64,000 nt of DNA, taken from the IMG/VR virus record IMGVR_UViG_3300044732_001099, positions 22,967-86,966 of that record. One strand, written 5' to 3'. The position numbers and the translations under genes were made by a program. Every line of letters starts with the position of its first letter. Within the stretch, counting starts at the first letter, position 1. Source of the DNA: a virus. Positions 1 through 64,000 of the stretch are shown here, piece by piece. The notes beneath the pieces were generated by a model, which saw only the letters and a program-made list of their open reading frames with translations, searched no databases and was not told the origin of the DNA.

Positions 1-2
1 CC

Positions 3-1364
3 TGTGCAAAATGTGGATGTGATATGGATTCTAAAAAAGAAAAGTATGAGGAAGATGATGATATGAAATCTGGTGGTCGCGCTTGTATGAAATGTGGTGG
101 TAAGATGCATAAGTCTGGTGGCACTATAAGCTCCTGCATGAAGTGCGGTGGTGGGAAATACACGTTTGGCGGTAAAACCGGATGGATGTCAAAAAAAAAA
201 AATGATGTAAGAAAATATCAAGCTGGAGGTCTGGCATCTACATCTGCTGATAAAGAAATAGCATTAAGTAGTGGTGCGTTTAATGTAGCAGAACCTACTT
301 ATGACGCAAGCGTTATTTCCAATGAAAAACCTATGCAGATTACTGACAATGCAATGCAAGGAACAAATCAGTTAAATTACAAAGAAGCCGTACAATCCTT
401 TAGAAAAAAAGAAGTTGATAAAACATTGCCAAATTTTGGATATGCAAAACAAGAACAAATAAAGTTAAATGAGTTGATAAGAAAAGACATATCTACTGGT
501 AATGCAAAAATGGATTTGCTTAGTGAAGATGATATTATTGGAGAAAAAACTCTTGGTGCTATGCGTGCATACGAAGCAAGTGGTCAATACACAAGACCAG
601 AGGGTTTTAAAGATAAATGGCTAGCCGAGTACAAAAAGCAATGGGATGAAATGCAGGCAACAGGCAAGTCTCCAAAAGGACCTGCCCCAAAAGCTACTGT
701 AGAGCAACCAAAAAAAGAAGAAAAGAGGGAAAAAACTCTTGTTGATAGCATTTATGATTATTTTAAACCACCTAAAAAACAACAAGCAGTTAAAGAAACT
801 CCTAAAAAATCTCCAAGACTTGTAAATGAACTAGGGTATGAATACTACATTGATAAAAAGACAGGGTTTACAGTTGTAACTATTCCTGATGAAGATATAC
901 AACCAGATGAAAGCGAAAAATACACAGATGACTTTGTTAAAAAAGAAAAGAAATCTAAAAAAGGCTCTTTCTTTCCATCGGCATCTGATATGATGGGTGG
1001 ACTTCAAAGTTCTGTTGATTATGCTGGAAATGCATTAAGTAGTTTTATTGGTAATACTGCTGATTTTATAAAAAATAATCAAAACAAAACTACTGATAAT
1101 AAAAAATATTCAGTAAAATCTAGAGCTGCATCTGTGTCTGCTGAGAAAATATCTCAAAAAAAATCTGGAGTAACGGTATTGAGAAAATATGATTCATCTG
1201 GACCGTCTTATACAAAAAGTAAAATTGTTGTAAAAGACAATATTACAAACAAAACACACACTGTAACTATACCACAAATGTTTGATAAAGCTAAAGGAAA
1301 ATACCATACAATAGAAATAGCTGGCAAAAAACATAAAATATTTCTTGATCCAAATCTAAAATAA
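3..1364 (+). CDS. Probable virion protein with Cys-rich N terminus and peptidoglycan-binding-like segment (5' partial)
   Basis: The frame is open to the left edge of the window: before the first Met (position 24) it already reads C-A-K-C-G-C-D, so the true start lies outside. Three knuckle-like Cys motifs follow each other (CAKCGC, CMKCGG, CMKCGG) within about 50 residues, mixed with GGK repeats; they could bind metal or be a low-complexity tail. Roughly residues 105-165 after the first Met resemble a PG_binding_1 helical repeat, with the signature IIGEKTLGAMRAYE. A Lys/Pro-rich linker and a Ser/Thr-rich, beta-prone C terminus follow. It lies 4 nt before the next virion gene. A structural or injection role is inferred from position only; I do not recognise the family. 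Confidence 0.75.
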   Translation, partial: CAKCGCDMDSKKEKYEEDDDMKSGGRACMKCGGKMHKSGGTISSCMKCGGGKYTFGGKTGWMSKKKNDVRKYQAGGLASTSADKEIALSSGAFNVAEPTYDASVISNEKPMQITDNAMQGTNQLNYKEAVQSFRKKEVDKTLPNFGYAKQEQIKLNELIRKDISTGNAKMDLLSEDDIIGEKTLGAMRAYEASGQYTRPEGFKDKWLAEYKKQWDEMQATGKSPKGPAPKATVEQPKKEEKREKTLVDSIYDYFKPPKKQQAVKETPKKSPRLVNELGYEYYIDKKTGFTVVTIPDEDIQPDESEKYTDDFVKKEKKSKKGSFFPSASDMMGGLQSSVDYAGNALSSFIGNTADFIKNNQNKTTDNKKYSVKSRAASVSAEKISQKKSGVTVLRKYDSSGPSYTKSKIVVKDNITNKTHTVTIPQMFDKAKGKYHTIEIAGKKHKIFLDPNLK

Positions 1365-1368
1365 AACC

Positions 1369-3429
1369 ATGAAATACAATCCATATTTACAGGCACAGTC
1401 AGGTATTGAAGCTAAAGATGAAGGAACATTTCCACAATATCAATATTATCCATATCTATACGACAGTACATCAGTTGGATCATTTCCCAGAGCAGTACCA
1501 TGGAGTAATCCTATTGATAATAGAATGAATATGACTGATGAAAACTACATTCAAATGTTTGATGAAGGAAGTAAAAAAATAGTCCTAAACAGAGGAAAAA
1601 GTGAAATAGGAATAAATAACTACGATAGAATGTTTCCTGATAAATCATTTTACACAGATCCTACTTCTAGTCCACAAATACAACCAAGAGAATCAAATCA
1701 ACCTGTATTATTGCGCGATAGAATACAACCTATTGATTATTCTAAATTAGATGAAGAATATGACAATGCAGGAGCTCCAGTATCTTCAAGTACAACGCCA
1801 AATATACAACCATTACAAAACTTTAAAATAGAGGATGTAAGAAATCCTATACCAAACATACAGCCTCTACAAAACTTCAAAATAGAAGATGTAATGGGGA
1901 CAACTGTTCCTATACCAAATCCAGATTTAGTAAACCCTGAAACACTAGAGTACGATCCTTTTACAGGATTGCCAGTTAAAAAACAATTTGATCAAAATAT
2001 TTTACCTGATTTAGGTTTTGCAACAGATGAGCCACAAGTAAGTTTAGACATTTCACCATATAAAGACGATGTAGAATACATTAGAGCTCAAAGACAACAA
2101 GAACCTGAAATAAAAGATGATCCTGAATTTAGAAAAAAGTACAATGATGCTTTAAACTTTTTAGCTCCATCTATAAAACTAATGACCGGTATTAACCCAA
2201 ATAATAACAAAATTCGGTCAACAGGTTATAAGGTGCCAGTTCCAAAACCAGAAACAACTACAACAACTACAACAGAAACACAAGAGAAAAAAAACAAGTT
2301 TGGCGTACCAGAAGCATACTATCTAGGTAAGTCTATGCTTGACGCTACTGCACTTATTAGAAATATGGTGCAGCCACAGCCACCATCTTTGCAGATGAAA
2401 ATACCTCATTATGAAAGACAAAGATTAGACCCTACACCATACGATGCTATGCGTTCTCAGATGCGCGATCAAGGCACACAGGCATATAGATTACAAAGAG
2501 AAAACATATCGCAGGCAAGCGACCTTATGAAAGGTCTTTCTGCAGTAACATCAGGCACTCAACAAGGTCTTATGAATGTAGGTATGCAACAAGCTGGCGC
2601 CGAGCAGCAGATACAAGGTATCAATCAGCAGATATCTATGCAGGAGCAGCAGCAACAAACACAAATGCTAAACCAAGAGGCTGCTACTAACTACCAGATT
2701 CAACAACAAGCTCAACAATACAAAGACCAAATGGTATCTGCTCAGTTGCAAAGACTTGGTGATACTGCCGGTGCATACGCAAAATATGTAAACATGAAAG
2801 ATATTGCTAGCAAACAAGATACTGTAAATAAAGCTGCTATTCAATCTAATCTTGATATTCAAAATGCAATGCTTCAATATCAGATGCATAAAGATGCAAT
2901 GGATTCAGATGAATATAAATCTGCATGGGCCCAACACTGGACTAAAACACTAGATCAAATGTCTACAGATAAAATTAAAAATGAAAAATTTGGAGCACTA
3001 AAAGAATACTATGGTGAAATGTCGCCAAGGTATAGTGACTATCAAAGAATAGCAATGGACCCTACATTTACTAAATCCTACTATCAAAATAAAAATAATT
3101 ATGAAAACTTTCAAAGATTATATCCTGGCGGCGTAGCACCTGATAAAACAAAATATGCTAATGATGATGATTACAATAAAGCAGTTGCAGAGTACCAAAA
3201 AGCAGAAGCAAGCAGCAAGGCATTTACTGAAGATAAATCATACAAACAGTTCGAAGAGATGCAACAATTTTGGACTGAAATAGGAAATGAACGTAACGAA
3301 TCTGGTGAACGAAAAAAGTTTGCAGACCAGTACATGCAGCAAAGGGGTTATTACACTACAGAACAACTATTAGAAACGGTGAAAGAGGCATTAGACCGAA
3401 GTAAGCAGTCTTTAGAATTTGGCGGATAG
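1369..3429 (+). CDS. Virion-associated protein with Gln-rich coiled coil, unknown function
   Basis: 686 residues. It starts 4 nt after the previous stop at an ATG preceded by AAAATAAAACC, the leader style seen across the window. The N-terminal third is Pro/Tyr/Asn-rich and contains a near-perfect duplication of the 13-mer NIQPLQNFKIEDV (about residues 145-174). A Thr-rich hinge (about residues 295-305) leads to a long Gln/Ala/Met-rich helical stretch (about 370-560) that looks like a coiled coil, then a charged helical C terminus. No enzymatic motif is visible. Its place between other large structural genes and the giant polymerase-helicase gene suggests an internal or tail-associated virion protein. 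Ends in TAG. Confidence 0.75.
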   Translation: MKYNPYLQAQSGIEAKDEGTFPQYQYYPYLYDSTSVGSFPRAVPWSNPIDNRMNMTDENYIQMFDEGSKKIVLNRGKSEIGINNYDRMFPDKSFYTDPTSSPQIQPRESNQPVLLRDRIQPIDYSKLDEEYDNAGAPVSSSTTPNIQPLQNFKIEDVRNPIPNIQPLQNFKIEDVMGTTVPIPNPDLVNPETLEYDPFTGLPVKKQFDQNILPDLGFATDEPQVSLDISPYKDDVEYIRAQRQQEPEIKDDPEFRKKYNDALNFLAPSIKLMTGINPNNNKIRSTGYKVPVPKPETTTTTTTETQEKKNKFGVPEAYYLGKSMLDATALIRNMVQPQPPSLQMKIPHYERQRLDPTPYDAMRSQMRDQGTQAYRLQRENISQASDLMKGLSAVTSGTQQGLMNVGMQQAGAEQQIQGINQQISMQEQQQQTQMLNQEAATNYQIQQQAQQYKDQMVSAQLQRLGDTAGAYAKYVNMKDIASKQDTVNKAAIQSNLDIQNAMLQYQMHKDAMDSDEYKSAWAQHWTKTLDQMSTDKIKNEKFGALKEYYGEMSPRYSDYQRIAMDPTFTKSYYQNKNNYENFQRLYPGGVAPDKTKYANDDDYNKAVAEYQKAEASSKAFTEDKSYKQFEEMQQFWTEIGNERNESGERKKFADQYMQQRGYYTTEQLLETVKEALDRSKQSLEFGG

Positions 3430-3458
3430 AAATATTCAAAAATATTTTTTTATTAACA

Positions 3459-6400
3459 ATGGCTTGTTTATCTTTGAATGATCAAGCCTTTATATTTATA
3501 ACTATGACATTTCCATCTTTTGTAACAACAGGCGGCACAGTCGACATTCCAACAGTACCTTTAGAAAGAAAGGCGCTTGATTTAACTCCTCTTATACAGC
3601 AGTTAATGATGAATAAAAAAGCATCATCAACCGGAACAACTGCTAAAGGAGATGAAAAAGATCCTGACATTAAAGGAACAACTGGACAAACAGAACAATG
3701 GTATGATAACTATACAAAAAATCAACAAGAAATAAAAAATCTTGTAAATTGGTTTGGCACTGACGTTGTTACTTCACAGCCTGAATACCGTAGATTGATT
3801 AATGAACAAAATGAAATTACTAATCCAGCTGTTAAGCAAAGGCTTGAAAATAATAAACAAAGACTTGATGCATATGATGCACTTGTAAAAGAAAAAGGAG
3901 CATCTGGCATGATAAATATGGATGCACTTTCTAGATACGGCATAGGTATGGCTCATTCTGATTGGTCATATTTTATGCAACGTGGACAAACACCTGAAGG
4001 TTTAAAAGTAACTAGGCCTGGTGAGTTTGCTTGGATGGAAGATTTTTCATTTACTTCAGATATAGCAACATTTGACGATGCCTTAAAAGCATTAAATGAA
4101 AGATATGCTGGATTAGGAACAAGTGAGTTTTCAACTGGTGGTGGTTCTGATCAAATATATCAAGATTTAAAAGATGATTGGACTTTTTTAGTATCTGAAC
4201 ATAATAATTCAGTAACTACTAAAAAAAGTAATAATAATATTTATGGAGAAAATCCTAGACAAATAGGACAATTAGAAGCAGTAAAACAACAAGCTTTGCA
4301 AAGTGCTTTTAGTGGTAGTTTTGGAAAAGGTATGGAAGGTGATGATATGGCAAATGGTTTAGCTGGTAAGTTTTTATCATTAACAGCAGAAACTGTTCCT
4401 GCAAGTAAAGTTGGTCTTCCCGGAAATAAAAGTGTAAAAGCAATATTTCAATCAAAAGCTTATAATGATGTATTTACAGATGGTCAACCAAATCAAGGTG
4501 ATTATTTAGATGCAAAAGGTAACGTAAAAGAAGCAGAATACAAAAAAGCTGTAGAAGACTGGAATACAAAAAATCAAGAAGCTGGCAAAAATTACTACAA
4601 AACACATGATGGATATTATTTTAAAGCAGGAACAAAAGATGAAAATGGAAATGACATTGGTGGTACATTAGACCAAGATGCTTTACTAGGAGATTATCAA
4701 AGATTTATATATGATATAGTAGATGCTGAAACTAATAAAAGATTAACTACTGTTGATAGTTTTAAATCCGATCAAACTAAAACTATTACAGCTACTGAAA
4801 CTTGGCAACAAATGGCTAATGATGCAAAAGCCGCAGAAGCAGCAGTGCTAGCAGCAAACCAAGAAGATTTCTCTGTGGCAGTAGCTAATAATATTGGTAT
4901 AGAAGAAGATCAATTTAAAAAACTTTTAGGTGGCGACTTAGGAGATTATAGTATTGTTAGTGAACTTGCTGATTTTTTTACAGGAAAACAATCATGGAGC
5001 GAGTTAGTATCAGATTATAAAAATGAATCTACTCGATACACATCAGATGATGATTTAAATGAAATGACATATTCAAGCGTTTCACCGTTTATATTAAATA
5101 AAGATGAAAATGGCAAAACTACATATTTACCAAATCCTGACTTTAGTGGTGATAAAATAAATATATATAAAGCTGCAATGAAAAAACATGCAATAGAAGA
5201 ACAAAACATGTCTGAAGATGAAGCTGAAGCATATGCAGAAGAAAAAACAAAAAAAGCAAAAAACGCACATAAAACATTAAATGATAATTATTTAACGTAT
5301 GGCATACAAGGTATGACATCTTTTGATGGAACAAAAGCAACAGTTGTATATCAAGATGAAGATTTATTAAAATTAATCAATGCTTCATGGTTTGATGACA
5401 TTGGAGGAAATAAAATAGGCAAAACAGCAAGTCAACTATTTAATAATCAACTTGCACAAGTAGGAACTACTGTAGTTAATGGAGGACAGTTATTTGGCGG
5501 TGTATTTAGATTTGAAAGTATAGATGAAGAACATTCATTTGTAAATCTTGGCATAGCGTCTAATGCAGGAGCTAAAGCGAAGTATAAAATGACAATAAAT
5601 GGTAAAGAATATAAACAAGGTGCATTTATTCCTTTATCAGTAGTAGATCAAATGAATGCAGAACAATTAAAAGACTTTAATAGTAAAGTTGATTATGGTA
5701 CAAATGGATATTGGAATATTCAAAATGGTATGGCTACAACTAATGGAAATCCTGATAAAACTAAAAGAGTTGCAGGAATGGGTAAAAATTCTGAAAAAGT
5801 ATTATTTGAATTAAATTCTACAGGTGGCGCAAATGCAATAGCTGAAAGTGGTACTTCTATTACATCCAATGTAAATCTTATAGGAAAAAAAGCAGATATA
5901 ATTGCTTACTGGACTACTAATGGAACTACTCTTACAAGACAAATGCCAGCATACGCACAAGATGATACAAAAAAAGTGTTTTGGGATGAAGCTGAAAAAC
6001 TTGATAGAAAATATGCAATATATGGAGATGATAGACCAAATGCTCCAAAAGAAAAAATAGAACTTGCAAGAAAAAATGTAAATGAATTAGCAAAAGCGGC
6101 CAAAATACAAATAGGTTCAAATGCCTATAAAGAATTAGAAAAAACTTTGTATACAACAGATTATATTGAAAGAAAAAATATAATAGCAAAATCATTAGCA
6201 ATAAGAAATAATGTTCAAGGTACTGCAAACTGGGACAAATCTCCAAAACTTGTAAATGAAACAATAGTTGGGATAGATGGTAAAGTAAAAGACTGGGCAA
6301 AGTCTCAACTATATTTACAAGAAGAAAAAAATAGTAAAGGAGAGGAATTATATAGAGTTACTACTGCAGTAGAAGTACAAGCACAAATGGCAGCTGCTAA

Positions 6401-6515
6401 TGCAGAAAAAACAAAACAAAAGATTATTACACATCATAATAATCGTTTTAAATCAGCGTCACCACCAGATAAGTATTCAACAAATAAAGCAAAAGCTAAT
6501 CCAAAAACTGAATAA
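3459..6515 (+). CDS. Large virion-associated protein, unknown function
   Basis: 1,018 residues from the first ATG. A second in-frame ATG at 3504 (MTFPSF...) is equally plausible, because both are preceded by A/T-rich sequence and neither has a Shine-Dalgarno box. The protein is rich in Lys, Asn, Asp and Ala with long helical segments. A hydrophobic stretch is absent and no catalytic motif is apparent. An Ala/Glu-rich helical stretch lies near residues 450-470 and another near 575-605 (AEAYAEEKTKKAKNAHK). It ends 2 nt before the start of the 7,503-residue gene, so the two are probably co-translated. By position it belongs to the same virion or injection block. I do not recognise the family. 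Confidence 0.75.
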   Translation: MACLSLNDQAFIFITMTFPSFVTTGGTVDIPTVPLERKALDLTPLIQQLMMNKKASSTGTTAKGDEKDPDIKGTTGQTEQWYDNYTKNQQEIKNLVNWFGTDVVTSQPEYRRLINEQNEITNPAVKQRLENNKQRLDAYDALVKEKGASGMINMDALSRYGIGMAHSDWSYFMQRGQTPEGLKVTRPGEFAWMEDFSFTSDIATFDDALKALNERYAGLGTSEFSTGGGSDQIYQDLKDDWTFLVSEHNNSVTTKKSNNNIYGENPRQIGQLEAVKQQALQSAFSGSFGKGMEGDDMANGLAGKFLSLTAETVPASKVGLPGNKSVKAIFQSKAYNDVFTDGQPNQGDYLDAKGNVKEAEYKKAVEDWNTKNQEAGKNYYKTHDGYYFKAGTKDENGNDIGGTLDQDALLGDYQRFIYDIVDAETNKRLTTVDSFKSDQTKTITATETWQQMANDAKAAEAAVLAANQEDFSVAVANNIGIEEDQFKKLLGGDLGDYSIVSELADFFTGKQSWSELVSDYKNESTRYTSDDDLNEMTYSSVSPFILNKDENGKTTYLPNPDFSGDKINIYKAAMKKHAIEEQNMSEDEAEAYAEEKTKKAKNAHKTLNDNYLTYGIQGMTSFDGTKATVVYQDEDLLKLINASWFDDIGGNKIGKTASQLFNNQLAQVGTTVVNGGQLFGGVFRFESIDEEHSFVNLGIASNAGAKAKYKMTINGKEYKQGAFIPLSVVDQMNAEQLKDFNSKVDYGTNGYWNIQNGMATTNGNPDKTKRVAGMGKNSEKVLFELNSTGGANAIAESGTSITSNVNLIGKKADIIAYWTTNGTTLTRQMPAYAQDDTKKVFWDEAEKLDRKYAIYGDDRPNAPKEKIELARKNVNELAKAAKIQIGSNAYKELEKTLYTTDYIERKNIIAKSLAIRNNVQGTANWDKSPKLVNETIVGIDGKVKDWAKSQLYLQEEKNSKGEELYRVTTAVEVQAQMAAANAEKTKQKIITHHNNRFKSASPPDKYSTNKAKANPKTE

Positions 6516-6517
6516 AT

Positions 6518-9500
6518 ATGGCAGGCCCAGATCCAAACAATAATAACTTACCGGAACAAACAAACAACAATCCGGAACCGCAAAAACAACAATTTGTTGA
6601 CCCTATTACTCTTAAGCTTAACAACATAACAGAATATGAAGCTAAAGAGCTAGGTTGGACTGTTGTTCCTATGACTCTTGAAGATAGTTATAGAGTAAAT
6701 CAACCTTCTATTGGTAACATGAGTCCAATGCAATATCAAAAGTTGTATCGCACATATATGGAAGAAGATATGTATGAAGCAGCTTTGAGTAGAAGGTATG
6801 ACCAAAATAGAGATGCAAGTTATGATTTTTTGCAATCTATAAGAAGACCAGCAGAATCTAAGCCTGGATTACCAATACAAGCACATCCTAAAGCATGGGG
6901 CATTAGTCCTGAAAATGCTTCAAAATATCAATATGTTGATTCTCAAAAAAGACTTTCTGAAATAGGATATGAATATGGTCTTCGTGGAACAAGAAGACAG
7001 GTTTTAAATAATGAACAGATAGCAGAATCAAGAAAAAAATATTTTGATCCAAAAGCCAATGGTGGATTAGGAGAGTTTAAAAGTATTGAAGCATACCAAA
7101 GATCTAATCACTTTGGATCTCCTTATAGATATGCCGAGGATGGTACTAAGAAAATGTTAGTAATGGATAATGCTAACAAAATGTGGGTTGAAGTTGATGA
7201 AGATGATGTTATTGCTGGCAACCAGTTAAGATCAACATGGGGTACAAAAGAAAAAGATTCTGGATTTTTTCAACACGTATCAGATAGTTTTTATAATGGT
7301 ACTGTAGACTTAACAACTAACATGTGGGGTAGCATGGTAGAAACAATGGGTACTATGGGTAAGTTTATGTCAGGTAGCGATGATGTAAACTCATGGCAAA
7401 AATGGGGTAGGTCTGTTCAAAATTATGGCAATGCACAAAAATCTAAGATATCTGAAGCTGCAGAAAACGAAGGTATGTTTGGCTCTTGGAGAGCAGGATT
7501 TGGTACAGTATCTAACATGCTTCCACAACTTGCCGCGCAAGCTGGTATTGGATTTTTAACTGGTGGTGCATCTGCATACGTACAAGCATTAGGTAAAGGT
7601 GGTCAGTTTGCCGCTAGAATGATGAATGGCGCTCCACATATGTTTGGTGCTATTTATGCTGCAAATGGTATGAATGAAGAGGGAAAGGCTGCAGGACTAT
7701 CTGATAATGATAGAATGTTTATGAATCTTCTTGCTGGAGGAACTGTGTTTGCGGCTGAAAAGTTTACATCAAAGTTTCTTGGTGCAACAGGTATAGCTGA
7801 TGGTTTTGCCAATAAAGCTAGTAGAGAGATTGTAGAGCAAAACATGGCTAAAGGAACTTCAGAAGTTATGAAAAAGTTTGCACCTACTATAATATCTAAA
7901 ACAGCTTCTGCTGCAGAAAAAGAAGCTGCTAAAGAAGCAGCGTCATCTACACTTGGAAGATACTATCTTAATGGATTAAAAACAGTTGTAGCAACAGGTA
8001 AACTTGGTAAAAATTTAGGTCAAAATCTATTAAATGGAACACAAAGGTTATTAAGTGCACCAATACGTTTTGGCTATACAACTACACCAAAAACCTTAAT
8101 GGGTAGAACTAGAGGCTTTGTTGCGTCTGCATGGGAAGAAGGATGGGAAGAAGAAATAGAAAAGCGCATGAACTATTGGTTTAAAGAGGCATATAATGCA
8201 GGAATGATTGGCATTGATGGTCCTGATAAGTATGCTACTCCTGGCAAGGGTATGTTTGACAACACGGTACATTCTAAACCTTATGATGAGTTTTTTGCTG
8301 GTGCTATTGGTGGTGGTATCATGGGTGCTATATTTGGCGGTAGAATGAAAAGAAATTTTTCTGACAAACATGCAATAGAATATGCACTACAATTTGGTGG
8401 TGATTTTGACAAGGCTTATGATGCATTAGTAAGTTGGAAAGAAAGAGTTGGATTTGATTCTAAGATAACAGATCCTAGTGATAACTTTTTGTCAATGTTT
8501 CCTGAGACAGAAAGAAAAGATATAAAAAGTAGAAATGATATAGCATTTGAAGCATTGGTTGAAGACGTTAGAGCTGCATCTCAAATAATAAAAACATTTA
8601 AACTTACTGACCCTGATAAAATATCTCGTATTGCTGGTGGTGATATGAGATTATTAACTGATACTGTAGATAATCTTGTAAATGCTAAAAAACTATCAAC
8701 TGAAATAGAAGGATTAAAAGTACAACTTCAAAACACAAAACCTGAAGATGTAAACTATAAAGAACTAGAAAGGCAAATACAAGAAAAAGAAGTAGATTTA
8801 AAACAAGTAAGTAAACTAGCCGATGATGTATTGTCCGGAAAAGCTATTGAAAACTATAGAGCCCAAACATTTGTCCGTGGTTTGTTAGTAAATAATGAAT
8901 ACAACAATCTATACAATAGTATAGAAAACGAAACAGATCCAGAAGTTAAAAGACAAAAAGCACAAAAAGCATTTGATGATTCTATTAATAATGCAGAAAC
9001 AAGGGACTTGTGGAAAGACCAGGAAAAAGCATTAAATCTTATCTATAATAGTAGAGAAATACTAGAACAGTTTAAGCAGTCAAAAGCTACAATAGAAGAA
9101 AGAACTAAGCAAAGTAATGATTTTGTAGGAGAGTTTGACTCTATTGATTTCAATAATCCTGACAGTATTATTGAAGTATTGCAAAAAGTTAATGGAAATC
9201 ATCTTCAAGAAATTGTAGGTAAAAAGATTGATGATATTAGCAAAAAAATCAATGACGAAAGAGAAAAAATACAAGTTGAACTTGATAATGATTTTAACTC
9301 AGTAAGAGAAAAGTTTGGGTTTGACGATGTCACGTTTGATGATTTATACAACAAAACTGGCAATGACGAAATAGATGCTGCTATCGATGAAGTACTTGGT
9401 AAAAAGAAAGATAAAGTAGAAAGATTTAGTTCTCTTAATGGTGTTGATAATGAAGTAAAAAATGCCAAAACATTACTTAAGAATAGAGGCGCAGTAAAAT

Positions 9501-12500
9501 ATGTTCCTGGTGGAGGAATAGATACAAGAACTGGAGAATGGAATAATGGTGATTATTTTACCCAACAAGCCAACCAAAGAAAATACAAAAAAGTCAACAA
9601 AGATGTTGAAACCGAAATAGATGAAAAGACATTTGTGTCAATGCAGGATGCTGCAAAAGCACAAGGCAAAGATTCTTTTGAATACAACGGAGAAATGTTT
9701 ATTGCCGAGGACTCTAATCAGATTAAAGTTGATGGTAAAAAAGCAGTTGACAGAAGTACACTAGTAGATGATTCTCAGTTATTTGACTTTTTAGAAATAG
9801 ATGACGTTAATGAACTATTCTTAAAAATGCCTACTGTTGGTGGGATGAATATAAGAGAAGAACTTAACAAAATTGCAAAAGAGTATGATGAGACAAAAGT
9901 TCTTACTGCTCAAATGAAAGAAAAGCTCAAAGAAATAAACAAAAACATAACAGACCAAGAGGAAATGTTATCTGTTTATAAATGGGCAAAAATGTTATCT
10001 GAAAATAAAATACTTTCTCCTGTACAGGAAGAGTATATGGATATGCAAACATTTAATGAAGTAAATCTACCTGCTTATATAAATAAACTAGCAGTAGATA
10101 GATCTTATTTTATGAATGTTGCTGTTAGTACACTTTCAAAAGATGACCGAGATAACAAACTTAATGAGTTAAAAGATAACGTCATTAAAATGCAGGCACA
10201 TGTTTATAATGAACTTGTTGCAGAGTTAAATGGTGATGATATTGTTGTTAATGGACAAACAGTAAAGTTTCCTGGTGAAATATCTTTGGATTCAAGCGAA
10301 ACAGAAGTAATGCAAGCATATCAGTGGATGCATTATTTTATTCAAAATCTTACACCAGATCAGAAAAATGAATTTAAAGGTGCATTTGATAAGTTTTGGA
10401 GCGCTAAAGTAGAAAGCAAAGACACTGTGCCTAGTGCACAAGAACAAGGTATGTTCCTTGAAGGATTTGATTTAATGCTTGATTTTGAAGCATTTAAAAA
10501 TGGATATACTACTAGCAAATATTATAACAAAAATAACTCTTATAGAGAACTATTTTATTATCATGCCATAAACATGATGATGAATGTAGACCCAATGATT
10601 GCATTTGGTGCTATAAGTAATGTTATTGATGCTGTAGATGCTAGTCAAAAGTTTGAACTTGATAAGTCAAAATATCCTGCAGGTGACCATACGGCAGAAC
10701 AGATTATGAACGTAATGATAGGTATTACTCACTTGTCAGAAAACATAAAAAGAAACGAAGCAAATCCAGATGTAGCATTTATAGAGTTACTAGATCATGT
10801 AAAAAGTACTATGAAAATAGGTGCAAGTAGAGAAGGCAGATCTAATAAAGCGAAAGGTTTATATGAAAGAGTAAAAAATTCTTCAACTGGAAAATATAAT
10901 ACAAATGGTAAACATATAAAAGACAATGTAATGTCATTTTTTGGTTACGGTGGTGTAGGAAAATCTACCTTTGTAATCAAAACATTATCTGAGATTGCAT
11001 TATCATTAGGTAAAAAGAACTTTGTTTTTATAGCGCCTAACATAGAGCAAAAAAATATACTTGAAAACACAGTAAAAAATATCTTCCCTAAAGGTGTTCA
11101 TGCTGAATTTTACCTTGTTAGTGATTTTGTAAAAAAACAAGATCAATACAAAGACTATGTAATATTTGCCGATGAGATATCATTGTACAGCGACGAAGAG
11201 AAAAACTCCATTGCATTTAACTATAGCAAAATAGGTGGTAAAAAAATATCTACCGTAGACAATGTAGGTTTTATTGATGAATCTAATACAGTATTTCTGC
11301 TTGGCGACACATTACAAGCACCTCCATCTGGTGAAATATATGACAATTCACCAAGAATAGAACAGTTCACTCAACATGGTTTTAATATTACTTCAGTAAA
11401 AAGAAGTAGCTTTATTGAAATCTATAAAATACAAACTGAGTTTAGGAGAAATGCTAAAAACAATGAACTAGGCCCTCCACAACTATTTGGTTATTCGTAC
11501 AGCGAAGATGATAATGTAAAAAAAGGTGTCAAGTTAAACAATGACAAGGATGGATTTTTAGCTGAATCAAAAGCTGCAGTTGAATCTGGTATAGGTTATA
11601 TTATTGTGCATTCTGAAAAGGAGTACAATGATATAATAAATGATATATCACCTGATAAGCACGACAGAGTATTTTTAATGACTCAGTTAAACAAATCTCC
11701 GCAAGGCAGAACATTGGTTGGTGAAGTTTATGTTTACATGCCATATAGCACAACTGACACAAAAAGCCAATATAACAATAATAAGTTGTACAACATGTAC
11801 ATGCTTACTGCTGTTAGCCGCGCGTCTCAGTTTGTATCTGTTTACACAGGCGATGGACTAGGCAACAAAAACTCTGTTAAAGTCAGTGAAGACAAAATAG
11901 AATCGTTTGATGATAGCGTTGAAGCAAAAGTTGAAAGAAAGCAACAACTTTGGAATAGAGTATCTGGTGTAGTAAAAGGACTTACTGCAGTAAAAGCCGT
12001 GCCGGCACCTGTAAAAAATACAAATAAGCCAAAAGCGCCAGTTGTTCAAACAGATGATTTAAATCAACAAGAAGAAGCACCTAAAGAAAATGCTGCAGCA
12101 AATAACACAAAAGGTAAAGGTGTAAAATCAAACTCTAATAGTCCAAAGAAAACAACACAGGTTAAAACTAATAATAGAAAACGTAAAACAACAAATAAAA
12201 ATAAAAAGCAATACGAAGAACAACAAGAGACACCCGAAGAAGAAACAAACGAACCGGTAACCGCATACGAGCAAAACGTAAGCAACCAGGGAGACATGCC
12301 AGAAGACGAACTTAATAACTTAGATGGCAATCAAGATACAGATACAGACCATTCTAATATAGAATCATCTATTGATAACGGTGAGTTTGGATTGACACTT
12401 AAAACAGGCGAAAACAATGTAAATCTAGTCACAACTTTTGTTAACGGCAATCCATTTGTGGTTGTTGTCGGTGGTACTTATAGAGATAAAAATGGGAAAA

Positions 12501-15500
12501 TAATAAAAGTTACTAGAATAATATCAAATGACGATGGAACATATTCTGTTAAAACATCAGAATTGAAAATGGTAATACCATTAGAAAAATTTAGTGAACT
12601 TGCATTATCTCCTTCTATTGATATTTTAGACAAGTATGAAAATGCTTTAATATCATTTACGCAATCAGGCATATTAACATTGTTTGGTAAAACTATTGGC
12701 TACACTCCTGCAATGGGGCCATTAACAGACAAGAAGGCATTAGCTGCTAAGTACCAAGAAATGGCTAATACAACGGCAATGCTATATAAAAATCTAGGTC
12801 AAAGATTTGAAGTAAAGATTGATATTGTTAAAGGCATGCCTACAGTAGACTGGAATGGTAGTGTAAATACAGCATTTCCGTACGTACTTCAAGTATCTAT
12901 TGACAATGGCAAAGGATTTGAATATTTTACAACACACTACCTACAAGATCCACAAAGAGCAAATAAAACTGTACCAGATAATCCACAACAAGAAAATCTT
13001 GAAGTGTACAACAATACATTATTTGGTATAGTAGAAAAGTTATACAACTCTAATAGAACAGAGTTTTATACATCTGCTACTAAAAACAATATTAGTGCAT
13101 CTTCATTTATTGGATTCCATAAAGACATTCCAGTAATGTCATACAGTCAGGTAAAAGACATGGTTGGTATGTACGGTATGGAACTTACAGAAACATTCCA
13201 AGGAGTTAATAAAAATGGTATAGCAGAAACTTATGCAATAGCACATTTTGGTAATAAAGACAATGGACAGAAAATAATATTCCAGTCTGTTACTGCAAGC
13301 AATATGAACGATGAGCAGAAAAACCTTATGCTCAACGAAGTAAATAGAATGCGCGGTATTTTGCAAAATGCTGTAAATCAAATATTACCAAATGAAGCTG
13401 TAAATAAACAAGCGCTTCAGGGTACTGATTCTATATTTGCATTTAACAACTCTTTTGCACTTTTAAATAATGCAGTAATAGCTCAAAAACTATACACTGA
13501 AAAAGATGCAGAAAATAAAACAACTATAGAAGAAAGGCTTAAACTAAGACTTGAAGTTTTAAATGATTTGGCTGCATTTTTATATCCAGTAAAAATGCTT
13601 TATCCTTATAAACACGAAAGTTTAGTGTCTCAGTTTAGGCTAAATACAAAATTACAAAGCGGTAAAGAAGTTACTGGCATAGAATATATGTCAACCGTTA
13701 AAGGACTATTTTTAAGAATGCCTGTAATGGATATTTCTGCCGGCATATTACTTGATGATACAAAAGGTCTTGCTTCTAAAATAACAAATCAACAAGAACT
13801 AGAAAATTATACTAGTTCATTTGCTGAAATACAATCAGAACTTGAAGATATTCTTGGTGAGGGCATTCAACTAGGCATTATAAAATCAGATTTATATCAT
13901 GGTTTTGTAGACAAGCTTGGAAAGATACACATGAACATGCATAATAGTGCATTTAATCCTAAAACATTAAGTCACGAAATATCACACTATGTATCTGAGT
14001 TTTTAATTACAGATGAATATCAAGCTGTATTATTTGATGAGGTAGATAAAAAGTATGGAGTAACACAAAAACAAGGCAACTGGAGAAATGACCTTGATGC
14101 AAGAAGAACTGTCGCAGAACACCTTGCAGATGATGGAGAAAGATATAAATCAGACAGAAGAAACCTTAAAGGTATTTCAAAAGTAATGAGATCTTTCTTT
14201 GACTGGTTTAATAGATTTATGTCAAGGATAGGTATTATCAATGACAAAATAAATGATTTTTACTATGATTTATATGTAGCCAAAAAGTATAAATCACTAT
14301 CCGGAATGGCATTAAATACTGTTAGAGATGAAATGCCGTATGATAGTCTTTATTCAAGAATAATATATGACGATTCATCTTTTAATACTGTAGCTAATAA
14401 CTTTTTTTACGATAATCAGATAGCAAGACAGGTAGCTAATAATGTTGCGGAAATAGCAGCTAAGGAAGTTATTATGCCATCTATGAACAGACGTATGTTT
14501 TTAGATGGTGCCATGTCATTTACAGATATGATCAATAGGATTGAAAACAATTCTAGAGAAAAGGTAATGTACGATACTGATGAAAATGGCAATACAATCT
14601 ATAAAGAACAAGTGATAAATGGTAAGTCAATGTTTTTACCAGTAATCAGAGAACTTACTGTTGATTACACCAGACCATTTTTACGCTGGAACTATAATGC
14701 AACTGATGAAAATGGAAACTCAGTAACTGGTCTGCATTTACAATATTATGATGAAAGCATTAAAGGATATAAAACTGCCGTTCCAAACTCTCAGGGTGTA
14801 TTTTTTACTGAAAAAAGACAGAGAGAAGAGTTTAGAAGATTGCTACAAAAGTCTGTTGATGAATTTGAAATAGAAACGGTAAATGGACTTGTAAGTGTTG
14901 TCGACAAGACAGTAGAAGGCAAGATGAAACTTAAAGGTATCATCAGCAACAAAGACAAGGTTTTGTATAAAAATGCAATGCTACTCAATAGCAAAGTATT
15001 TAAAGCAATGATCAATAGAATATTCCCTTCTCTTGATGTTGATACGATTATAAATAGAGATGGCCAGGTAAGATACAGTGATATTCTAGAATCACTCATT
15101 AGAGTACAAGATGCTAATATCAGGAAAAATGAAGAGGATACAAATCCTATGGATAAGCAATCGGATATAATGAAACTGATGCTTAATACTATCCCGGTAT
15201 ATCAGTTTTTGCCTGATGGTAGTGTTGTTGAAATGCGTGGTAAAAAACTAAACTATGAAGTAGCAAACAAAATACTTACTGACATTCATAGTAATCTTTG
15301 GATTGGTAATAGTCAAGACGGCATAGAAGCTTTTGCTAAAAGTATGGAAATGTTCATTAACAGTAAAATGATGAACAATACAAATCCAACAGAATTAAAC
15401 TCAGATGCTAAGTTTATAAGTGCATACTCTATTTATAAAACATATTTTGATCCACAAGCAAAACAGAGAACCGATAAGTATTACTATCCATCTCACACAA

Positions 15501-18500
15501 GGATTTACAACTGGAACAAACAGTTGTCAAATAAAACTAGAGGCACTAAAGATTACCAAGATGCTCTTGATAGATTTTACGCTGAATATTTAACAGCTGT
15601 AAATACAGAAAAGGAATCTGATGAAACAATAAGAAAGCAGACACCATTAACAAAAGATGAGTTTGAGCTAAATATTGCCAAAAGATCAAAGTTGTCAGAA
15701 ACAATCTTAAACTCTGTTATTACGCATTTTGGCTCTCTTACATCTAATAAGTTTGAGAATGTAAAGAAATATGGCAAAGGCAAAAGAACTACATTTGTAT
15801 CTATGGCCAAACAATCAAGTTCTGCTCATGATACAAAGTTAAAACTAGAACAAAGCATTATATCTAACCTACAAATCAATGGTGGTCTAATGCCAGATAG
15901 ATATGTCGATTTGTTTATTAATAGAAAAAGACCATTAAAAGTAAAAGAAGGACAAGAAAAAGCCAACTCTTACTTTACAATGACAGATAGAGGCATCAGA
16001 TACAGGCATAAAACAAATGATTCATCTGATTTAGGCGTAATAATAATGCCTATGGAAAATGGTAAGTTTAGAAATATGACACCAAATGAAATAAATAAAC
16101 TTACACAGTATGCTAAAGGTGCACAAACAAATATTAGTGGTATAATCAGAAAAGTATTTACTGATTTCTTTAATATGAGTAAGTCAAGCACAGCTAAAAA
16201 TGCAGCTAAGGTATTGTCTGTTCCAAAAGTAGGTAGCAACGCCCATGGTATAGAAACGCTTAGTGACGTACTTGCTCCGTTAATAGCATCAATGTATGTT
16301 TATACTGTTGAAAGAACCGTAGATCCAAACCAGATTACAGCAAAACAGCCTGTATATCCATTGTACAATCAAGCACTTCAAAATACTGCAAAAGATTCTG
16401 GACAAAAAGAAAACTACGGCAAAATAACCGATTCTACTATAGATAGCATTTTAGATAAAGATGCCGGCTCAAACATATTAAAAGATGGTGAAGAGTATTT
16501 CTTCCCAACTGGATTCTATAAAGAGCTTCAGGCACTTGCTGAAATCATGACTTATAATGAAAACAATCCTACAATTTTAAGTCTTGATGGCAGAAGAAAG
16601 CTTTACACTATTGGCAACTCTCATAATTTTAACTATAAGTTCTCTAATGGTAAAAATGATGCACTTGTTGAAAAGTTTGAAGAAGTAGTAAAGGGCCCAC
16701 ATACAAATCCAAATGCTAGAGGCAATAAGATATTAAACCCAATACTGGAAAGAAAAGGAGTAATATCTTCAACGCCATACATGATGGGTATAGACTCAAC
16801 TGGCAAAACTGCTGAGTTAAAAAACATGACTGTACAGGATAACCTACATGCGGCATTGGCGAACTTTACCAAAAATGAAAACCAAAAAGCATTAACCTAC
16901 AACATATCTCCAGTTTTAATACCAGTAAATAATGGCGGTAATCGCGGCAGACAACATTTGTTTGAAGTTAGATTAGGTCATTTTAATGGTAACGGAAACG
17001 GATTTTTAACAAAGCAAACTATTGACAATGTTGATACATTTAAGCTTGATGTAAGAAATATTACAAGTCAACTTAAACGAGGTTTTGCCATAAAAGAAGA
17101 GGCACAGGTTCATAGTATTAACAGGTGGATGAACTTTTTAATGAACCCAGCTAATAACAAAATCACAAACAACGCAAGTTCTTATTTTGCTTCACTAGGA
17201 TTAGGGTTATCACCAATCGATACAACTATACCTGGATGGAAAGCACAACGAGATGCAACTGTTGCTAAGTTAGTTGAGTATTTAAAAAATTATGACGCCT
17301 GGATAATTGATGATGATGTAGTTGGATTTGAAGGTAGTGGACTAAGATTAGGTTCTGATTTCTTAATAATCAAAGCTAACAAAAATGACAAGGGTGGCAG
17401 ATTGTATTTAGGGCACGATGCTTCTATGATGAATAAAGTGCTTACTAGAAATGAAGATGGGACTCAAAAATTCAGAAGTATTGCGCAACAACTATTTAAC
17501 TATTCAAACTATAATAATACAGTAACAATAGATGTTGACGATAATAATCAAATAACATTTGCGCTACATGAAGTATTAAGAACAGACGATTTTAATAATG
17601 AGCAGATTTATGTAAACTACATAGATAATCTAGGTTTAACGCAAACATATATGTTTACAGACGATGATTTACAAAAGATTGTAGATTCTTTGTTTGAAAA
17701 ACATTATAAAGAAACTAATGAAATAGCATTAGCTGATGGTTATAAAATGACTAGTGAAAACGTGTTTGACTTATATCCATATGAAGACGAAATAAAAGTA
17801 GTAGATGGCATCAACATTTATGGCACTACACCATCTGTTATTTGGAAAGGTCTTATTATTGGCCATGCTATGGTTAACTATTTTTCGGATCATGCTATAG
17901 AGGGTACAGAAGCAAATCATCTTTCTAGCGTTGTATATGAAAATGAAACTGGTTCAATAGCGTATGGTGTAAATAGAAACAAACGCGCATTATCGCATAC
18001 TTCTACAGGTTTTACTCCTTCATTTAAGACACATAATGGCATGGATGAAGAATCCAGAATTATGATTATTAAAGACCTAAAAGTAAACGCTTCTATATCA
18101 ACATTACTTGGAGAAATAAACAAAGAACACATTGTTTTTGATGGTCAAAGTTTTAACAATCCATTTTCAATGGAGATGTACTTTAACAGTATTGGAGGAA
18201 ATAATGGTAGCTTAAATAGAAGAATACAAAAATCTATTGCACAACAGTTTAACTACAAAGATGGTTCTACTTTCTTGAAAAAACATGCAGGGTTTATTGT
18301 ATCAAAATCTATGATGGATTCTAGTGTTGATATGGCTAACATGTTTGAATATATGTTAAATCCAGCACTAAGACTAGTCATTAAAGGTGAAGATTTGAAT
18401 AAAATATCATTTTTGAAAAAATCTGATATTGATAATCTAGCAAACGATAGTTTATACCAAAGGTATTTGATTTATTTTGATCAATCTGCTACTGAAACGG

Positions 18501-21500
18501 CATTAAAACAAACGCTTAGTAATATCAACAGTAAGTTTGGTAATCTTAAAACCATGCTTGAAGGCAGTCTTAAGTACAAAAACAATGCTCCGGCAGTTGA
18601 TTCTATTTTGGCAGATTGGAAAAACAGTCAGTTTAATGATACCATTGTAGGTCAATACGATTTTATTGGTAAAGTATTAGCAGATACCAACAATCAAGGT
18701 ATGCTGTCACAAGAAGGAGAAAAAGATCATAGTAGAGCTATTGAAATGCTTGTTGATTTCTATGCTGACTATAGGGCCAAAAATCCTGATACATACAAAA
18801 CAAAATATCCATATTTATCATCAATACAGTTCACTGGTAACAAAAAGGACCAAACCAAAGATTTTGAGATGCCATTTGTTGCATTTAATAAATCCGCAGG
18901 AGCAACGCATTCTGATGCAAATGGTCAGTTTAACCAGGGCAGGCCTATGCCAATGTTTGTTAAAGATGGCGACGCTGCACCTACTAACTTTTACGAACTT
19001 GTTGATTACTGGAAAAATCAAACAGAAGATGCTCCTTATGATAAATGGACATACATGTTTGACAATACACAGGAAATAACACAGTTAAATCCTGAAAGAG
19101 AAATAGATGATAATGAAGAATCTCCAATGGTTCAGGCAATGTCTATTATTCTTGCAAATCCAAATAGTTTAAATACAGGTCTTGCACAAGAAATAGCAAC
19201 AGATTTATCTTCTTTAATGCGCGTAGGATTAGAGAATGTAATGCGCTTTATAACAAATGAAGGTAAATGGAGTGAAGATGTAGACCAGAGAATAAAGGAT
19301 CTAAAAATACAAACAGGTGCAATATCATCTGAAACTGGTGTTGGTTTGTCTAATAAAGAAATAGCAACTATTGAAAACTTTGTAAAAAGTAAAATCAAAA
19401 AGTCTATGTCGCAATCTGATGATACGACAATGTTATCAGAGATTATCAGTGACGACCAAATAAGCTTAAATGTTTCTCATGGTGCAGTTACTAGGGCCCA
19501 GCAATATGTAGCAGCATTCTTAAGAAAAGAAGCTGTTAAAAGAAAGGTTGATGCGATGCGTCTAGTACAAGCTGGTGGTAACTTTATTGATATTGTGGAA
19601 CATAAAGAAACTGGTGAAGTATTTATGTTAGCAGAAGCATATAAGCATGCTGCAAAAATGGGTGTAAGTTTTGATTCTCTTTTTGATGTAAACTCTGTAA
19701 GAGGATTAAAGCATACTACAATTGATACTAAACCCGATTTATCTGTAGAACAACTAGCACAGGTTAGAGCTATTGATACAATCATGAATCAGGCAATAGC
19801 GGAAAATCCAGCAAATGAAAAGCAAATCAAAAAGGATTTTTCAAGGATTAAAATGAAATATCTAGCAGAGCAAAACCTACTAGATGTATCAAAAGGAGAA
19901 GCTATTGTTCCGGCAGTAATGTTCAAAAAGTTTAACATACCTGGAAATGTTGGACTCAATGAAATATTTAGATTGTATGGCAAAAAAGATGGCATTGTTA
20001 GTGAGACCAATCTAATGGAAGCCAGTTCAGACTACAATGCAACAAAAGAACTTATACAGAACTATGTAAATGATAACATTTCTTTTGAAATGAAATACAA
20101 TAGCAATGGTAAGCCTAGAGTTGAAGTGTTGTACAACGAAAACCAATCAGGATTAAATACTTACTTTGAGATGATGTTTGTTGATGGTTTAAACAAATAC
20201 CTCAAAGACAACTATAAAAAGTTTGGAAGTATTTATGCTAAGGTTGACAAGGAAATGGAGCTAAAGCATGGCGACTCATATAGAGCAATGAAAGAAGGTT
20301 CACTTGAAAAATCTGTAGAAGATATTAAGCAAGAACTAAGAACAAGACTGGCTGAAGAATCTACTGCTTTTGCTCAATCTGAAATAACAAACTTAGTTGA
20401 TAAATACACCGATGCTATAACATCTGTAGCCATAACGCTAAAAGATAACATTGGCATGCGTACTCCATCAGGACCAGGCTCTGGTTTTATTAACAACATT
20501 GTAGGATTTATAAATGATGCTAGTTCTGTTGGTTATGTAAATACTATCAAAAACCTTATTGATGGTTCTGACCAAGACGTTGACCAGTTTACAATCTACT
20601 ATTTGTCAAGTACAATGCTTGACTCTGGCAAGATGTCTATTTTAGAATACAACAATTGGAAAGACAAGCAAAAGAAAGATGGTAACTACAATGTGTTGTC
20701 TGATGAAGAAGCTAAGGTTATCAACAACAGGCTAATTAGACATCTTCAAAGATACTATTCCGATCCATTAAATGCTGAACTTACTATGGCAGCTATTGAC
20801 CTTGACCCGGTTAAAAAAGCTGCTGATGGTACATATAGAGAATTGTTTAAAGATGGTGACTTAGCTCATAACATTGGACATTCATTTGTATACAGAAATA
20901 TTGCAATGGATGGACAAGCAGTAGGCCCGTTTGCCAATGCTCAAAAACTACAAACATTGCTTTATTCTGGTTATAGCATGAACCAAAGAAGAGGCATTGA
21001 TTCAAGTATTTACAACTTTAAGATTAACAAAGTAGAAAATGCTATCGGCCAGTTAGAAGATGAGTACAGCAAAGTTCCAGTGTATATGGAGATGCTTATA
21101 AATGCAGCTACGGATAATCCAAAGTTGTTGATTTTAGGTGCAATGAACATCACAATGAACAATGCTGATATGGCATCTGCTATGATGTTTGCACCAAAAG
21201 ATATTCATGATTACATGAGGTCAATGCCCGGTAATGAAAATATGAATGAAGTGGATGCAGTATTAAACTTCTTGAAACTTGATGCAAATAAAGACATATT
21301 TAATTATGTCAAATCAAACTCAGGTATGTACAATGGTGGATTCTCGAGATCTTACTACAATACTGCATACAATTATTACAAAAAACTACAAGCGCATGGT
21401 TCAGAATATGAAGAACAATACAAAAATAACTTAAATAAAAATAGTGACATTTTTGATAGTATGGTCTCATTTCTTATCAATAATGTAGGATATGATGAGG

Positions 21501-24500
21501 CATTTATAAATACCGCAATAGCAACGGCTCAAACAGAAAACAAAGGTGATGTTTTGCTATCTATGATTAGAAATATCAATATCAATAACATTAGTAAAGA
21601 GATTTCTAAAAAACACAATATCCTTAAAAATGTACTTGATAACTTCATTGTAAACAATCTTGATGAAATTACAGATAACGAGTTTAAAGCTGAAATAGAA
21701 AAAGCGCTTAACTCTAAAGATGTTCAAGCATCATACGATATTGTTAACAGCATAGCTAGCATGTCGCCTATTGATAATTTGGCTAATATTAACGAAGAAA
21801 GCAAAGCATTGTCCGAGAAGTACAAACAGTTTTTTAAAGATCTAAAATCATATAAAGACAATCTCAAAAAGAATAAAAATCTTGCTAGAAAAACCGATCC
21901 TAGTTACATTAATGAAGTATATCTTGTCACAAAATATGCTATGCTTGGTGATATTATGAGCGATTTAGTTAAGGTTGCTAACATCAATCAGTTTAAACAA
22001 TCCAAAGCTTATGATCAAAAGAAATTTGAAAACGATTTTACGTTTGCCACTGGTTATACTATTGATGAACTTATTGGTATCTATGACAGATTTAACAGCT
22101 GGAAAAAAGACAATGGAGAAAGCAGCACAATAGGTGATTACTTTGACGCTAATCCCAATGAGAAAAAACCTATTGAAGCAGTAAGAGATACAGCTTTTAA
22201 AACAAAAGCACACACTATGGCTCAAGTTGATTTTTCTTATATGAGAGATAGCATAGAGTCACCTGTAACCGGAGAAGTAATAAACTACTACGAAGACTAT
22301 CACAAGATATTTGATTTTGCATCTATACTTCTTTCTAGGCCAGATGTAATGGAAAGCTTTAGAGCATCACAAATGTTTAAAGACATTAATTCTTCAATAT
22401 TTAACATAGAGTCTACGGAAATACAATCTATGATAGACACTATAACAGATAACATTGCTTACGATATACTGCCAGAAGCTAAAAGCATAGTTTTAAAAGA
22501 AGAGATTAGTAAGTATTTTGTCCATTTGTATCTTTCCGAAATCAACAACAATGGTTTTGAATCAAAAGTAAAAGAAGATATTTTTAAAGCATTAGAAAAG
22601 TTTAATATTCTTACGCTTCCAATGACAGCTGGTTTAGCAACGTCAAATGGAATGATGCATAATATTGGCAATCCTATTGGTGTAAGAAACTTTATTTCAA
22701 ACTTTCCTGAGTTTTTTGATACAGTAATAAGACAATCAGAAATGCAAAGGTTGAAAGAAATGGGTAGTAAGTTTACTGCACAAGACCTTGAATCTGCGTA
22801 TGAGTTTATAGACAGAATAGAAAAGTATTCATACAACCGTATGGATTATCTTGAAGTGCAAAAATCAAGAGTACAAAATGCTAATGAAAATGAGATGCTC
22901 AGAGATGGCTTTAATAAGCTGTCAAATGAAACACAAACATTGTTATCATTGTACCATATTCTTAAGAACCAGTTTGATACAAGTAGATCGTTTTTTGGTG
23001 AAGTATTGCCTAAAAAGTTTCTTATCGATTACTCTAAGTTTTTAAAAGAAGTATTACCTACTAAAGAAATAAGTCAGGATTTGAATAATATTTCAGACAT
23101 GATTTTGTCTAATACAAGTCTTGATTTGCTTAAAAATGAAAAACGCATTTACAAAGATGGTAAAGAGTTTTCACAGGCCCCGGCAGCTTGGTATGGTGTA
23201 GCCAAGCATTATAAAAAAACAATACAAACGCAAAAATCTAAAGTAGGCACGACAATAAGAACATTTGCTCTTGCTACTACTAATGGCATAAATGGAGTTG
23301 CGCTTACCCAGGGTTCTGCAACTAGAACATCATTGTCTAATGTAGTTCCGTTTGATTCTGTAATCAATATGTACAATGATACAGATGCAATGGGTAATCC
23401 TATTACGATATCACTTAGTTACACTCCGACAATACTAAGAAACTTAAATATACCAATGTCATTCTCATTGGATTTAAGGCCACACGCTTACATCAAAAAT
23501 ATATTGCATGGGCATTTAGAAAATGACATACAAAACGCTATTAAAAGGCAGACACAAGAAGGCGTAGAACTTACTCCACAGGATGTATTGCAGATAGTTA
23601 ATGATGTTATGTCAAGAGATTTAAACAATGTTTATAACAAAAAAGGTATTCCTGCATTGCAAGATAAGGCAACGGCAATGGATATGGAAAACTTAATAAG
23701 AAACAATGTTTTCAATATTACTGTTAACTCTATTTTGCAAAAACATGGCCCAAATGCTGATGCTGTATTGCAATCTTTAGATGGTAAAATGCTAAAAGAT
23801 GAATACTACTATAGCGATATAGCTCCATCGTATACATTGCACGCTGCATTAAATATGCTTAAAGCTGAAGGCAAACCGTTTACTATAGAAAATCTTAGAG
23901 CAATAGAATCTATACCATCAATAGAAATGTTTAGCGATACGTATGGCGTTCAATCAAACGAAGATGCTCCATTGGTAAACCTACTTGGTACCTTTGGTAA
24001 TTACTTTACCAGAGAAAATGCTAGAGATTCTGGTTATGTAGTTGCCGTAAACATGAAAGGTCCAAACGGAGTAGGCACAAAAGACTTGTTTTATGAAGCA
24101 GCAAAAGAAATATTTCAAGATACAAGTTTAAAGAACGATCAACTTAATACATTGCTTGCTAATATTCTTATAGCTGATTCTATAGGAATGTCTACAGCTG
24201 ATATGAAAAATAGAATAAACTCATTGTCCACTGTATCAACAAGCAATATAGATTTATTAAAAGAAGTTGCTTTTAAAACTTACTACAAACATGTTGATAG
24301 AAATATTGATGAAGATATAAGCAAAAGACATTCTACTAAATACCACAACATTAATAAGAGTATTGCAGAAGGCAAAACAACGGAATTATTTGGCTCTATA
24401 AAAACAACTGTAGAAACCTTGCAAAGGTATCAAGAAACGCCATATGAAGTTGGTGATATGATACATTTTCCGGATGGTATAGTTGGTATTGTTACTAATG

Positions 24501-27500
24501 TTACATCAGAAAACAATGTAAACTATGTTATTAACCATAAGCTTACAGACAATAGAAACATATTCAATGCACAAAGAGCTATTGTAAGTCTAGAAAACAT
24601 CATGCAGAAAAATAACACAAGGTTTGCGCTTGATGGTTTTGTTAGAACAATAGCCGGCATTATGCCAAATGTTGAGTATAGATATGTTAATGATGAAGAA
24701 GCTCGTCAAATACAAAGGTCTGAGCATGATAGTGTATCTTTCTACCAGGATGGTATTGTTTACATAAATGTAGATAAAGCTGATAGAGGTGTCGCTATTC
24801 ACGAGTTTGCGCATCCATTAACATTGGCAATGCAGATAGAAAAGCCTGAACTATTTAATGCAATAGCACAACAGGTATCTCAGTCTAGTGTAATGGATTA
24901 TGTAAGAAAAATGTACAAGGATGATCTTGATACTGAAGAAGCAATGATACTTGAAGCAATACCAACATATATTCAATTTAGGTATTACGCAAGATTAGCA
25001 CATGAAATGTCTCCAGAAGAAAGAGCAAACTGGGAAATGTTTTTTGCCGAGGCAGGTTCTATATTTAAAGAGGCATTGATTGGTGATGTAAATGCAGAAT
25101 CAAGTATTGACAATGTTGATTTTAAAACTGCTGACCTTAACTCTATATCTGATGCTATCTTAAATGATATGCTCAAAGGCAAGGAGTTTGTAGTCAGAAA
25201 TAAGGAAGCATTTAATATTGCCAGGTTCCTGCCATATACTATGCGGGCATCATCTGCTTCATCGGTTAAGAATATAAACTTAACAAATATAGATACGTTA
25301 TTTCAGCGAAAGTCGCACAATACAAAGGATGACAAAGCTAGAAGACAAATAATGGACTCTATCCAAGGAAATACTTTCTCTGGACTTTCGGGTACCTATG
25401 ACTTGACTATGAGAAATAAAGATTTCTATGATTCTAATGGTAATTACGATCAAAAACGCAAAGAAAAGTTTATTACTCAAATAGTTGAAAATGAAATGGC
25501 ATTTTATGGTGGTATTGAAAAAAATATCATCCAGTTCTTAGACGAACTTCAAACACTTGAACCATTAGCTGCAGCAAAGCAATCATTGTTTGCATCCTGG
25601 AATAAGCGCTACGATTTACCTAATGCTACAGAAGTACAAAAAGAGCAACTTACTCAGAACGTACAAAAAATGATGAACAAACTTGGCTATAATCCAAACC
25701 TAGACCAAGCAATGATGCTAAGTGATGCGGAAAAAACACTTGGATTAAAACTGCCCAATGGTGTAAAACTTGACAACACAATTGTCATTGTTCATAACAT
25801 TGGTAAGCCAGCACAAGAAATATCAATATTAAATGTTTCTCCAGAGTACCTTAGCAATCATGGTATGGAAAAGAACAATATTGCTGCAGCATTTATTGGA
25901 GAAAACTTGACTAATAAAGAAAAGAAACGTGCTAAGAAATTACAAAAAGTAACTTTATCTAATGATAACGGCCATATTGAAGCAGTTAAAACAGCTGTAA
26001 TTGCTATGGCTATTAAAAAATCTAGTCCTGGTACGGTCATTAGAAAAGTAGGTGCTATGCATGTAAATGGTAGTAACATATCTGTAAGAAGTCGTGATGT
26101 AGATGACACTATAAGACAGATTGAGTTGCTTGTTGATAATGTTCCGCAATTGCGTGATAATCTAGAAGTGGATATAAGAGATATTGTATCTGATAAATCT
26201 TTGTACAACATGGACTTATACAAAGTACCTGTTGGAACTAGACTGCTCAACTATTTTAGAACGCTAATATCTACTTTAAAGCCTAATGATAACTATAAAA
26301 AAAGTGTACAAAACACAATAGATCAAGGTATTAAAGTATTTGAAAATGGTGATAACTCATTTTACCAAGATATTCAAAAAGCTGTATTTGGTAGAATAAT
26401 GCACTTGGCAGAAGAACTAGATAGCGATGTGGCAAAGGCTGCCAACGAAGAGTATCAGTTTTTACTACAAACGTATAGAGAGTTAACTGGTTACAATGAG
26501 ATTAACACTCAAAGATTTAACGAGCTTTCATTTGATGAAAAGCTAATACAGACGGCCGATCGCTGGACAGGACAAATAAGAACATGGTTATTTGACCAAG
26601 TTGACCTTGCTTCTAGAAAAGGTGTTGATGAAATGGTACCGTTTAACAAAGAGTTGAACAAAAGAACAAAAACACTGAACACGCTTTCTGGTAATATTTT
26701 AAATTATGGTCTTGACAAAACACATGATTTATTCAAACCATTATTTAAAAAAGCAACTGGTTATGATCAAAATGGAAAAGAAGTTCCAATATCAACTCAC
26801 GAAATACATTGTGATATAAATGACGCTGAAACTGCAAGAGCATTAGCTAATAAAGAAATAACTACAGAGCAATTTGAGTTTGGAAAATGGTTGGCCGATA
26901 GTATGTATGAAGAGTTTGTTCAATATGTAATGACTGTTGAACGCAAAAACATATCACAGCGCGCAAATATGACCGAGGTAGAGCTTAGAGCAGCAGCAGA
27001 AAATGAAGTAGCAAGACGATACAAAAGAGGTATGATGCCTGTATTTGTACGTTCTACAGGTTCTGCTTTAAGTGAAGGCAAGTTGATGGATGCATTAAAT
27101 ATGTACATGAAAAATGCTGGTAGATTTATTGGTGGTGCATTGTATGAAGAGTTTACTCAAACCGAAGATGCAGAGTACCAAAAAGAATCATTCAGAAAAC
27201 TTATGTCTCCATTCTGGAATCAGTTTCAAAATGCAGAACTATACGGCGGTTCATTTAGAATGAAACTTCTTGGACTAGATCTAAAGGTTAGAAATCAAGA
27301 TAGATCTCTTGAAGTTATTGCTCCGGAACTACAAAACTCATTGTCATATAACCTTCAGAACATAGGCAACTATACTATGATGGCATCTAAGCGCACTAAA
27401 CACATGCAAAGAGCAGTAGCATCTGCAAACATTGCAATGGATATGCTTAGAGGCGAAGAAGCAATGCGTGGTGTAAATACTAAAGACGCAAGAGAGCATG

Positions 27501-29029
27501 TAGAAAACTATATCAACAGACAGATTTATGGTAATCTTCCAGAAATGCCTAAAGTAATGCTTGGCAACATATCTGTAAATATTGACTACATGTTAGATGC
27601 TAGTAATAGATTCATAAATATGGCGCATCTTGCTATTAAACCTGGTGTTGCAATGAAAAACGTAGTAGCTACAACATCTAAACTTTTAATCAATGCTTTA
27701 ATAAATCAGATTTCAGGCAAGAACTTTAATATAGCTAATGTTACTCGTGCTGTAGAGCAAATGTTTTCTAATGGTGAAAAAATACGAGCATTAAATGAAA
27801 AGTATCAGATTGTAAACATGAGTGAAAAAGATTTGATTAATCACTTCCAACATGTAGTAAGTAAAGCAAATGCTACTGAACCAGATGCTCAGATGATACT
27901 TAACTGGTTTGGTGATTATTACAATCAGCTTATTGGCGGTATTGCTCAAATGATTAACGATGGCACTTATGATGCACACGATGAGGAAGGCAATTACGAT
28001 GAAACCAAAGACAAAAGATTTGAAGGTGAAGATGGTGAGTATATCAAAAACGCTATTATTGAACAACAATACAAAGAAGGATATCATGTTCTTGATAATG
28101 GCAAAATGACACACGCATACACTCAAAGACAAGAGAACCATGTAAAATTGCAAGTGCAAAGATTTGTTGGTGAGTTAACTGATCCTAAATACAAAAACTT
28201 AGCATCAAGTTATTCATTTGTTCGTGCTGCATCATCAATGAGAAGCTATATGTACAACGTAGCACAAGCATGGTGGAAAAACCCTAGTCAAACAGTACAT
28301 CTTGGTGGTTTTAAAGTAATTGAGGTTGATGGTAAAAAAGAACCTGTTTGGGCACCAGAACTTACAGAGGGTATGATTAACACATTAATTTATTGCGCTA
28401 AAGGTTTGAGAAATGCTGTAAAAACAGGTACATTTGATGATTATAAAAACATGTCTAGTTTCCAAAAGCGTAATCTTATAGCAATGGCTACGTTTACAGG
28501 TATCATGGCCGGTGTTTATCTTCTAGCTGATTCAATGTTATACGATGAAGATAGAAAGAAAGTTAAAAAATACCGTTATGAAAAAGACCCTAAAACAGGT
28601 AAACGTAAAAGAGTAGATATTGATGAGCCTTGGATTTCTGAAAGATTACTATCTATGTTGTACGATACAAAATATGATATGCCACTAAAAGGTGATTTGT
28701 CTATGACTGAAATGTTTGCCAAAAACATACTTTTAAAAGGTGTTGAAGAACAATTGTCATATGTATCTCCATACAGAATGTTCCAAGATATAGGCAATAT
28801 GCCATCAACTCACATTATGCAAGCTGATAATGTAGCTCAAACATTTGTTTCTACATTGATGTTGCCTTGGACATTATACCAACAGCAAGATATTGAAGGC
28901 CTTACTAATGAACTTGATGAATATTTCTACGATTTAAGTAAGAATATGCCTCTTGGTGGTGGTTACCGTGACATACATGACACATACGATTACATGTTAA
29001 ATTATATTGGTGAATCAACTAAAAAATAA
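6518..29029 (+). CDS. Giant polyvalent protein: SF1 helicase, two zincin motifs and DFDID-type RNA polymerase fused (7,503 aa)
   Basis: One uninterrupted frame of 22.5 kb. Features in order: Gly/Ala-rich hydrophobic segments at about residues 325-390 and 590-612; long coiled-coil-prone stretches (about 720-1000); an SF1 helicase with Walker A GYGGVGKST at 1476-1484, Walker B DE at 1552, motif III GD at 1596-1597 and motif VI Arg1768; a Lys/Pro/Glu linker at about 1815-1945; a zincin motif HEISH at 2486-2490 with a possible third ligand in AEHLAD; an RNA-polymerase region at about 3600-4990 with DGQSF (3875), GMRTP (4646-4650) and DQDVD (4685-4689); an SH3/KOW-like patch near 5978; a second zincin motif HEFAH at 6095-6099; and a hydrophobic helix near 7319-7342. 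Such fusions match the known class of large polyvalent proteins, which are packaged and injected with phage DNA; crAss-like phages use a virion RNA polymerase with a DFDID motif. Delivery and early transcription here are inferred. Most of the length stays unassigned. Confidence 0.9.
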   Translation: MAGPDPNNNNLPEQTNNNPEPQKQQFVDPITLKLNNITEYEAKELGWTVVPMTLEDSYRVNQPSIGNMSPMQYQKLYRTYMEEDMYEAALSRRYDQNRDASYDFLQSIRRPAESKPGLPIQAHPKAWGISPENASKYQYVDSQKRLSEIGYEYGLRGTRRQVLNNEQIAESRKKYFDPKANGGLGEFKSIEAYQRSNHFGSPYRYAEDGTKKMLVMDNANKMWVEVDEDDVIAGNQLRSTWGTKEKDSGFFQHVSDSFYNGTVDLTTNMWGSMVETMGTMGKFMSGSDDVNSWQKWGRSVQNYGNAQKSKISEAAENEGMFGSWRAGFGTVSNMLPQLAAQAGIGFLTGGASAYVQALGKGGQFAARMMNGAPHMFGAIYAANGMNEEGKAAGLSDNDRMFMNLLAGGTVFAAEKFTSKFLGATGIADGFANKASREIVEQNMAKGTSEVMKKFAPTIISKTASAAEKEAAKEAASSTLGRYYLNGLKTVVATGKLGKNLGQNLLNGTQRLLSAPIRFGYTTTPKTLMGRTRGFVASAWEEGWEEEIEKRMNYWFKEAYNAGMIGIDGPDKYATPGKGMFDNTVHSKPYDEFFAGAIGGGIMGAIFGGRMKRNFSDKHAIEYALQFGGDFDKAYDALVSWKERVGFDSKITDPSDNFLSMFPETERKDIKSRNDIAFEALVEDVRAASQIIKTFKLTDPDKISRIAGGDMRLLTDTVDNLVNAKKLSTEIEGLKVQLQNTKPEDVNYKELERQIQEKEVDLKQVSKLADDVLSGKAIENYRAQTFVRGLLVNNEYNNLYNSIENETDPEVKRQKAQKAFDDSINNAETRDLWKDQEKALNLIYNSREILEQFKQSKATIEERTKQSNDFVGEFDSIDFNNPDSIIEVLQKVNGNHLQEIVGKKIDDISKKINDEREKIQVELDNDFNSVREKFGFDDVTFDDLYNKTGNDEIDAAIDEVLGKKKDKVERFSSLNGVDNEVKNAKTLLKNRGAVKYVPGGGIDTRTGEWNNGDYFTQQANQRKYKKVNKDVETEIDEKTFVSMQDAAKAQGKDSFEYNGEMFIAEDSNQIKVDGKKAVDRSTLVDDSQLFDFLEIDDVNELFLKMPTVGGMNIREELNKIAKEYDETKVLTAQMKEKLKEINKNITDQEEMLSVYKWAKMLSENKILSPVQEEYMDMQTFNEVNLPAYINKLAVDRSYFMNVAVSTLSKDDRDNKLNELKDNVIKMQAHVYNELVAELNGDDIVVNGQTVKFPGEISLDSSETEVMQAYQWMHYFIQNLTPDQKNEFKGAFDKFWSAKVESKDTVPSAQEQGMFLEGFDLMLDFEAFKNGYTTSKYYNKNNSYRELFYYHAINMMMNVDPMIAFGAISNVIDAVDASQKFELDKSKYPAGDHTAEQIMNVMIGITHLSENIKRNEANPDVAFIELLDHVKSTMKIGASREGRSNKAKGLYERVKNSSTGKYNTNGKHIKDNVMSFFGYGGVGKSTFVIKTLSEIALSLGKKNFVFIAPNIEQKNILENTVKNIFPKGVHAEFYLVSDFVKKQDQYKDYVIFADEISLYSDEEKNSIAFNYSKIGGKKISTVDNVGFIDESNTVFLLGDTLQAPPSGEIYDNSPRIEQFTQHGFNITSVKRSSFIEIYKIQTEFRRNAKNNELGPPQLFGYSYSEDDNVKKGVKLNNDKDGFLAESKAAVESGIGYIIVHSEKEYNDIINDISPDKHDRVFLMTQLNKSPQGRTLVGEVYVYMPYSTTDTKSQYNNNKLYNMYMLTAVSRASQFVSVYTGDGLGNKNSVKVSEDKIESFDDSVEAKVERKQQLWNRVSGVVKGLTAVKAVPAPVKNTNKPKAPVVQTDDLNQQEEAPKENAAANNTKGKGVKSNSNSPKKTTQVKTNNRKRKTTNKNKKQYEEQQETPEEETNEPVTAYEQNVSNQGDMPEDELNNLDGNQDTDTDHSNIESSIDNGEFGLTLKTGENNVNLVTTFVNGNPFVVVVGGTYRDKNGKIIKVTRIISNDDGTYSVKTSELKMVIPLEKFSELALSPSIDILDKYENALISFTQSGILTLFGKTIGYTPAMGPLTDKKALAAKYQEMANTTAMLYKNLGQRFEVKIDIVKGMPTVDWNGSVNTAFPYVLQVSIDNGKGFEYFTTHYLQDPQRANKTVPDNPQQENLEVYNNTLFGIVEKLYNSNRTEFYTSATKNNISASSFIGFHKDIPVMSYSQVKDMVGMYGMELTETFQGVNKNGIAETYAIAHFGNKDNGQKIIFQSVTASNMNDEQKNLMLNEVNRMRGILQNAVNQILPNEAVNKQALQGTDSIFAFNNSFALLNNAVIAQKLYTEKDAENKTTIEERLKLRLEVLNDLAAFLYPVKMLYPYKHESLVSQFRLNTKLQSGKEVTGIEYMSTVKGLFLRMPVMDISAGILLDDTKGLASKITNQQELENYTSSFAEIQSELEDILGEGIQLGIIKSDLYHGFVDKLGKIHMNMHNSAFNPKTLSHEISHYVSEFLITDEYQAVLFDEVDKKYGVTQKQGNWRNDLDARRTVAEHLADDGERYKSDRRNLKGISKVMRSFFDWFNRFMSRIGIINDKINDFYYDLYVAKKYKSLSGMALNTVRDEMPYDSLYSRIIYDDSSFNTVANNFFYDNQIARQVANNVAEIAAKEVIMPSMNRRMFLDGAMSFTDMINRIENNSREKVMYDTDENGNTIYKEQVINGKSMFLPVIRELTVDYTRPFLRWNYNATDENGNSVTGLHLQYYDESIKGYKTAVPNSQGVFFTEKRQREEFRRLLQKSVDEFEIETVNGLVSVVDKTVEGKMKLKGIISNKDKVLYKNAMLLNSKVFKAMINRIFPSLDVDTIINRDGQVRYSDILESLIRVQDANIRKNEEDTNPMDKQSDIMKLMLNTIPVYQFLPDGSVVEMRGKKLNYEVANKILTDIHSNLWIGNSQDGIEAFAKSMEMFINSKMMNNTNPTELNSDAKFISAYSIYKTYFDPQAKQRTDKYYYPSHTRIYNWNKQLSNKTRGTKDYQDALDRFYAEYLTAVNTEKESDETIRKQTPLTKDEFELNIAKRSKLSETILNSVITHFGSLTSNKFENVKKYGKGKRTTFVSMAKQSSSAHDTKLKLEQSIISNLQINGGLMPDRYVDLFINRKRPLKVKEGQEKANSYFTMTDRGIRYRHKTNDSSDLGVIIMPMENGKFRNMTPNEINKLTQYAKGAQTNISGIIRKVFTDFFNMSKSSTAKNAAKVLSVPKVGSNAHGIETLSDVLAPLIASMYVYTVERTVDPNQITAKQPVYPLYNQALQNTAKDSGQKENYGKITDSTIDSILDKDAGSNILKDGEEYFFPTGFYKELQALAEIMTYNENNPTILSLDGRRKLYTIGNSHNFNYKFSNGKNDALVEKFEEVVKGPHTNPNARGNKILNPILERKGVISSTPYMMGIDSTGKTAELKNMTVQDNLHAALANFTKNENQKALTYNISPVLIPVNNGGNRGRQHLFEVRLGHFNGNGNGFLTKQTIDNVDTFKLDVRNITSQLKRGFAIKEEAQVHSINRWMNFLMNPANNKITNNASSYFASLGLGLSPIDTTIPGWKAQRDATVAKLVEYLKNYDAWIIDDDVVGFEGSGLRLGSDFLIIKANKNDKGGRLYLGHDASMMNKVLTRNEDGTQKFRSIAQQLFNYSNYNNTVTIDVDDNNQITFALHEVLRTDDFNNEQIYVNYIDNLGLTQTYMFTDDDLQKIVDSLFEKHYKETNEIALADGYKMTSENVFDLYPYEDEIKVVDGINIYGTTPSVIWKGLIIGHAMVNYFSDHAIEGTEANHLSSVVYENETGSIAYGVNRNKRALSHTSTGFTPSFKTHNGMDEESRIMIIKDLKVNASISTLLGEINKEHIVFDGQSFNNPFSMEMYFNSIGGNNGSLNRRIQKSIAQQFNYKDGSTFLKKHAGFIVSKSMMDSSVDMANMFEYMLNPALRLVIKGEDLNKISFLKKSDIDNLANDSLYQRYLIYFDQSATETALKQTLSNINSKFGNLKTMLEGSLKYKNNAPAVDSILADWKNSQFNDTIVGQYDFIGKVLADTNNQGMLSQEGEKDHSRAIEMLVDFYADYRAKNPDTYKTKYPYLSSIQFTGNKKDQTKDFEMPFVAFNKSAGATHSDANGQFNQGRPMPMFVKDGDAAPTNFYELVDYWKNQTEDAPYDKWTYMFDNTQEITQLNPEREIDDNEESPMVQAMSIILANPNSLNTGLAQEIATDLSSLMRVGLENVMRFITNEGKWSEDVDQRIKDLKIQTGAISSETGVGLSNKEIATIENFVKSKIKKSMSQSDDTTMLSEIISDDQISLNVSHGAVTRAQQYVAAFLRKEAVKRKVDAMRLVQAGGNFIDIVEHKETGEVFMLAEAYKHAAKMGVSFDSLFDVNSVRGLKHTTIDTKPDLSVEQLAQVRAIDTIMNQAIAENPANEKQIKKDFSRIKMKYLAEQNLLDVSKGEAIVPAVMFKKFNIPGNVGLNEIFRLYGKKDGIVSETNLMEASSDYNATKELIQNYVNDNISFEMKYNSNGKPRVEVLYNENQSGLNTYFEMMFVDGLNKYLKDNYKKFGSIYAKVDKEMELKHGDSYRAMKEGSLEKSVEDIKQELRTRLAEESTAFAQSEITNLVDKYTDAITSVAITLKDNIGMRTPSGPGSGFINNIVGFINDASSVGYVNTIKNLIDGSDQDVDQFTIYYLSSTMLDSGKMSILEYNNWKDKQKKDGNYNVLSDEEAKVINNRLIRHLQRYYSDPLNAELTMAAIDLDPVKKAADGTYRELFKDGDLAHNIGHSFVYRNIAMDGQAVGPFANAQKLQTLLYSGYSMNQRRGIDSSIYNFKINKVENAIGQLEDEYSKVPVYMEMLINAATDNPKLLILGAMNITMNNADMASAMMFAPKDIHDYMRSMPGNENMNEVDAVLNFLKLDANKDIFNYVKSNSGMYNGGFSRSYYNTAYNYYKKLQAHGSEYEEQYKNNLNKNSDIFDSMVSFLINNVGYDEAFINTAIATAQTENKGDVLLSMIRNININNISKEISKKHNILKNVLDNFIVNNLDEITDNEFKAEIEKALNSKDVQASYDIVNSIASMSPIDNLANINEESKALSEKYKQFFKDLKSYKDNLKKNKNLARKTDPSYINEVYLVTKYAMLGDIMSDLVKVANINQFKQSKAYDQKKFENDFTFATGYTIDELIGIYDRFNSWKKDNGESSTIGDYFDANPNEKKPIEAVRDTAFKTKAHTMAQVDFSYMRDSIESPVTGEVINYYEDYHKIFDFASILLSRPDVMESFRASQMFKDINSSIFNIESTEIQSMIDTITDNIAYDILPEAKSIVLKEEISKYFVHLYLSEINNNGFESKVKEDIFKALEKFNILTLPMTAGLATSNGMMHNIGNPIGVRNFISNFPEFFDTVIRQSEMQRLKEMGSKFTAQDLESAYEFIDRIEKYSYNRMDYLEVQKSRVQNANENEMLRDGFNKLSNETQTLLSLYHILKNQFDTSRSFFGEVLPKKFLIDYSKFLKEVLPTKEISQDLNNISDMILSNTSLDLLKNEKRIYKDGKEFSQAPAAWYGVAKHYKKTIQTQKSKVGTTIRTFALATTNGINGVALTQGSATRTSLSNVVPFDSVINMYNDTDAMGNPITISLSYTPTILRNLNIPMSFSLDLRPHAYIKNILHGHLENDIQNAIKRQTQEGVELTPQDVLQIVNDVMSRDLNNVYNKKGIPALQDKATAMDMENLIRNNVFNITVNSILQKHGPNADAVLQSLDGKMLKDEYYYSDIAPSYTLHAALNMLKAEGKPFTIENLRAIESIPSIEMFSDTYGVQSNEDAPLVNLLGTFGNYFTRENARDSGYVVAVNMKGPNGVGTKDLFYEAAKEIFQDTSLKNDQLNTLLANILIADSIGMSTADMKNRINSLSTVSTSNIDLLKEVAFKTYYKHVDRNIDEDISKRHSTKYHNINKSIAEGKTTELFGSIKTTVETLQRYQETPYEVGDMIHFPDGIVGIVTNVTSENNVNYVINHKLTDNRNIFNAQRAIVSLENIMQKNNTRFALDGFVRTIAGIMPNVEYRYVNDEEARQIQRSEHDSVSFYQDGIVYINVDKADRGVAIHEFAHPLTLAMQIEKPELFNAIAQQVSQSSVMDYVRKMYKDDLDTEEAMILEAIPTYIQFRYYARLAHEMSPEERANWEMFFAEAGSIFKEALIGDVNAESSIDNVDFKTADLNSISDAILNDMLKGKEFVVRNKEAFNIARFLPYTMRASSASSVKNINLTNIDTLFQRKSHNTKDDKARRQIMDSIQGNTFSGLSGTYDLTMRNKDFYDSNGNYDQKRKEKFITQIVENEMAFYGGIEKNIIQFLDELQTLEPLAAAKQSLFASWNKRYDLPNATEVQKEQLTQNVQKMMNKLGYNPNLDQAMMLSDAEKTLGLKLPNGVKLDNTIVIVHNIGKPAQEISILNVSPEYLSNHGMEKNNIAAAFIGENLTNKEKKRAKKLQKVTLSNDNGHIEAVKTAVIAMAIKKSSPGTVIRKVGAMHVNGSNISVRSRDVDDTIRQIELLVDNVPQLRDNLEVDIRDIVSDKSLYNMDLYKVPVGTRLLNYFRTLISTLKPNDNYKKSVQNTIDQGIKVFENGDNSFYQDIQKAVFGRIMHLAEELDSDVAKAANEEYQFLLQTYRELTGYNEINTQRFNELSFDEKLIQTADRWTGQIRTWLFDQVDLASRKGVDEMVPFNKELNKRTKTLNTLSGNILNYGLDKTHDLFKPLFKKATGYDQNGKEVPISTHEIHCDINDAETARALANKEITTEQFEFGKWLADSMYEEFVQYVMTVERKNISQRANMTEVELRAAAENEVARRYKRGMMPVFVRSTGSALSEGKLMDALNMYMKNAGRFIGGALYEEFTQTEDAEYQKESFRKLMSPFWNQFQNAELYGGSFRMKLLGLDLKVRNQDRSLEVIAPELQNSLSYNLQNIGNYTMMASKRTKHMQRAVASANIAMDMLRGEEAMRGVNTKDAREHVENYINRQIYGNLPEMPKVMLGNISVNIDYMLDASNRFINMAHLAIKPGVAMKNVVATTSKLLINALINQISGKNFNIANVTRAVEQMFSNGEKIRALNEKYQIVNMSEKDLINHFQHVVSKANATEPDAQMILNWFGDYYNQLIGGIAQMINDGTYDAHDEEGNYDETKDKRFEGEDGEYIKNAIIEQQYKEGYHVLDNGKMTHAYTQRQENHVKLQVQRFVGELTDPKYKNLASSYSFVRAASSMRSYMYNVAQAWWKNPSQTVHLGGFKVIEVDGKKEPVWAPELTEGMINTLIYCAKGLRNAVKTGTFDDYKNMSSFQKRNLIAMATFTGIMAGVYLLADSMLYDEDRKKVKKYRYEKDPKTGKRKRVDIDEPWISERLLSMLYDTKYDMPLKGDLSMTEMFAKNILLKGVEEQLSYVSPYRMFQDIGNMPSTHIMQADNVAQTFVSTLMLPWTLYQQQDIEGLTNELDEYFYDLSKNMPLGGGYRDIHDTYDYMLNYIGESTKK
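10910..11885 (+). other. SF1 helicase domain inside the giant protein
   Basis: Encodes about residues 1465-1790. In order it shows motif I GYGGVGKST (Gly1476 to Thr1484), motif II IFADEIS (Asp1552, Glu1553), motif III FLLGDTLQAPP (Asp1597), an S/TxFRRN-like motif IV region (TEFRRNAKN) and motif VI AVSRASQFV (Arg1768). This ordering is the layout of UvrD/RecD-type superfamily 1 helicases. All key residues appear intact, so ATPase activity is plausible. Confidence 0.8.
13973..13987 (+). other. First zincin-type HExxH motif of the giant protein
   Basis: Codes for HEISH (His2486, Glu2487, His2490) inside a hydrophobic helix (LSHEISHYVSEFLI). About 40 residues later comes TVAEHLADDGERY, where the Glu may be the third zinc ligand, followed by a Phe/Arg-rich helix. 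This arrangement is common in phage and plasmid polyvalent metallopeptidase domains. Protease activity is not shown. Confidence 0.6.
18125..21488 (+). other. Core of DFDID-type (crAss-like) RNA polymerase domain in the giant protein
   Basis: About residues 3870-4990. Segments recalled from crAss-like virion RNA polymerases occur in the right order: DGQSFNNP...MYFNSIGG (3875 on), GMRTPSGPGSG (4646 on), then about 30 residues later GSDQDVDQFTIYYL with three aspartates 4685, 4687 and 4689 at the metal-binding DxDxD, then DGQAVGPFANAQKLQ (4798 on) and LINAATDNPKLLILGAMNITMN (about 4860 on). The canonical block is GSDFDIDKL; here Phe is Gln and the following Lys is Gln, but all three Asp are kept. 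The fold belongs to the two-barrel polymerases related to eukaryotic RNA-dependent RNA polymerases and cellular RNAP. The outer borders of the domain are uncertain. Confidence 0.75.
24800..24814 (+). other. Second zincin-type HExxH motif of the giant protein
   Basis: Codes for HEFAH (His6095, Glu6096, His6099) in the context GVAIHEFAHPLTLAM, preceded by a beta strand (YINVDKADRG). This is a typical active-site helix of zinc metallopeptidases. A candidate third ligand is a downstream Glu in DTEEAMILEAIPTYI. It lies about 1,400 residues after the polymerase motif. Confidence 0.6.
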
Positions 29030-29032
29030 AAT

Positions 29033-30316
29033 ATGCCAACTCTAATTTCAAACGAAAACTATGCGATACGCTGGGACAAGACAGAATGTAACCAGTATAC
29101 CATATCAAACATATCAAGTGTTTACAATGCCAACGTAGTCATAACAGACGAAACTGGCACATACACGGAAACATTTAATCTTGCTCCTGATGGGTCAAAC
29201 ACTGTAGTTTTGCCTGGAGATGGTGTGTTTAAGTTGTGTGCCTATGCATTTGATTTGCCGCTTAATCCAGAAGAGCTAGAAACAACAAATGGTAAGTTAT
29301 CAGTAATAACTTTTCCAATAGTAACTACTATAGGATTAGCTCTTGTATCATCAAGATTTTACGATACAGTTTATACCACATTTGTTCCTACACCTGGTTT
29401 ATTTAACTCTGTGCCTGCATCCTATCAAGGTTTTGTTGATGATTTGCAAGGATATGTTACAGCAAATGGCGGTGGAATAGTTACTATGCTTGAGCCAGGT
29501 AGTTCTTTACCAAATGTCCCAGCAAATAATAATCTATATCAACTTGTAGTTCAAGCAAATGATGTATACTTAACAGATGTAACTGGTAATTACGGAACTC
29601 CTGATGAATATGTATCTGATGCAACTTTGTATTGCGCTTACGAATATGTATTTGACGAAAACAAGCAATACGTAGCATCGTTTATAATAAATGGCACCGA
29701 AGTAGTTCCGGTAAATTCTGTTTGGAATATGTCAACTGTTCAAGGAACGACAGAAGCAGAAACAACTATTAACACATTTTTAGGAAATGCAGGTTATTCA
29801 GTAGCGGATATTTTGTCTTTAAAAATTTACTTAGTAAACCCAAGTCCTGGAAAAGATTGTAATTTAATAACACTTACTGCAGTTGAGTTAGGCCCGGGCG
29901 AAACACAATGTGATTACATTTATGAGTTCTGTGATTTGTATGCCTGTTTATCTAGGTTAATGAACCGTTGGCTATGCCAAGACCCATGTGCTGACAAATG
30001 TACGGCCGCTGGAGAATCTTACGAAGAAGCAAGACGCAAGGCAGTAGAACTAAGCACTATGTTCTTTCACGCGCTAATGCCGTTGGTAACAACAGACAGA
30101 CTTTGGTATCTTGGCAACTGGGATATATCAGATCAAAGACTATGCAATGTCAATAACATACTTGAGCTTTACAAAAAGATGCGCGACTATGTTAAAAACT
30201 GTGGCTTTGACTGCGGATGCGGATGCCCGGATAACTGCGGCGACTGCCAACCATGTAACGGATATAGCTATGCACCATCTCCTTCTAACCCATCAACTCC
30301 CTGCGGATGCAAGTAA
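29033..30316 (+). CDS. Structural protein with Cys-rich C terminus, unknown function
   Basis: 427 residues, starting 3 nt after the giant gene. The N-terminal two thirds are rich in Thr, Val and Tyr and look like beta-sandwich modules (about 1-110 and 120-290). Residues from about 297 hold a helical domain with many cysteines (CDYIYEFCDLYACLSRL...CQDPCADKC). The last 40 residues are an extreme Cys/Pro/Gly tail with GCGCP, NCGDCQPC and a terminal CGCK. The tail could be disulfide-linked or metal-binding. The gene overlaps the next by 10 nt, suggesting translational coupling. A virion role is inferred from its place before the tail fibre; the family is not recognised. Confidence 0.75.
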   Translation: MPTLISNENYAIRWDKTECNQYTISNISSVYNANVVITDETGTYTETFNLAPDGSNTVVLPGDGVFKLCAYAFDLPLNPEELETTNGKLSVITFPIVTTIGLALVSSRFYDTVYTTFVPTPGLFNSVPASYQGFVDDLQGYVTANGGGIVTMLEPGSSLPNVPANNNLYQLVVQANDVYLTDVTGNYGTPDEYVSDATLYCAYEYVFDENKQYVASFIINGTEVVPVNSVWNMSTVQGTTEAETTINTFLGNAGYSVADILSLKIYLVNPSPGKDCNLITLTAVELGPGETQCDYIYEFCDLYACLSRLMNRWLCQDPCADKCTAAGESYEEARRKAVELSTMFFHALMPLVTTDRLWYLGNWDISDQRLCNVNNILELYKKMRDYVKNCGFDCGCGCPDNCGDCQPCNGYSYAPSPSNPSTPCGCK

Positions 30317-30774
30317 TAACAGACTTCGATAGACGAGTAGGCAATGTATATGAGATTGCCAACAAAGTAACACAAAACTGGGCATGCTCCTACTACGAAC
30401 TTGGTAAGTGGGGCATAACCAGCAATGGCAAACAGATGCTAATGCTTCAAGATATGGGAGTGCTATATTTGTTTCTTGCTATGCTAGAGTGGAAAGCAAT
30501 GGAGCATAACACATATAGTCTGACATACGATGAAAACAATTGCCCTGAGTGGAAATACCCGGGTAACTTTGTAGATGAAAAGTTTGTAGACTGCATAGTA
30601 AAGCATTTTCATTGCCAAGGCATAGACATTAGAACAATACTAAGAAAGTTTGGTGTGCTGCCATTAGAAGGCAAGCCAGACGGTATTGACTACATGCACA
30701 TTGAAAGTGGTAATCCACCTTGCGACAATAGACTATTTCAGATTGACAAACCTTATGGAAATGATTTCGTATAA
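30307..30774 (+). CDS. Hypothetical protein of the tail module
   Basis: 155 residues. The ATG lies inside the Cys-tail codons of the previous gene (overlap 10 nt). The protein is mostly helical with aromatic and Cys residues (a WACSYYELGKW stretch near residue 25, and FHCQGIDIRTILRKFG near 103). No motif gives a function. It may be a partner or completion factor of the preceding Cys-rich protein, because both share the composition and are translationally coupled. 16 nt separate it from the tail-fibre gene. Confidence 0.7.
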   Translation: MQVITDFDRRVGNVYEIANKVTQNWACSYYELGKWGITSNGKQMLMLQDMGVLYLFLAMLEWKAMEHNTYSLTYDENNCPEWKYPGNFVDEKFVDCIVKHFHCQGIDIRTILRKFGVLPLEGKPDGIDYMHIESGNPPCDNRLFQIDKPYGNDFV

Positions 30775-30790
30775 CTAAAAATATAAAACC

Positions 30791-31972
30791 ATGGCATTAC
30801 GACAAAGAACTTATTTCTTCGACGCAGGAAACGCAGATAGGTTTAACTCTCAAGACATTCCAACAGAGCAAACAATGTCTGACTGGTGCGATTCAGTACC
30901 ATTCATCAAAGAAATAACAGACCGAGCACAGCTTACTAGAGCCGGCATTGCAAAGACTACAACTGATGCAAAAATAAATACTGGCGATAATGTAGATGCA
31001 GCCGGTGTATCTCCATTAGGATTTACATCATTTGTAAGACCGGCACAGATACCAAAAATACTTGATAGTTCATCAATAACTTGGACTAAAGTAGCAAGAG
31101 GCGGTGCAACTAATACTGATACAGGTGTAGGTATTGAAGATTGGCGGGCAAGTTTTGATTATTCTACATTGCCAGATGTTGATACTTCTGAAGTATTGCT
31201 TGATGCAAACAAATCTGTTAGAATATTAACAGGTGGCTTTCCTTGTTCTATGACAGATGCTGAGGTTACAACTAATGCAGGAGATCCTTTAAATGACTAT
31301 TTAAGTGATTTAAGAGCAGCTATAAATCAAGCTAATCAAACTATTATTTCATTGTCTAATACTGTGTGCGATTTACAAAACAATGTAGATACACAAGTAG
31401 CATTAGGTGATGTTGTTATGTCTGTTACATCATCAGGTTCCTGGTCAGATAAATGGTTAGAACCTAATGGTGATGAAATAAGTATTGCAGCTTATCCTGA
31501 TTTATATGCTATAATAGGTTTTAATTATGGAGTTCCATCTACACCAGGTTTTTTTAAGTTACCAGATTTAGTATCAGCTCCAAATAATCAAAATTATTTA
31601 AGAGCAAGAACTAATACAGGTCTTTTGTTACCAGGTAATATTAATGGTGGTTCTGTCTTAAGAACATTAGATGAAAATGATTTGCCTAAACATATTCATA
31701 CTGTAACCGGAACTGCTTTATCGGCAGGAGAGCATCAACATTCGTGGCCTGTATATGATACTAGTGGTGCTACACAAACTGGTAAAATTGATGGTCATGC
31801 AGGAAATACTGACTCACAAACATTTACTACGCCTTTAACAGGTGCGCATACACATAATTTATCAGGAACAACAGATGATTTTGGTGTAGATGTTCCAAAT
31901 GAAGTATGGAACACAAACACAAACGTCACTCCAAGATATACAAATGTTTACCTTAAAATGCGCGTAAAATAA
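30791..31972 (+). CDS. Tail fibre with phage tail-collar domain and His-rich tip
   Basis: 393 residues. Residues from about 205 resemble the phage tail-collar fold (GDVVMSV...W..PNGDEISIAAYPDLYAIIG..YG....FKLPDL). After it, three His clusters appear: HIHTV, GEHQHSW and GAHTHNL. In phage T4 gp37-type tips such HxH pairs coordinate iron along the trimer needle. The C terminus ends in the usual beta-rich RYTNVYLKMRVK. A Gln/Asn-rich helix near residues 173-200 may trimerise the fibre. The N-terminal 160 residues should attach to the virion. A receptor-binding or host-contact role is inferred. It overlaps the endolysin start by one base (TAATGA). Confidence 0.85.
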   Translation: MALRQRTYFFDAGNADRFNSQDIPTEQTMSDWCDSVPFIKEITDRAQLTRAGIAKTTTDAKINTGDNVDAAGVSPLGFTSFVRPAQIPKILDSSSITWTKVARGGATNTDTGVGIEDWRASFDYSTLPDVDTSEVLLDANKSVRILTGGFPCSMTDAEVTTNAGDPLNDYLSDLRAAINQANQTIISLSNTVCDLQNNVDTQVALGDVVMSVTSSGSWSDKWLEPNGDEISIAAYPDLYAIIGFNYGVPSTPGFFKLPDLVSAPNNQNYLRARTNTGLLLPGNINGGSVLRTLDENDLPKHIHTVTGTALSAGEHQHSWPVYDTSGATQTGKIDGHAGNTDSQTFTTPLTGAHTHNLSGTTDDFGVDVPNEVWNTNTNVTPRYTNVYLKMRVK

Positions 31973-32919
31973 TGAAAACAATAAAAATAGGAAGCGAAGG
32001 ACAAGATGTAATAACACTTCAAAAGATACTTGAAGTTGTCGTAGATGGATTTTTTGGCGCTGATACACATGACGCAGTAATAGAATTTCAAAAGCAATAC
32101 AATCTTATTGCAGATGGCATTGTAGGGCCTATTACTTGGGCGGCATTGCTAGGCACAGGTGACAGTAGTGTAAATAAAGAAACTGAGTTTGTTGAGTACA
32201 TGCTAACAAAAGGTAAGCAGGAAAAAGACAAATGGATTCCAAACTATTATCCCGGGCCTTTTAATAAAAGATGGCTAGTATTTCATCACACTGCCGGTTG
32301 GGATAATCCAAAGGCTACAGTTGATTTTTGGAGCAATGATTCAAACTCAGTAGCAACAGAGTTTGTAGTTGGTGGTGTTCATATTAGTGGGAGAGATAAT
32401 GGACATGATGGAGTAACTGTCCAGTGTATGCCTAAGGGAGCTTATGCTTGGCATCTTACTATTGGAAATACGCCATTACATAGAGAGTCTATTGGCGTAG
32501 AGATATGCAGTATGGGAGGACTGACAAAAGGTGGGTACTATAAAATAATAAATGGTAAAAATGCCTGGGTAGCAGGACAAGCAAACTCTTACTACACTGC
32601 TTATGGAAATGTAGTGTCTGAATCACAAGTTTATGATTTGGGATGGACATATAGATTCCATAGATATTTTCATAAGTATTCCGATAAACAAATAGAGCAA
32701 TGCCAAATAATAGCAGAGCATTGTCGCGATGAATATGGTATGAACGTAAAAGCTGGACTTGCCGAGCATATCAGAAAGTATGGAGTAGAAAAGGCATTCG
32801 GGTACATACTCGATTACGCAAACAGAGTGCCGGGCATATACACCCATGGCAATGTGTTTCAAGGTAAGAACGATATATACCCGGACCCTCGTATAATTGA
32901 TATGATTCTATCTTTGTAG
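31972..32919 (+). CDS. N-acetylmuramoyl-L-alanine amidase endolysin
   Basis: 315 residues. Residues 1-62 form a PG_binding_1 domain (GSEGQDVITLQKIL, then VDGFFGADTHDAVIEFQ and ADGIVGPITWAALL). Residues about 97-310 are an Amidase_2 catalytic domain: WLVFHHTAG with His105 and the neighbouring His106/Thr107, AWHLTIG with His161, the catalytic-type Glu177 in SIGVEICS, and a C-terminal metal site in THGNVFQGKNDIYPDPR. The enzyme would cleave the amide between MurNAc and L-Ala at lysis. It has no signal peptide, so it needs a holin; candidates lie at 59057-59631. It is the last plus-strand gene before the strand switch and overlaps the convergent gene by 12 nt. Confidence 0.92.
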   Translation: MKTIKIGSEGQDVITLQKILEVVVDGFFGADTHDAVIEFQKQYNLIADGIVGPITWAALLGTGDSSVNKETEFVEYMLTKGKQEKDKWIPNYYPGPFNKRWLVFHHTAGWDNPKATVDFWSNDSNSVATEFVVGGVHISGRDNGHDGVTVQCMPKGAYAWHLTIGNTPLHRESIGVEICSMGGLTKGGYYKIINGKNAWVAGQANSYYTAYGNVVSESQVYDLGWTYRFHRYFHKYSDKQIEQCQIIAEHCRDEYGMNVKAGLAEHIRKYGVEKAFGYILDYANRVPGIYTHGNVFQGKNDIYPDPRIIDMILSL

Positions 32920-33099
32920 TGATGTTTGGTAGAACGTAATCTTTGTGTTGTCAACAACCATGTACTGGCAGTTGTCTAGTGTTGCTCCGTTCAGCATGTT
33001 AGAAAACAGTTTGTTGATCTGGAACTCAACATCTAAGTCTGGATTATATTCTACTACGTAAACTTCACTATTGGTAAAGTCAAGAATAACTATGCTCAT
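32908..33099 (-). CDS. Small hypothetical protein
   Basis: 63 residues, acidic, with beta-strand-rich N terminus (SIVILDFTNSEVYVVEY) and a mixed C-terminal half. The start is preceded by TTTTAAACAAACAAT, a leader repeated before other minus-strand genes. Its stop overlaps the end of the convergent endolysin by 12 nt, and its start lies 9 nt after the stop of the radical SAM gene, so it is the last gene of the minus-strand operon. Function unknown. Confidence 0.7.
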   Translation of the reverse strand: MSIVILDFTNSEVYVVEYNPDLDVEFQINKLFSNMLNGATLDNCQYMVVDNTKITFYQTSLQR

Positions 33100-33108
33100 A
33101 TTGTTTGT

Positions 33109-33972
33109 TTAAAAGATGTAACGTATTTTGTTCCATGGGATAATACTATCATGTAAAGATACAAACCGATTGACAAGTTTTGCTTTCAAATCGTGACGAT
33201 ACCTGATATTCTCAGACCCAAAAGAACTGGTTTTATTCTCTTGCCATTCTGGATTCCATAATAATTTTTCCACGTCAGCCGGCGCGTTCTCCAGGTTATG
33301 TATATGCATCTTCTCATTATGAGTTAGCATGATACATTCTGCGAGGACGTGCTTTTTTATTTTATCATCTACAATGTTATTTACTTGTTCAAACAGCTCT
33401 GTGTACAAAGCTTTTGACTCTGCCAATGCCAGTATAGGACTGAAGTTAATGTGTACGTCATAGCCTGCAGCATAAAAATCATTGATAGCTTTGATTCGGT
33501 CTACAATCTTTGATGTGTCTGGTTCCAGAATGTCAGATAGTGACTGCGGCATTAGAGAAAATCTAATCCGTATCTTTCTATTTGGATTGTAATCTAGTAG
33601 CTTTTGATTAACATACTTTGTGGCGAATGTAGCCATAGCAATAGGATGCTCTACAAAGAAATCAAATATCTTTTGCCATTCATGATACTTCAAGTGCAAG
33701 GCAAAGTCTTCGTTGCAGGAAATATCGTAGGTAGTGTAAACTGGATGTGTCTGATTAGGCTTGGTAACTGGAGTAAATAAAGCATGCTTGTTAATGACAT
33801 CTAGTATTTCATCTACATTAGTAGCCACAGACAACCCTTCCGGCTTATTACGCCGCATGTAACAATAATGGCACTTATATAAACACCCATGAATGAAAGA
33901 AGGAGTAATGAAATCACTACTCCTTCCAGATGGTTTTATATCTAATGCTTTTCTAACTACTTTTGTAATCAT
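33109..33972 (-). CDS. Radical SAM protein, spore photoproduct lyase-like
   Basis: 287 residues from ATG at 33972. An upstream ATG at 34116 would add 48 residues but would run through the neighbouring gene, so I prefer the later start, which leaves a 4-nt gap. Cys30, Cys34 and Cys37 in the segment HGCLYKCHYCYMRR form the CxxxCxxC cluster that binds the 4Fe-4S centre of radical SAM enzymes. The rest resembles the spore photoproduct lyase family: FATKYVNQKLLDY, RIRFSLMPQSLSDILEP and an ISCNEDFALHLKYHEW stretch. Members repair thymine dimers or carry out related radical chemistry; a DNA-repair role here is inferred. Downstream residues are intact with no frameshift. Confidence 0.8.
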   Translation of the reverse strand: MITKVVRKALDIKPSGRSSDFITPSFIHGCLYKCHYCYMRRNKPEGLSVATNVDEILDVINKHALFTPVTKPNQTHPVYTTYDISCNEDFALHLKYHEWQKIFDFFVEHPIAMATFATKYVNQKLLDYNPNRKIRIRFSLMPQSLSDILEPDTSKIVDRIKAINDFYAAGYDVHINFSPILALAESKALYTELFEQVNNIVDDKIKKHVLAECIMLTHNEKMHIHNLENAPADVEKLLWNPEWQENKTSSFGSENIRYRHDLKAKLVNRFVSLHDSIIPWNKIRYIF

Positions 33973-33976
33973 AATT

Positions 33977-34255
33977 TTAATTGTATCTAAAACCCTTACA
34001 CCAATTTTTATAATTAACATGTCTGTCATGGTTATCAATAGAGCTGTATAACCATTCAAGTATTCTTCCTGCTGGCTGCTTTGTGTCAACATCATATCTA
34101 ATGTCATCAAATCCAAAGTACATCACATCGCCAAAGCATGCTATTGTACCGATGTCATTTGCTACCCATGACTCTAGAATCATGTCTTGTTTTTTGCAGA
34201 ACGCATCCATGTATGCTTCTACAATGTTTTTGTATTTAGTCTTTAAGTTGCTCAT
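33977..34255 (-). CDS. Small hypothetical phage protein
   Basis: 92 residues. The N terminus is an amphipathic helix (LKTKYKNIVEAYMDAFCKKQ), followed by an aromatic beta-rich core (WVANDIGTIACFGDVMYFGFDDIRYDVD) and a helix plus a Trp/Tyr-rich end. The pattern fits the small soluble proteins that fill phage early operons. It overlaps the end of the 57-residue gene upstream by 20 nt and sits 4 nt before the radical SAM gene. Function not recognised. Confidence 0.75.
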   Translation of the reverse strand: MSNLKTKYKNIVEAYMDAFCKKQDMILESWVANDIGTIACFGDVMYFGFDDIRYDVDTKQPAGRILEWLYSSIDNHDRHVNYKNWCKGFRYN

Positions 34256-34409
34256 TGAGTTGTTTTATTGTGTCTTTTAATCCAAATGGAAAACAAGTAT
34301 GTTCCCAAAGATAAAACTCACATTCATCTTCAGTCCATTCGGGTCTAAAATGCTGTACCCAATCGATATAATCCATATCTTTTGCCATTTCAATTGTTAG
34401 TTCTGTCAT
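34236..34409 (-). CDS. 57-residue hypothetical protein
   Basis: The frame starts at ATG 34409, 13 nt or so behind a TAAACAAACACA leader nearly identical to that of the gene at 33099, and ends with TAA at 34236. It encodes an acidic, Trp-rich peptide (DYIDWVQHFRPEWTEDEC, then EFYLWEHTCFPFGLKDTI). The 20-nt overlap with the next gene fits the tight packing of this operon. It is short but composition, leader and coupling support it. Function unknown. Confidence 0.65.
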   Translation of the reverse strand: MTELTIEMAKDMDYIDWVQHFRPEWTEDECEFYLWEHTCFPFGLKDTIKQLNEQLKD

Positions 34410-34430
34410 TGTGTTTGTTTAGTAGTTTTG

Positions 34431-34504
34431 TGGTCATGACAGGATTCGAACCTGCATTGTCCTCCGTTTCCTTCGGATATCGTCACCAGTTGGAACACAT
34501 GACC
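34431..34504 (-). tRNA. tRNA-like element, divergent or degenerate
   Basis: On the minus strand the ends GGTCATG and CATGACC pair over 7 bp as an acceptor stem, followed by A as discriminator. A T-arm GCAGG-TTCGAAT-CCTGT is fully canonical, including TTCGAAT. The length (74 nt) fits a type I tRNA. The middle is odd: the best anticodon stem is TCCG/CGGA with loop AAGGAAA, which would read GGA (Ser) but lacks the U33, and the D stem pairs at only two positions although CTGGT resembles a D-loop. It could be a decayed tRNA, or a tRNA mimic. CCA is not encoded. Confidence 0.5.
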
Positions 34505-34651
34505 TTAAATAAAACTAACAACTTCAGGAGCTTCACCTGCCTTCGATAATTCTTGTACCTCTCAGTTAAGAGTCAGCACTGAGCTTTCTTACTTTGTGCG
34601 TTCTTAAAAATGCGTTTTTATATTATTCCCTGAACGCTAACAGTGCCAGCG
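34505..34651 (-). ncRNA. Structured noncoding segment next to the tRNA-like element
   Basis: About 147 nt with no reading frame on either strand. Hairpins are visible on the minus strand: CAGG/CCTG (34525-34539) and CTCAGT/ACTGAG (34561-34583), plus a CGCT/AGCG pair near 34635-34652. A stretch reads AGCTCAGT then GCTGACTCTTAA, resembling D-arm and anticodon-arm sequence of a lysine tRNA (CTT) with the pieces too close together. It may be a decayed tRNA or an untranslated RNA; the strand is inferred from neighbours. Confidence 0.3.
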
Positions 34652-34849
34652 CTAAGTAGAGGGCTTATAGGTTTCGTTGTAATATTGTTCAGGTTTAAAA
34701 TAAACATCACTTTGATTGCCATATTTATAAGCATCTATTATCTGCTGCTTTTCCATTTCTTTGGCTTGTTGAACTATTTCATCAAACTCTTCTGATGTTA
34801 ATGCCATTTTTTGAGATAATAACCATTCTATTGCTGTTTGATTAAACAT
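34652..34849 (-). CDS. Small hypothetical protein
   Basis: 65 residues, helical: an N-terminal AIEWLLSQ helix, a coiled coil (EEFDEIVQQAKEMEKQQIIDAYKYG) and a Tyr-rich tail ending KPST. Proteins with this AIEWL...QAK/EM...AYK pattern are frequent in early regions of phages from Bacteroidota, as far as I recall, but have no known function. A terminator lies upstream, so it should have its own promoter or be reached by read-through. Confidence 0.75.
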   Translation of the reverse strand: MFNQTAIEWLLSQKMALTSEEFDEIVQQAKEMEKQQIIDAYKYGNQSDVYFKPEQYYNETYKPST

Positions 34850-34880
34850 AATTATAATTTATTTTATTAAACTAACTATT

Positions 34881-34917
34881 AAAAAATAACCCCACGAAAC
34901 TATTAAATAACGCAGGG
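34881..34917 (-). terminator. Rho-independent terminator (minus strand)
   Basis: On the minus strand CCCTGCG and CGTGGGG pair over 7 bp (two G-U pairs) around a 14-nt loop, followed by TTATTTTTT. It lies between the gene ending at 34950 and the gene starting at 34849. The arm sequences are almost the same as those of the terminator at 51061-51089. Confidence 0.7.
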
Positions 34918-34949
34918 TCACTCCTTAATAAAAAAAACTAATGAAAAAT

Positions 34950-35297
34950 TTACCAGTTGTCGTCTAAGATCTTCATGTTGTTTATCCTGTTTTCTAAGTC
35001 TGCTTCTCTTCCAGCTTCAAGATATCCTTCGTATGCTTCACCTAAAGCTTCATCAATCATTTCCTTTACACTTTCTTCGCTCATGCCAAGTAGCATAGCA
35101 AGATCTTCATTGTCGTAGTCTATGTTGTCAATAGAAGATTCAAGTACCTCAAAGTGTGCCGGCTCGTCTGGTTCTTCAGGTGCGCCATACTTGTCTCTGT
35201 AGCCATAACTCCATGGTATAAAGTTACCAACTATTTCTATATTTACCTCTTTTCCTTCGATGGTAATTTTATTTATTATTGCTGTTACTTTTGTCAT
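34950..35297 (-). CDS. Acidic hypothetical protein
   Basis: 115 residues. The first 45 residues look like beta strands (VTAIINKITIEGKEVNIEIVG). The middle is Pro/Glu-rich (APEEPDEPAH) and the C-terminal half is a strongly acidic helical region with a MSEESVKEMIDEALGEAYEG stretch. The high negative charge is common in DNA-mimic or inhibitor proteins of phages, but that is only a possibility. Its start overlaps the stop of the next upstream gene by 4 nt. Confidence 0.75.
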   Translation of the reverse strand: MTKVTAIINKITIEGKEVNIEIVGNFIPWSYGYRDKYGAPEEPDEPAHFEVLESSIDNIDYDNEDLAMLLGMSEESVKEMIDEALGEAYEGYLEAGREADLENRINNMKILDDNW

Positions 35298-35695
35298 ATT
35301 GCCTTGCTATTTCTTTTATTGTGAGCAATGTAGATAAGCTTTTCTGTTTCTTCTAAGAACCAGTCTATTTCTTCCTGCGGCATCTTGGACATCAATCCAA
35401 ATACCGTTGTTGCAGCAGCTACGTTATTGAAAGAAATATCTTGTAGTATTTCTATATCTTCTTTCTTAGATGCTTTGGAAAATATGTTATCCAGGAAATA
35501 GTGTGACTGCGCTTGCATGTTTTTAAACATTGATTTATGCTCTTGTCTAAGCGTATTAATATCAATCTCTGCAATGCAATACCTAATGGTGTTCAACGAT
35601 GTTAACATCATATAGTAAACTTCTTTTCTCTTGGCTAACTGTTCTGGTGTCAGTTCAATCTTAACCTGTGTTCTTTTAACACGTATCTTATTCAT
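35294..35695 (-). CDS. Hypothetical helical protein
   Basis: 133 residues with a basic N terminus (KIRVKRTQVKIELTPEQLAKRKE), which may bind nucleic acid, and helices thereafter. It includes a MPQEEIDWFLEETEKLIY helix near the end and a basic tail (HNKRNSKAI). It overlaps both neighbours by a few bases, so it is translated as part of the minus-strand operon. Function not recognised. Confidence 0.72.
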   Translation of the reverse strand: MNKIRVKRTQVKIELTPEQLAKRKEVYYMMLTSLNTIRYCIAEIDINTLRQEHKSMFKNMQAQSHYFLDNIFSKASKKEDIEILQDISFNNVAAATTVFGLMSKMPQEEIDWFLEETEKLIYIAHNKRNSKAI

Positions 35696-35957
35696 ATCTC
35701 AAATGTTTCTTTGCAATCCTATTCATCCAAGCTGTTAATCTATACTGACCTACAAACTCTGCACTATCTGTTATTTCAAATCTCACCACAAACTCACCAG
35801 TAGATTCGTCAAGATAAATGTCCTCAATATTCACTCCAATGTTAGCGGATGACTCTTCCATATCACGTCGAAACGCCGATATATTGTTGATTAGAGACCT
35901 CTCGTCAAAATAAGCAGGTTTTAAAAGGCTTATTTCTACAGCTTTAATTTTTAGCAT
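35688..35957 (-). CDS. Hypothetical protein
   Basis: 89 residues with an alternating strand-helix pattern: KIKAVEISLLKPAYF, a helix NISAFRRDMEESSANIG, then strands VNIEDIYLDESTGEFVVRFEI and a helical tail ending AKKHLRYE. The layout resembles a small alpha/beta adaptor domain. Its start codon overlaps the stop of the 70-residue gene by one base and its end overlaps the next gene by 8 nt. Function unknown. Confidence 0.72.
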   Translation of the reverse strand: MLKIKAVEISLLKPAYFDERSLINNISAFRRDMEESSANIGVNIEDIYLDESTGEFVVRFEITDSAEFVGQYRLTAWMNRIAKKHLRYE

Positions 35958-36169
35958 TACTTTTCTTTTGTTACTCTTACAATAGTTTTTTCTGCATAAA
36001 CATTATTTACCCAATCGCATTGACGATCTGGCAATGATGTTGTTAATCCAGAAGATGACATAGCGACATGTTTTTCTGCCCATTCTTTTGCTTCATCTAA
36101 TGTTTCAGGACCAACAAATGTGTATTCTACGTTAAAAGTGTACCTAACTTTTACTTTGTATGTTCCCAT
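35957..36169 (-). CDS. Small beta-rich hypothetical protein
   Basis: 70 residues: YKVKVRYTFNVEYTFVG forms two strands, ETLDEAKEWAEKHVAM a helix, and NVYAEKTIVRVTKEK a last strand, giving a beta-beta-alpha-beta layout. It overlaps the upstream gene by 19 nt. Likely a small phage-specific fold; no function can be assigned. Confidence 0.7.
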   Translation of the reverse strand: MGTYKVKVRYTFNVEYTFVGPETLDEAKEWAEKHVAMSSSGLTTSLPDRQCDWVNNVYAEKTIVRVTKEK

Positions 36170-36690
36170 AGTTTTTTAAGATTGCTGATTGATTTGTTAA
36201 CACGCATTGGATTTCTCCAGATTGATTCGGGTAGGATAATATAATCTCTGTTGTCAATAGGGTTTATTAGGTAAATATCCGTTTGCTCTTCTAATACTTC
36301 ATACTTATATCTTTTTACTTCGTACGATAATATTTCTTTTTCTTCAGTAACAAAGTAAACTATAGAAGCAAGCTCAAAGTATTGCTCATTGCTTTCATTT
36401 ACTACATTACTAAAGTTTTCAACTAGCTTTTCTATTCCTTTTCTAGTCCCGCATTCGTATAAAATATCGTCTTTAGAAAACAAATGTTCCTGTCCGGAAG
36501 AAATCATTATCTTGTTGACATCCAAAGTATCTGTATACATGTAAGATATAAGAAAGCTTTCAAAGAGAGTAGTAGTTTCGCTTTTATTACTTTTACTCAC
36601 TTTCTTATTCTTACCGTTGGCAATAACAAGCATTTGCTTAGAGCTTGTTGGATTCTTTACGCAGTATATTCTACCCTTCCTGACGTTCAT
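36151..36690 (-). CDS. Hypothetical protein
   Basis: 179 residues. The N terminus is basic (NVRKGRIYCVKNP, then NGKNKKVSKSNKS) and the rest is a mix of strands and helices rich in Tyr, Ile and Glu, ending with a basic helix (VNKSISNLKKLWEHTK). An ILSYEVKRYKYEVLEEQTDIYLI stretch suggests paired long strands. It overlaps the gene before it by 20 nt and the gene after it by 19 nt. No family recognised. Confidence 0.72.
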   Translation of the reverse strand: MNVRKGRIYCVKNPTSSKQMLVIANGKNKKVSKSNKSETTTLFESFLISYMYTDTLDVNKIMISSGQEHLFSKDDILYECGTRKGIEKLVENFSNVVNESNEQYFELASIVYFVTEEKEILSYEVKRYKYEVLEEQTDIYLINPIDNRDYIILPESIWRNPMRVNKSISNLKKLWEHTK

Positions 36691-36904
36691 TTTTTAATAA
36701 CTCTTGTGTGTATTGCTCTACTTTATCGTAAGCAAAATCAATATCCTTTCTTACTTTTTCTTTGTGCAGCTCTATAACTTTATCTGCATCATTGCTAATC
36801 AAACCAATTAAAGTTTGCAATCCGCGCATTTTACCTTCAAGATAAAGAATTGTTTCTTTCCAAGTTTGTAACATCTTGTGGCTTTCCATCTGGCTTTTGC
36901 TCAT
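36671..36904 (-). CDS. Small coiled-coil protein
   Basis: 77 residues from ATG 36904; later in-frame ATGs at 36874 and 36829 are alternatives. The first start overlaps the upstream gene by 68 nt, while the last would avoid overlap and give 52 residues, so the start is unsettled. The protein is almost wholly helical with heptad-like spacing (ADKVIELHKEKVRKDIDFAYDKVEQYTQELL). No function is apparent. Confidence 0.55.
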   Translation of the reverse strand: MSKSQMESHKMLQTWKETILYLEGKMRGLQTLIGLISNDADKVIELHKEKVRKDIDFAYDKVEQYTQELLKNERQEG

Positions 36905-37286
36905 AGTATTCTTTTATAAAATGTAAAAAGTTATTCTTAAACCATTCTTTGTGCCCACTAGGAAACTCAACAAAATCAGCAGATCCATAAACCGTATTAT
37001 TGGCCCGCAGCATATACCAGCATGCCATATAATCACGGCCGTCTTTTGGTTTGTATGTCATAATTTCAAAGTAGCCTTTGTCAAACGTAAAAGCCTTTGA
37101 CCACATCTCTACCTCATTGATTACGCAATCTGGAGTGTCGTGCCGCATAAGATTAAATGAGCTTATCTCCCAGGCTTCATCTGTTACAGCTTCGTAACCA
37201 ACAAGCTTAACATAGTACATAAAGTCGATAAAGTCATCGACAGTTTTCTCCGATTCAATGTATTTTTTTAAGTTAATATATTGCAT
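36837..37286 (-). CDS. Hypothetical protein
   Basis: 149 residues, rich in aromatic residues: helices at the start (VDDFIDFMYYVKLVGYEAV), strands in the middle (KAFTFDKGYFEIMTYKPKDGRDYMACWYML), and SGHKEWFKNNFLHFIKEYYEQ as a C-terminal helix. The Trp/Tyr/Phe content is high. It lies 11 nt after the gene at 37298. Function unknown. Confidence 0.72.
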   Translation of the reverse strand: MQYINLKKYIESEKTVDDFIDFMYYVKLVGYEAVTDEAWEISSFNLMRHDTPDCVINEVEMWSKAFTFDKGYFEIMTYKPKDGRDYMACWYMLRANNTVYGSADFVEFPSGHKEWFKNNFLHFIKEYYEQKPDGKPQDVTNLERNNSLS

Positions 37287-37297
37287 TAAACATTGTA

Positions 37298-37573
37298 TTA
37301 AATATCTGAAAACAAATCTTTTGCTTTAGGTGTGAATACTGGCCAGGGATATTCCTTATCATTTTTTACCCAACAGATAACATCTTTGAGATCATATACT
37401 TCATAACCTTTAGCAAAAAACATATCAAGCAGACATTCGTTGTCATTTATTTCATACCATCTGTATAATCTACCACATTTGGGTTTACCTGTGCCATGCC
37501 CTTTGACTTTCAGATAAACCCCTGTGGCTTTAGCTATTTTATAACATTTATCTCGATATTGACGTAAGTTCAT
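37298..37573 (-). CDS. Small hypothetical protein
   Basis: 91 residues from ATG 37573 (MNLRQYRDK). An ATG at 37588 would add five residues. The sequence is basic in its first half (RQYRDKCYKIAKATG...KGHGTGKPKCGRLYRWYEIND) and acidic-aromatic in the second. Several Cys and Trp are scattered without a clear zinc motif. 77 nt of A/T-rich sequence upstream, before the RadC-like gene, could hold a promoter. Confidence 0.65.
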   Translation of the reverse strand: MNLRQYRDKCYKIAKATGVYLKVKGHGTGKPKCGRLYRWYEINDNECLLDMFFAKGYEVYDLKDVICWVKNDKEYPWPVFTPKAKDLFSDI

Positions 37574-37665
37574 CCAACAAATATACAATACAAAAAGACT
37601 AATATATAGAATATCATTAGGGCAAATATTAATAATCTTTTTGCTGTTTTATTCATTGCAGATTT

Positions 37666-38286
37666 TTATAAATATCCGTTATCAACAAACGAATAATAAC
37701 CATCAATAGTAATAATCAAGTGCTCAAGTAGTTTTAAATCAAGCAACAAGGCAGCTTCTTTTATCTTTACTGTAAGGTTAAGATCTTCTTGTGATGGATT
37801 TATATTGCCGCTAGGATGATTATGAGCAATAATAAAACTAGACACACGATTATGTTCTAGTATTTTCTTAAACAAGATCTTTGTGTCGACTACTGTTGCA
37901 GAGACACCACCTTTAGAAAGCTGTATTGGTTTACAAAGAGCTACATTTTTCCTATTCAATGGTATAAAGTAAAACTCTTCCTGATTTAATAGGCCCATAA
38001 ACTTAAAGTACTGGTAGCAATCATTACTTTTAGTTATCTGAGCATTATTTATTTCAGCTGGTACAATATTCTTTGCAATGTGTAGCTTTCTGGCACTGGT
38101 TTTACTCATGCCAATCTTTAAATAATCTTCTTCAGATGCAATCAAAGCAACGTACTCATTGGAGAAATAGCCATATAGTTTTTCTGTATCCCTGACACCA
38201 ATAAGCTCCTGGATAAGTTCTTTGTTTGGCTTTTTGTAGTCTGCTTCGCTTTCTCTAAATATCATAACTCCTGTGAAATCTTCCAA
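37666..38286 (-). CDS. radC: RadC-type JAB/MPN domain protein
   Basis: 206 residues. The C-terminal half matches the RadC/JAB metalloprotease-like domain: NQEEFYFIPLN (Glu103/104), SKGGVSATVVDTKILFKKIL, then AHNHPSGNINPSQEDLNL with His155, His157 and Asp168 as metal ligands, and HLIITIDGYYSFVDNGYL. The first 90 residues replace the usual RadC helix-hairpin-helix domain and are not recognised. RadC homologues are common on mobile elements of Bacteroidota, with an uncertain role once thought to be DNA repair. It overlaps the upstream gene by 25 nt. Confidence 0.85.
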   Translation of the reverse strand: MEDFTGVMIFRESEADYKKPNKELIQELIGVRDTEKLYGYFSNEYVALIASEEDYLKIGMSKTSARKLHIAKNIVPAEINNAQITKSNDCYQYFKFMGLLNQEEFYFIPLNRKNVALCKPIQLSKGGVSATVVDTKILFKKILEHNRVSSFIIAHNHPSGNINPSQEDLNLTVKIKEAALLLDLKLLEHLIITIDGYYSFVDNGYL

Positions 38287-38888
38287 AATGATAATGCTTT
38301 TTCCTCTGTTGACTCTTTTAATCTTTCAACAGCGTTAATGTAAAGATAATGAGGAGAATTGACAAATTCACCAGTTTTCATGTTCAAATAACAGATATGC
38401 TCATCAAGTGTATCAAATGTAGCCTCATCATGAACCAACTCCACGTATGGTTTAGTTCTGATATGATTGTCGCTGATAATCTCACCGGAAAAGCATTTGT
38501 TAAGTACATACCGATTAAAGTTTCTGCTATCTTCTTTGCTGTACGTAAACACATTTACACCATCAGTAACACTGGCAAACTTAGATGCCATGTCCTGTAT
38601 GTTTGTAACCGGTGCGCTCATCACAATGCTACCACCTCTAACAACAACTATGTAAACAGGAGTTGCTATTGATGTGTGGTGTACATAGTGAAGATACCAA
38701 TCCCGGGGATCTGTATGCTGTGTAATGTAGTTCTCAAAATCCCTGATATTCTTTTCAAATAATTGATTGAGAAACAAGTTCTGCTGAAATACTGACAAGC
38801 CGTCAAAAGAAACAGCTGGGCCGCCGTATACAACGACAGCCACAGCAATATTTCTATTTTGAAACTTGTTAAAAGGGAATGTTTCCAT
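38262..38888 (-). CDS. Hypothetical protein
   Basis: 208 residues. The N terminus contains hydrophobic strands with glycines (NIAVAVVVYGGPAVSFDG), and another pair of strands lies at about residues 75-92 (ATPVYIVVVRGGSIVMSAPV). The remainder is mixed. No membrane segment is certain. Its start overlaps the stop of the ParB-like gene by one base, so it is coupled to it; a partner role is possible but unproven. Confidence 0.72.
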   Translation of the reverse strand: METFPFNKFQNRNIAVAVVVYGGPAVSFDGLSVFQQNLFLNQLFEKNIRDFENYITQHTDPRDWYLHYVHHTSIATPVYIVVVRGGSIVMSAPVTNIQDMASKFASVTDGVNVFTYSKEDSRNFNRYVLNKCFSGEIISDNHIRTKPYVELVHDEATFDTLDEHICYLNMKTGEFVNSPHYLYINAVERLKESTEEKALSFWKISQEL

Positions 38889-40927
38889 TAGCTAATAACT
38901 TGATATTTATTTTTATCGTTTTTGTAAGCAAATGCTGTTTTGAAGTTAAGGCATTCTTTCACTTTCGTAAAGAACGAAACAAACATTGCCCTTCTTCTCT
39001 GCTCTGTATCACTAGACTTGATGATGCCTTTGATATCAAATGTCTGTAACATAGCATTTGCATTGACAAAGTTATGTTCATGCATTAAACTAGCAAGTTC
39101 TTTCATGTTGGCATTTAAATCAGTGCCATTCAGAGTTTCCTCTTTAGTTGCAGCGTTAAACATTTCAGCGCCTTTCTCCTGACAAAGTTTTATCATTGCA
39201 AGGCCTGCAAGCATACTATTAGAATCAGCATCATCATCAATAGTGTTTAGTATCTGATTTACAAGATTCTTAACACGCATTCTCATAATAAACTCACTAC
39301 CTTTGTATGGAATACCAATGTTCTTGCAGATGTAAGTAAGCAATGCTTCATCAGCTTCATCGATAGAATTGTAAATGCTTTTGCCTGTTTCATAGACATT
39401 AATGTAGCACATATCTGTGACAAACTTACGTCTGGCTTTAGCATCATCATCAATTTCTTCAGATCTTTCTGTTGCTTTCTCGGTCATATCTGCACGCTTT
39501 AACTCAATGTAGCCATACTCATTCTCGTATTCTTTCTCTAAATCTATGTTATTGTCTTTAAAGAACAGACTAAGAATATTTGGAGAATAGGATGACATTG
39601 TCATTAGATTTGCTTGTAAATATACAGTCATAGCATAGCCGGCACCAGCTTTATCAACAAGGTCTGACCCATTAGCAATCTCTTCATCAAGCAAATGCTC
39701 AATACAAGCTTTCATTGTATTGTTAATGTGAATGCCTTTAAAGAAAGCACGCAATGCATATTCAAGTTCTGCTCCTTCTTGATTAAGTCGCTTCATCAAT
39801 CTGAATACAACATCTTTTCTTGCTTGTTCTTTCAAGCTAGTAATCTTACGATTAACACGCTCAATAGCAGCATCTTGCTTTTTCTCTACATAGCTTTCTT
39901 CTGCTTTTACACTTTCAATCAAAGATGGCTTTACAAAAAACTTGATACTGCCATCATAATCCCAGCAGGCAACTTCTTCAGGGTGAGTACCCATATCGCA
40001 ATGTACATAACCCATAATGTCATATCTGTCAACAACTTTAAGTTTGTTATCATCGATAAACTTTTCCCAGTATGCTTTTGATCTAGCTTTTGTTGCATCG
40101 CTATCAGATGTTCTAGGCCTATCAAACATACTACCTACGTTGATGTACCATTTCTCTTCTTTGATATTTGGATGAACATTGCCATACAAATCAACAAAGC
40201 TTTCCTCTGGAACACTTTCAGATATTTCCGGCATGCAATAGTTAGACAATCTCAATATTTCTCTGTCATCAAGAGCTTCACCTTCTGTGTGCAAATCGCG
40301 ATCATAAATCTCATCAACAATCATTTTTTGTACAGCATCAGGCATATCACATAGTGCAGTAGCACCAGACTCATCAATAACTCCTTCAAAGCAGAGCTTG
40401 ATAGCTTCTTTGTTCAATGCTGCTATCTTGCGAAGTGATGTTGCTCTATTTACAGAAATGCCAAGCTGACTAGCAATCTTTGGTAGTGTCACGCCTTTTA
40501 CAGCAACAGCCTGTCTGATTGCATGGGCCAGTGTAATAAAGTGCTGCTCACTACGCAATACATTTTCAGTCAATGAATCGACAATGTTAATGCCATCCAT
40601 AATATAAACTGGGATTTCTGCAGTAGCGTCAATCTCCTTACACAAATCTTCATAACGAGTAACAAATGTCATTGCTCTAGTATAGCCGGCACGAACAATA
40701 TACTTACCTTTTACTTGCTCGCAGATGATTGGTTGCAGCAATAAAGAACCAGTCTTTTTGTAGGTTTCAACCATTGAACCATACATTTTATCAATAGCAT
40801 CACCGTATGGAGTAGCATCGTTTACGTCATAATCTATGCCAGCAAACCTAGGATTAGGCACAGAAAAGTCAAGCAAATCTGGAGTTACTTTTAACATTTC
40901 GTTTTTAATTTTAATATTAGAAGACAT
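38888..40927 (-). CDS. ParB-like DNA-binding protein, enlarged
   Basis: 679 residues, more than twice the size of chromosomal ParB. Residues about 10-130 fit the ParB N-terminal fold: PNPRF, QPIICEQVKGKYIVRAGYTRAMTF (a GxxR variant of the GERR nucleotide-binding box, residues 65-88), then ENVLRSEQHFITLAHA (ENxxR box at 121-125). Residues about 145-172 are a helix-turn-helix (TLPKIASQLGISVNRATSLRKI). The remaining 480 residues, with Asp/Glu-rich stretches, are not recognised. ParB proteins bind parS and load as CTP-dependent clamps. A perfect parS palindrome lies 10 kb away at 50959. A terminator separates it from the SSB gene, and the leader is TTTTTAAACCATTTAT. Confidence 0.75.
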   Translation of the reverse strand: MSSNIKIKNEMLKVTPDLLDFSVPNPRFAGIDYDVNDATPYGDAIDKMYGSMVETYKKTGSLLLQPIICEQVKGKYIVRAGYTRAMTFVTRYEDLCKEIDATAEIPVYIMDGINIVDSLTENVLRSEQHFITLAHAIRQAVAVKGVTLPKIASQLGISVNRATSLRKIAALNKEAIKLCFEGVIDESGATALCDMPDAVQKMIVDEIYDRDLHTEGEALDDREILRLSNYCMPEISESVPEESFVDLYGNVHPNIKEEKWYINVGSMFDRPRTSDSDATKARSKAYWEKFIDDNKLKVVDRYDIMGYVHCDMGTHPEEVACWDYDGSIKFFVKPSLIESVKAEESYVEKKQDAAIERVNRKITSLKEQARKDVVFRLMKRLNQEGAELEYALRAFFKGIHINNTMKACIEHLLDEEIANGSDLVDKAGAGYAMTVYLQANLMTMSSYSPNILSLFFKDNNIDLEKEYENEYGYIELKRADMTEKATERSEEIDDDAKARRKFVTDMCYINVYETGKSIYNSIDEADEALLTYICKNIGIPYKGSEFIMRMRVKNLVNQILNTIDDDADSNSMLAGLAMIKLCQEKGAEMFNAATKEETLNGTDLNANMKELASLMHEHNFVNANAMLQTFDIKGIIKSSDTEQRRRAMFVSFFTKVKECLNFKTAFAYKNDKNKYQVIS

Positions 40928-40936
40928 ATAAATGGT

Positions 40937-40973
40937 TTAAAAAGTAGCCTGCACACAGTTTCCTTGTGCAGGC
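40937..40973 (-). terminator. Rho-independent terminator (minus strand)
   Basis: GCCTGCACA and TGTGCAGGC form a perfect 9-bp stem (40947-40955 with 40965-40973) around a 9-nt loop, followed on the minus strand by TACTTTTTAAA. It lies between the SSB stop and the ParB start. Its T-run overlaps the TTTTTAAAC leader of the ParB gene. Confidence 0.75.
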
Positions 40974-40988
40974 GTAGTGAAATAATAT

Positions 40989-41393
40989 TTAGAACGGCAA
41001 ATCTCCTACAGGCTGCTCATCTTGTGAGCAAATCCAAGAGCCTGATTCATAATACCAGCCTTCAACCCATGTTGCTTTATAGCGAACAGTAGACTTTTCA
41101 AGCTTAGTATTGTTATCAGTCCACTTCTCAAGCTTAGGAAGTACGCGAACAACAGCCATATGCTTTTGTAACACGATGTCTTTCACTTGTCTTACAAGCT
41201 TTTCGCCATAGGCAATGCAGTTAGCATAATATGGTTCACTTTCCTGCTTGTTGCCATCTTTGTCTTTCCAGACATCTTTTATAAGGACAACAAACTTTAC
41301 GCCCGGGCCTCTCTCAGTTGAAAAGTCTTCTACTTTAGTGTCAAGGATTTTACCCGACAATTGTGTGCCAGGAAGAAACTTCTGTGTTTTCAT
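40989..41393 (-). CDS. ssb: Single-stranded DNA-binding protein
   Basis: 134 residues. The body looks like an OB-fold: FLPGTQLSGKILDTKVEDF, KFVVLIKDVW, PYYANCIAYGEKLVRQVKDIV, MAVVRVLPKL. The C terminus is acidic and ends GDLPF, the conserved tip by which bacterial SSBs recruit repair and replication partners. Basic loops (KDKDGNKQ, KLEKSTVRYKATWVEGW) would contact ssDNA. It directly follows the gene at 41396 (2 nt) and is part of a recombination cluster with the ERF annealing gene. Sequence identity to cellular SSB is low, so the call rests on layout and tail. Confidence 0.72.
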   Translation of the reverse strand: MKTQKFLPGTQLSGKILDTKVEDFSTERGPGVKFVVLIKDVWKDKDGNKQESEPYYANCIAYGEKLVRQVKDIVLQKHMAVVRVLPKLEKWTDNNTKLEKSTVRYKATWVEGWYYESGSWICSQDEQPVGDLPF

Positions 41394-41395
41394 GA

Positions 41396-42304
41396 TTAAA
41401 ATATTAAATTTGGAATAACTTGTTTAGATAATACGCCAGCATCGTGTAATAAAAGAAGCACCGTAAATAGTCCTCTTTTTGTGAATACCGGGTATGTTGT
41501 CATCTTATCTGCATCATGGACATTGTAGCCAAAGCCATAAGCAACAAACTCTTTAGCAAGAAAGTAGTTGTTCTTGTAGTTTGCATCATTCATATCTTGT
41601 ATAATGATGCCATGCTCTACTAATACTTTCATTGTATCGCGCAGCAATACTTTATACTTATTAAACAAGAACTTATGAAAATCCAGCACATGGGTGTCTT
41701 TTTCAAAGTTCTCAACAATAGTTTTACTGTCTTCGCACATAGCACGGTAGGTCTTTATAGTTAGTCCGTACTCTCTGTAAAATGAATCTTCTTCAACCTC
41801 AGTATGTAGTTTATCAAGAAGCTTAGATCTTCTGTTCTTCAAATCCTTATCTTCTTCGACATCTTTCTGCTTCTCAACATAAGTTTGAGGCACTATTACT
41901 GTTGTGTCTACAATATCTTTTCGATATGCATTCTTTAGCATTGTAGTAAATATCTTCTCGAGATATAACTTCATGTCGTAGTTACACCAAGTGTACATCT
42001 GTGAAAGCCAAAGATGTGACACAACGTAGTAGCACATATCAGCTTTAGAGAATACACAAGCCATAGTAATTGTTCTACCAATCTTATTGAGTTCTATATT
42101 TGTTTCCGCTATAAACTCATCTTTTGGCACCCAGTTACAGGCAAGTATGTAAGAGCTACAAACAAGAGGACATTCGATGTACAAATGCCCTCCAATAAAC
42201 TTATGTCTGTATTGCTTTGTAAAGCTCCTAAGCATAGAATCTTTTACTATCTTAGGCTTTGGCTCTTTGATTACCTTTGGCTTTTCAGCAGGCTTTCTAC
42301 CCAT
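41396..42304 (-). CDS. Hypothetical protein between SSB and ERF genes
   Basis: 302 residues from ATG 42304 (MGRKPAEKPK); an ATG at 42319 is possible. The N terminus is Lys/Pro-rich. The middle has a compact Cys/Trp/Tyr region (MCYYVVSHLWLSQMYTWCNYDMK), and a Lys/Glu coiled coil lies near residues 150-175. The C-terminal part ends YPVFTKRGLFTVLLLLHDAGVL, which loosely recalls the end of KilA-C/antirepressor domains, but I would not name it on that. It overlaps the ERF gene by 8 nt. A role in recombination or replication is possible from context. Confidence 0.7.
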   Translation of the reverse strand: MGRKPAEKPKVIKEPKPKIVKDSMLRSFTKQYRHKFIGGHLYIECPLVCSSYILACNWVPKDEFIAETNIELNKIGRTITMACVFSKADMCYYVVSHLWLSQMYTWCNYDMKLYLEKIFTTMLKNAYRKDIVDTTVIVPQTYVEKQKDVEEDKDLKNRRSKLLDKLHTEVEEDSFYREYGLTIKTYRAMCEDSKTIVENFEKDTHVLDFHKFLFNKYKVLLRDTMKVLVEHGIIIQDMNDANYKNNYFLAKEFVAYGFGYNVHDADKMTTYPVFTKRGLFTVLLLLHDAGVLSKQVIPNLIF

Positions 42305-43106
42305 GTTTGTGCTTTGCAAACTTTATAATATGCTCTCTTCTTATGTCATCTACAATAAAATAATGAAATTTACCCTGTAAATAAGTATAGATGTACTTTC
42401 CATACAAAAGCGTAGCACCATTCTTCTTCCAGTTAGCAAGTATGCCATCCATATGAGAAGCCATGATTGTACCATCGCCTCCGTAAAGCATAGTTAATAA
42501 AACTTCTTCAGTTGGATATTGCGGGTTAATGCGTTCTGGTACATCAACTGTAGGCTTAGGCAGTGTAACTACCTCAGTCTTTGGTGATATCTTTGGCGTT
42601 TCAATGTCCATACTATGAATCTTGTCGGTATCTTCGCCAGTTGGCACCATAAATATATTCAACAAGAAATACTTCATAGCGTATGTCATTGCCTTACCCG
42701 GTGACTTGTCCTGCGAGTCAATACCATGACCCGATGATTGGCCCTCAATGTGTGCACCTGATGTGTGATAAAGCCTAAAAGTAAACACAATATCAGAGAA
42801 TATTTGTTGCTTTTGCTTCATACCACCAGTTTTACTGTATGGATCAGGCTCTTGCCAACGCTCATGCTTAGTTTCTTTCTGTATTTCAATAGGAACACAG
42901 ATAAGACCATGCGTGATCATTGATTTTCTTATCTCGTTTCTTACTTTTTCATCTGAGATGCCCTTGTAAGAACCAGAGCCAGTACCAACAGTATCATCTT
43001 TCTGAAGATAGTTTACCTCAGACATTACATTGAGGACTGCCTCAATCAGTTGTATTTCTGGTGTTTTTTCTTCTGATGATTGTTTCGAGATTTCTGTCTT
43101 CGCCAT
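42297..43106 (-). CDS. erf: ERF-family single-strand annealing protein
   Basis: 269 residues. Residues about 17-160 carry the ERF signature: IEAVLNVMSEVNYLQKDD, GSGSYKGISDEKVRNEIRKSMITHGL, FTFRLYHTSGAHIEGQSSGHGID, DKSPGKAMTYAMKYFLLNIFMVPTGED. The order and the AxTYAxKYFLLNxFxIPTGxD core are typical. ERF proteins form rings on ssDNA and anneal complementary strands, which serves phage recombination and genome circularisation. The C-terminal 100 residues are variable linker and tail. Neighbours are an SSB and, further upstream, Gp157; RusA lies on the other strand at 54104. Confidence 0.85.
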   Translation of the reverse strand: MAKTEISKQSSEEKTPEIQLIEAVLNVMSEVNYLQKDDTVGTGSGSYKGISDEKVRNEIRKSMITHGLICVPIEIQKETKHERWQEPDPYSKTGGMKQKQQIFSDIVFTFRLYHTSGAHIEGQSSGHGIDSQDKSPGKAMTYAMKYFLLNIFMVPTGEDTDKIHSMDIETPKISPKTEVVTLPKPTVDVPERINPQYPTEEVLLTMLYGGDGTIMASHMDGILANWKKNGATLLYGKYIYTYLQGKFHYFIVDDIRREHIIKFAKHKHG

Positions 43107-43383
43107 ATCTTCTTGCGTAGCTAATTGTGAAATATTTGATTTTAGAATTCTTCATTGCAGTGAATGACACTTCTACATTGTTCCTGATGCAATGAGATAC
43201 AGATTTAAAGATATCATGCAGCATTACGCTACATATATTTTCCATGTCTTTATCAGGTACAAGCATATCGTAGTTTAGGAAAAGCCTTTCAAACTTATCT
43301 TTGTGCTTGGCATACAAATACTTTCCATACTCGCGTGCCGGCATTTCAGCATGATTAGACCTTGCTAACCTACGTCGTGTCAT
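43042..43383 (-). CDS. Small basic hypothetical protein
   Basis: 113 residues from ATG 43383 (MTRRRLARSN); an ATG at 43395 is possible. The start (TRRRLARSNHAEMPAREYGKYLY) and the end (ARRYGEDRNLETIIRRKNTRNTTD) are basic, suggesting nucleic-acid contact, with hydrophobic helices between (MENICSVMLHDIFKSV). It overlaps the ERF gene by 65 nt, a long overlap for this operon, so the last residues could be spurious, but the frame is consistent with coding. Function unknown. Confidence 0.6.
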   Translation of the reverse strand: MTRRRLARSNHAEMPAREYGKYLYAKHKDKFERLFLNYDMLVPDKDMENICSVMLHDIFKSVSHCIRNNVEVSFTAMKNSKIKYFTISYARRYGEDRNLETIIRRKNTRNTTD

Positions 43384-44255
43384 ATCAAGTCCCATAGTGC
43401 TTTATAGAAACTTATTGGTTCGTTAGCAAACATTTTCTTAATTTCTATATGCTCAGGAGTATATATCTTATTGGTTATTAAGATATTTTCTTTGTCATTA
43501 ACCCAAGATTCAAGATTCTTTTGAATAAAACTTTTTAATGACAAGATGTACTCATCTGGCGTATTGCCATCTTTACATTCCCAAAGATACAAAAACCATT
43601 TCTTAATGATAAATAAAAACCCATCATACTGAGCATCATCACGCTCTTTGCCAGTACTATTTGTAGCACCATTTATGCGTAGAGCTGCATTGATCATAGC
43701 ATCTTTAGTTGACCATTTATCGCCTTTCTCGAACCTAGACCAAGCAAGCGCAAACAAACGAACTATTTCACCCGGCTTTCTATAATCTTTGATAGGTTTT
43801 ATGTTGAATAGTGTTTCAATGTCTTCAACAAAAGTTTCTATTTTATCCTGATTCCAATCAGAAAACTCAATAGTATTCTCATTGATTACAAGATAGGCAT
43901 ACTCATCATATTTGTAATGGTATTCACAATCTTTGGCTTCCGGTATGTATTTTAGTCCGATGTATTGATAATAAATATCAACAATGCCCTCTATTTCTGA
44001 TGTCCAGTATAAATCCTTTGGGCATGTAACGAGTTTATTTTTGATAAAATAACTGTATAGATTATTTTCTACATTACTATAGTTATTATCAAACTTTACA
44101 TCAAACTTTTGGCAGATAGACATAACAACATCTTCTGTTTTATGCTCTGCTTTTTCATCTACAATAATTGACAAAAAGTAAAGGGCATTGAATCTTTTTA
44201 GTGACACATGCCCTTTTGTACAATTACTTGCGCTATAAACAATACTATTCATCAA
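43380..44255 (-). CDS. Hypothetical protein
   Basis: 291 residues from the first of two tandem ATGs. It contains several Trp/Tyr-rich helices (IVDIYYQYIGLKYIP, KWFLYLWECKDG) and acidic stretches. There is no recognisable motif. It overlaps the glucosaminidase gene by 11 nt and the next gene by 4 nt. It might be a replication or host-takeover factor, given the recombination genes downstream, but nothing in the sequence shows this. Confidence 0.72.
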   Translation of the reverse strand: MMNSIVYSASNCTKGHVSLKRFNALYFLSIIVDEKAEHKTEDVVMSICQKFDVKFDNNYSNVENNLYSYFIKNKLVTCPKDLYWTSEIEGIVDIYYQYIGLKYIPEAKDCEYHYKYDEYAYLVINENTIEFSDWNQDKIETFVEDIETLFNIKPIKDYRKPGEIVRLFALAWSRFEKGDKWSTKDAMINAALRINGATNSTGKERDDAQYDGFLFIIKKWFLYLWECKDGNTPDEYILSLKSFIQKNLESWVNDKENILITNKIYTPEHIEIKKMFANEPISFYKALWDLI

Positions 44256-45117
44256 GTTTTGCTAGATTGTAAGAGTTAATAATATGCCTCAACTCAGCTA
44301 CGTATCTGCTAGTAATGCCATCACTTGCCGGCCAGGCACAAGCACTTGCATAAAGATAACCACCTTTATCAGCAAGTCTTTTGGAGTCCGATGCAAGCAT
44401 ACGACTATCACTACATCCACAGATAGCAGCAAGCCAGGCTTCTATTTTGTTTGGAATGTTTATCAGTCTTGGTGCATAAGTTTTATTCAGGAGCTGTACA
44501 TGATTCCACATAGACCACCAACGAGATTCATACTTACGAAAATGATAACTGATAGTCTTTCCATTGATATTCTTATCGTAGGCTTTTACACTTCCAGATA
44601 TACCACGCGATGTTTCTGTTTTACCACCCATGTGACCAAACAAGTTATTTGCTACATTGGCTAATCTACTTGTACCATAACCTGATTCAAGAATAGCCTG
44701 TGCTGCAATGATACTAGCCGGAACATTAAACTTGGCAGACAAATCTTTAGCATTCTTAGATATGTCATCTATAAATGCTTGTCTTTCCTTGCTTATTCTA
44801 GTTCGTAGTTTTGCAAGCTTTTCTTGATTGCCTTTTAAATGACTGCCATGAAACTCACTAGTTGACATATATCCACGCTTGGACCAGCCATCTTCGTCAT
44901 ATCCCATATCAGGATATATCTCATCGCTACCAGCATGTAGATATTCTTGTTCTTTAGATTTATCTACAATAGGTTTTGCTTCAATCATTTTGTTGCTCAC
45001 ATGACTTCTTTCTGCAATAGATGCACTGTAGTCATGTTCCTTTTTTATTGGTTCATCAATAATAAAGTATGCTGCAATAGCAACTACAAGCATGAATAAT
45101 GACATATTGAATTTCAT
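44245..45117 (-). CDS. Membrane-anchored GH73-type glucosaminidase
   Basis: 290 residues. A short cytoplasmic start and a hydrophobic helix (MSLFMLVVAIAAYFII, about residues 5-20) form a signal anchor. From about residue 105 the sequence matches the flagellar/phage glucosaminidase domain: AFIDDISKNAKDLSAKFNVPASIIAAQAILESGYGTSRLA with catalytic Glu in AILESGYG, then ANNLFGHMG, a beta region with YDKNINGKTISYHFRKYES, and a C-terminal helical part with WPASDGITSRYVAEL. It would cut the glycan strand between GlcNAc and MurNAc on the periplasmic side. It lies among recombination genes rather than lysis genes, which is unusual. It overlaps the next upstream gene by 4 nt. Confidence 0.82.
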   Translation of the reverse strand: MKFNMSLFMLVVAIAAYFIIDEPIKKEHDYSASIAERSHVSNKMIEAKPIVDKSKEQEYLHAGSDEIYPDMGYDEDGWSKRGYMSTSEFHGSHLKGNQEKLAKLRTRISKERQAFIDDISKNAKDLSAKFNVPASIIAAQAILESGYGTSRLANVANNLFGHMGGKTETSRGISGSVKAYDKNINGKTISYHFRKYESRWWSMWNHVQLLNKTYAPRLINIPNKIEAWLAAICGCSDSRMLASDSKRLADKGGYLYASACAWPASDGITSRYVAELRHIINSYNLAKLDE

Positions 45118-45842
45118 AACTTTGACATTAAAGCTGTTAGTGAATTGGAACTCTTCTCGCGTTCTTCTGCAAACACTGGTGAAGTTTCCTTTCTTACGGT
45201 ATTCAAGTTATCTATACCGGCAACAAACATAGTATAGCGCTGTGTACCGACAAGCTTTTTCATTTTACGCTTGCCCTCAGCACAGATAGCTAACCGCCAT
45301 TTATCTGCTAGTTGTAGATCAGTAGCAACATATAGCAATCCTTTGGGACTATCATAGCCTCTGATGCCATATATCACATCAAGTACATATTGAATATGGA
45401 ATGACAGTTCCGGATAATACAACTCGCCTTCTTCATCTTTGACAGCTGGATAAAACATACAGCTAAGTATGTCAGATTCTTGCTGTGGTGTAATAAAAGC
45501 CATGTCCTGTATTTCTTTATTGTCAATGCTAAACAATGGTGTATTGCCTGCTTCTATGATACTGTCAATACATAACCACATAGGAACAACTGTTTCTATT
45601 GGTTCGAAATAAATATCACATAATGCTACTTTGAATACTGGGTCTGCATACCTTACCTTAATAGTCCAAGGAGCGATAAGATATACCTTTTCTAAGAATA
45701 ACATAGCAATAAGATTATCAAGCTCTTGAAATGTTCTTATGCAATCAAAACCAAAAGAACGCAGCAAAGAGTTCCGCTCAGCTGCGTCCAATGGCATGAC
45801 GTTCTTCTCAGAAAGGAGATTTAGTAACTCCCGTAACGACAT
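45114..45842 (-). CDS. Hypothetical protein
   Basis: 242 residues, with a long hydrophobic-aromatic N-terminal part (LLRSFGFDCIRTFQELDNLIAMLFLEKVYLIAPWTIKV) and beta-rich middle. Residues near 185-200 are basic (AICAEGKRKMKKLVGTQ), and the end is Ser-rich. No family is recognised. It overlaps the 277-residue gene by 35 nt and the glucosaminidase gene by 4 nt. A cytosolic role is likely because no signal peptide is visible. Confidence 0.72.
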   Translation of the reverse strand: MSLRELLNLLSEKNVMPLDAAERNSLLRSFGFDCIRTFQELDNLIAMLFLEKVYLIAPWTIKVRYADPVFKVALCDIYFEPIETVVPMWLCIDSIIEAGNTPLFSIDNKEIQDMAFITPQQESDILSCMFYPAVKDEEGELYYPELSFHIQYVLDVIYGIRGYDSPKGLLYVATDLQLADKWRLAICAEGKRKMKKLVGTQRYTMFVAGIDNLNTVRKETSPVFAEEREKSSNSLTALMSKL

Positions 45843-46641
45843 TATGTGCCGACTTAATATGTTCTATAATATTACTGTATGTCGACAATGCAAGATGCGC
45901 TTCCTTGTGATGCTTGACATCTTGGTAAAGCTTATGAGATATGTCTTTAAGCGTATCTTTATACACTTCAAAGTACCAGTTAAGCGGGTCGAAGTAACGA
46001 ACTTGCTTATGCTCTCTCATCTTGAAGAAGTTGTCTATATTTGGCACCAAGTGTGCTTTCTTAGACTTCAATAGTTCAAGCTTTTTACCTTCAAAGTTCA
46101 GTTGCATATCCATGGTATACATCAACCTGTTACGGATAAGCTGAATGTTATTCTGTGTTTGATCGGACATCTTGTACAATAAGTTCACTGCTAGTTTTAG
46201 CACACCAAGTGTTACTGGTTTGGTTGCTATTTTCTCGTAGTAGTTCTCTAGTTGCATAGCCATGCGAAAGCATTTGCCTGATGTATTACCCATACGAGCG
46301 ATAAGCTCAAATGTAGGTAAGAAGTTCATCTCTTTCAGCTGCTGCTCCTGGCCTGATATACTCAGCACATTCTCTGCATCATCTGTTTCCAATAAATGCT
46401 TGGCAGTATGCGATGTAAACTCTGACTGTGAGTAATAGATAGGCTCAATGCCAGCAAGAGAGTTTTCCCAAGTAAGCATCTCTTCTGGTTGTAGGCTTAT
46501 GTAAGTCTGTAATAGTTTTGCAGCGTTGTCAGTCTGGAATCCAATAAGATTTTGACTGATAGAGTAGTGATCACCGCGCTCGGTATCACCCATAAACGAT
46601 GCAAGGACTTCAGCTATTCTTTTCTGTTCTTGCTTTTTCAT
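45808..46641 (-). CDS. Hypothetical helical protein
   Basis: 277 residues, mostly helical with a basic start (KKQEQKRIAEVLASFMGDTERGDHYSISQN). A phage-specific region in the middle contains AKHLLETDDAENVLSISGQEQQLKEM, and a basic patch lies near residues 190-205 (LKSKKAHLVPN). It is 2 nt from the Gp157 gene, so probably co-translated. The order Gp157 - this gene - ... - ERF - SSB suggests a place in DNA metabolism, without direct evidence. Confidence 0.7.
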   Translation of the reverse strand: MKKQEQKRIAEVLASFMGDTERGDHYSISQNLIGFQTDNAAKLLQTYISLQPEEMLTWENSLAGIEPIYYSQSEFTSHTAKHLLETDDAENVLSISGQEQQLKEMNFLPTFELIARMGNTSGKCFRMAMQLENYYEKIATKPVTLGVLKLAVNLLYKMSDQTQNNIQLIRNRLMYTMDMQLNFEGKKLELLKSKKAHLVPNIDNFFKMREHKQVRYFDPLNWYFEVYKDTLKDISHKLYQDVKHHKEAHLALSTYSNIIEHIKSAHNVVTGVTKSPF

Positions 46642-46643
46642 TG

Positions 46644-47126
46644 TTATCTGATTAGTAATGAAAACTTCTCTACTATTGTAGCGCCAGGGACATCAATGCC
46701 TGATTCCAGAGCTTCTTTAATAGCAGTTTTGTTTGCTTCGATTTTTACACGTTGATACTGCAGTGGTATTTCAACATCATCTGCAATCTCTACGGATTTG
46801 TTACGTCTTGTTGAGATGGAGACAAAGTTTGTTTTGATGTTTCCAAGCTGAACAATAGATGATAGTAAGTTATCTTCAAGTCGTTCAACTGACTTGTCAT
46901 ATGTTCTAGCTGCATCAAGAAGTCGTTTTGCTTCGTCTTTAATGAGTTGAGACTTTGACTTAAGCTGTCTAATGACGCTGACATATCCCTCACATTTACT
47001 TTCTCTGTCATGTTCAGTTATTGTTAGTTGTTCTTCAAGTTCTGGTGTTAAATCACCGCCATTTTCTTCGATCTGCAGATGCAATCGGAACATGTCTTCG
47101 TTGATATTAAAAAGATTCTTTGCCAT
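46644..47126 (-). CDS. Gp157-like host-nuclease-inhibitor family protein
   Basis: 160 residues matching the Siphovirus Gp157 pattern in order: a helical N terminus (NLFNINEDMFRLHLQIEENGGDL), a Glu-rich link, ESKCEGYVSVIRQLKSKSQLIKDEAKRLLDAARTYDKSVERLEDNLL as a long coiled coil, then IKTNFVSISTRRNKSVEI, the IPLQY strand, and IEANKTAIKEALESGIDVPGATIVEKFSLLIR. Family members occur next to recombination genes and a founding member is linked to phage resistance; the mechanism is poorly known. It starts at the last base of the stop of the gene upstream. Confidence 0.82.
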   Translation of the reverse strand: MAKNLFNINEDMFRLHLQIEENGGDLTPELEEQLTITEHDRESKCEGYVSVIRQLKSKSQLIKDEAKRLLDAARTYDKSVERLEDNLLSSIVQLGNIKTNFVSISTRRNKSVEIADDVEIPLQYQRVKIEANKTAIKEALESGIDVPGATIVEKFSLLIR

Positions 47127-47464
47127 TACAATACGTTGTTTTCTGTGATTACAGAGTTAATTAATTCTGGATTAAGTTTATATAAAGTTCCATTTGAAAC
47201 CAAAACATACCAGTCATCATAAAAGCCTTGAACTATTTTACCAAGTTCACCACCGTAGTTAACGGTTTCACCATCTCTATACTTGTATGACTCACCATAA
47301 ACAATAGCATCTTGTTTTAGCCAGACGTTGTTGTTGTTTTCGATTGAATGTAACCAGAGTTCATCATCGGTACTCATCTTAAGACTTTTAATATTAAATG
47401 CCAAGAATACAGTATCTCCTTCTCTGTAGTTTCTTTCGGATAGTTCCGATGCTTTAAACTTTAC
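47126..47464 (-). CDS. Small hypothetical protein
   Basis: 112 residues from ATG 47464 (MVKFKASELSERNYREGDTV). An ATG at 47518 would add 18 residues but would place the start inside a stable inverted repeat (47488-47518), so I prefer the later one. The protein is beta-rich with SH3-like strands (DTVFLAFNIKSL, YRDGETVNYGGELGKIVQGFYDDWYVLVSNGTLYKL). The GKIVQG...VLVSNG layout resembles a small KOW/Tudor-like barrel. Function unknown. Confidence 0.65.
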   Translation of the reverse strand, partial: VKFKASELSERNYREGDTVFLAFNIKSLKMSTDDELWLHSIENNNNVWLKQDAIVYGESYKYRDGETVNYGGELGKIVQGFYDDWYVLVSNGTLYKLNPELINSVITENNVL

Positions 47465-47487
47465 CATGTTAGATGTTGTTAATGACA

Positions 47488-47518
47488 ATGCCTGCACATC
47501 TATATGATACACAGGCAT
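47488..47518 (-). promoter_or_regulatory. Inverted repeat, possible terminator or attenuator
   Basis: ATGCCTG (47488-47494) and CAGGCAT (47512-47518) pair perfectly around a 17-nt loop, directly downstream of the stop of the secreted-protein gene at 47536 in the minus direction. No T-run follows, so full termination is doubtful. The CCTGCACA arm is shared with the terminator at 40947. Confidence 0.4.
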
Positions 47519-47535
47519 TTAGGTTATAAAATAAT

Positions 47536-48024
47536 TTAATTCTTGCTTATGCAGTCAAATGTATTCATCATTTTGATTGCTATTTCATCACTAAGATCTT
47601 CTTGATGATAACCACTAGAAGTATACACTCGCATAGTCTTTATCTTTTTAGTTCTAAACAAGTTGAGTTCATACTCTTTACCAAAGTTACCACCAAAGTA
47701 AATGACAAAGCTGCCTTTACAGTTAAAGTCATTGATGTTAGTCATGGTGATTCTTGTATCATCATCAAACAATACTTGTAGTTTAGCACCTTTGTCAATA
47801 CATTTGCTTGGACCACCTACAACATCAATGCTCCAGATAAGAATACTTGGTTTAAGAAAGTCTATGACAAATCCCTTTTCACCGGATGCCGATATGGCAA
47901 TGCGTTTTTTAATAGTCTTTGTAGATTTGTCATCCATCTTATCGTAATGGATATCTAACATGTCGCAATCCTGTGCAAATAAAGATGCTGACACAAGCAT
48001 AAGCATGCTAATCAATACTTTCAT
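47536..48024 (-). CDS. Secreted hypothetical protein with Sec signal peptide
   Basis: 162 residues. The N terminus MKVLISMLMLVSASLFAQDCD is a classical signal peptide, with a likely signal peptidase I cut at A-Q near residue 18. The mature part is beta-rich with Lys and four Cys that could form disulfides in the periplasm (DCDML, SKCIDKG, FNCKGSF, FDCISKN). There is no enzymatic motif. An exported phage product in the early operon may change the envelope or block superinfection; this is an inference. It overlaps the 76-residue gene by 17 nt. Confidence 0.75.
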   Translation of the reverse strand: MKVLISMLMLVSASLFAQDCDMLDIHYDKMDDKSTKTIKKRIAISASGEKGFVIDFLKPSILIWSIDVVGGPSKCIDKGAKLQVLFDDDTRITMTNINDFNCKGSFVIYFGGNFGKEYELNLFRTKKIKTMRVYTSSGYHQEDLSDEIAIKMMNTFDCISKN

Positions 48025-48238
48025 TGTCTACGTTTTTAATATGTTCACTAATAAGTTCTTTAATAGAGTTATAAGCAAGCTCCCACTCATGCGTGGGAGA
48101 TGCACCTTCATCTATCTCATCTATTGCAAGTGTAACGAAATCTATAATATCGTGTTTTAATACAGGATATTCAGATATCATTTTGTTTGCAAAGTCCATT
48201 ACTATTTTTCGATTCATCTGTAACCAATCATTGCGCAT
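48008..48238 (-). CDS. Small hypothetical protein
   Basis: 76 residues, helical and acidic: LQMNRKIVMDFANKMISEYPVLKHDIIDFVTLAIDEIDEGA, then PTHEWELAYNSIKELISEHIKNVDNE. It overlaps the neighbours on both sides (25 and 17 nt). Function unknown. Confidence 0.7.
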   Translation of the reverse strand: MRNDWLQMNRKIVMDFANKMISEYPVLKHDIIDFVTLAIDEIDEGASPTHEWELAYNSIKELISEHIKNVDNESID

Positions 48239-48813
48239 AGAGGTCCCAAGATATCTGCTACAAGCATAACAGCTTTAGCTTTGGGTCTAGCGTTGTCATC
48301 TAATCCATTTAACCCTTTGTTTAACGCAGGATATGATGGCATCTTTGTATTCCAGAGGCCTAATATACAACTGTTACTAATAACATTGCATTCTTCCTGG
48401 ATGCTTTCTGTTTTTAATGATCCTGTTCTATCTACAACAGTATATGCTTTGGTCATAGCAGCACCTAGCTCTTTACCATTACGCTTATACTCATGTGCTA
48501 TAGTCATAACAGCGCTCATGTCTTTCTTAAATCTCGGCTCATATCTCTTACGTGCTAGTTCAACGAACAGTGCAGAGATGTAATGAGATAAGTAGCTGAA
48601 GCCAAACTGTCTTCCTTGGTACTCATAGTCCCATTTGTAATGGAAGAAGTTTCTATGCTTTGCTTGCAAGCCGGCAAACTTACGGATGATAACAGAGCAT
48701 GCATCAACAATAGCCTGCTTCTCTTCATTAGTAGCCAGCTCGCACTCAAAGGTTTCTTTAGCATCGATAAGCTGAGCAGAGAACTTATCAATTGTTATTT
48801 GTAAATCGTTCAT
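48214..48813 (-). CDS. Hypothetical protein
   Basis: 199 residues from ATG 48813 (MNDLQITIDK). A longer frame to 48930 would read through a terminator hairpin, so I reject it. The leader is TTATTAAACTATATATC-ATG, like other operon heads. The protein starts with a helical hairpin (TIDKFSAQLIDAKETFECELATNEEKQAIVDA), continues with an aromatic patch (HRNFFHYKWDYEYQGRQFGF) and ends with hydrophobic helices (KAVMLVADILGPLCAMI). No family recognised. Confidence 0.72.
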   Translation of the reverse strand: MNDLQITIDKFSAQLIDAKETFECELATNEEKQAIVDACSVIIRKFAGLQAKHRNFFHYKWDYEYQGRQFGFSYLSHYISALFVELARKRYEPRFKKDMSAVMTIAHEYKRNGKELGAAMTKAYTVVDRTGSLKTESIQEECNVISNSCILGLWNTKMPSYPALNKGLNGLDDNARPKAKAVMLVADILGPLCAMIGYR

Positions 48814-48831
48814 GATATATAGTTTAATAAT

Positions 48832-48862
48832 GAAATAAAAAGGGCATCCATTACAGATGCCC
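48832..48862 (-). terminator. Rho-independent terminator (minus strand)
   Basis: On the minus strand GGGCATC and GATGCCC pair over 7 bp around a 7-nt loop, followed by TTTTTATTTCA. It lies between the lipoprotein-like gene (stop at 48884) and the gene starting at 48813. Confidence 0.8.
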
Positions 48863-48883
48863 CTAACACTTATAAAACAAACA

Positions 48884-49369
48884 CTAGTCTTCAATCTCGT
48901 AATGATGTACACGCTGGTACTCATCATCACGCATTATCTTTACATCGGTGCTATTACCTTTCAACTGTGCAACAGCACATTCATATGGTATAATATACCC
49001 ATACTTGTTAAAGTATACAGGCTTATAAACTAAGTCTTCACCAGATGTATATTTATATCCGGTAAACTCTATTGTTTCTACGTAAGCTTGTATAAAAGAT
49101 GATAAATCTCTTACAACTATTTCAGGCTTTATGTCGCTAAATACTGCAAGGCATTCAACTAAGTCTTTACTTTTAGCTAATGCTTCAAGATTATGGTATG
49201 CAATGATAGTATCATACTGTCCTAAATCTTCTTCAGGAACAGCAATAGATACCTGTACTTCCATAAGATTGTTATCACGCTGTCCAAATACAGTACAAGC
49301 GTTCATTAGTAATAAGATAACCGCAACAATCACAGCGTTTACCATATGGTTAGAATAATTCTTTTTCAT
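48884..49369 (-). CDS. Exported protein, possible lipoprotein
   Basis: 161 residues. After a basic start (MKKNYSNH) comes a hydrophobic helix (VNAVIVAVILLLMNAC). The Cys at the end of the helix, preceded by MNA, fits a loose lipobox; alternatively cleavage occurs after VFGQ. The mature part has strands and acidic residues (MEVQVSIAVPEEDLGQYDTIIAYHN) with a Tyr-rich C-terminal region. Possibly envelope-directed host modification. Its leader has TTTAAAACATTTATCTAGTT before the ATG, and it is followed by a strong terminator. Function unknown. Confidence 0.72.
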   Translation of the reverse strand: MKKNYSNHMVNAVIVAVILLLMNACTVFGQRDNNLMEVQVSIAVPEEDLGQYDTIIAYHNLEALAKSKDLVECLAVFSDIKPEIVVRDLSSFIQAYVETIEFTGYKYTSGEDLVYKPVYFNKYGYIIPYECAVAQLKGNSTDVKIMRDDEYQRVHHYEIED

Positions 49370-49371
49370 AA

Positions 49372-49713
49372 CTAGATAAATGTTTTAAATGATATAATCT
49401 TTTTAATCTCTTCGATACTACTCACTGCATCAGCATCACTGCCATCATCGTCTTTACTACTGCCAACAATGAGAGCATTGCCAATCAGCTGTTGTTCACC
49501 CCAGGTATTACCCTCTACGTTAATGACAAAGCCATTCCTATTTGTTTGGAACAATCCCTCATCATCAATGTACATGTAGTCACCATTGTCAAAGCTATAA
49601 CCTCCAGCTATGATATCGCAGCCTATTAAACTGCGAATCTCACGAAAGTCATTTCCTTTTATTCTGGCTTCGTATACTTGTTTGTCATTAGAATCTATGA
49701 ATATCGCTCTCAT
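49372..49713 (-). CDS. Small hypothetical protein
   Basis: 113 residues of beta-rich character: RAIFIDSNDKQVYEARIKGND, then DIIAGGYSFDNGDYMYIDDEG, a Trp/Gly turn and GNALIVGSSKDDDGSDADAV. The GNALIVGS segment near an Asp-rich stretch is typical of a group of small Bacteroidota phage and element proteins with no known role, though I cannot name it. It overlaps the membrane-protein gene by 4 nt. Confidence 0.68.
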   Translation of the reverse strand: MRAIFIDSNDKQVYEARIKGNDFREIRSLIGCDIIAGGYSFDNGDYMYIDDEGLFQTNRNGFVINVEGNTWGEQQLIGNALIVGSSKDDDGSDADAVSSIEEIKKIISFKTFI

Positions 49714-49901
49714 AACTCTGATTCTTTATACAAGTTATTAGATGCAGCTATACATAAAAAACCACCAATGATATAAAGAACCATAATGGTAGCACTAAAT
49801 AGTACACTGTGTGAATGATCATCAGCAGCAACAAATACAAAGCTGCCAACAAACGCAAAGATACCCATCAAGAAAAAGATGGCACTAAAAAATAGTTTCA
49901 T
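49710..49901 (-). CDS. Small membrane protein with two helices
   Basis: 63 residues from ATG 49901 (MKLFFSAIFF); a longer frame to 49997 is rejected because it would overlap the next gene by 100 nt. Two hydrophobic helices are visible, LFFSAIFFLMGIFAFVGSFVFVA and VLFSATIMVLYIIGGFLCIAA, joined by a short DDHSHS loop, with a charged tail. The start overlaps the stop of the upstream gene as ATGA. The leader contains TTTTAAAACACACACAATC. Inner-membrane role unknown. Confidence 0.7.
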   Translation of the reverse strand: MKLFFSAIFFLMGIFAFVGSFVFVAADDHSHSVLFSATIMVLYIIGGFLCIAASNNLYKESEL

Positions 49902-50440
49902 GATTGTGTGTGTTTTAAAAATAAAAGAATGTTTTGAATAAATGTTTCGCCAGTAACTGATGTAGTTATATCCCCTTCTTGGATTTGATAACAACACTGA
50001 TGTAATGTTAAATCAGATCTATACTCGTCATAGTTTCTGATTATATCTAATGATAGTAACAATCTATACGATGAGTTAAACCAGATGGTAAGTACAACTG
50101 ATACACACTCATGTATTATTTTCTTACTGTCATAGTCAAACTCTGTAGAATAGTTATAGTCATTACTAATGTCATAATGTATATCATTACATACAAAATG
50201 CCTTGTATCACCATCAAAGAACTCAAGACTATACTCATCATCAAAAGTTATTCCACTACACTTAAGTGCATGAGATACTAACTCATCTGCTATGCAACTA
50301 AGATATAGTTCAACAGCATACTTATGAGTATTAGCATCTCCATCATCTATGATAGACTGTAACAGTAATAAAGATAACTCTACATCACTAGCCAAGAATA
50401 ATGTAGAGCATTTCTTTATCATATCATCTAGTTCCTGCAT
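49898..50440 (-). CDS. Hypothetical acidic protein
   Basis: 180 residues from ATG 50440 (MQELDDMIKK). A start at 50509 would overlap the small membrane gene upstream by about 80 nt, so I prefer the later one. The sequence is rich in Asp, Tyr and Ser with hydrophobic helices (LFLASDVELSLLLLQSIID, KKIIHECVSVVLTIWF) and Cys residues. The Asp/Tyr-rich centre (NYSTEFDYDSKK) is low in basic residues. No family recognised. Confidence 0.65.
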   Translation of the reverse strand: MQELDDMIKKCSTLFLASDVELSLLLLQSIIDDGDANTHKYAVELYLSCIADELVSHALKCSGITFDDEYSLEFFDGDTRHFVCNDIHYDISNDYNYSTEFDYDSKKIIHECVSVVLTIWFNSSYRLLLSLDIIRNYDEYRSDLTLHQCCYQIQEGDITTSVTGETFIQNILLFLKHTQS

Positions 50441-50574
50441 GATGGTCCAATCATAGCAAAGAATGTAAGAACAGCTGTAAACAATGTAGGTAACTGTGTC
50501 CAAGTACAATAAAGGAATAATGACAACACAATCGTCATCATTATCCCCCAGTTATTAGAGATAAACTCTTTCAT
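50428..50574 (-). CDS. 48-residue membrane peptide
   Basis: ATG at 50574 and TAG at 50428 bound a frame with two hydrophobic segments, MMTIVLSLFLYCTW and LFTAVLTFFAMIG, linked by TQLP. It lies 4 nt after the gene at 50579 and overlaps the 180-residue gene by 13 nt, which fits the operon's coupling. Possible roles include holin-like, antiholin or host-membrane modulation. Small size makes chance coding possible. Confidence 0.55.
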   Translation of the reverse strand: MKEFISNNWGIMMTIVLSLFLYCTWTQLPTLFTAVLTFFAMIGPSCRN

Positions 50575-50578
50575 ATTA

Positions 50579-50803
50579 CTATTGATTTCTTAACCAAAGA
50601 ATATGATAAAATACTACTACACCCATACACTGTACTATACTCTTCTCAGAGTTATACTTAACATCAGACATAATGAAGTCATAACTATCTTTAGATAGCA
50701 TACCAGTTTCTGAAATCTCTTTTACAAATACATCAGACTTCCAACCCATAAGGATATCTAATGTTTCTTGTACAATCTGAATGTCACCAATAATAGTTTC
50801 CAT
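50579..50803 (-). CDS. Small hypothetical protein
   Basis: 74 residues with an acidic-helical first part (TIIGDIQIVQETLDILMGWKSDVF) and a hydrophobic end (SIVQCMGVVVFYHILWL). It is the first gene of its operon, directly after the 260-bp gap that contains the parS site. Its leader reads TAAACTAAATATATTATT-ATG. Function unknown. Confidence 0.68.
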   Translation of the reverse strand: METIIGDIQIVQETLDILMGWKSDVFVKEISETGMLSKDSYDFIMSDVKYNSEKSIVQCMGVVVFYHILWLRNQ

Positions 50804-51060
50804 AATAATATATTTAGTTTAGTTATAAAATCACCTATAAATAAAAACATTCAATCACTCACAGTATCAGTTAGTATAACACTAATAGAGTTGTGCGATG
50901 TGATGTAGAGTAGAGTAATGCGCAGCAGATGGTAGCCACTCACACCTTTTCTCTATCATGTTCCACGTGGAACAATAGCACTAACAGTCTGACAGTCAAC
51001 GCTATAAGTAAATCATTATCTAATAGTTATGCATCTTACTAACAGTAGTATGAACATTCT
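50804..51060. other. Intergenic region with parS site
   Basis: About 257 bp without a convincing gene on either strand, longest of the minus-strand block. It holds the parS palindrome at 50959-50974 and A/T-rich stretches before the operon head at 50803. The segment has several GTGATGT/TGCG words but I see no iteron array. A replication or segregation origin is possible. Confidence 0.5.
50959..50974. promoter_or_regulatory. parS: Perfect parS-type palindrome
   Basis: TGTTCCACGTGGAACA is a 16-bp perfect inverted repeat and an exact match to the bacterial parS consensus TGTTNCACGTGNAACA bound by chromosomal ParB. It lies in the intergenic gap and not in a gene. The window encodes a ParB-like protein (38888-40927). 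Whether the phage or the host ParB binds it cannot be told from the sequence. Confidence 0.75.
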
Positions 51061-51089
51061 AAAAAAACCCCACGTCCGAAGACGCAGGG
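51061..51089 (-). terminator. Rho-independent terminator with UUCG tetraloop
   Basis: On the minus strand CCCTGCGTC and GACGTGGGG pair over 9 bp around a TTCG loop, followed by seven T. It ends the transcript of the gene at 51097. The arms resemble the terminator at 34881-34917. Confidence 0.85.
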
Positions 51090-51096
51090 ATCTTTC

Positions 51097-51474
<378 letters not shown>

Positions 51475-51570
51475 AATACATGAAATTAAAAGAGTTAGAT
51501 AATGATTTAACGCGGGGGTACGATACATTAAGTGCCCTCCCGTCTTTTTTCTTTTTCCTCTACCAAAAAC

Positions 51571-51599
51571 TTGCATAAAACGTACTATCTGTGTATATT
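51571..51599 (+). promoter_or_regulatory. Possible promoter of the plus-strand small-gene cluster
   Basis: TTGCAT at 51571-51576 and TATATT at 51594-51599 are separated by 17 bp, near the sigma-70 -35 and -10 spacing, and lie 37 bp before the ATG at 51636. A Bacteroidota -33/-7 pair would also be roughly met (TTG, then TATATTG). The sequence lies in the divergent gap 51475-51635, where the minus-strand gene should also have a promoter. Confidence 0.4.
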
Positions 51600-51635
51600 G
51601 TGCCATTATTCGTTCACTATTAAATCTATATTATT

Positions 51636-52142
51636 ATGCAGACTAGGGTAAATTATTATGTAAGGACTACTACTGGTGGTCATGTAAAGTTGGGTACATT
51701 GGTTACGACTAAAGATTGTCGGGTACCGGGGGTAGTTGAGGAGGTTGGAAGATTGTTGGGGGTAGATGGGTGGAACTGTTATGAGGTGAATGGGAAGATG
51801 GTTGTTGATGGCCCTGGTATTCCTAGTGAGAGTGTGTATGATTTTGTTGTTAGTCATACTGGTCAGGCTATGAGTTTGAGGTATGATGATGGTATTGATG
51901 TGAGTAAGTTTGTTGTACCGAAGATAGGGGGGTATAAATATATTGCACCGGTTGTTGGGGATGAGGTTGTTGAGTCGGATGAGGCTGGTGCTGCTCCTAG
52001 TGAGAGTGTTGGGGTGTTGAAAGAGCCTGATTATAGCAAAATGAAGAAGGCTGAGTTGCTGGAGATACTTGGTGATGATGGTGATGGTAGGTTGAGTAAG
52101 GCAGAGTTGGTAGAATTGATTGTTAATAAGTTAAAGAAGTAG
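51636..52142 (+). CDS. Hypothetical protein with C-terminal HeH/SAP-like helix pair
   Basis: 168 residues. The first 110 are beta-rich (VNYYVRTTTGGHVKLGTLVTT, then NCYEVNGKMVVDG). A Glu/Ala linker follows, then YSKMKKAELLEILGDDGDGRLSKAELVELIVNKLKK, which has the spacing of HeH/LEM or SAP helix-extended-loop-helix domains that bind DNA in several phage proteins. The gene is G-rich with many GTT, TTG and GGG codons, unlike the A-rich genes around it. First gene of the plus-strand cluster. Confidence 0.75.
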   Translation: MQTRVNYYVRTTTGGHVKLGTLVTTKDCRVPGVVEEVGRLLGVDGWNCYEVNGKMVVDGPGIPSESVYDFVVSHTGQAMSLRYDDGIDVSKFVVPKIGGYKYIAPVVGDEVVESDEAGAAPSESVGVLKEPDYSKMKKAELLEILGDDGDGRLSKAELVELIVNKLKK

Positions 52143-52146
52143 GATT

Positions 52147-52449
52147 ATGATGTCTATATTGGAATATTTAGAATGGCGTGGTGTTAATGTTGATGACTTT
52201 AATGATCGTATGTGGTGGATTGGTTGGGAGGATGCTCATTGTATGGGTAGGAGTTATGATGGCTGGAAGTTGTTGAGCAGTAGCAACGATGGTAGCTATG
52301 AAAAGTACGCTGCATTGGTTGTTGATTACTTGCTTTATTGTAAGTCTGTTATTGAGAATGTTAGCAATCATTATGTTTTTAATGAGCCGGGGGTATCTTA
52401 TGAGGAAGTGATTGTTGGTAGTCAGAGGGGAGGGGCTTGTCATGAATAG
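52147..52449 (+). CDS. Hypothetical protein
   Basis: 100 residues, rich in Trp and Tyr (MSILEYLEWRGVNVDDFNDRMWWIGWEDAHCMG...YDGWKLLSS). The body is helical and acidic with a C-terminal Gly-rich tail (VIVGSQRGGACHE). No family recognised. It is followed with 8-nt overlap by the membrane-anchored gene. Codon use is G-rich like the previous gene. Confidence 0.68.
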   Translation: MMSILEYLEWRGVNVDDFNDRMWWIGWEDAHCMGRSYDGWKLLSSSNDGSYEKYAALVVDYLLYCKSVIENVSNHYVFNEPGVSYEEVIVGSQRGGACHE

Positions 52450-52774
52450 GTCGTTTCTTGTTTACGGTGGCATTACTGCTGTGAGTTTGATATTTATGAT
52501 GTTGCAGATAGCTTTTACTAGGTATAGTATTGTTAAGGCTGACAAACTAGATGATCAGGTTACTAAGGTTATGCATGATTTACAGGTTTTGGATGTTGAG
52601 GTTAGGATGAGGGATAGTATGTTGGTTAGGAGTATTGAGAGTAGTTATAAGAAGATAGAGGAACTGACAGAAATTCGTAAGATGAACCAGAAGCAGATTG
52701 ATAGCTTACATGATGTTATTTTAGATGACATTAAGGAGATAGAGGATTTGAAAGATGACTTGTTAAAATGGTAG
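52442..52774 (+). CDS. Membrane-anchored coiled-coil protein, possible spanin or lysis accessory
   Basis: 110 residues from ATG 52442 (MNRSFLVYGG); an earlier ATG at 52412 would overlap the previous gene by 38 nt. A single N-terminal membrane helix (VYGGITAVSLIFMMLQIAF) is followed by a long coiled coil (KADKLDDQVTKVMHDLQVLDVEVRMRDSMLVRSIESS, then KKIEELTEIRKMNQKQIDSLHDVILDDIKEIEDLKDD). An N-in anchor with a periplasmic coiled coil is the layout of inner-membrane spanins of the Rz type, but no outer-membrane partner is adjacent, and a structural role is equally possible. Confidence 0.7.
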   Translation: MNRSFLVYGGITAVSLIFMMLQIAFTRYSIVKADKLDDQVTKVMHDLQVLDVEVRMRDSMLVRSIESSYKKIEELTEIRKMNQKQIDSLHDVILDDIKEIEDLKDDLLKW

Positions 52775-52805
52775 TGTTTATTTTTCACTTTTAAATATTT
52801 GTATT

Positions 52806-53642
52806 ATGTACGAAACTAAGGTTTATGATTTGCTCGTAACTAAGATGCGAGCTTTTTTTAGGGGCAGAGGGTTCAAGGAAGTTCCTACTCAATCAAGGTT
52901 ATCGATACTTGCGGCATGTGAGAATCCGCATAGTATTGCCACTTTTAATTACAATGGCGATATCTGGCCTTTACCGCAGACAGGACAGATGTGGTTAGAG
53001 CATGAGTTGCTTAATAATCCTGAATGGGATGGGGTGTATTGTATTAGTACGAGCTATAGGCAGGAGAAGAATCCGATACCTGGTCGTCATGAGTTGATAT
53101 TTCCTATGTTTGAGTTTGAGAGTAAGGGTAATATGAATGTGATGCTAGAGCTTGAAAAAGATTTGTTGCAGCAATTAGGGTTTAGCACTGGTGTTGATGT
53201 TGATTATGACGATATCTGTGTTGCCTATGGCACTGAGATTATCGAGAATGAGCATGAATCAAGGTTGAGAGAGGAGCAGGGCGATGTAGTATTTTTGAAA
53301 AACTTTCCATTGCGTACTAATCCTTTCTGGAACATGTACTGTAAGTATGCTGATATCTATGCTAAGTGTGATGTCATCATGTATGGGCAGGAGACTATTG
53401 GCTCGGCACAGAGAAGCAGTGATCCAGAGAAGATGCGTGAGAACTTTTATACAATTGAAGGTGGCAAGTATGCCGAGAAATTGTTTGAGTTGTTTACCGA
53501 GAAAAGAGTTGTTGCTGAACTAGATAAGTTTTTGCAGCATAAGTTCTTCGATCGTTTTGGTGGTGGCATAGGAATGACCAGACTAGCAAGAGCCTGGAAC
53601 ATCAAGGAGTTTGAAAACAAAATACAGGATGTCCGGATATGA
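52806..53642 (+). CDS. Class II aminoacyl-tRNA synthetase catalytic-core homologue (AspRS/AsnRS-like)
   Basis: 278 residues, about half of a full AsnRS, and no N-terminal anticodon-binding OB domain. Motifs in order: LPQTGQM (56-62, as in AspRS/AsnRS), motif 2 STSYRQEKNPIPGRHELIF with Arg85/Glu87 and MFEFE at 101-105, the NEHESRL...DVVFLKNFPLRTNPFWNMY block (148-178), DVIMYGQETIGSAQRSSD (189-206), and motif 3 GGGIGMTRL (252-260) with Arg259. The usual motif-3 Asp (GxDRL) is Thr. Such stand-alone cores act as amino-acid activators, asparagine synthetases or protein/tRNA modifiers; which applies here is unknown. Possible substrates include the tRNA-like element at 34431. Last codons overlap the next gene by 4 nt. 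Confidence 0.82.
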   Translation: MYETKVYDLLVTKMRAFFRGRGFKEVPTQSRLSILAACENPHSIATFNYNGDIWPLPQTGQMWLEHELLNNPEWDGVYCISTSYRQEKNPIPGRHELIFPMFEFESKGNMNVMLELEKDLLQQLGFSTGVDVDYDDICVAYGTEIIENEHESRLREEQGDVVFLKNFPLRTNPFWNMYCKYADIYAKCDVIMYGQETIGSAQRSSDPEKMRENFYTIEGGKYAEKLFELFTEKRVVAELDKFLQHKFFDRFGGGIGMTRLARAWNIKEFENKIQDVRI

Positions 53643-54100
53643 AAGTAATATTGTTTTTACTGTTTCCGCTACTGGCATATAGTCAGTTTGATACGGTTCA
53701 TGTGTATGGCGATATTAGCATATCCTATATGACAAGAAAAGATACGGTACTTATATCTACTAAAAAATGGAATGATGTGATTGGAATTATCAAGTCTAAA
53801 GAAAAGACTATTGGTGACTACAAGAGTATCATTGATAAGAATGAAAATACTATCAGATCTTTTGATTTCCAGATAGCAGAACACAAGAGTATAGAGCGAA
53901 CTTTAGAGGAACGAGTAGGTACTTACCAACGTGCGTACAATATGAGTTCTGATAAAATAACTGAGTTAAATAATCTTTGGCAGCAGGGAATGAAATATGC
54001 TAAAAATGAGCGAAAAAGAAATATCTTTATAGGGACAACCTGGGGTATTATCGGAGGATTTGCAGCAGGGATTATTACTACAGCTATTTTATTAAAGTGA
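53639..54100 (+). CDS. Envelope protein with signal peptide, coiled coil and C-terminal membrane helix
   Basis: 153 residues. The start MKVILFLLFPLLAYSQFD is a signal peptide with a likely cut at A-Y-S/Q. The mature part is a coiled coil (KSKEKTIGDYKSIIDKNENTIRSFDFQIAEHKSIERTLEERVG) and the end a hydrophobic helix (IFIGTTWGIIGGFAAGIITTAIL) plus Lys. This gives a periplasmic coiled coil anchored at the C terminus, compatible with a spanin-type or tail-envelope protein. Its ATG overlaps the aaRS-like stop by 4 nt (ATGA). No lipobox. Confidence 0.72.
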   Translation: MKVILFLLFPLLAYSQFDTVHVYGDISISYMTRKDTVLISTKKWNDVIGIIKSKEKTIGDYKSIIDKNENTIRSFDFQIAEHKSIERTLEERVGTYQRAYNMSSDKITELNNLWQQGMKYAKNERKRNIFIGTTWGIIGGFAAGIITTAILLK

Positions 54101-54103
54101 AAC

Positions 54104-54514
54104 ATGGAACTAGATTTGTATTTGGACATTGAGCCTATTGGTGCCGTAAGGACTACACAGAAACAGATGTATGCTGACAAGCGTTACAAGAAATATATGG
54201 CCTGGAAAGACGATATTAGAATCTTGTGGAATTCTGAACTTATTAAACTTGGAATAAAACCAGAAGAGTTTAAGTTTGATGAGATAAAAAGTATTACATT
54301 TGTAGTAACAATCCCAATGAGTATTACATTAAGCAAAGCAAAAATGAAAGAGCGGGTAGAAAGGGTTAATATGCCGCATCAGATGAAGCCGGATATTGAT
54401 AATATGCTCAAAGCTTTTATGGATGCCTTGATGAAAGAAGATAGTCATGTTCATACTATTGGTAGAATGACAAAAGTCTGGGGTGTACATGGACATATTA
54501 AAGTGGTCATATAG
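54104..54514 (+). CDS. rusA: RusA-family Holliday junction resolvase
   Basis: 136 residues with the RusA layout: an N-terminal strand region (LYLDIEPIGAVRTTQ), KYMAWKDDIRILW, a VVTIPMSITLSKAKMKER segment, then the catalytic core KPDIDNMLKAFMDALMKED (Asp97, Asp99 and Asp107) and a beta-hairpin tail. RusA dimers cut four-way junctions, resolving concatemers and recombination intermediates. It is the last gene of the cluster and is followed by a terminator. Confidence 0.87.
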   Translation: MELDLYLDIEPIGAVRTTQKQMYADKRYKKYMAWKDDIRILWNSELIKLGIKPEEFKFDEIKSITFVVTIPMSITLSKAKMKERVERVNMPHQMKPDIDNMLKAFMDALMKEDSHVHTIGRMTKVWGVHGHIKVVI

Positions 54515-54540
54515 TTTTGGTTTTAAAAGTGTTTCGATTT

Positions 54541-54569
54541 GCCTGAGTAAAAACTCGGGCATTTTTTTT
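54541..54569 (+). terminator. Rho-independent terminator (plus strand)
   Basis: GCCTGAGT (54541-54548) and ACTCGGGC (54553-54560) pair over about 8 bp around an AAAA loop and lead into a run of eight T. It closes the small-gene cluster 51636-54514. Confidence 0.85.
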
Positions 54570-54615
54570 GCGGTATTAAATAATATTGTTATGTTCGCAC
54601 TATAAAAGCGATTCT

Positions 54616-55167
54616 ATGTTTTATCTTAATATGGGAGAAGTATGTGTTACTCCTGCAGGGCAAACGGTACCGGAATATATAGCTGTAAAAGGTGAGTTTC
54701 CAAAAGAGGTAAAGTTTGCACAGGTGATTACTTACATTTACTTTGTCTATACCAAGAAAGATAACCCTTACTGGCAACTGCCACCGGTAGAAAGAAGAGA
54801 GCAGGTCACTGCAAACTACGGACTGTTTAAAGACTGGTCCAACTGGAAAAACATAGAGAAAACGGAACAGGTTATTAACCTGATTGATTTCTACAAAAGA
54901 ATACAGTTGTCCGAAAACGATCTGAATGTCGATATGTTTAAGGCTAAAGCAGAGCACTGGAGAAAGATGTTAATGAGCATTGACAATACTCCCGAGGATG
55001 AACTGCAGATAGCTAAAGCATTAGAGGTATCTACTAGGTTGTGCGAAGAGTTTAAGTTAAAGTCTGAAATGGAAATAGGTAACGAGGAGCAGGAGGGATT
55101 GTCATTGTATTTATTTGAGATTCCTGAGAATAAAAAGCCGTATCACGCAAGAATGAAAATAAGTTAA
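54616..55167 (+). CDS. Hypothetical protein heading the late gene block
   Basis: 183 residues from ATG 54616; a TTG at 54586 in the same frame is possible but poorer, and ATG 54631 is another option. Mostly helical and mixed: YIAVKGEFPKEVKFAQVITYIYFVYTKKDNPYWQLP, then a long helical part (KNIEKTEQVINLIDFYKRIQLSENDLNV...AKAEHWRKMLM). No motif. It starts 46 nt after the terminator, so this gap should hold the late promoter of the fibre-TerL block. The gene lies 1 nt before the next. Confidence 0.68.
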   Translation: MFYLNMGEVCVTPAGQTVPEYIAVKGEFPKEVKFAQVITYIYFVYTKKDNPYWQLPPVERREQVTANYGLFKDWSNWKNIEKTEQVINLIDFYKRIQLSENDLNVDMFKAKAEHWRKMLMSIDNTPEDELQIAKALEVSTRLCEEFKLKSEMEIGNEEQEGLSLYLFEIPENKKPYHARMKIS

Positions 55168-55168
55168 T

Positions 55169-55858
55169 ATGGGATTATTCAACCATCATAGTGATTCTGT
55201 TATGTTTCAAAATCCATGTCCTCCTGGCTGTGAAACATGTTGTCCGCTAGATATACAACTAGCGTATGACCCCGTAACAAACATACTTACATTAACATAC
55301 ATTTACGATAATGCAACTGTAGCTAGAACTGTCAATCTTACAGATTTACAAGAACCATTAACTATTGGTCTTACTTTTAATCCTACTACAAATATTATTA
55401 CACTTGCCGGTACCTATGCCGGCATTCCTTTTAGTAGCAATATAGATATAAGTCATAGTTTTGATTTAGATCTTGTTTTAAATGGTACAATACTTGAACT
55501 TACTGGAGAACACGATGGGTCTTCAGTATTTACTTCTGTAGACTTAGCACCAATTATTCCTGTGCGTGGTCCATTATGTTACTGCGAAGACAACTTAGTT
55601 TATTATGGTGCTTCTGGTACATTGCTACTAACTGAATATATCATAGTAATAAATTCTGATGCAATTATTCTTACTTTGCCTGCAAATCCTTTGTTAGGAC
55701 AAATGTATAAGATATACTGCACAGATTTAACGGCAACAGTCAATGCCAATGTAGGACAAAGTATAGTTGGTAGTTTAGCTTCTGTTAGTATGGTAAATGG
55801 CGATGGAATGATATTTCAATATATTAAAACAAATCAGTGGGGCGTTATAAATCTATAA
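55169..55858 (+). CDS. Tail fibre or capsid-decorating protein with N-terminal Cys cluster
   Basis: 229 residues. Near the N terminus is CPPGCETCCPLD, a CxxxCxxCC cluster. The rest is beta-rich (Thr, Leu, Ile, Asn repeats such as TLTYIYDNATVARTVNLTDLQ and TFNPTTNIITLAGTYAG). The C-terminal part (ASVSMVNGDGMIFQYIKTNQWGVINL) resembles the final strands of phage tailspike-type modules. The next gene begins 4 nt after its stop. A virion surface role is inferred. Confidence 0.7.
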   Translation: MGLFNHHSDSVMFQNPCPPGCETCCPLDIQLAYDPVTNILTLTYIYDNATVARTVNLTDLQEPLTIGLTFNPTTNIITLAGTYAGIPFSSNIDISHSFDLDLVLNGTILELTGEHDGSSVFTSVDLAPIIPVRGPLCYCEDNLVYYGASGTLLLTEYIIVINSDAIILTLPANPLLGQMYKIYCTDLTATVNANVGQSIVGSLASVSMVNGDGMIFQYIKTNQWGVINL

Positions 55859-55862
55859 TCAT

Positions 55863-56351
55863 ATGAGTTTATTTTCAACAATACAAGTGTACGAGCAGGA
55901 TGGCGCTATAGTATTTAAAATTCCTGCAGATCCGGCACCATTTGCTGCATTTCCAAAAGGATCTATTAAGGTTCGAAGCTATGGAACATCAGGCTTTTTA
56001 TTTGAGCGCGAAGTAGATAGTACAGACATTGCTGCTGTAGAAGAAGCAGATGATATATTAGATATTACTTCTACGGCATATGGCGCAACAAGAGCTGATG
56101 TGTATGAACTGCTATATCCTATTTTGTCAACTACGTCAATGCTAGATGAACTTTCAGTGTTGGCTAACTTTGATATGATACCGGGTAACAATATTGATAT
56201 TACTTATTACCCTGGTGTTGATGCTGGAAATCCTACTGGCAATACAAACAACATTTATACCATTGTTTATTCAACTGGTGCGACTGTAGTAGCGACAAAA
56301 ACCTTATCGTATAATAATGCTGATAATGTTATTAGCGTAATCACAACTTAA
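55863..56351 (+). CDS. Hypothetical structural protein
   Basis: 162 residues of beta-sandwich-like sequence (QVYEQDGAIVFKIPADPAPFAAFPKGSIKVRSYG) with alternating strands and Gly/Asn turns. It ends in strands (KTLSYNNADNVISVIT). One-nt spacing to the next fibre gene. A small fibre or connector is likely. Confidence 0.68.
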   Translation: MSLFSTIQVYEQDGAIVFKIPADPAPFAAFPKGSIKVRSYGTSGFLFEREVDSTDIAAVEEADDILDITSTAYGATRADVYELLYPILSTTSMLDELSVLANFDMIPGNNIDITYYPGVDAGNPTGNTNNIYTIVYSTGATVVATKTLSYNNADNVISVITT

Positions 56352-56352
56352 T

Positions 56353-57834
56353 ATGCCGTATAAATTTAACCCCGTAACTGGAAAACTTGATTATTACGAA
56401 GCAGGAAGTGGTTCTGCTAATCTATCAACTGTATTAGGAAATGGCAATACATCAGGACCAAATGATATACAGTTTGATGCAACACAAGGTGTTTTGTTTA
56501 ACAATGGTTCAAGACTTAGAGAAGGAACTATTGATGCATTGCTTGGTGGAAGTAAAGGTATTGCTCAAATCTGCGCTGTTGGCTACGAGTTAAAGTGGGA
56601 AGCAGGGCGACAATATGTCATGGATGGTAATGGCATCTACATTAGACATTCTTTGTATAACTTTACTATAACTCCTACAGTAAATGATGATGTAACATTA
56701 GGTTATTTGCCTGGTAGTCGTTGGTCTTTAGATAATGGTGATACTTATGTGTGTACAGATGAAACTACAGGTGCTGCTGTTTGGATAAAAGAAGTTCCAC
56801 CTGGTGCTGGTAGTGGAGGTGGTGGTGTGTTTTATTATTTTAACTATGGTGACACAACAGGTATTTCTCCTACAACAGGATTGCCTACAAGTCCAGTTGC
56901 ACCAAGTCAATTAGGCATAAATTATAGCGTTGGTTCAGGTTCTATTACATCTGCTGATTTAACTCAAGGTTCTTATGACCTTGTTTGTGGATTTGTTACT
57001 ATTTTAGGAACTCCAGGAGTTACAGAAATTCCTGCAGGATTGTGGGATTTTAATATTTGGGCTGACATTTTAGGTGGTTCAGGTAATGCAAATCAAACAC
57101 AATTTCAGATTAGAGTTTACAAATATGATGGAGCAAATGCACCAACACTATTAGCAAGTTCTGACGATATTTATGTTTATGACCCTACAACAATAGCACA
57201 ATATATTGGCAATGTTACGATGCCACAAACAACAATACTTGCTACAGATAGAATTTATATTGAGTTGTGGGCACAAAAAAATGTTAATCAATCAAGACAA
57301 ATAAGATTTTATTTTAACTCAATACATCCATCTCATGTACACACAACAATACCAAGTGTAGCAGGAACTGGTTTAGTAAAAGTTGTAAGTGGTGTATATC
57401 AAAGTCCTGCAAGTTTATTAGTTGATGCTGATGTAGATGCAAGTGCTGGAATAGCTGTTAGTAAGTTAGCAGCTTTACCTGTAGAAATACAAGTTGCATG
57501 TTCAGATGAAACTACAGCATTAACAGCAGGAACTGCAAAAGTTACTTTTAGAATGCCACATGCTATGACAGTTACAAGTGTTAGAGCTTCTTTAACAACT
57601 GCACAAACAAGTGGTAGTATTTTTACAGTAGATATTAACGAAGATGGTGTATCAATATTGAGTACTAAACTTACTATAGATAATACAGAAAAAACAAGTA
57701 CAACGGCTGCTACAGCTCCTGTTATATCTGATACAGCATTGGCTGATGATGCAGAAATCACGATAGATGTAGACCAAATTGGAAATGGAACCGCTGCAGG
57801 TCTTAAACTTACTTTAATTGGAACAAGAGTATGA
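56353..57834 (+). CDS. Tail fibre or receptor-binding-type protein
   Basis: 493 residues. It opens with MPYKFNPVTGKLDYYE, an N terminus often seen on fibre proteins of Bacteroidota phages. The centre is beta-rich with glycines and a Gly-rich linker (about residues 150-162), then a jelly-roll-like segment (FNIWADILGGSGNANQTQFQIRVYKYDG). The last 125 residues match a domain I know from many unrelated phage fibres: EIQVACSDETTALTAGTAKVTFRMPHAMTV and NEDGVSILSTKLTIDNTE and ITIDVDQIGNGTAAGLKLTLIGTRV. It overlaps the next gene by 4 nt. Confidence 0.8.
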   Translation: MPYKFNPVTGKLDYYEAGSGSANLSTVLGNGNTSGPNDIQFDATQGVLFNNGSRLREGTIDALLGGSKGIAQICAVGYELKWEAGRQYVMDGNGIYIRHSLYNFTITPTVNDDVTLGYLPGSRWSLDNGDTYVCTDETTGAAVWIKEVPPGAGSGGGGVFYYFNYGDTTGISPTTGLPTSPVAPSQLGINYSVGSGSITSADLTQGSYDLVCGFVTILGTPGVTEIPAGLWDFNIWADILGGSGNANQTQFQIRVYKYDGANAPTLLASSDDIYVYDPTTIAQYIGNVTMPQTTILATDRIYIELWAQKNVNQSRQIRFYFNSIHPSHVHTTIPSVAGTGLVKVVSGVYQSPASLLVDADVDASAGIAVSKLAALPVEIQVACSDETTALTAGTAKVTFRMPHAMTVTSVRASLTTAQTSGSIFTVDINEDGVSILSTKLTIDNTEKTSTTAATAPVISDTALADDAEITIDVDQIGNGTAAGLKLTLIGTRV

Positions 57835-58619
57835 TAATAAATTCTTATATGTTTGGTCCAAGTTATGACCCAGATGCACAAGCATTTATTACTGCTGCAT
57901 CCTTAACAGATAATACTCAAAAAAATGCAATAAATACTTTAGTTATTAATTGCAAAGCTGCTGGTATTTGGACTAAAATGAAAGCTATATATCCTTTTGT
58001 TGGTGGTACAGCAAGTAGCCACAAATGGAATTTAAAAAATCCATTAGATACTAATGCAGCTTTTAGATTGGTGTTTTCAGGAGGATGGACACATAGTTCA
58101 ACAGGTGCAACACCTAATGGAACTAATGCTTATGCAAATACATTTTTTAATACAGATGATGTAACAACAACAGGTTTACAATCTTATGGAGTTTATTTAA
58201 GAACAAATCCAACTTTTGCAGTAAATACTACTGAAGCATCAACAGGATTGAGAAGTGGTATTTATTGGATTAGAGTAACTAATACATTGCCTACTAGTTC
58301 AAATATTAGGTCAGGAAATAGGACTGAAAATATTAGTGGGGTTACAGGTTTAATTGGTCATTCAAGAAGTACAGCAACACAATGGTATGTAAATAATAAT
58401 TCAACAATTTTAGTTGGTTCTACAACTGTAAGCACTTTATCTACTGAAACTGTAAATACATTTTCACTTGGTGCATATAATGATTTAGGCATTATTTCTA
58501 ATTTTAGTACACAACAATTGGCTTTTGCATTTTATGGTGAACCTTTGTTATCGTCTGAAATGACAAATTATTATACAGATATACAAACATTTCAAACAAC
58601 ACTCGGAAGACAAGTATGA
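57831..58619 (+). CDS. Fibre-associated protein
   Basis: 262 residues. The middle resembles a widespread phage structural domain: TQKNAINTLVINCKAAGIWTKMKAIYPFVGGTASSHKWNLKNPLD, then FRLVFSGGWTHSSTGATPNGTNAYANTFF. Beta-rich throughout with C-terminal QLAFAFYGEPLLSSEMTNYYTDIQTFQ, again typical. Probably a lectin-like, concanavalin-type sandwich in the adhesion apparatus; that fold is inferred. Overlaps both neighbours by 4 nt. Confidence 0.78.
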   Translation: MIINSYMFGPSYDPDAQAFITAASLTDNTQKNAINTLVINCKAAGIWTKMKAIYPFVGGTASSHKWNLKNPLDTNAAFRLVFSGGWTHSSTGATPNGTNAYANTFFNTDDVTTTGLQSYGVYLRTNPTFAVNTTEASTGLRSGIYWIRVTNTLPTSSNIRSGNRTENISGVTGLIGHSRSTATQWYVNNNSTILVGSTTVSTLSTETVNTFSLGAYNDLGIISNFSTQQLAFAFYGEPLLSSEMTNYYTDIQTFQTTLGRQV

Positions 58620-58837
58620 CATACGTAGGACTATTAACAGAATCGCAAAAGAATGAGCTATTAGGTCAGCTATACGATGAAGATAGTTTTTTTAATCCCA
58701 TAACTGACTTGGACGAAAACTGGATAATTTCTGTTGAGGAAATGGAATTTTGTGTTAATCCTGAATTTCAATGGGTAAAAGATTTACCTTTGATTGAATA
58801 TACACCAAAACCTGAGCCTCCATTATTTGAAGAATAA
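58616..58837 (+). CDS. Small protein, tandem paralogue A
   Basis: 73 residues: LLTESQKNELLGQLYDEDSFFNPITDLDENWIISVEEMEF...FQWVKDLPLIEY. It is clearly related to the next gene, sharing the pattern N-terminal helix, FxPxxDxxENWII, W-VK-LPxxE. C-terminal Pro/Glu tail. A small accessory to fibre function is likely, from position. Starts in the stop of the 262-residue gene (ATGA overlap). Confidence 0.75.
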   Translation: MTYVGLLTESQKNELLGQLYDEDSFFNPITDLDENWIISVEEMEFCVNPEFQWVKDLPLIEYTPKPEPPLFEE

Positions 58838-58846
58838 ATATTAATT

Positions 58847-59056
58847 ATGTTAGGTGGTATATTAGATGAAGAAGAAAGATTATATTTGTCTGATAAGTTT
58901 TATGACGAATGTAAACCATTTACTCCTTTATTAGATGCAGAAGAAAATTGGATTATACCATTACATCAAATATTTGAAAACAAAAATATAGACTGTTGGT
59001 GGGTAAAACATTTGCCAATAGTTGAGTTTAAATTACATAATAAATTTCAAAACTAA
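58847..59056 (+). CDS. Small protein, tandem paralogue B
   Basis: 69 residues, a diverged copy of the previous protein: ILDEEERLYLSDKFYDECKPFTPLLDAEENWIIPLHQIF...WWVKHLPIVEF. Same length and order of motifs. The gap of 9 nt to the previous gene and direct contact to the next gene indicate co-translation. Function not known. Confidence 0.75.
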   Translation: MLGGILDEEERLYLSDKFYDECKPFTPLLDAEENWIIPLHQIFENKNIDCWWVKHLPIVEFKLHNKFQN

Positions 59057-59356
59057 ATGAAATCCTTATTGTTACAAGTTCCCCAAGAAATAAGTTACCT
59101 AACAAATTATGGTATTTTAGGTGTGTTTGCTATTCTAATGATTGGCGTCATATACTTTATGGGAAAACAGTTTTTAGCTTTGCATAAGAAAAACGAAGCA
59201 AGAATACAGGAGTTAGAAAAACGACATGACCAATATATGACCGAAGATCGTGTAAAGCTTATTGACACGGTAAATAGTAATAATAATGTTATTGAGAATA
59301 ATACAGCAATGATGAAAAAACTTCTTAACCTAGTTGAAAGACTTGAAAAAAACTAA
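59057..59356 (+). CDS. Membrane-anchored coiled-coil protein, holin or fibre accessory
   Basis: 99 residues. One hydrophobic helix (YGILGVFAILMIGVIYFMG, about residues 18-36) is followed by a coiled coil (LALHKKNEARIQELEKRHDQYMTEDRVKLIDTV...MMKKLLNLVERLEKN). This resembles small phage membrane proteins of the BhlA/XhlA-like bacteriocin-holin group. The next gene encodes two further helices. A role in lysis is inferred from layout and from the lack of any holin by the endolysin. Confidence 0.75.
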   Translation: MKSLLLQVPQEISYLTNYGILGVFAILMIGVIYFMGKQFLALHKKNEARIQELEKRHDQYMTEDRVKLIDTVNSNNNVIENNTAMMKKLLNLVERLEKN

Positions 59357-59361
59357 CTAAT

Positions 59362-59631
59362 ATGTTTAACTTCCTTAAAGAAAGTACCGATATTTCAAGT
59401 ATGCGAGTAACACTGCTTCTCGGAACGCTGTGTGTGTGTTTATTATGTGTAGGTATCTTTATTTACCTTATCATTCACGCTACAAAATGCACTGCATTAG
59501 ATTGGTCTGGAATGTCAATCTTTTTGACTAGCTTGGCAGCATTTACCGGAACGTTGCTTTACGGAAAGGTACAGCAGAAAAAAGTAGAAAAATCTAATCT
59601 TGACAATCAAAACATAGAACAAAATGGCTAG
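59362..59631 (+). CDS. Small membrane protein, holin-like
   Basis: 89 residues. Two membrane helices, VTLLLGTLCVCLLCVGIFIYLIIHA and GMSIFLTSLAAFTGTLLYG, connected by a short loop with TKCTALDW; the C-terminal tail is charged (KVQQKKVEKSNLDNQN). This is a typical class II holin topology and would make the pore for the endolysin at 31972. The paired membrane gene upstream may be its partner. Overlaps the next virion gene by 8 nt. Confidence 0.78.
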   Translation: MFNFLKESTDISSMRVTLLLGTLCVCLLCVGIFIYLIIHATKCTALDWSGMSIFLTSLAAFTGTLLYGKVQQKKVEKSNLDNQNIEQNG

Positions 59632-60067
59632 AATGTTTAACTCAAATAAAGTACGTTCTTTCTTTCAAAAGAAAAAACAAATACTTGTAGACGGTTGCTG
59701 CGAAGTTACAGAACCTTGTTGCCCTAATGTAATTTTAGGAAGATATAAAGTTTATTTTAATGATGACATTGTTCCAGTAGAAATAACTGATGGACTTTCA
59801 TTTTATAAAACACTTGCAAATGGAACAAAATGGGTATTTTATTTAGAAACTATAGGACCGGTTGATGTTGATATTATTAATATACTTGTTACACCATCTG
59901 TACTTAATACGCTTGTAAATAGTCCAGGTACTGCTGTATACCCACCAGGTATGGGTTTTTATCCTATAATTCAATCTGCTGCTGGTTTTGCTGGAGGCAA
60001 CTTTACAGTGACAATTGTAACAGATAGTGGAAACTTTACTTTTACTGCAAACATAACAATAATATAA
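59624..60067 (+). CDS. Virion protein with N-terminal Cys motif, paralogue A
   Basis: 147 residues. Near the N terminus, after a basic helix (SNKVRSFFQKKKQILVDG), lies CCEVTEPCC, a CCx5CC cluster. The rest is a beta-sandwich-like domain with IPVEITDGLSF-type and FTVTIVTDSGNFTFTANITII strands. It is related in design to the next gene. An Ig-like decoration protein is a possibility. Starts inside the holin-like gene by 8 nt. Confidence 0.72.
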   Translation: MARMFNSNKVRSFFQKKKQILVDGCCEVTEPCCPNVILGRYKVYFNDDIVPVEITDGLSFYKTLANGTKWVFYLETIGPVDVDIINILVTPSVLNTLVNSPGTAVYPPGMGFYPIIQSAAGFAGGNFTVTIVTDSGNFTFTANITII

Positions 60068-60069
60068 CT

Positions 60070-60558
60070 ATGGCAATCTTTTCTAAAAACGCTAACCGCG
60101 CTGCTTTATTTGGCAAGCAAAAATTATATGACAAATGTTGTACTTCAGAAGTAGAAGAGTGTTGCTATTCAACAGATCCTTTACCAAGACCTCCATGTCA
60201 AGAATGTGGAATGAATATAGATAAGTATATGATAATAGATGGAGTAGAATATGAATTTGGAACTCCTGGTTTATCATTTGACATATCATTGTTACCATTT
60301 ACTATTGAAGTGTATTTTGAAAATACAAATCCTTTATGTAATGCTAATTTTCAAGAAAAAATAACAGGAGACACAAGTGAACCAAATGTAACTATTAATA
60401 CACAAGGATTATCAGTAATAGCGCCAAATTCTACTGAACTAATAGCAACAGTAAATGTAACCAATGGAGTCATTGCAGGAACATATTCTTTTGATATTTA
60501 TTATAAGATTTGTGATGATAATTACGTTATAACACAATCATTTGAAATAACTGATTAA
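60070..60558 (+). CDS. Virion protein with N-terminal Cys motif, paralogue B
   Basis: 162 residues: basic start (FSKNANRAALFGKQKLYDK), CCTSEVEECC near residue 23, then PPCQECG, and a beta-rich remainder (TIEVYFENTNP, LIATVNVTNGVIAGTYSFDIYYKICDD). Same architecture as the preceding protein but with lower identity. Both precede TerL. A virion surface or portal-associated role is guessed from position. Confidence 0.72.
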   Translation: MAIFSKNANRAALFGKQKLYDKCCTSEVEECCYSTDPLPRPPCQECGMNIDKYMIIDGVEYEFGTPGLSFDISLLPFTIEVYFENTNPLCNANFQEKITGDTSEPNVTINTQGLSVIAPNSTELIATVNVTNGVIAGTYSFDIYYKICDDNYVITQSFEITD

Positions 60559-60560
60559 TA

Positions 60561-62702
60561 ATGGCAAATAACGTCATAGACATTGCCGGATATAAAATAA
60601 ATGCTCAATCAAATATTATTCTTGATGGCACTAAACCAGTCAACAAAAGATATTACCGATCTTCTTTGTTGCCTGAGAACATATCTTGCTATGACGACCA
60701 CATGTGTAAGTTTCAAAACGTAGAGTTGTTTCAACCAGTTATCTATGACCTTGACAATCCTATGCCTAAGTACAATCGCGCGTGGGAAGTATATGACAAT
60801 CCAAATATTAAAAAGAAAAAGCTGATACGTATTAACTTTCCAAGGCATTACATGGAATGGTGGTATGAGCAACGCAGGAGATGTATCGATGGTTACACTA
60901 CTGGTGGCGTTTATCTTACTGGGGCAAACTATTGGTATTTAAACTTTTGGCGCATTAAGACTAAAGAGAAAGGTGCTGGTCTTATACCACCAAGGTTTGT
61001 TGATATGGACAAAGAGTTCTTTGATTTACTAGACCAGGCAAAAACAAATGACAAAAACCTATTATGCCTTAAGCGACGTCAGATTGGTTTTACTGAAAAG
61101 ATGGCAGCGTTATGCGCGCTCGAAGCATTATTATATCCATCATCGCAGACACTAATAGTAGCCGGTCTTGATGACTACGCTACTAACTGTTTTAATAAAG
61201 TTGTTATGGGTATTGATGCTTTGTCGCCATACTCACAAGAGCAATCAGGCAGAGAGTTCTTTAAACGTAAGCTAAAAGATATTCCCCAATACGTTAAGTT
61301 TGGCTTTGAAGCAACAAGCGTACAGAAAGGATATTTGTCAGAGATATTTGCCATCACTACTAAAGACAACGCACAGGCTGCATCTGGTAAATCTCCAACC
61401 TTAGTGTTTATGGAGGAGGCTGGTATCAATCCGCTTTTAAAGCGAGTGTACAATATGATTCAGCCATCTATTGAAGAAAACGGCAAGCAGAATGGGCGTA
61501 TCAATGTTATAGTTGGTACTGGTGGTGAAATGAAAAAAGGTGTAGCTGACTTGATGGATATGTTCTACAAGCCAGACAAGTATAATCTTTTGGCAGTGCA
61601 AAACACTTATGAGCCTGGCGCAGAAAATACAAGATGTTGTCCGTTCTTTCCTGCATGGTATTTCTATGTTATGGACAATGATGGCAATAGCTATAAAGAA
61701 CCATCACTAGAACTTATTAAGCAGAAGCGTAAAAAGATTGGTAACAACAAAAAGGATTTGCACGAAAACAAAACACAGATGCCATTAACTCCGACTGAGG
61801 CGTTTAGTTCATCTGGATTGTCACCATTCAATACTGAGAAACTAGAAAGACAATTACAAAAGTTATTGTCCGAAGAATGGGAAGAAAAGTTACAGCAGGG
61901 TAAGTTTGAAGAGATAGTAGAGAATGGTAAAATAGTTGGTGTGCGTTGGATTGCGGCACCAATGGGCATGGAAGATGCAATAGATCATGAGGGTGACTTT
62001 ATGTATCCATTTATTATTGTTGAGCATCCTGATAGACCCGAACACGTAAGTTCTGTTGGATATGAATACTACACTGGTTCTGGAAGCATTCAAGGTTTGT
62101 ATGGTGCCGGCACTGACTCATACGATAAAGACGAAGCGAACGCATCTGATTCTGAAGGTTCATTTGTTGTAATGAAAGGATATCACTCCTCAAACAAAAC
62201 ATCAATGATGCCTGTTGCTAGATTGACTTGGCGGCCGGTAAAGAAAGAAAAGTTTTATAAGCAGACAGCATTGGCATGTATGTACTATGGCGATTGCGAG
62301 AACTTGATAGAGTGGTCAAACATTGCTATCTTTGACTGGTACAAGAATAATGACTTTGACCATTTGCTAAAAGAAAGGCCTGAAATAGCTTATGCTACAA
62401 TAAAGGATAGTAAAGTAAATAATAGATTTGGTGTTGACCCTAATACTAAACCAGTATGGATTGAACACTTTTCATCTTATGTAGAAGATTACGCAGACAA
62501 TATATATGACCTTGTAATAGTTCAAAAACTAAGAGACTTTCGTTCTAGAGATCATAACTGCGACATTACCATATCAGTTATGTTAGCATACGAAGGTATA
62601 CTAGATGACATAAAAAAAGGTTATGATAAGGTGGTAGAGTCAACAAATAGTGTTATGTTTACAGGATATATGAAAAGAAACGGCAGATTACAAAGAGTAT
62701 GA
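60561..62702 (+). CDS. terL: Terminase large subunit
   Basis: 713 residues. The ATPase has a Walker A-like KRRQIGFTEK (171-180), Walker B LVFMEE (281-286), and a coupling-type GTGGEMKKGVADLMDM segment (319-334). The C-terminal nuclease of RNase H fold is indicated by YGAGTDSYDKDEA with Asp519, and by further acidic residues near the end (VSVMLAYEGILDD). TerL pumps DNA into the capsid and cuts the concatemer. No small subunit is recognised beside it; one of the two preceding Cys-motif proteins is unlikely to be it. The portal start overlaps its TGA by 4 nt. Confidence 0.92.
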   Translation: MANNVIDIAGYKINAQSNIILDGTKPVNKRYYRSSLLPENISCYDDHMCKFQNVELFQPVIYDLDNPMPKYNRAWEVYDNPNIKKKKLIRINFPRHYMEWWYEQRRRCIDGYTTGGVYLTGANYWYLNFWRIKTKEKGAGLIPPRFVDMDKEFFDLLDQAKTNDKNLLCLKRRQIGFTEKMAALCALEALLYPSSQTLIVAGLDDYATNCFNKVVMGIDALSPYSQEQSGREFFKRKLKDIPQYVKFGFEATSVQKGYLSEIFAITTKDNAQAASGKSPTLVFMEEAGINPLLKRVYNMIQPSIEENGKQNGRINVIVGTGGEMKKGVADLMDMFYKPDKYNLLAVQNTYEPGAENTRCCPFFPAWYFYVMDNDGNSYKEPSLELIKQKRKKIGNNKKDLHENKTQMPLTPTEAFSSSGLSPFNTEKLERQLQKLLSEEWEEKLQQGKFEEIVENGKIVGVRWIAAPMGMEDAIDHEGDFMYPFIIVEHPDRPEHVSSVGYEYYTGSGSIQGLYGAGTDSYDKDEANASDSEGSFVVMKGYHSSNKTSMMPVARLTWRPVKKEKFYKQTALACMYYGDCENLIEWSNIAIFDWYKNNDFDHLLKERPEIAYATIKDSKVNNRFGVDPNTKPVWIEHFSSYVEDYADNIYDLVIVQKLRDFRSRDHNCDITISVMLAYEGILDDIKKGYDKVVESTNSVMFTGYMKRNGRLQRV

Positions 62703-64000
62703 TATACGGAGAGTTTTATCCAGTGCCATTAGAAAGCTTACCAAAAGACGAGCAAGAAAAATATGCTAAGTCTTTAATGGATAGCTATATAGAGCAGAAT
62801 CATAGAGATGGTGGGCTTCAAATGAATGTTCCACTTGAAAGCACTTCTGTCCGTTCTCGTATGGACAAAATAACTTATTGCCGCGCTCTTTGGAATAACG
62901 AACTTGATGATGCAAGGTTTGGTTATCTGTACAATAAGATAGACAAGCAAGTTCATGACAGTCAATCTGGAATAGATGATATTATTACTCTTGAAATGCC
63001 TGCCCGGGTGCGTAACATTCCAATAGTAAGACCAAAGCTACAAGCACTTATATCTGAAGAAATGTCAAGACCTGTTGTTACCAAAGTAATTGGAATGACA
63101 GATGAAATAGTTGGTAAGAAACTAGAAAACATTAAGAATGACATCTTAGATAAGCAACTGCAAAAGATAAAGCAGAACCAACTTATAAATGCTACCAATC
63201 AAGCTTTGCTTCAAATGCAACAGCAAATGATGCAGCAGTTAGCTCAGGACCCGCAGGCGCAACAGATGATTATTCAGATGCAAGTTGAGTTAGAGCATTT
63301 GCAAAACTTACTACAGAATGATATTGTAATAACAAGTGAAGAAGTAAGAAGAATCAGAGAATATTATCAGTATTCACATAAAGAGTTTGAGGAAAAGCTT
63401 TGTTCACAAGCGTTAGAAGAGTTTGTAGATAGCAAAAGGTTACGACACCTGATGAATAACTTCTTTGAGGAAATGATGATTACTGGTGAGCCTGTTTGGT
63501 ATTGCGACTGGGAACCTGGATTATCTGAGCCCGAAGTTAGATTGATAAGACCTGAATATCTTTGGTATCAAGCAAACGAAGCAGCAAAGTATTTACACGA
63601 ACTAGATTGGATAGTAGAATATAGTCCAATGTCAATAGGACAAGTTATTCAATATTACGGAGCAGACATAACAGAAGAAAACTTAGAAACATTAAGAAGC
63701 GAGTTTCCAATGTTTTCACAAGATGCGTGGTACAGAACAAATCTTACAAACTTCCCAGATGGTAGTCCATCGGGTTGGTATAGTGGCAATGATTATTTGT
63801 ACTCACACCAAGTAGACACTTATAAAGTAAATTGGAAAGAACAAGTTGAAGTTTATGCATTGTATTCAGAAAACAAAAACGACACTCCCTACTTCTCGGA
63901 GAAGCCGCCTTTCGTTAAATTCCTCACGCCGGAAGAGTATAAAGATCTTACTGCCACAGAATCAAAAAGAAAGCGTCTTGAAAAGAAAGGACAAAAAATA
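62699..64000 (+). CDS. Portal protein (3' partial)
   Basis: 434 residues visible; the frame runs through the right edge. It starts with ATG inside the TerL stop (ATGA). Portal features: residues near 106-125 read VRNIPIVRPKLQALISEEMSRP, a pattern typical of crAss-like and other Bacteroidota phage portals, then a long helical Gln/Met-rich crown-like helix (LLQMQQQMMQQLAQDPQAQQM), a NNFFEEMMITGEPVWYCDWE segment, RLIRPEYLWY, and later strands. Portals form a dodecamer at the vertex and dock TerL. The missing capsid genes should follow outside the window. Confidence 0.85.
   Translation, partial: MIYGEFYPVPLESLPKDEQEKYAKSLMDSYIEQNHRDGGLQMNVPLESTSVRSRMDKITYCRALWNNELDDARFGYLYNKIDKQVHDSQSGIDDIITLEMPARVRNIPIVRPKLQALISEEMSRPVVTKVIGMTDEIVGKKLENIKNDILDKQLQKIKQNQLINATNQALLQMQQQMMQQLAQDPQAQQMIIQMQVELEHLQNLLQNDIVITSEEVRRIREYYQYSHKEFEEKLCSQALEEFVDSKRLRHLMNNFFEEMMITGEPVWYCDWEPGLSEPEVRLIRPEYLWYQANEAAKYLHELDWIVEYSPMSIGQVIQYYGADITEENLETLRSEFPMFSQDAWYRTNLTNFPDGSPSGWYSGNDYLYSHQVDTYKVNWKEQVEVYALYSENKNDTPYFSEKPPFVKFLTPEEYKDLTATESKRKRLEKKGQKI

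Follow-up and report, generated by a model that had tools for sequence, protein, structure and literature searches.

The textbook account of de novo pyrimidine synthesis has a single route, which passes through carbamoyl phosphate, carbamoyl-aspartate and dihydroorotase. The protein family described here, phrog_29758, is comparable to this CarAB-PyrB-PyrC route in that it is proposed to deliver the same intermediate to PyrD, but it would do so with one enzyme in place of several unrelated ones, and the genes for those enzymes are missing from most carriers. Its closest folds are those of asparaginyl-tRNA synthetase (AsnRS), with whose catalytic domain it shares the overall fold, the arginines of motifs 2 and 3, a flipping-loop Glu, and a Glu103/Arg203 pair that matches the amide pair. 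AsnRS recognises the amide through one Glu and one Arg (PMC7387524), while E279 of the human enzyme contacts the Asn moiety (PMC10831071). In contrast to AsnRS, the family has no OB domain, reads xTR rather than FER in motif 3, carries an invariant Lys187 and Arg250, and forms a separate clade found in pyr operons rather than in a translation role.

Two further systems use a comparable scaffold. Archaeal asparagine synthetase A (AS-AR, PDB 3p8t) is likewise a stand-alone AspRS/AsnRS-like core of ~290 residues, but its match to the family profile has an E-value of only 0.0022, and no link of the family to asparagine synthesis was seen. E. coli AsnA also employs a class II-like core for small-molecule synthesis, with a motif 3 (GGGIGQSR) similar to the GGGIGxTR of the family; unlike AsnA, the family has no Pfam AsnA match, and has Glu (FEFE) where AsnA has Asp (WDWE). 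For the chemistry, the threonylcarbamoyl-adenylate synthase TsaC/YRDC of t6A synthesis provides a precedent, combining an amino acid, CO2 or bicarbonate, and ATP into an N-carbonyl-AMP (PMC5951830), as we propose for the family; however, the TsaC/YRDC fold is unrelated, and its product goes to tRNA with no cyclisation. The fold of the family is of a known kind, an aaRS-like metabolic paralogue; what lacks a known counterpart is the proposed reaction and its pathway, and the open-access papers searched contain no report of a pyrimidine role for such a paralogue.

Fold and active site of the viral protein

The stretch of DNA analysed here (the window) comprises 64,000 nucleotides of a viral record of 86,966 bases (IMGVR_UViG_3300044732_001099, positions 22,967 to 86,966) that carries terminase, ERF annealing protein and RusA resolvase genes. 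The gene under study is a real ORF (Table 1). A Pfam search (E up to 10) returned PF00152 (tRNA-synt_2, class II D/K/N) alone, at 7e-13 over residues 10-232, with no match to the AsnA family, while in PHROGs the full-length profile of phrog_29758, whose function is uncharacterised, was matched over residues 5-263 (2.3e-87). Comparison of an AlphaFold2 model (pLDDT 92) with PDB structures gave AsnRS and AspRS cores as the best matches (E 1e-17 to 1e-15). Because the residues of the protein align to the catalytic domain alone, the N-terminal anticodon-binding OB-fold that is a hallmark of AsnRS is absent, and class II motifs 2 and 3 are present with their catalytic arginines; Pfam, the PDB comparison and the alignment all confirm an earlier note on this DNA, which had described exactly this combination. 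Against the NCBIfam equivalogs for AsnRS, AspRS, archaeal AsnA and EpmA, the protein falls far under every cut-off, with 25.3 bits versus 342.6 for AsnRS (TIGR00457), 18.1 bits versus 322 for archaeal asparagine synthetase A (PRK06462.1-3) and 12 bits versus 286.9 for EpmA (TIGR00462). Elsewhere in the window lie a single very long ORF and a gene for a spore photoproduct lyase-like protein, the latter possibly a phage enzyme for the repair of DNA photoproducts (Table 1).

Table 1. Positions in the window of the phrog_29758 gene, its active-site elements and other features
Feature	Position	Strand	Length	Remark
aaRS-like core, phrog_29758 family, candidate dihydroorotate-forming enzyme	52806..53642	+	278 aa	
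Glu39 of ACE(N/D)P	52920..52922	+		aligned with flipping-loop Glu of AsnRS (human E279)
Motif 2, YRQEKNPIPGRHELIFPMFEFE, residues 84-105	53055..53120	+		Arg85, Glu87, His95 invariant
Lys187	53364..53366	+		invariant in phrog_29758 family; no basic residue there in AsnRS
ETIGSAQR, residues 196-203	53391..53414	+		Arg203 aligns with AsnRS and AspRS side-chain Arg
Arg250	53553..53555	+		invariant in phrog_29758 family; His in AsnRS (PHSGFG)
Motif 3, GGGIGMTRLARA, residues 252-263	53559..53594	+		Thr258 precedes catalytic Arg259
Single long ORF	6518..29029	+	7503 aa	
Spore photoproduct lyase-like protein	33109..34116	-		Pfam SPL 3e-28, radical SAM
tRNA-like RNA	34431..34504	-		Rfam 37.7 bits; no other tRNA-like match in the viral record

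We aligned the active site of the family with those of AsnRS, AspRS, AsnA and EpmA. Motif 3 of the viral protein reads GGGIGMTRL, compared with GFGLGFERL in AsnRS, LAFGLDRL in AspRS and GGGIGQSRL in E. coli AsnA. The earlier note had seen here a replacement of Asp by Thr; the Thr is real, but the residue it stands in for is Glu in AsnRS, Asp being the residue of AspRS. This Thr is kept before the motif-3 Arg in 85/85 sampled relatives, as are the conserved motif-2 residues and Arg259, and remoter relatives have Gln or Pro at the position, never Asp or Glu. Thr258 is the normal state of the family, and its conservation across the sampled relatives rules out decay of motif 3.

Glu103, within motif 2, aligns with Glu251 of E. 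coli AsnRS at a position where AspRS and AsnA have Asp, although it is not an absolute marker for Asn because one AsnRS in the alignment also has Asp there. The alignment places Arg203 opposite R396 of E. coli AsnRS and R489 of AspRS. We infer from this that Glu103 and Arg203 stand at the positions of the Glu and Arg with which AsnRS reads the amide. Lys187 and Arg250, both basic and peculiar to the family, could bind an additional carboxylate. Overall, the protein appears to be an active, stand-alone, amino-acid-activating core of class IIb.

Distribution and pyrimidine gene context

The family occurs in at least 598 viral stretches (IMG/VR scan) and in more than 120 cellular loci; among bacterial and archaeal genomes, 123 relatives were found, of which 80 (~50-66% identical) were kept. 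Cellular carriers include Patescibacteria, DPANN, Chlamydiae, Midichloriaceae, Bacteroidota, Gammaproteobacteria and others, while known phage carriers are the Prochlorococcus myoviruses P-SSM2, P-SSM5 and P-SSM7, in which the gene is annotated 'tRNA ligase', and huge phages. In the tree, the family is a single clade separate from AsnRS, although a very long branch joins the two and makes the exact sister group uncertain. The viral members are spread over at least four parts of the tree, namely Bacteroidota-type phages (including the window protein), cyanophages, the huge phages L085/L167, and L084, and this scatter suggests repeated exchange with cells. A separate full AsnRS scored over the cut-off in 23/50 carrier genomes, ruling out that the gene is the AsnRS of these cells. 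Together with the separate clade and the low AsnRS score, this bears out that the family lies outside true AsnRS, a point for which the earlier note had proposed a phylogeny.

In cells, neighbour clustering placed pyrD, pyrE or pyrF beside the gene in 21/77 loci, true PyrD (dihydroorotate dehydrogenase) being found in 13/77 and PyrE/PyrF (orotate phosphoribosyltransferase/OMP decarboxylase) in 20/77. For the PyrD count, Dus was split from the PyrD cluster, and the Patescibacteria neighbours, which are Dus, were left out. If the background is taken as 3% for each locus, the binomial probability of this linkage is ~1e-14. The linked loci span Alpha- and Gammaproteobacteria, Myxococcota, Bacteroidota, Chlamydiota, Dependentiae and Patescibacteria. 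The genes often form a compact operon, with an order that varies among phyla: gene-pyrF-pyrE-pyrD-prs in Bandiella (L190), gene-pyrD-pyrE-pyrF in Chlamydiae (L224) and pyrD-pyrEF-gene in Chitinophagales (L201).

Many Patescibacteria loci have Dus and dnaX as neighbours instead of pyr genes; this region recurs in L174, L178, L181, L183, L218, L226, L229 and L234, mostly without pyr genes, and has a tRNA-Gln(UUG) 1-4 kb downstream of the phrog_29758 gene. In one Cytophagaceae and two Patescibacteria genomes, an argininosuccinate-lyase-like protein is encoded directly upstream of the gene (L168:2488-4904, L174:2634-4934, L208:3847-4938), joined by an amidohydrolase in L168 and L174, with the lyase alone in L208. 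The ArgH-like lyase and the amidohydrolase are possible further pathway partners, found in few loci.

The enzymes upstream of PyrD are largely missing from the carriers. Among 50 carrier genomes, CarB was over the cut-off in none, PyrB (ATCase) in three and PyrC (dihydroorotase) in two, each of the three being positive in 14/14 control genomes, while PyrD was over the cut-off in 31 and PyrE was clear in 26 (23 over the cut-off). Just two of the 26 PyrE-positive carriers had PyrB over the cut-off. Within a gammaproteobacterial order, PyrB was found in 0/5 carriers versus 25/31 non-carriers (p = 0.0012); in Chlamydiota alone, exclusion of PyrB was not significant (0/2 carriers versus 24/114). 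The family is linked to pyrD, pyrE and pyrF in cells most of which lack CarAB, PyrB and PyrC, with PyrB and PyrC retained in two carriers (G043, G087), PyrB in a third (G063) and fragments of CarB in another (G085). Any single absence is weak evidence because most carrier genomes are MAGs. The Coatesbacteria genome G043 (locus L170) has two separate pyrB-pyrC pairs alongside the aaRS-like gene, and no CarB over the cut-off.

Three Chitinophagales retain a second DHOase-like protein; its presence would be equally compatible with carbamoyl-aspartate, the intermediate before dihydroorotate, as the product. Most DHOase-like matches (~200 bits) share a contig with a PreA-like protein and appear to be catabolic dihydropyrimidinases. 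Around half of the carrier genomes, mainly small ones of DPANN and Patescibacteria, have no recognisable PyrE; there the enzyme may supply an exchange with a host or do something else. Carriers with PyrD must have some source of dihydroorotate, since the enzyme would otherwise serve no purpose, and the aaRS-like gene is the only recurrent candidate.

A pyrimidine link is also seen in phages. In four cyanophage contigs, pyrE lies within one gene of the phrog_29758 gene (141-146 bits, cut-off 106.8), followed in one of them by a purM-like gene, identified by eye. Work on metabolic genes of host type in cyanophages includes pyrE (PMC9983427). A benefit to the phage from a supply of dihydroorotate is therefore plausible. 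The viral genome to which the window belongs carries no further pyr gene. Across 80 Bacteroidota-type phage loci, the neighbours were mixed and no biochemical partner gene recurred, which speaks against a conserved operon partner in these phages.

The cyanophage tRNA-Asn cassette

In cyanophages, a chimeric tRNA-Asn(GUU) lies just downstream of the gene, starting 10-18 nt after it, in 76/76 loci with enough sequence (for example, L083:8796-8882 and L082:8783-8870), and a reverse search with a DNA pattern for this tRNA found the gene directly upstream in 67/67 testable copies. The tRNA has the loop YYGUUU(A/C), U1-A72, G73 and usually a long class II-type variable arm, and stem changes are compensated among the sequences, as judged by eye. 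It also has U37, plus C33 in nine sequences, which is unusual for a translating tRNA. The gene and tRNA stand in differing genomic contexts in P-SSM2 and P-SSM7. In P-SSM2 (L082, NC_006883.2), ARAGORN and BLAST place the tRNA-Asn at 162082-162169 of the record, right after the 'tRNA ligase' gene, whereas the RefSeq annotation puts it ~2 kb off, at 164094-164179, inside another CDS; the RefSeq coordinates look shifted.

No such tRNA adjoins the gene in Bacteroidota-type phages or in cells, and most relatives have no adjacent tRNA, so a tRNA partnership cannot be the general function of the family. ARAGORN found no tRNA in the window, and Rfam found nothing near the gene in seven related loci. 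The tRNA-like match listed in Table 1 has good acceptor and T arms, a broken D stem and a putative anticodon loop AAGGAAA (A33), and this RNA is probably degenerate, which speaks against a tRNA partner within the window. The cassette is not predicted by a model of pyrimidine bypass. Three readings are conceivable: the cyanophage enzyme may charge the tRNA, the tRNA may make up for asparagine that the enzyme consumes, or the tRNA may regulate the transcript.

Proposed reaction and alternative explanations

A role of the family in pyrimidine synthesis, through the supply of dihydroorotate, is likely. The fuller claim, that this supply bypasses CarAB, PyrB and PyrC, most likely starting from L-Asn, HCO3- and ATP, and that it is auxiliary in phages, we consider evenly balanced, and the route from Asn and bicarbonate, substrates to which homology points, has an even chance or slightly less. 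In this mechanism, the Asn site would bind L-asparagine with its alpha-amine carbamylated by CO2 or bicarbonate. The arginines of motifs 2 and 3 would, as in class II synthetases generally, direct the carbamate carboxylate onto the alpha-phosphate of ATP, giving Asn-N-carbonyl-AMP and PPi, and the beta-amide nitrogen would then attack the activated carbon, closing the six-membered ring and freeing AMP. The adenylation half would be the chemistry of TsaC/YRDC, and such a ring closure resembles that of dethiobiotin synthetase. For an adenylating enzyme that binds Asn, formation of dihydroorotate would be simple chemistry, provided that the adenylated carboxylate is the Asn carbamate. The overall reaction would be L-Asn + HCO3- + ATP -> L-dihydroorotate + AMP + PPi, with N3 derived from the beta-amide nitrogen and C2 from CO2, and its mass balance is closed (C4H8N2O3 + CO2 - H2O = C5H6N2O4). 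In cells, the co-encoded PyrD, PyrE and PyrF would take dihydroorotate to UMP, while in phages an auxiliary metabolic gene would feed the PyrD/E/F of the host and sidestep the regulated CPSase and ATCase steps.

The same pathway could be served by other substrates: the beta-carboxyl of Asp would be activated, as in AsnA, and coupled to an N-C donor such as urea, or carbamoyl-aspartate would be made, so that dihydroorotate would derive from Asp. This shares the operon and gene-loss evidence, and is favoured by the likeness of motif 3 to that of E. coli AsnA, an Asp activator, and by the DHOase-like protein kept in some Chitinophagales. We regard it as unlikely given the invariant Glu that the family has in common with most AsnRS, where AspRS and AsnA have Asp, and given that clustering of cellular neighbours found no conserved urea, carbamoyl-phosphate or amidotransferase gene beside the phrog_29758 gene. 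An ammonia-dependent asparagine synthetase of the archaeal AsnA (3p8t) type (Asp + NH3 + ATP -> Asn), with an incidental pyr linkage, would account for a stand-alone AspRS/AsnRS-like core of similar size and for the weak NCBIfam and 3p8t matches, but the score is far under the curated cut-off, and the absence of CarAB, PyrB and PyrC and the multi-phylum pyr operons would be left unexplained, making this reading quite improbable.

The remaining alternatives have the enzyme act on a macromolecule. If the enzyme were a minimal AsnRS acting on a tRNA or a similar RNA, which in cyanophages would be the dedicated downstream tRNA-Asn(GUU), this would explain the constancy of the cassette in both search directions and its occurrence in differing genomic contexts; this reading is nonetheless improbable, as Bacteroidota-type phages and cells have no such tRNA beside the gene, the anticodon-binding domain is absent, many carriers already have an AsnRS, and the pyr operons and loss of CarAB and PyrB find no explanation. 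An amino-acid ligase for a protein or lipid, acting on a host or viral molecule, has a model in EpmA, a known stand-alone class IIb paralogue, but is very improbable: the EpmA score is minimal, Arg203 marks binding of Asp or Asn rather than Lys, and the Bacteroidota-type phage loci show no recurring gene for a target. The earlier note had suggested such a modification of a molecule of the host or the virus. This is not supported, given the cellular pyr operons and the genomes without CarAB, PyrB and mostly PyrC, which point to small-molecule metabolism; what probably survives of that interpretation is the active stand-alone core and the link to asparagine.

Returning to the Asn and bicarbonate route, we tentatively suggest, at somewhat under an even chance, that one-step ATP-dependent synthesis of dihydroorotate is a second entry to pyrimidines in parasites, symbionts, Patescibacteria, DPANN archaea and several lineages of phages, with the marine cyanophage version locked to a dedicated chimeric tRNA-Asn. 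If true, this would add an unfamiliar enzyme activity and explain how organisms with pyrD, pyrE and pyrF but without CarAB, PyrB and PyrC are supplied with pyrimidines, and metabolic models of Patescibacteria and intracellular parasites would be corrected. It would also give a reason for the abundance of the gene in phages, where one gene may raise nucleotide supply.
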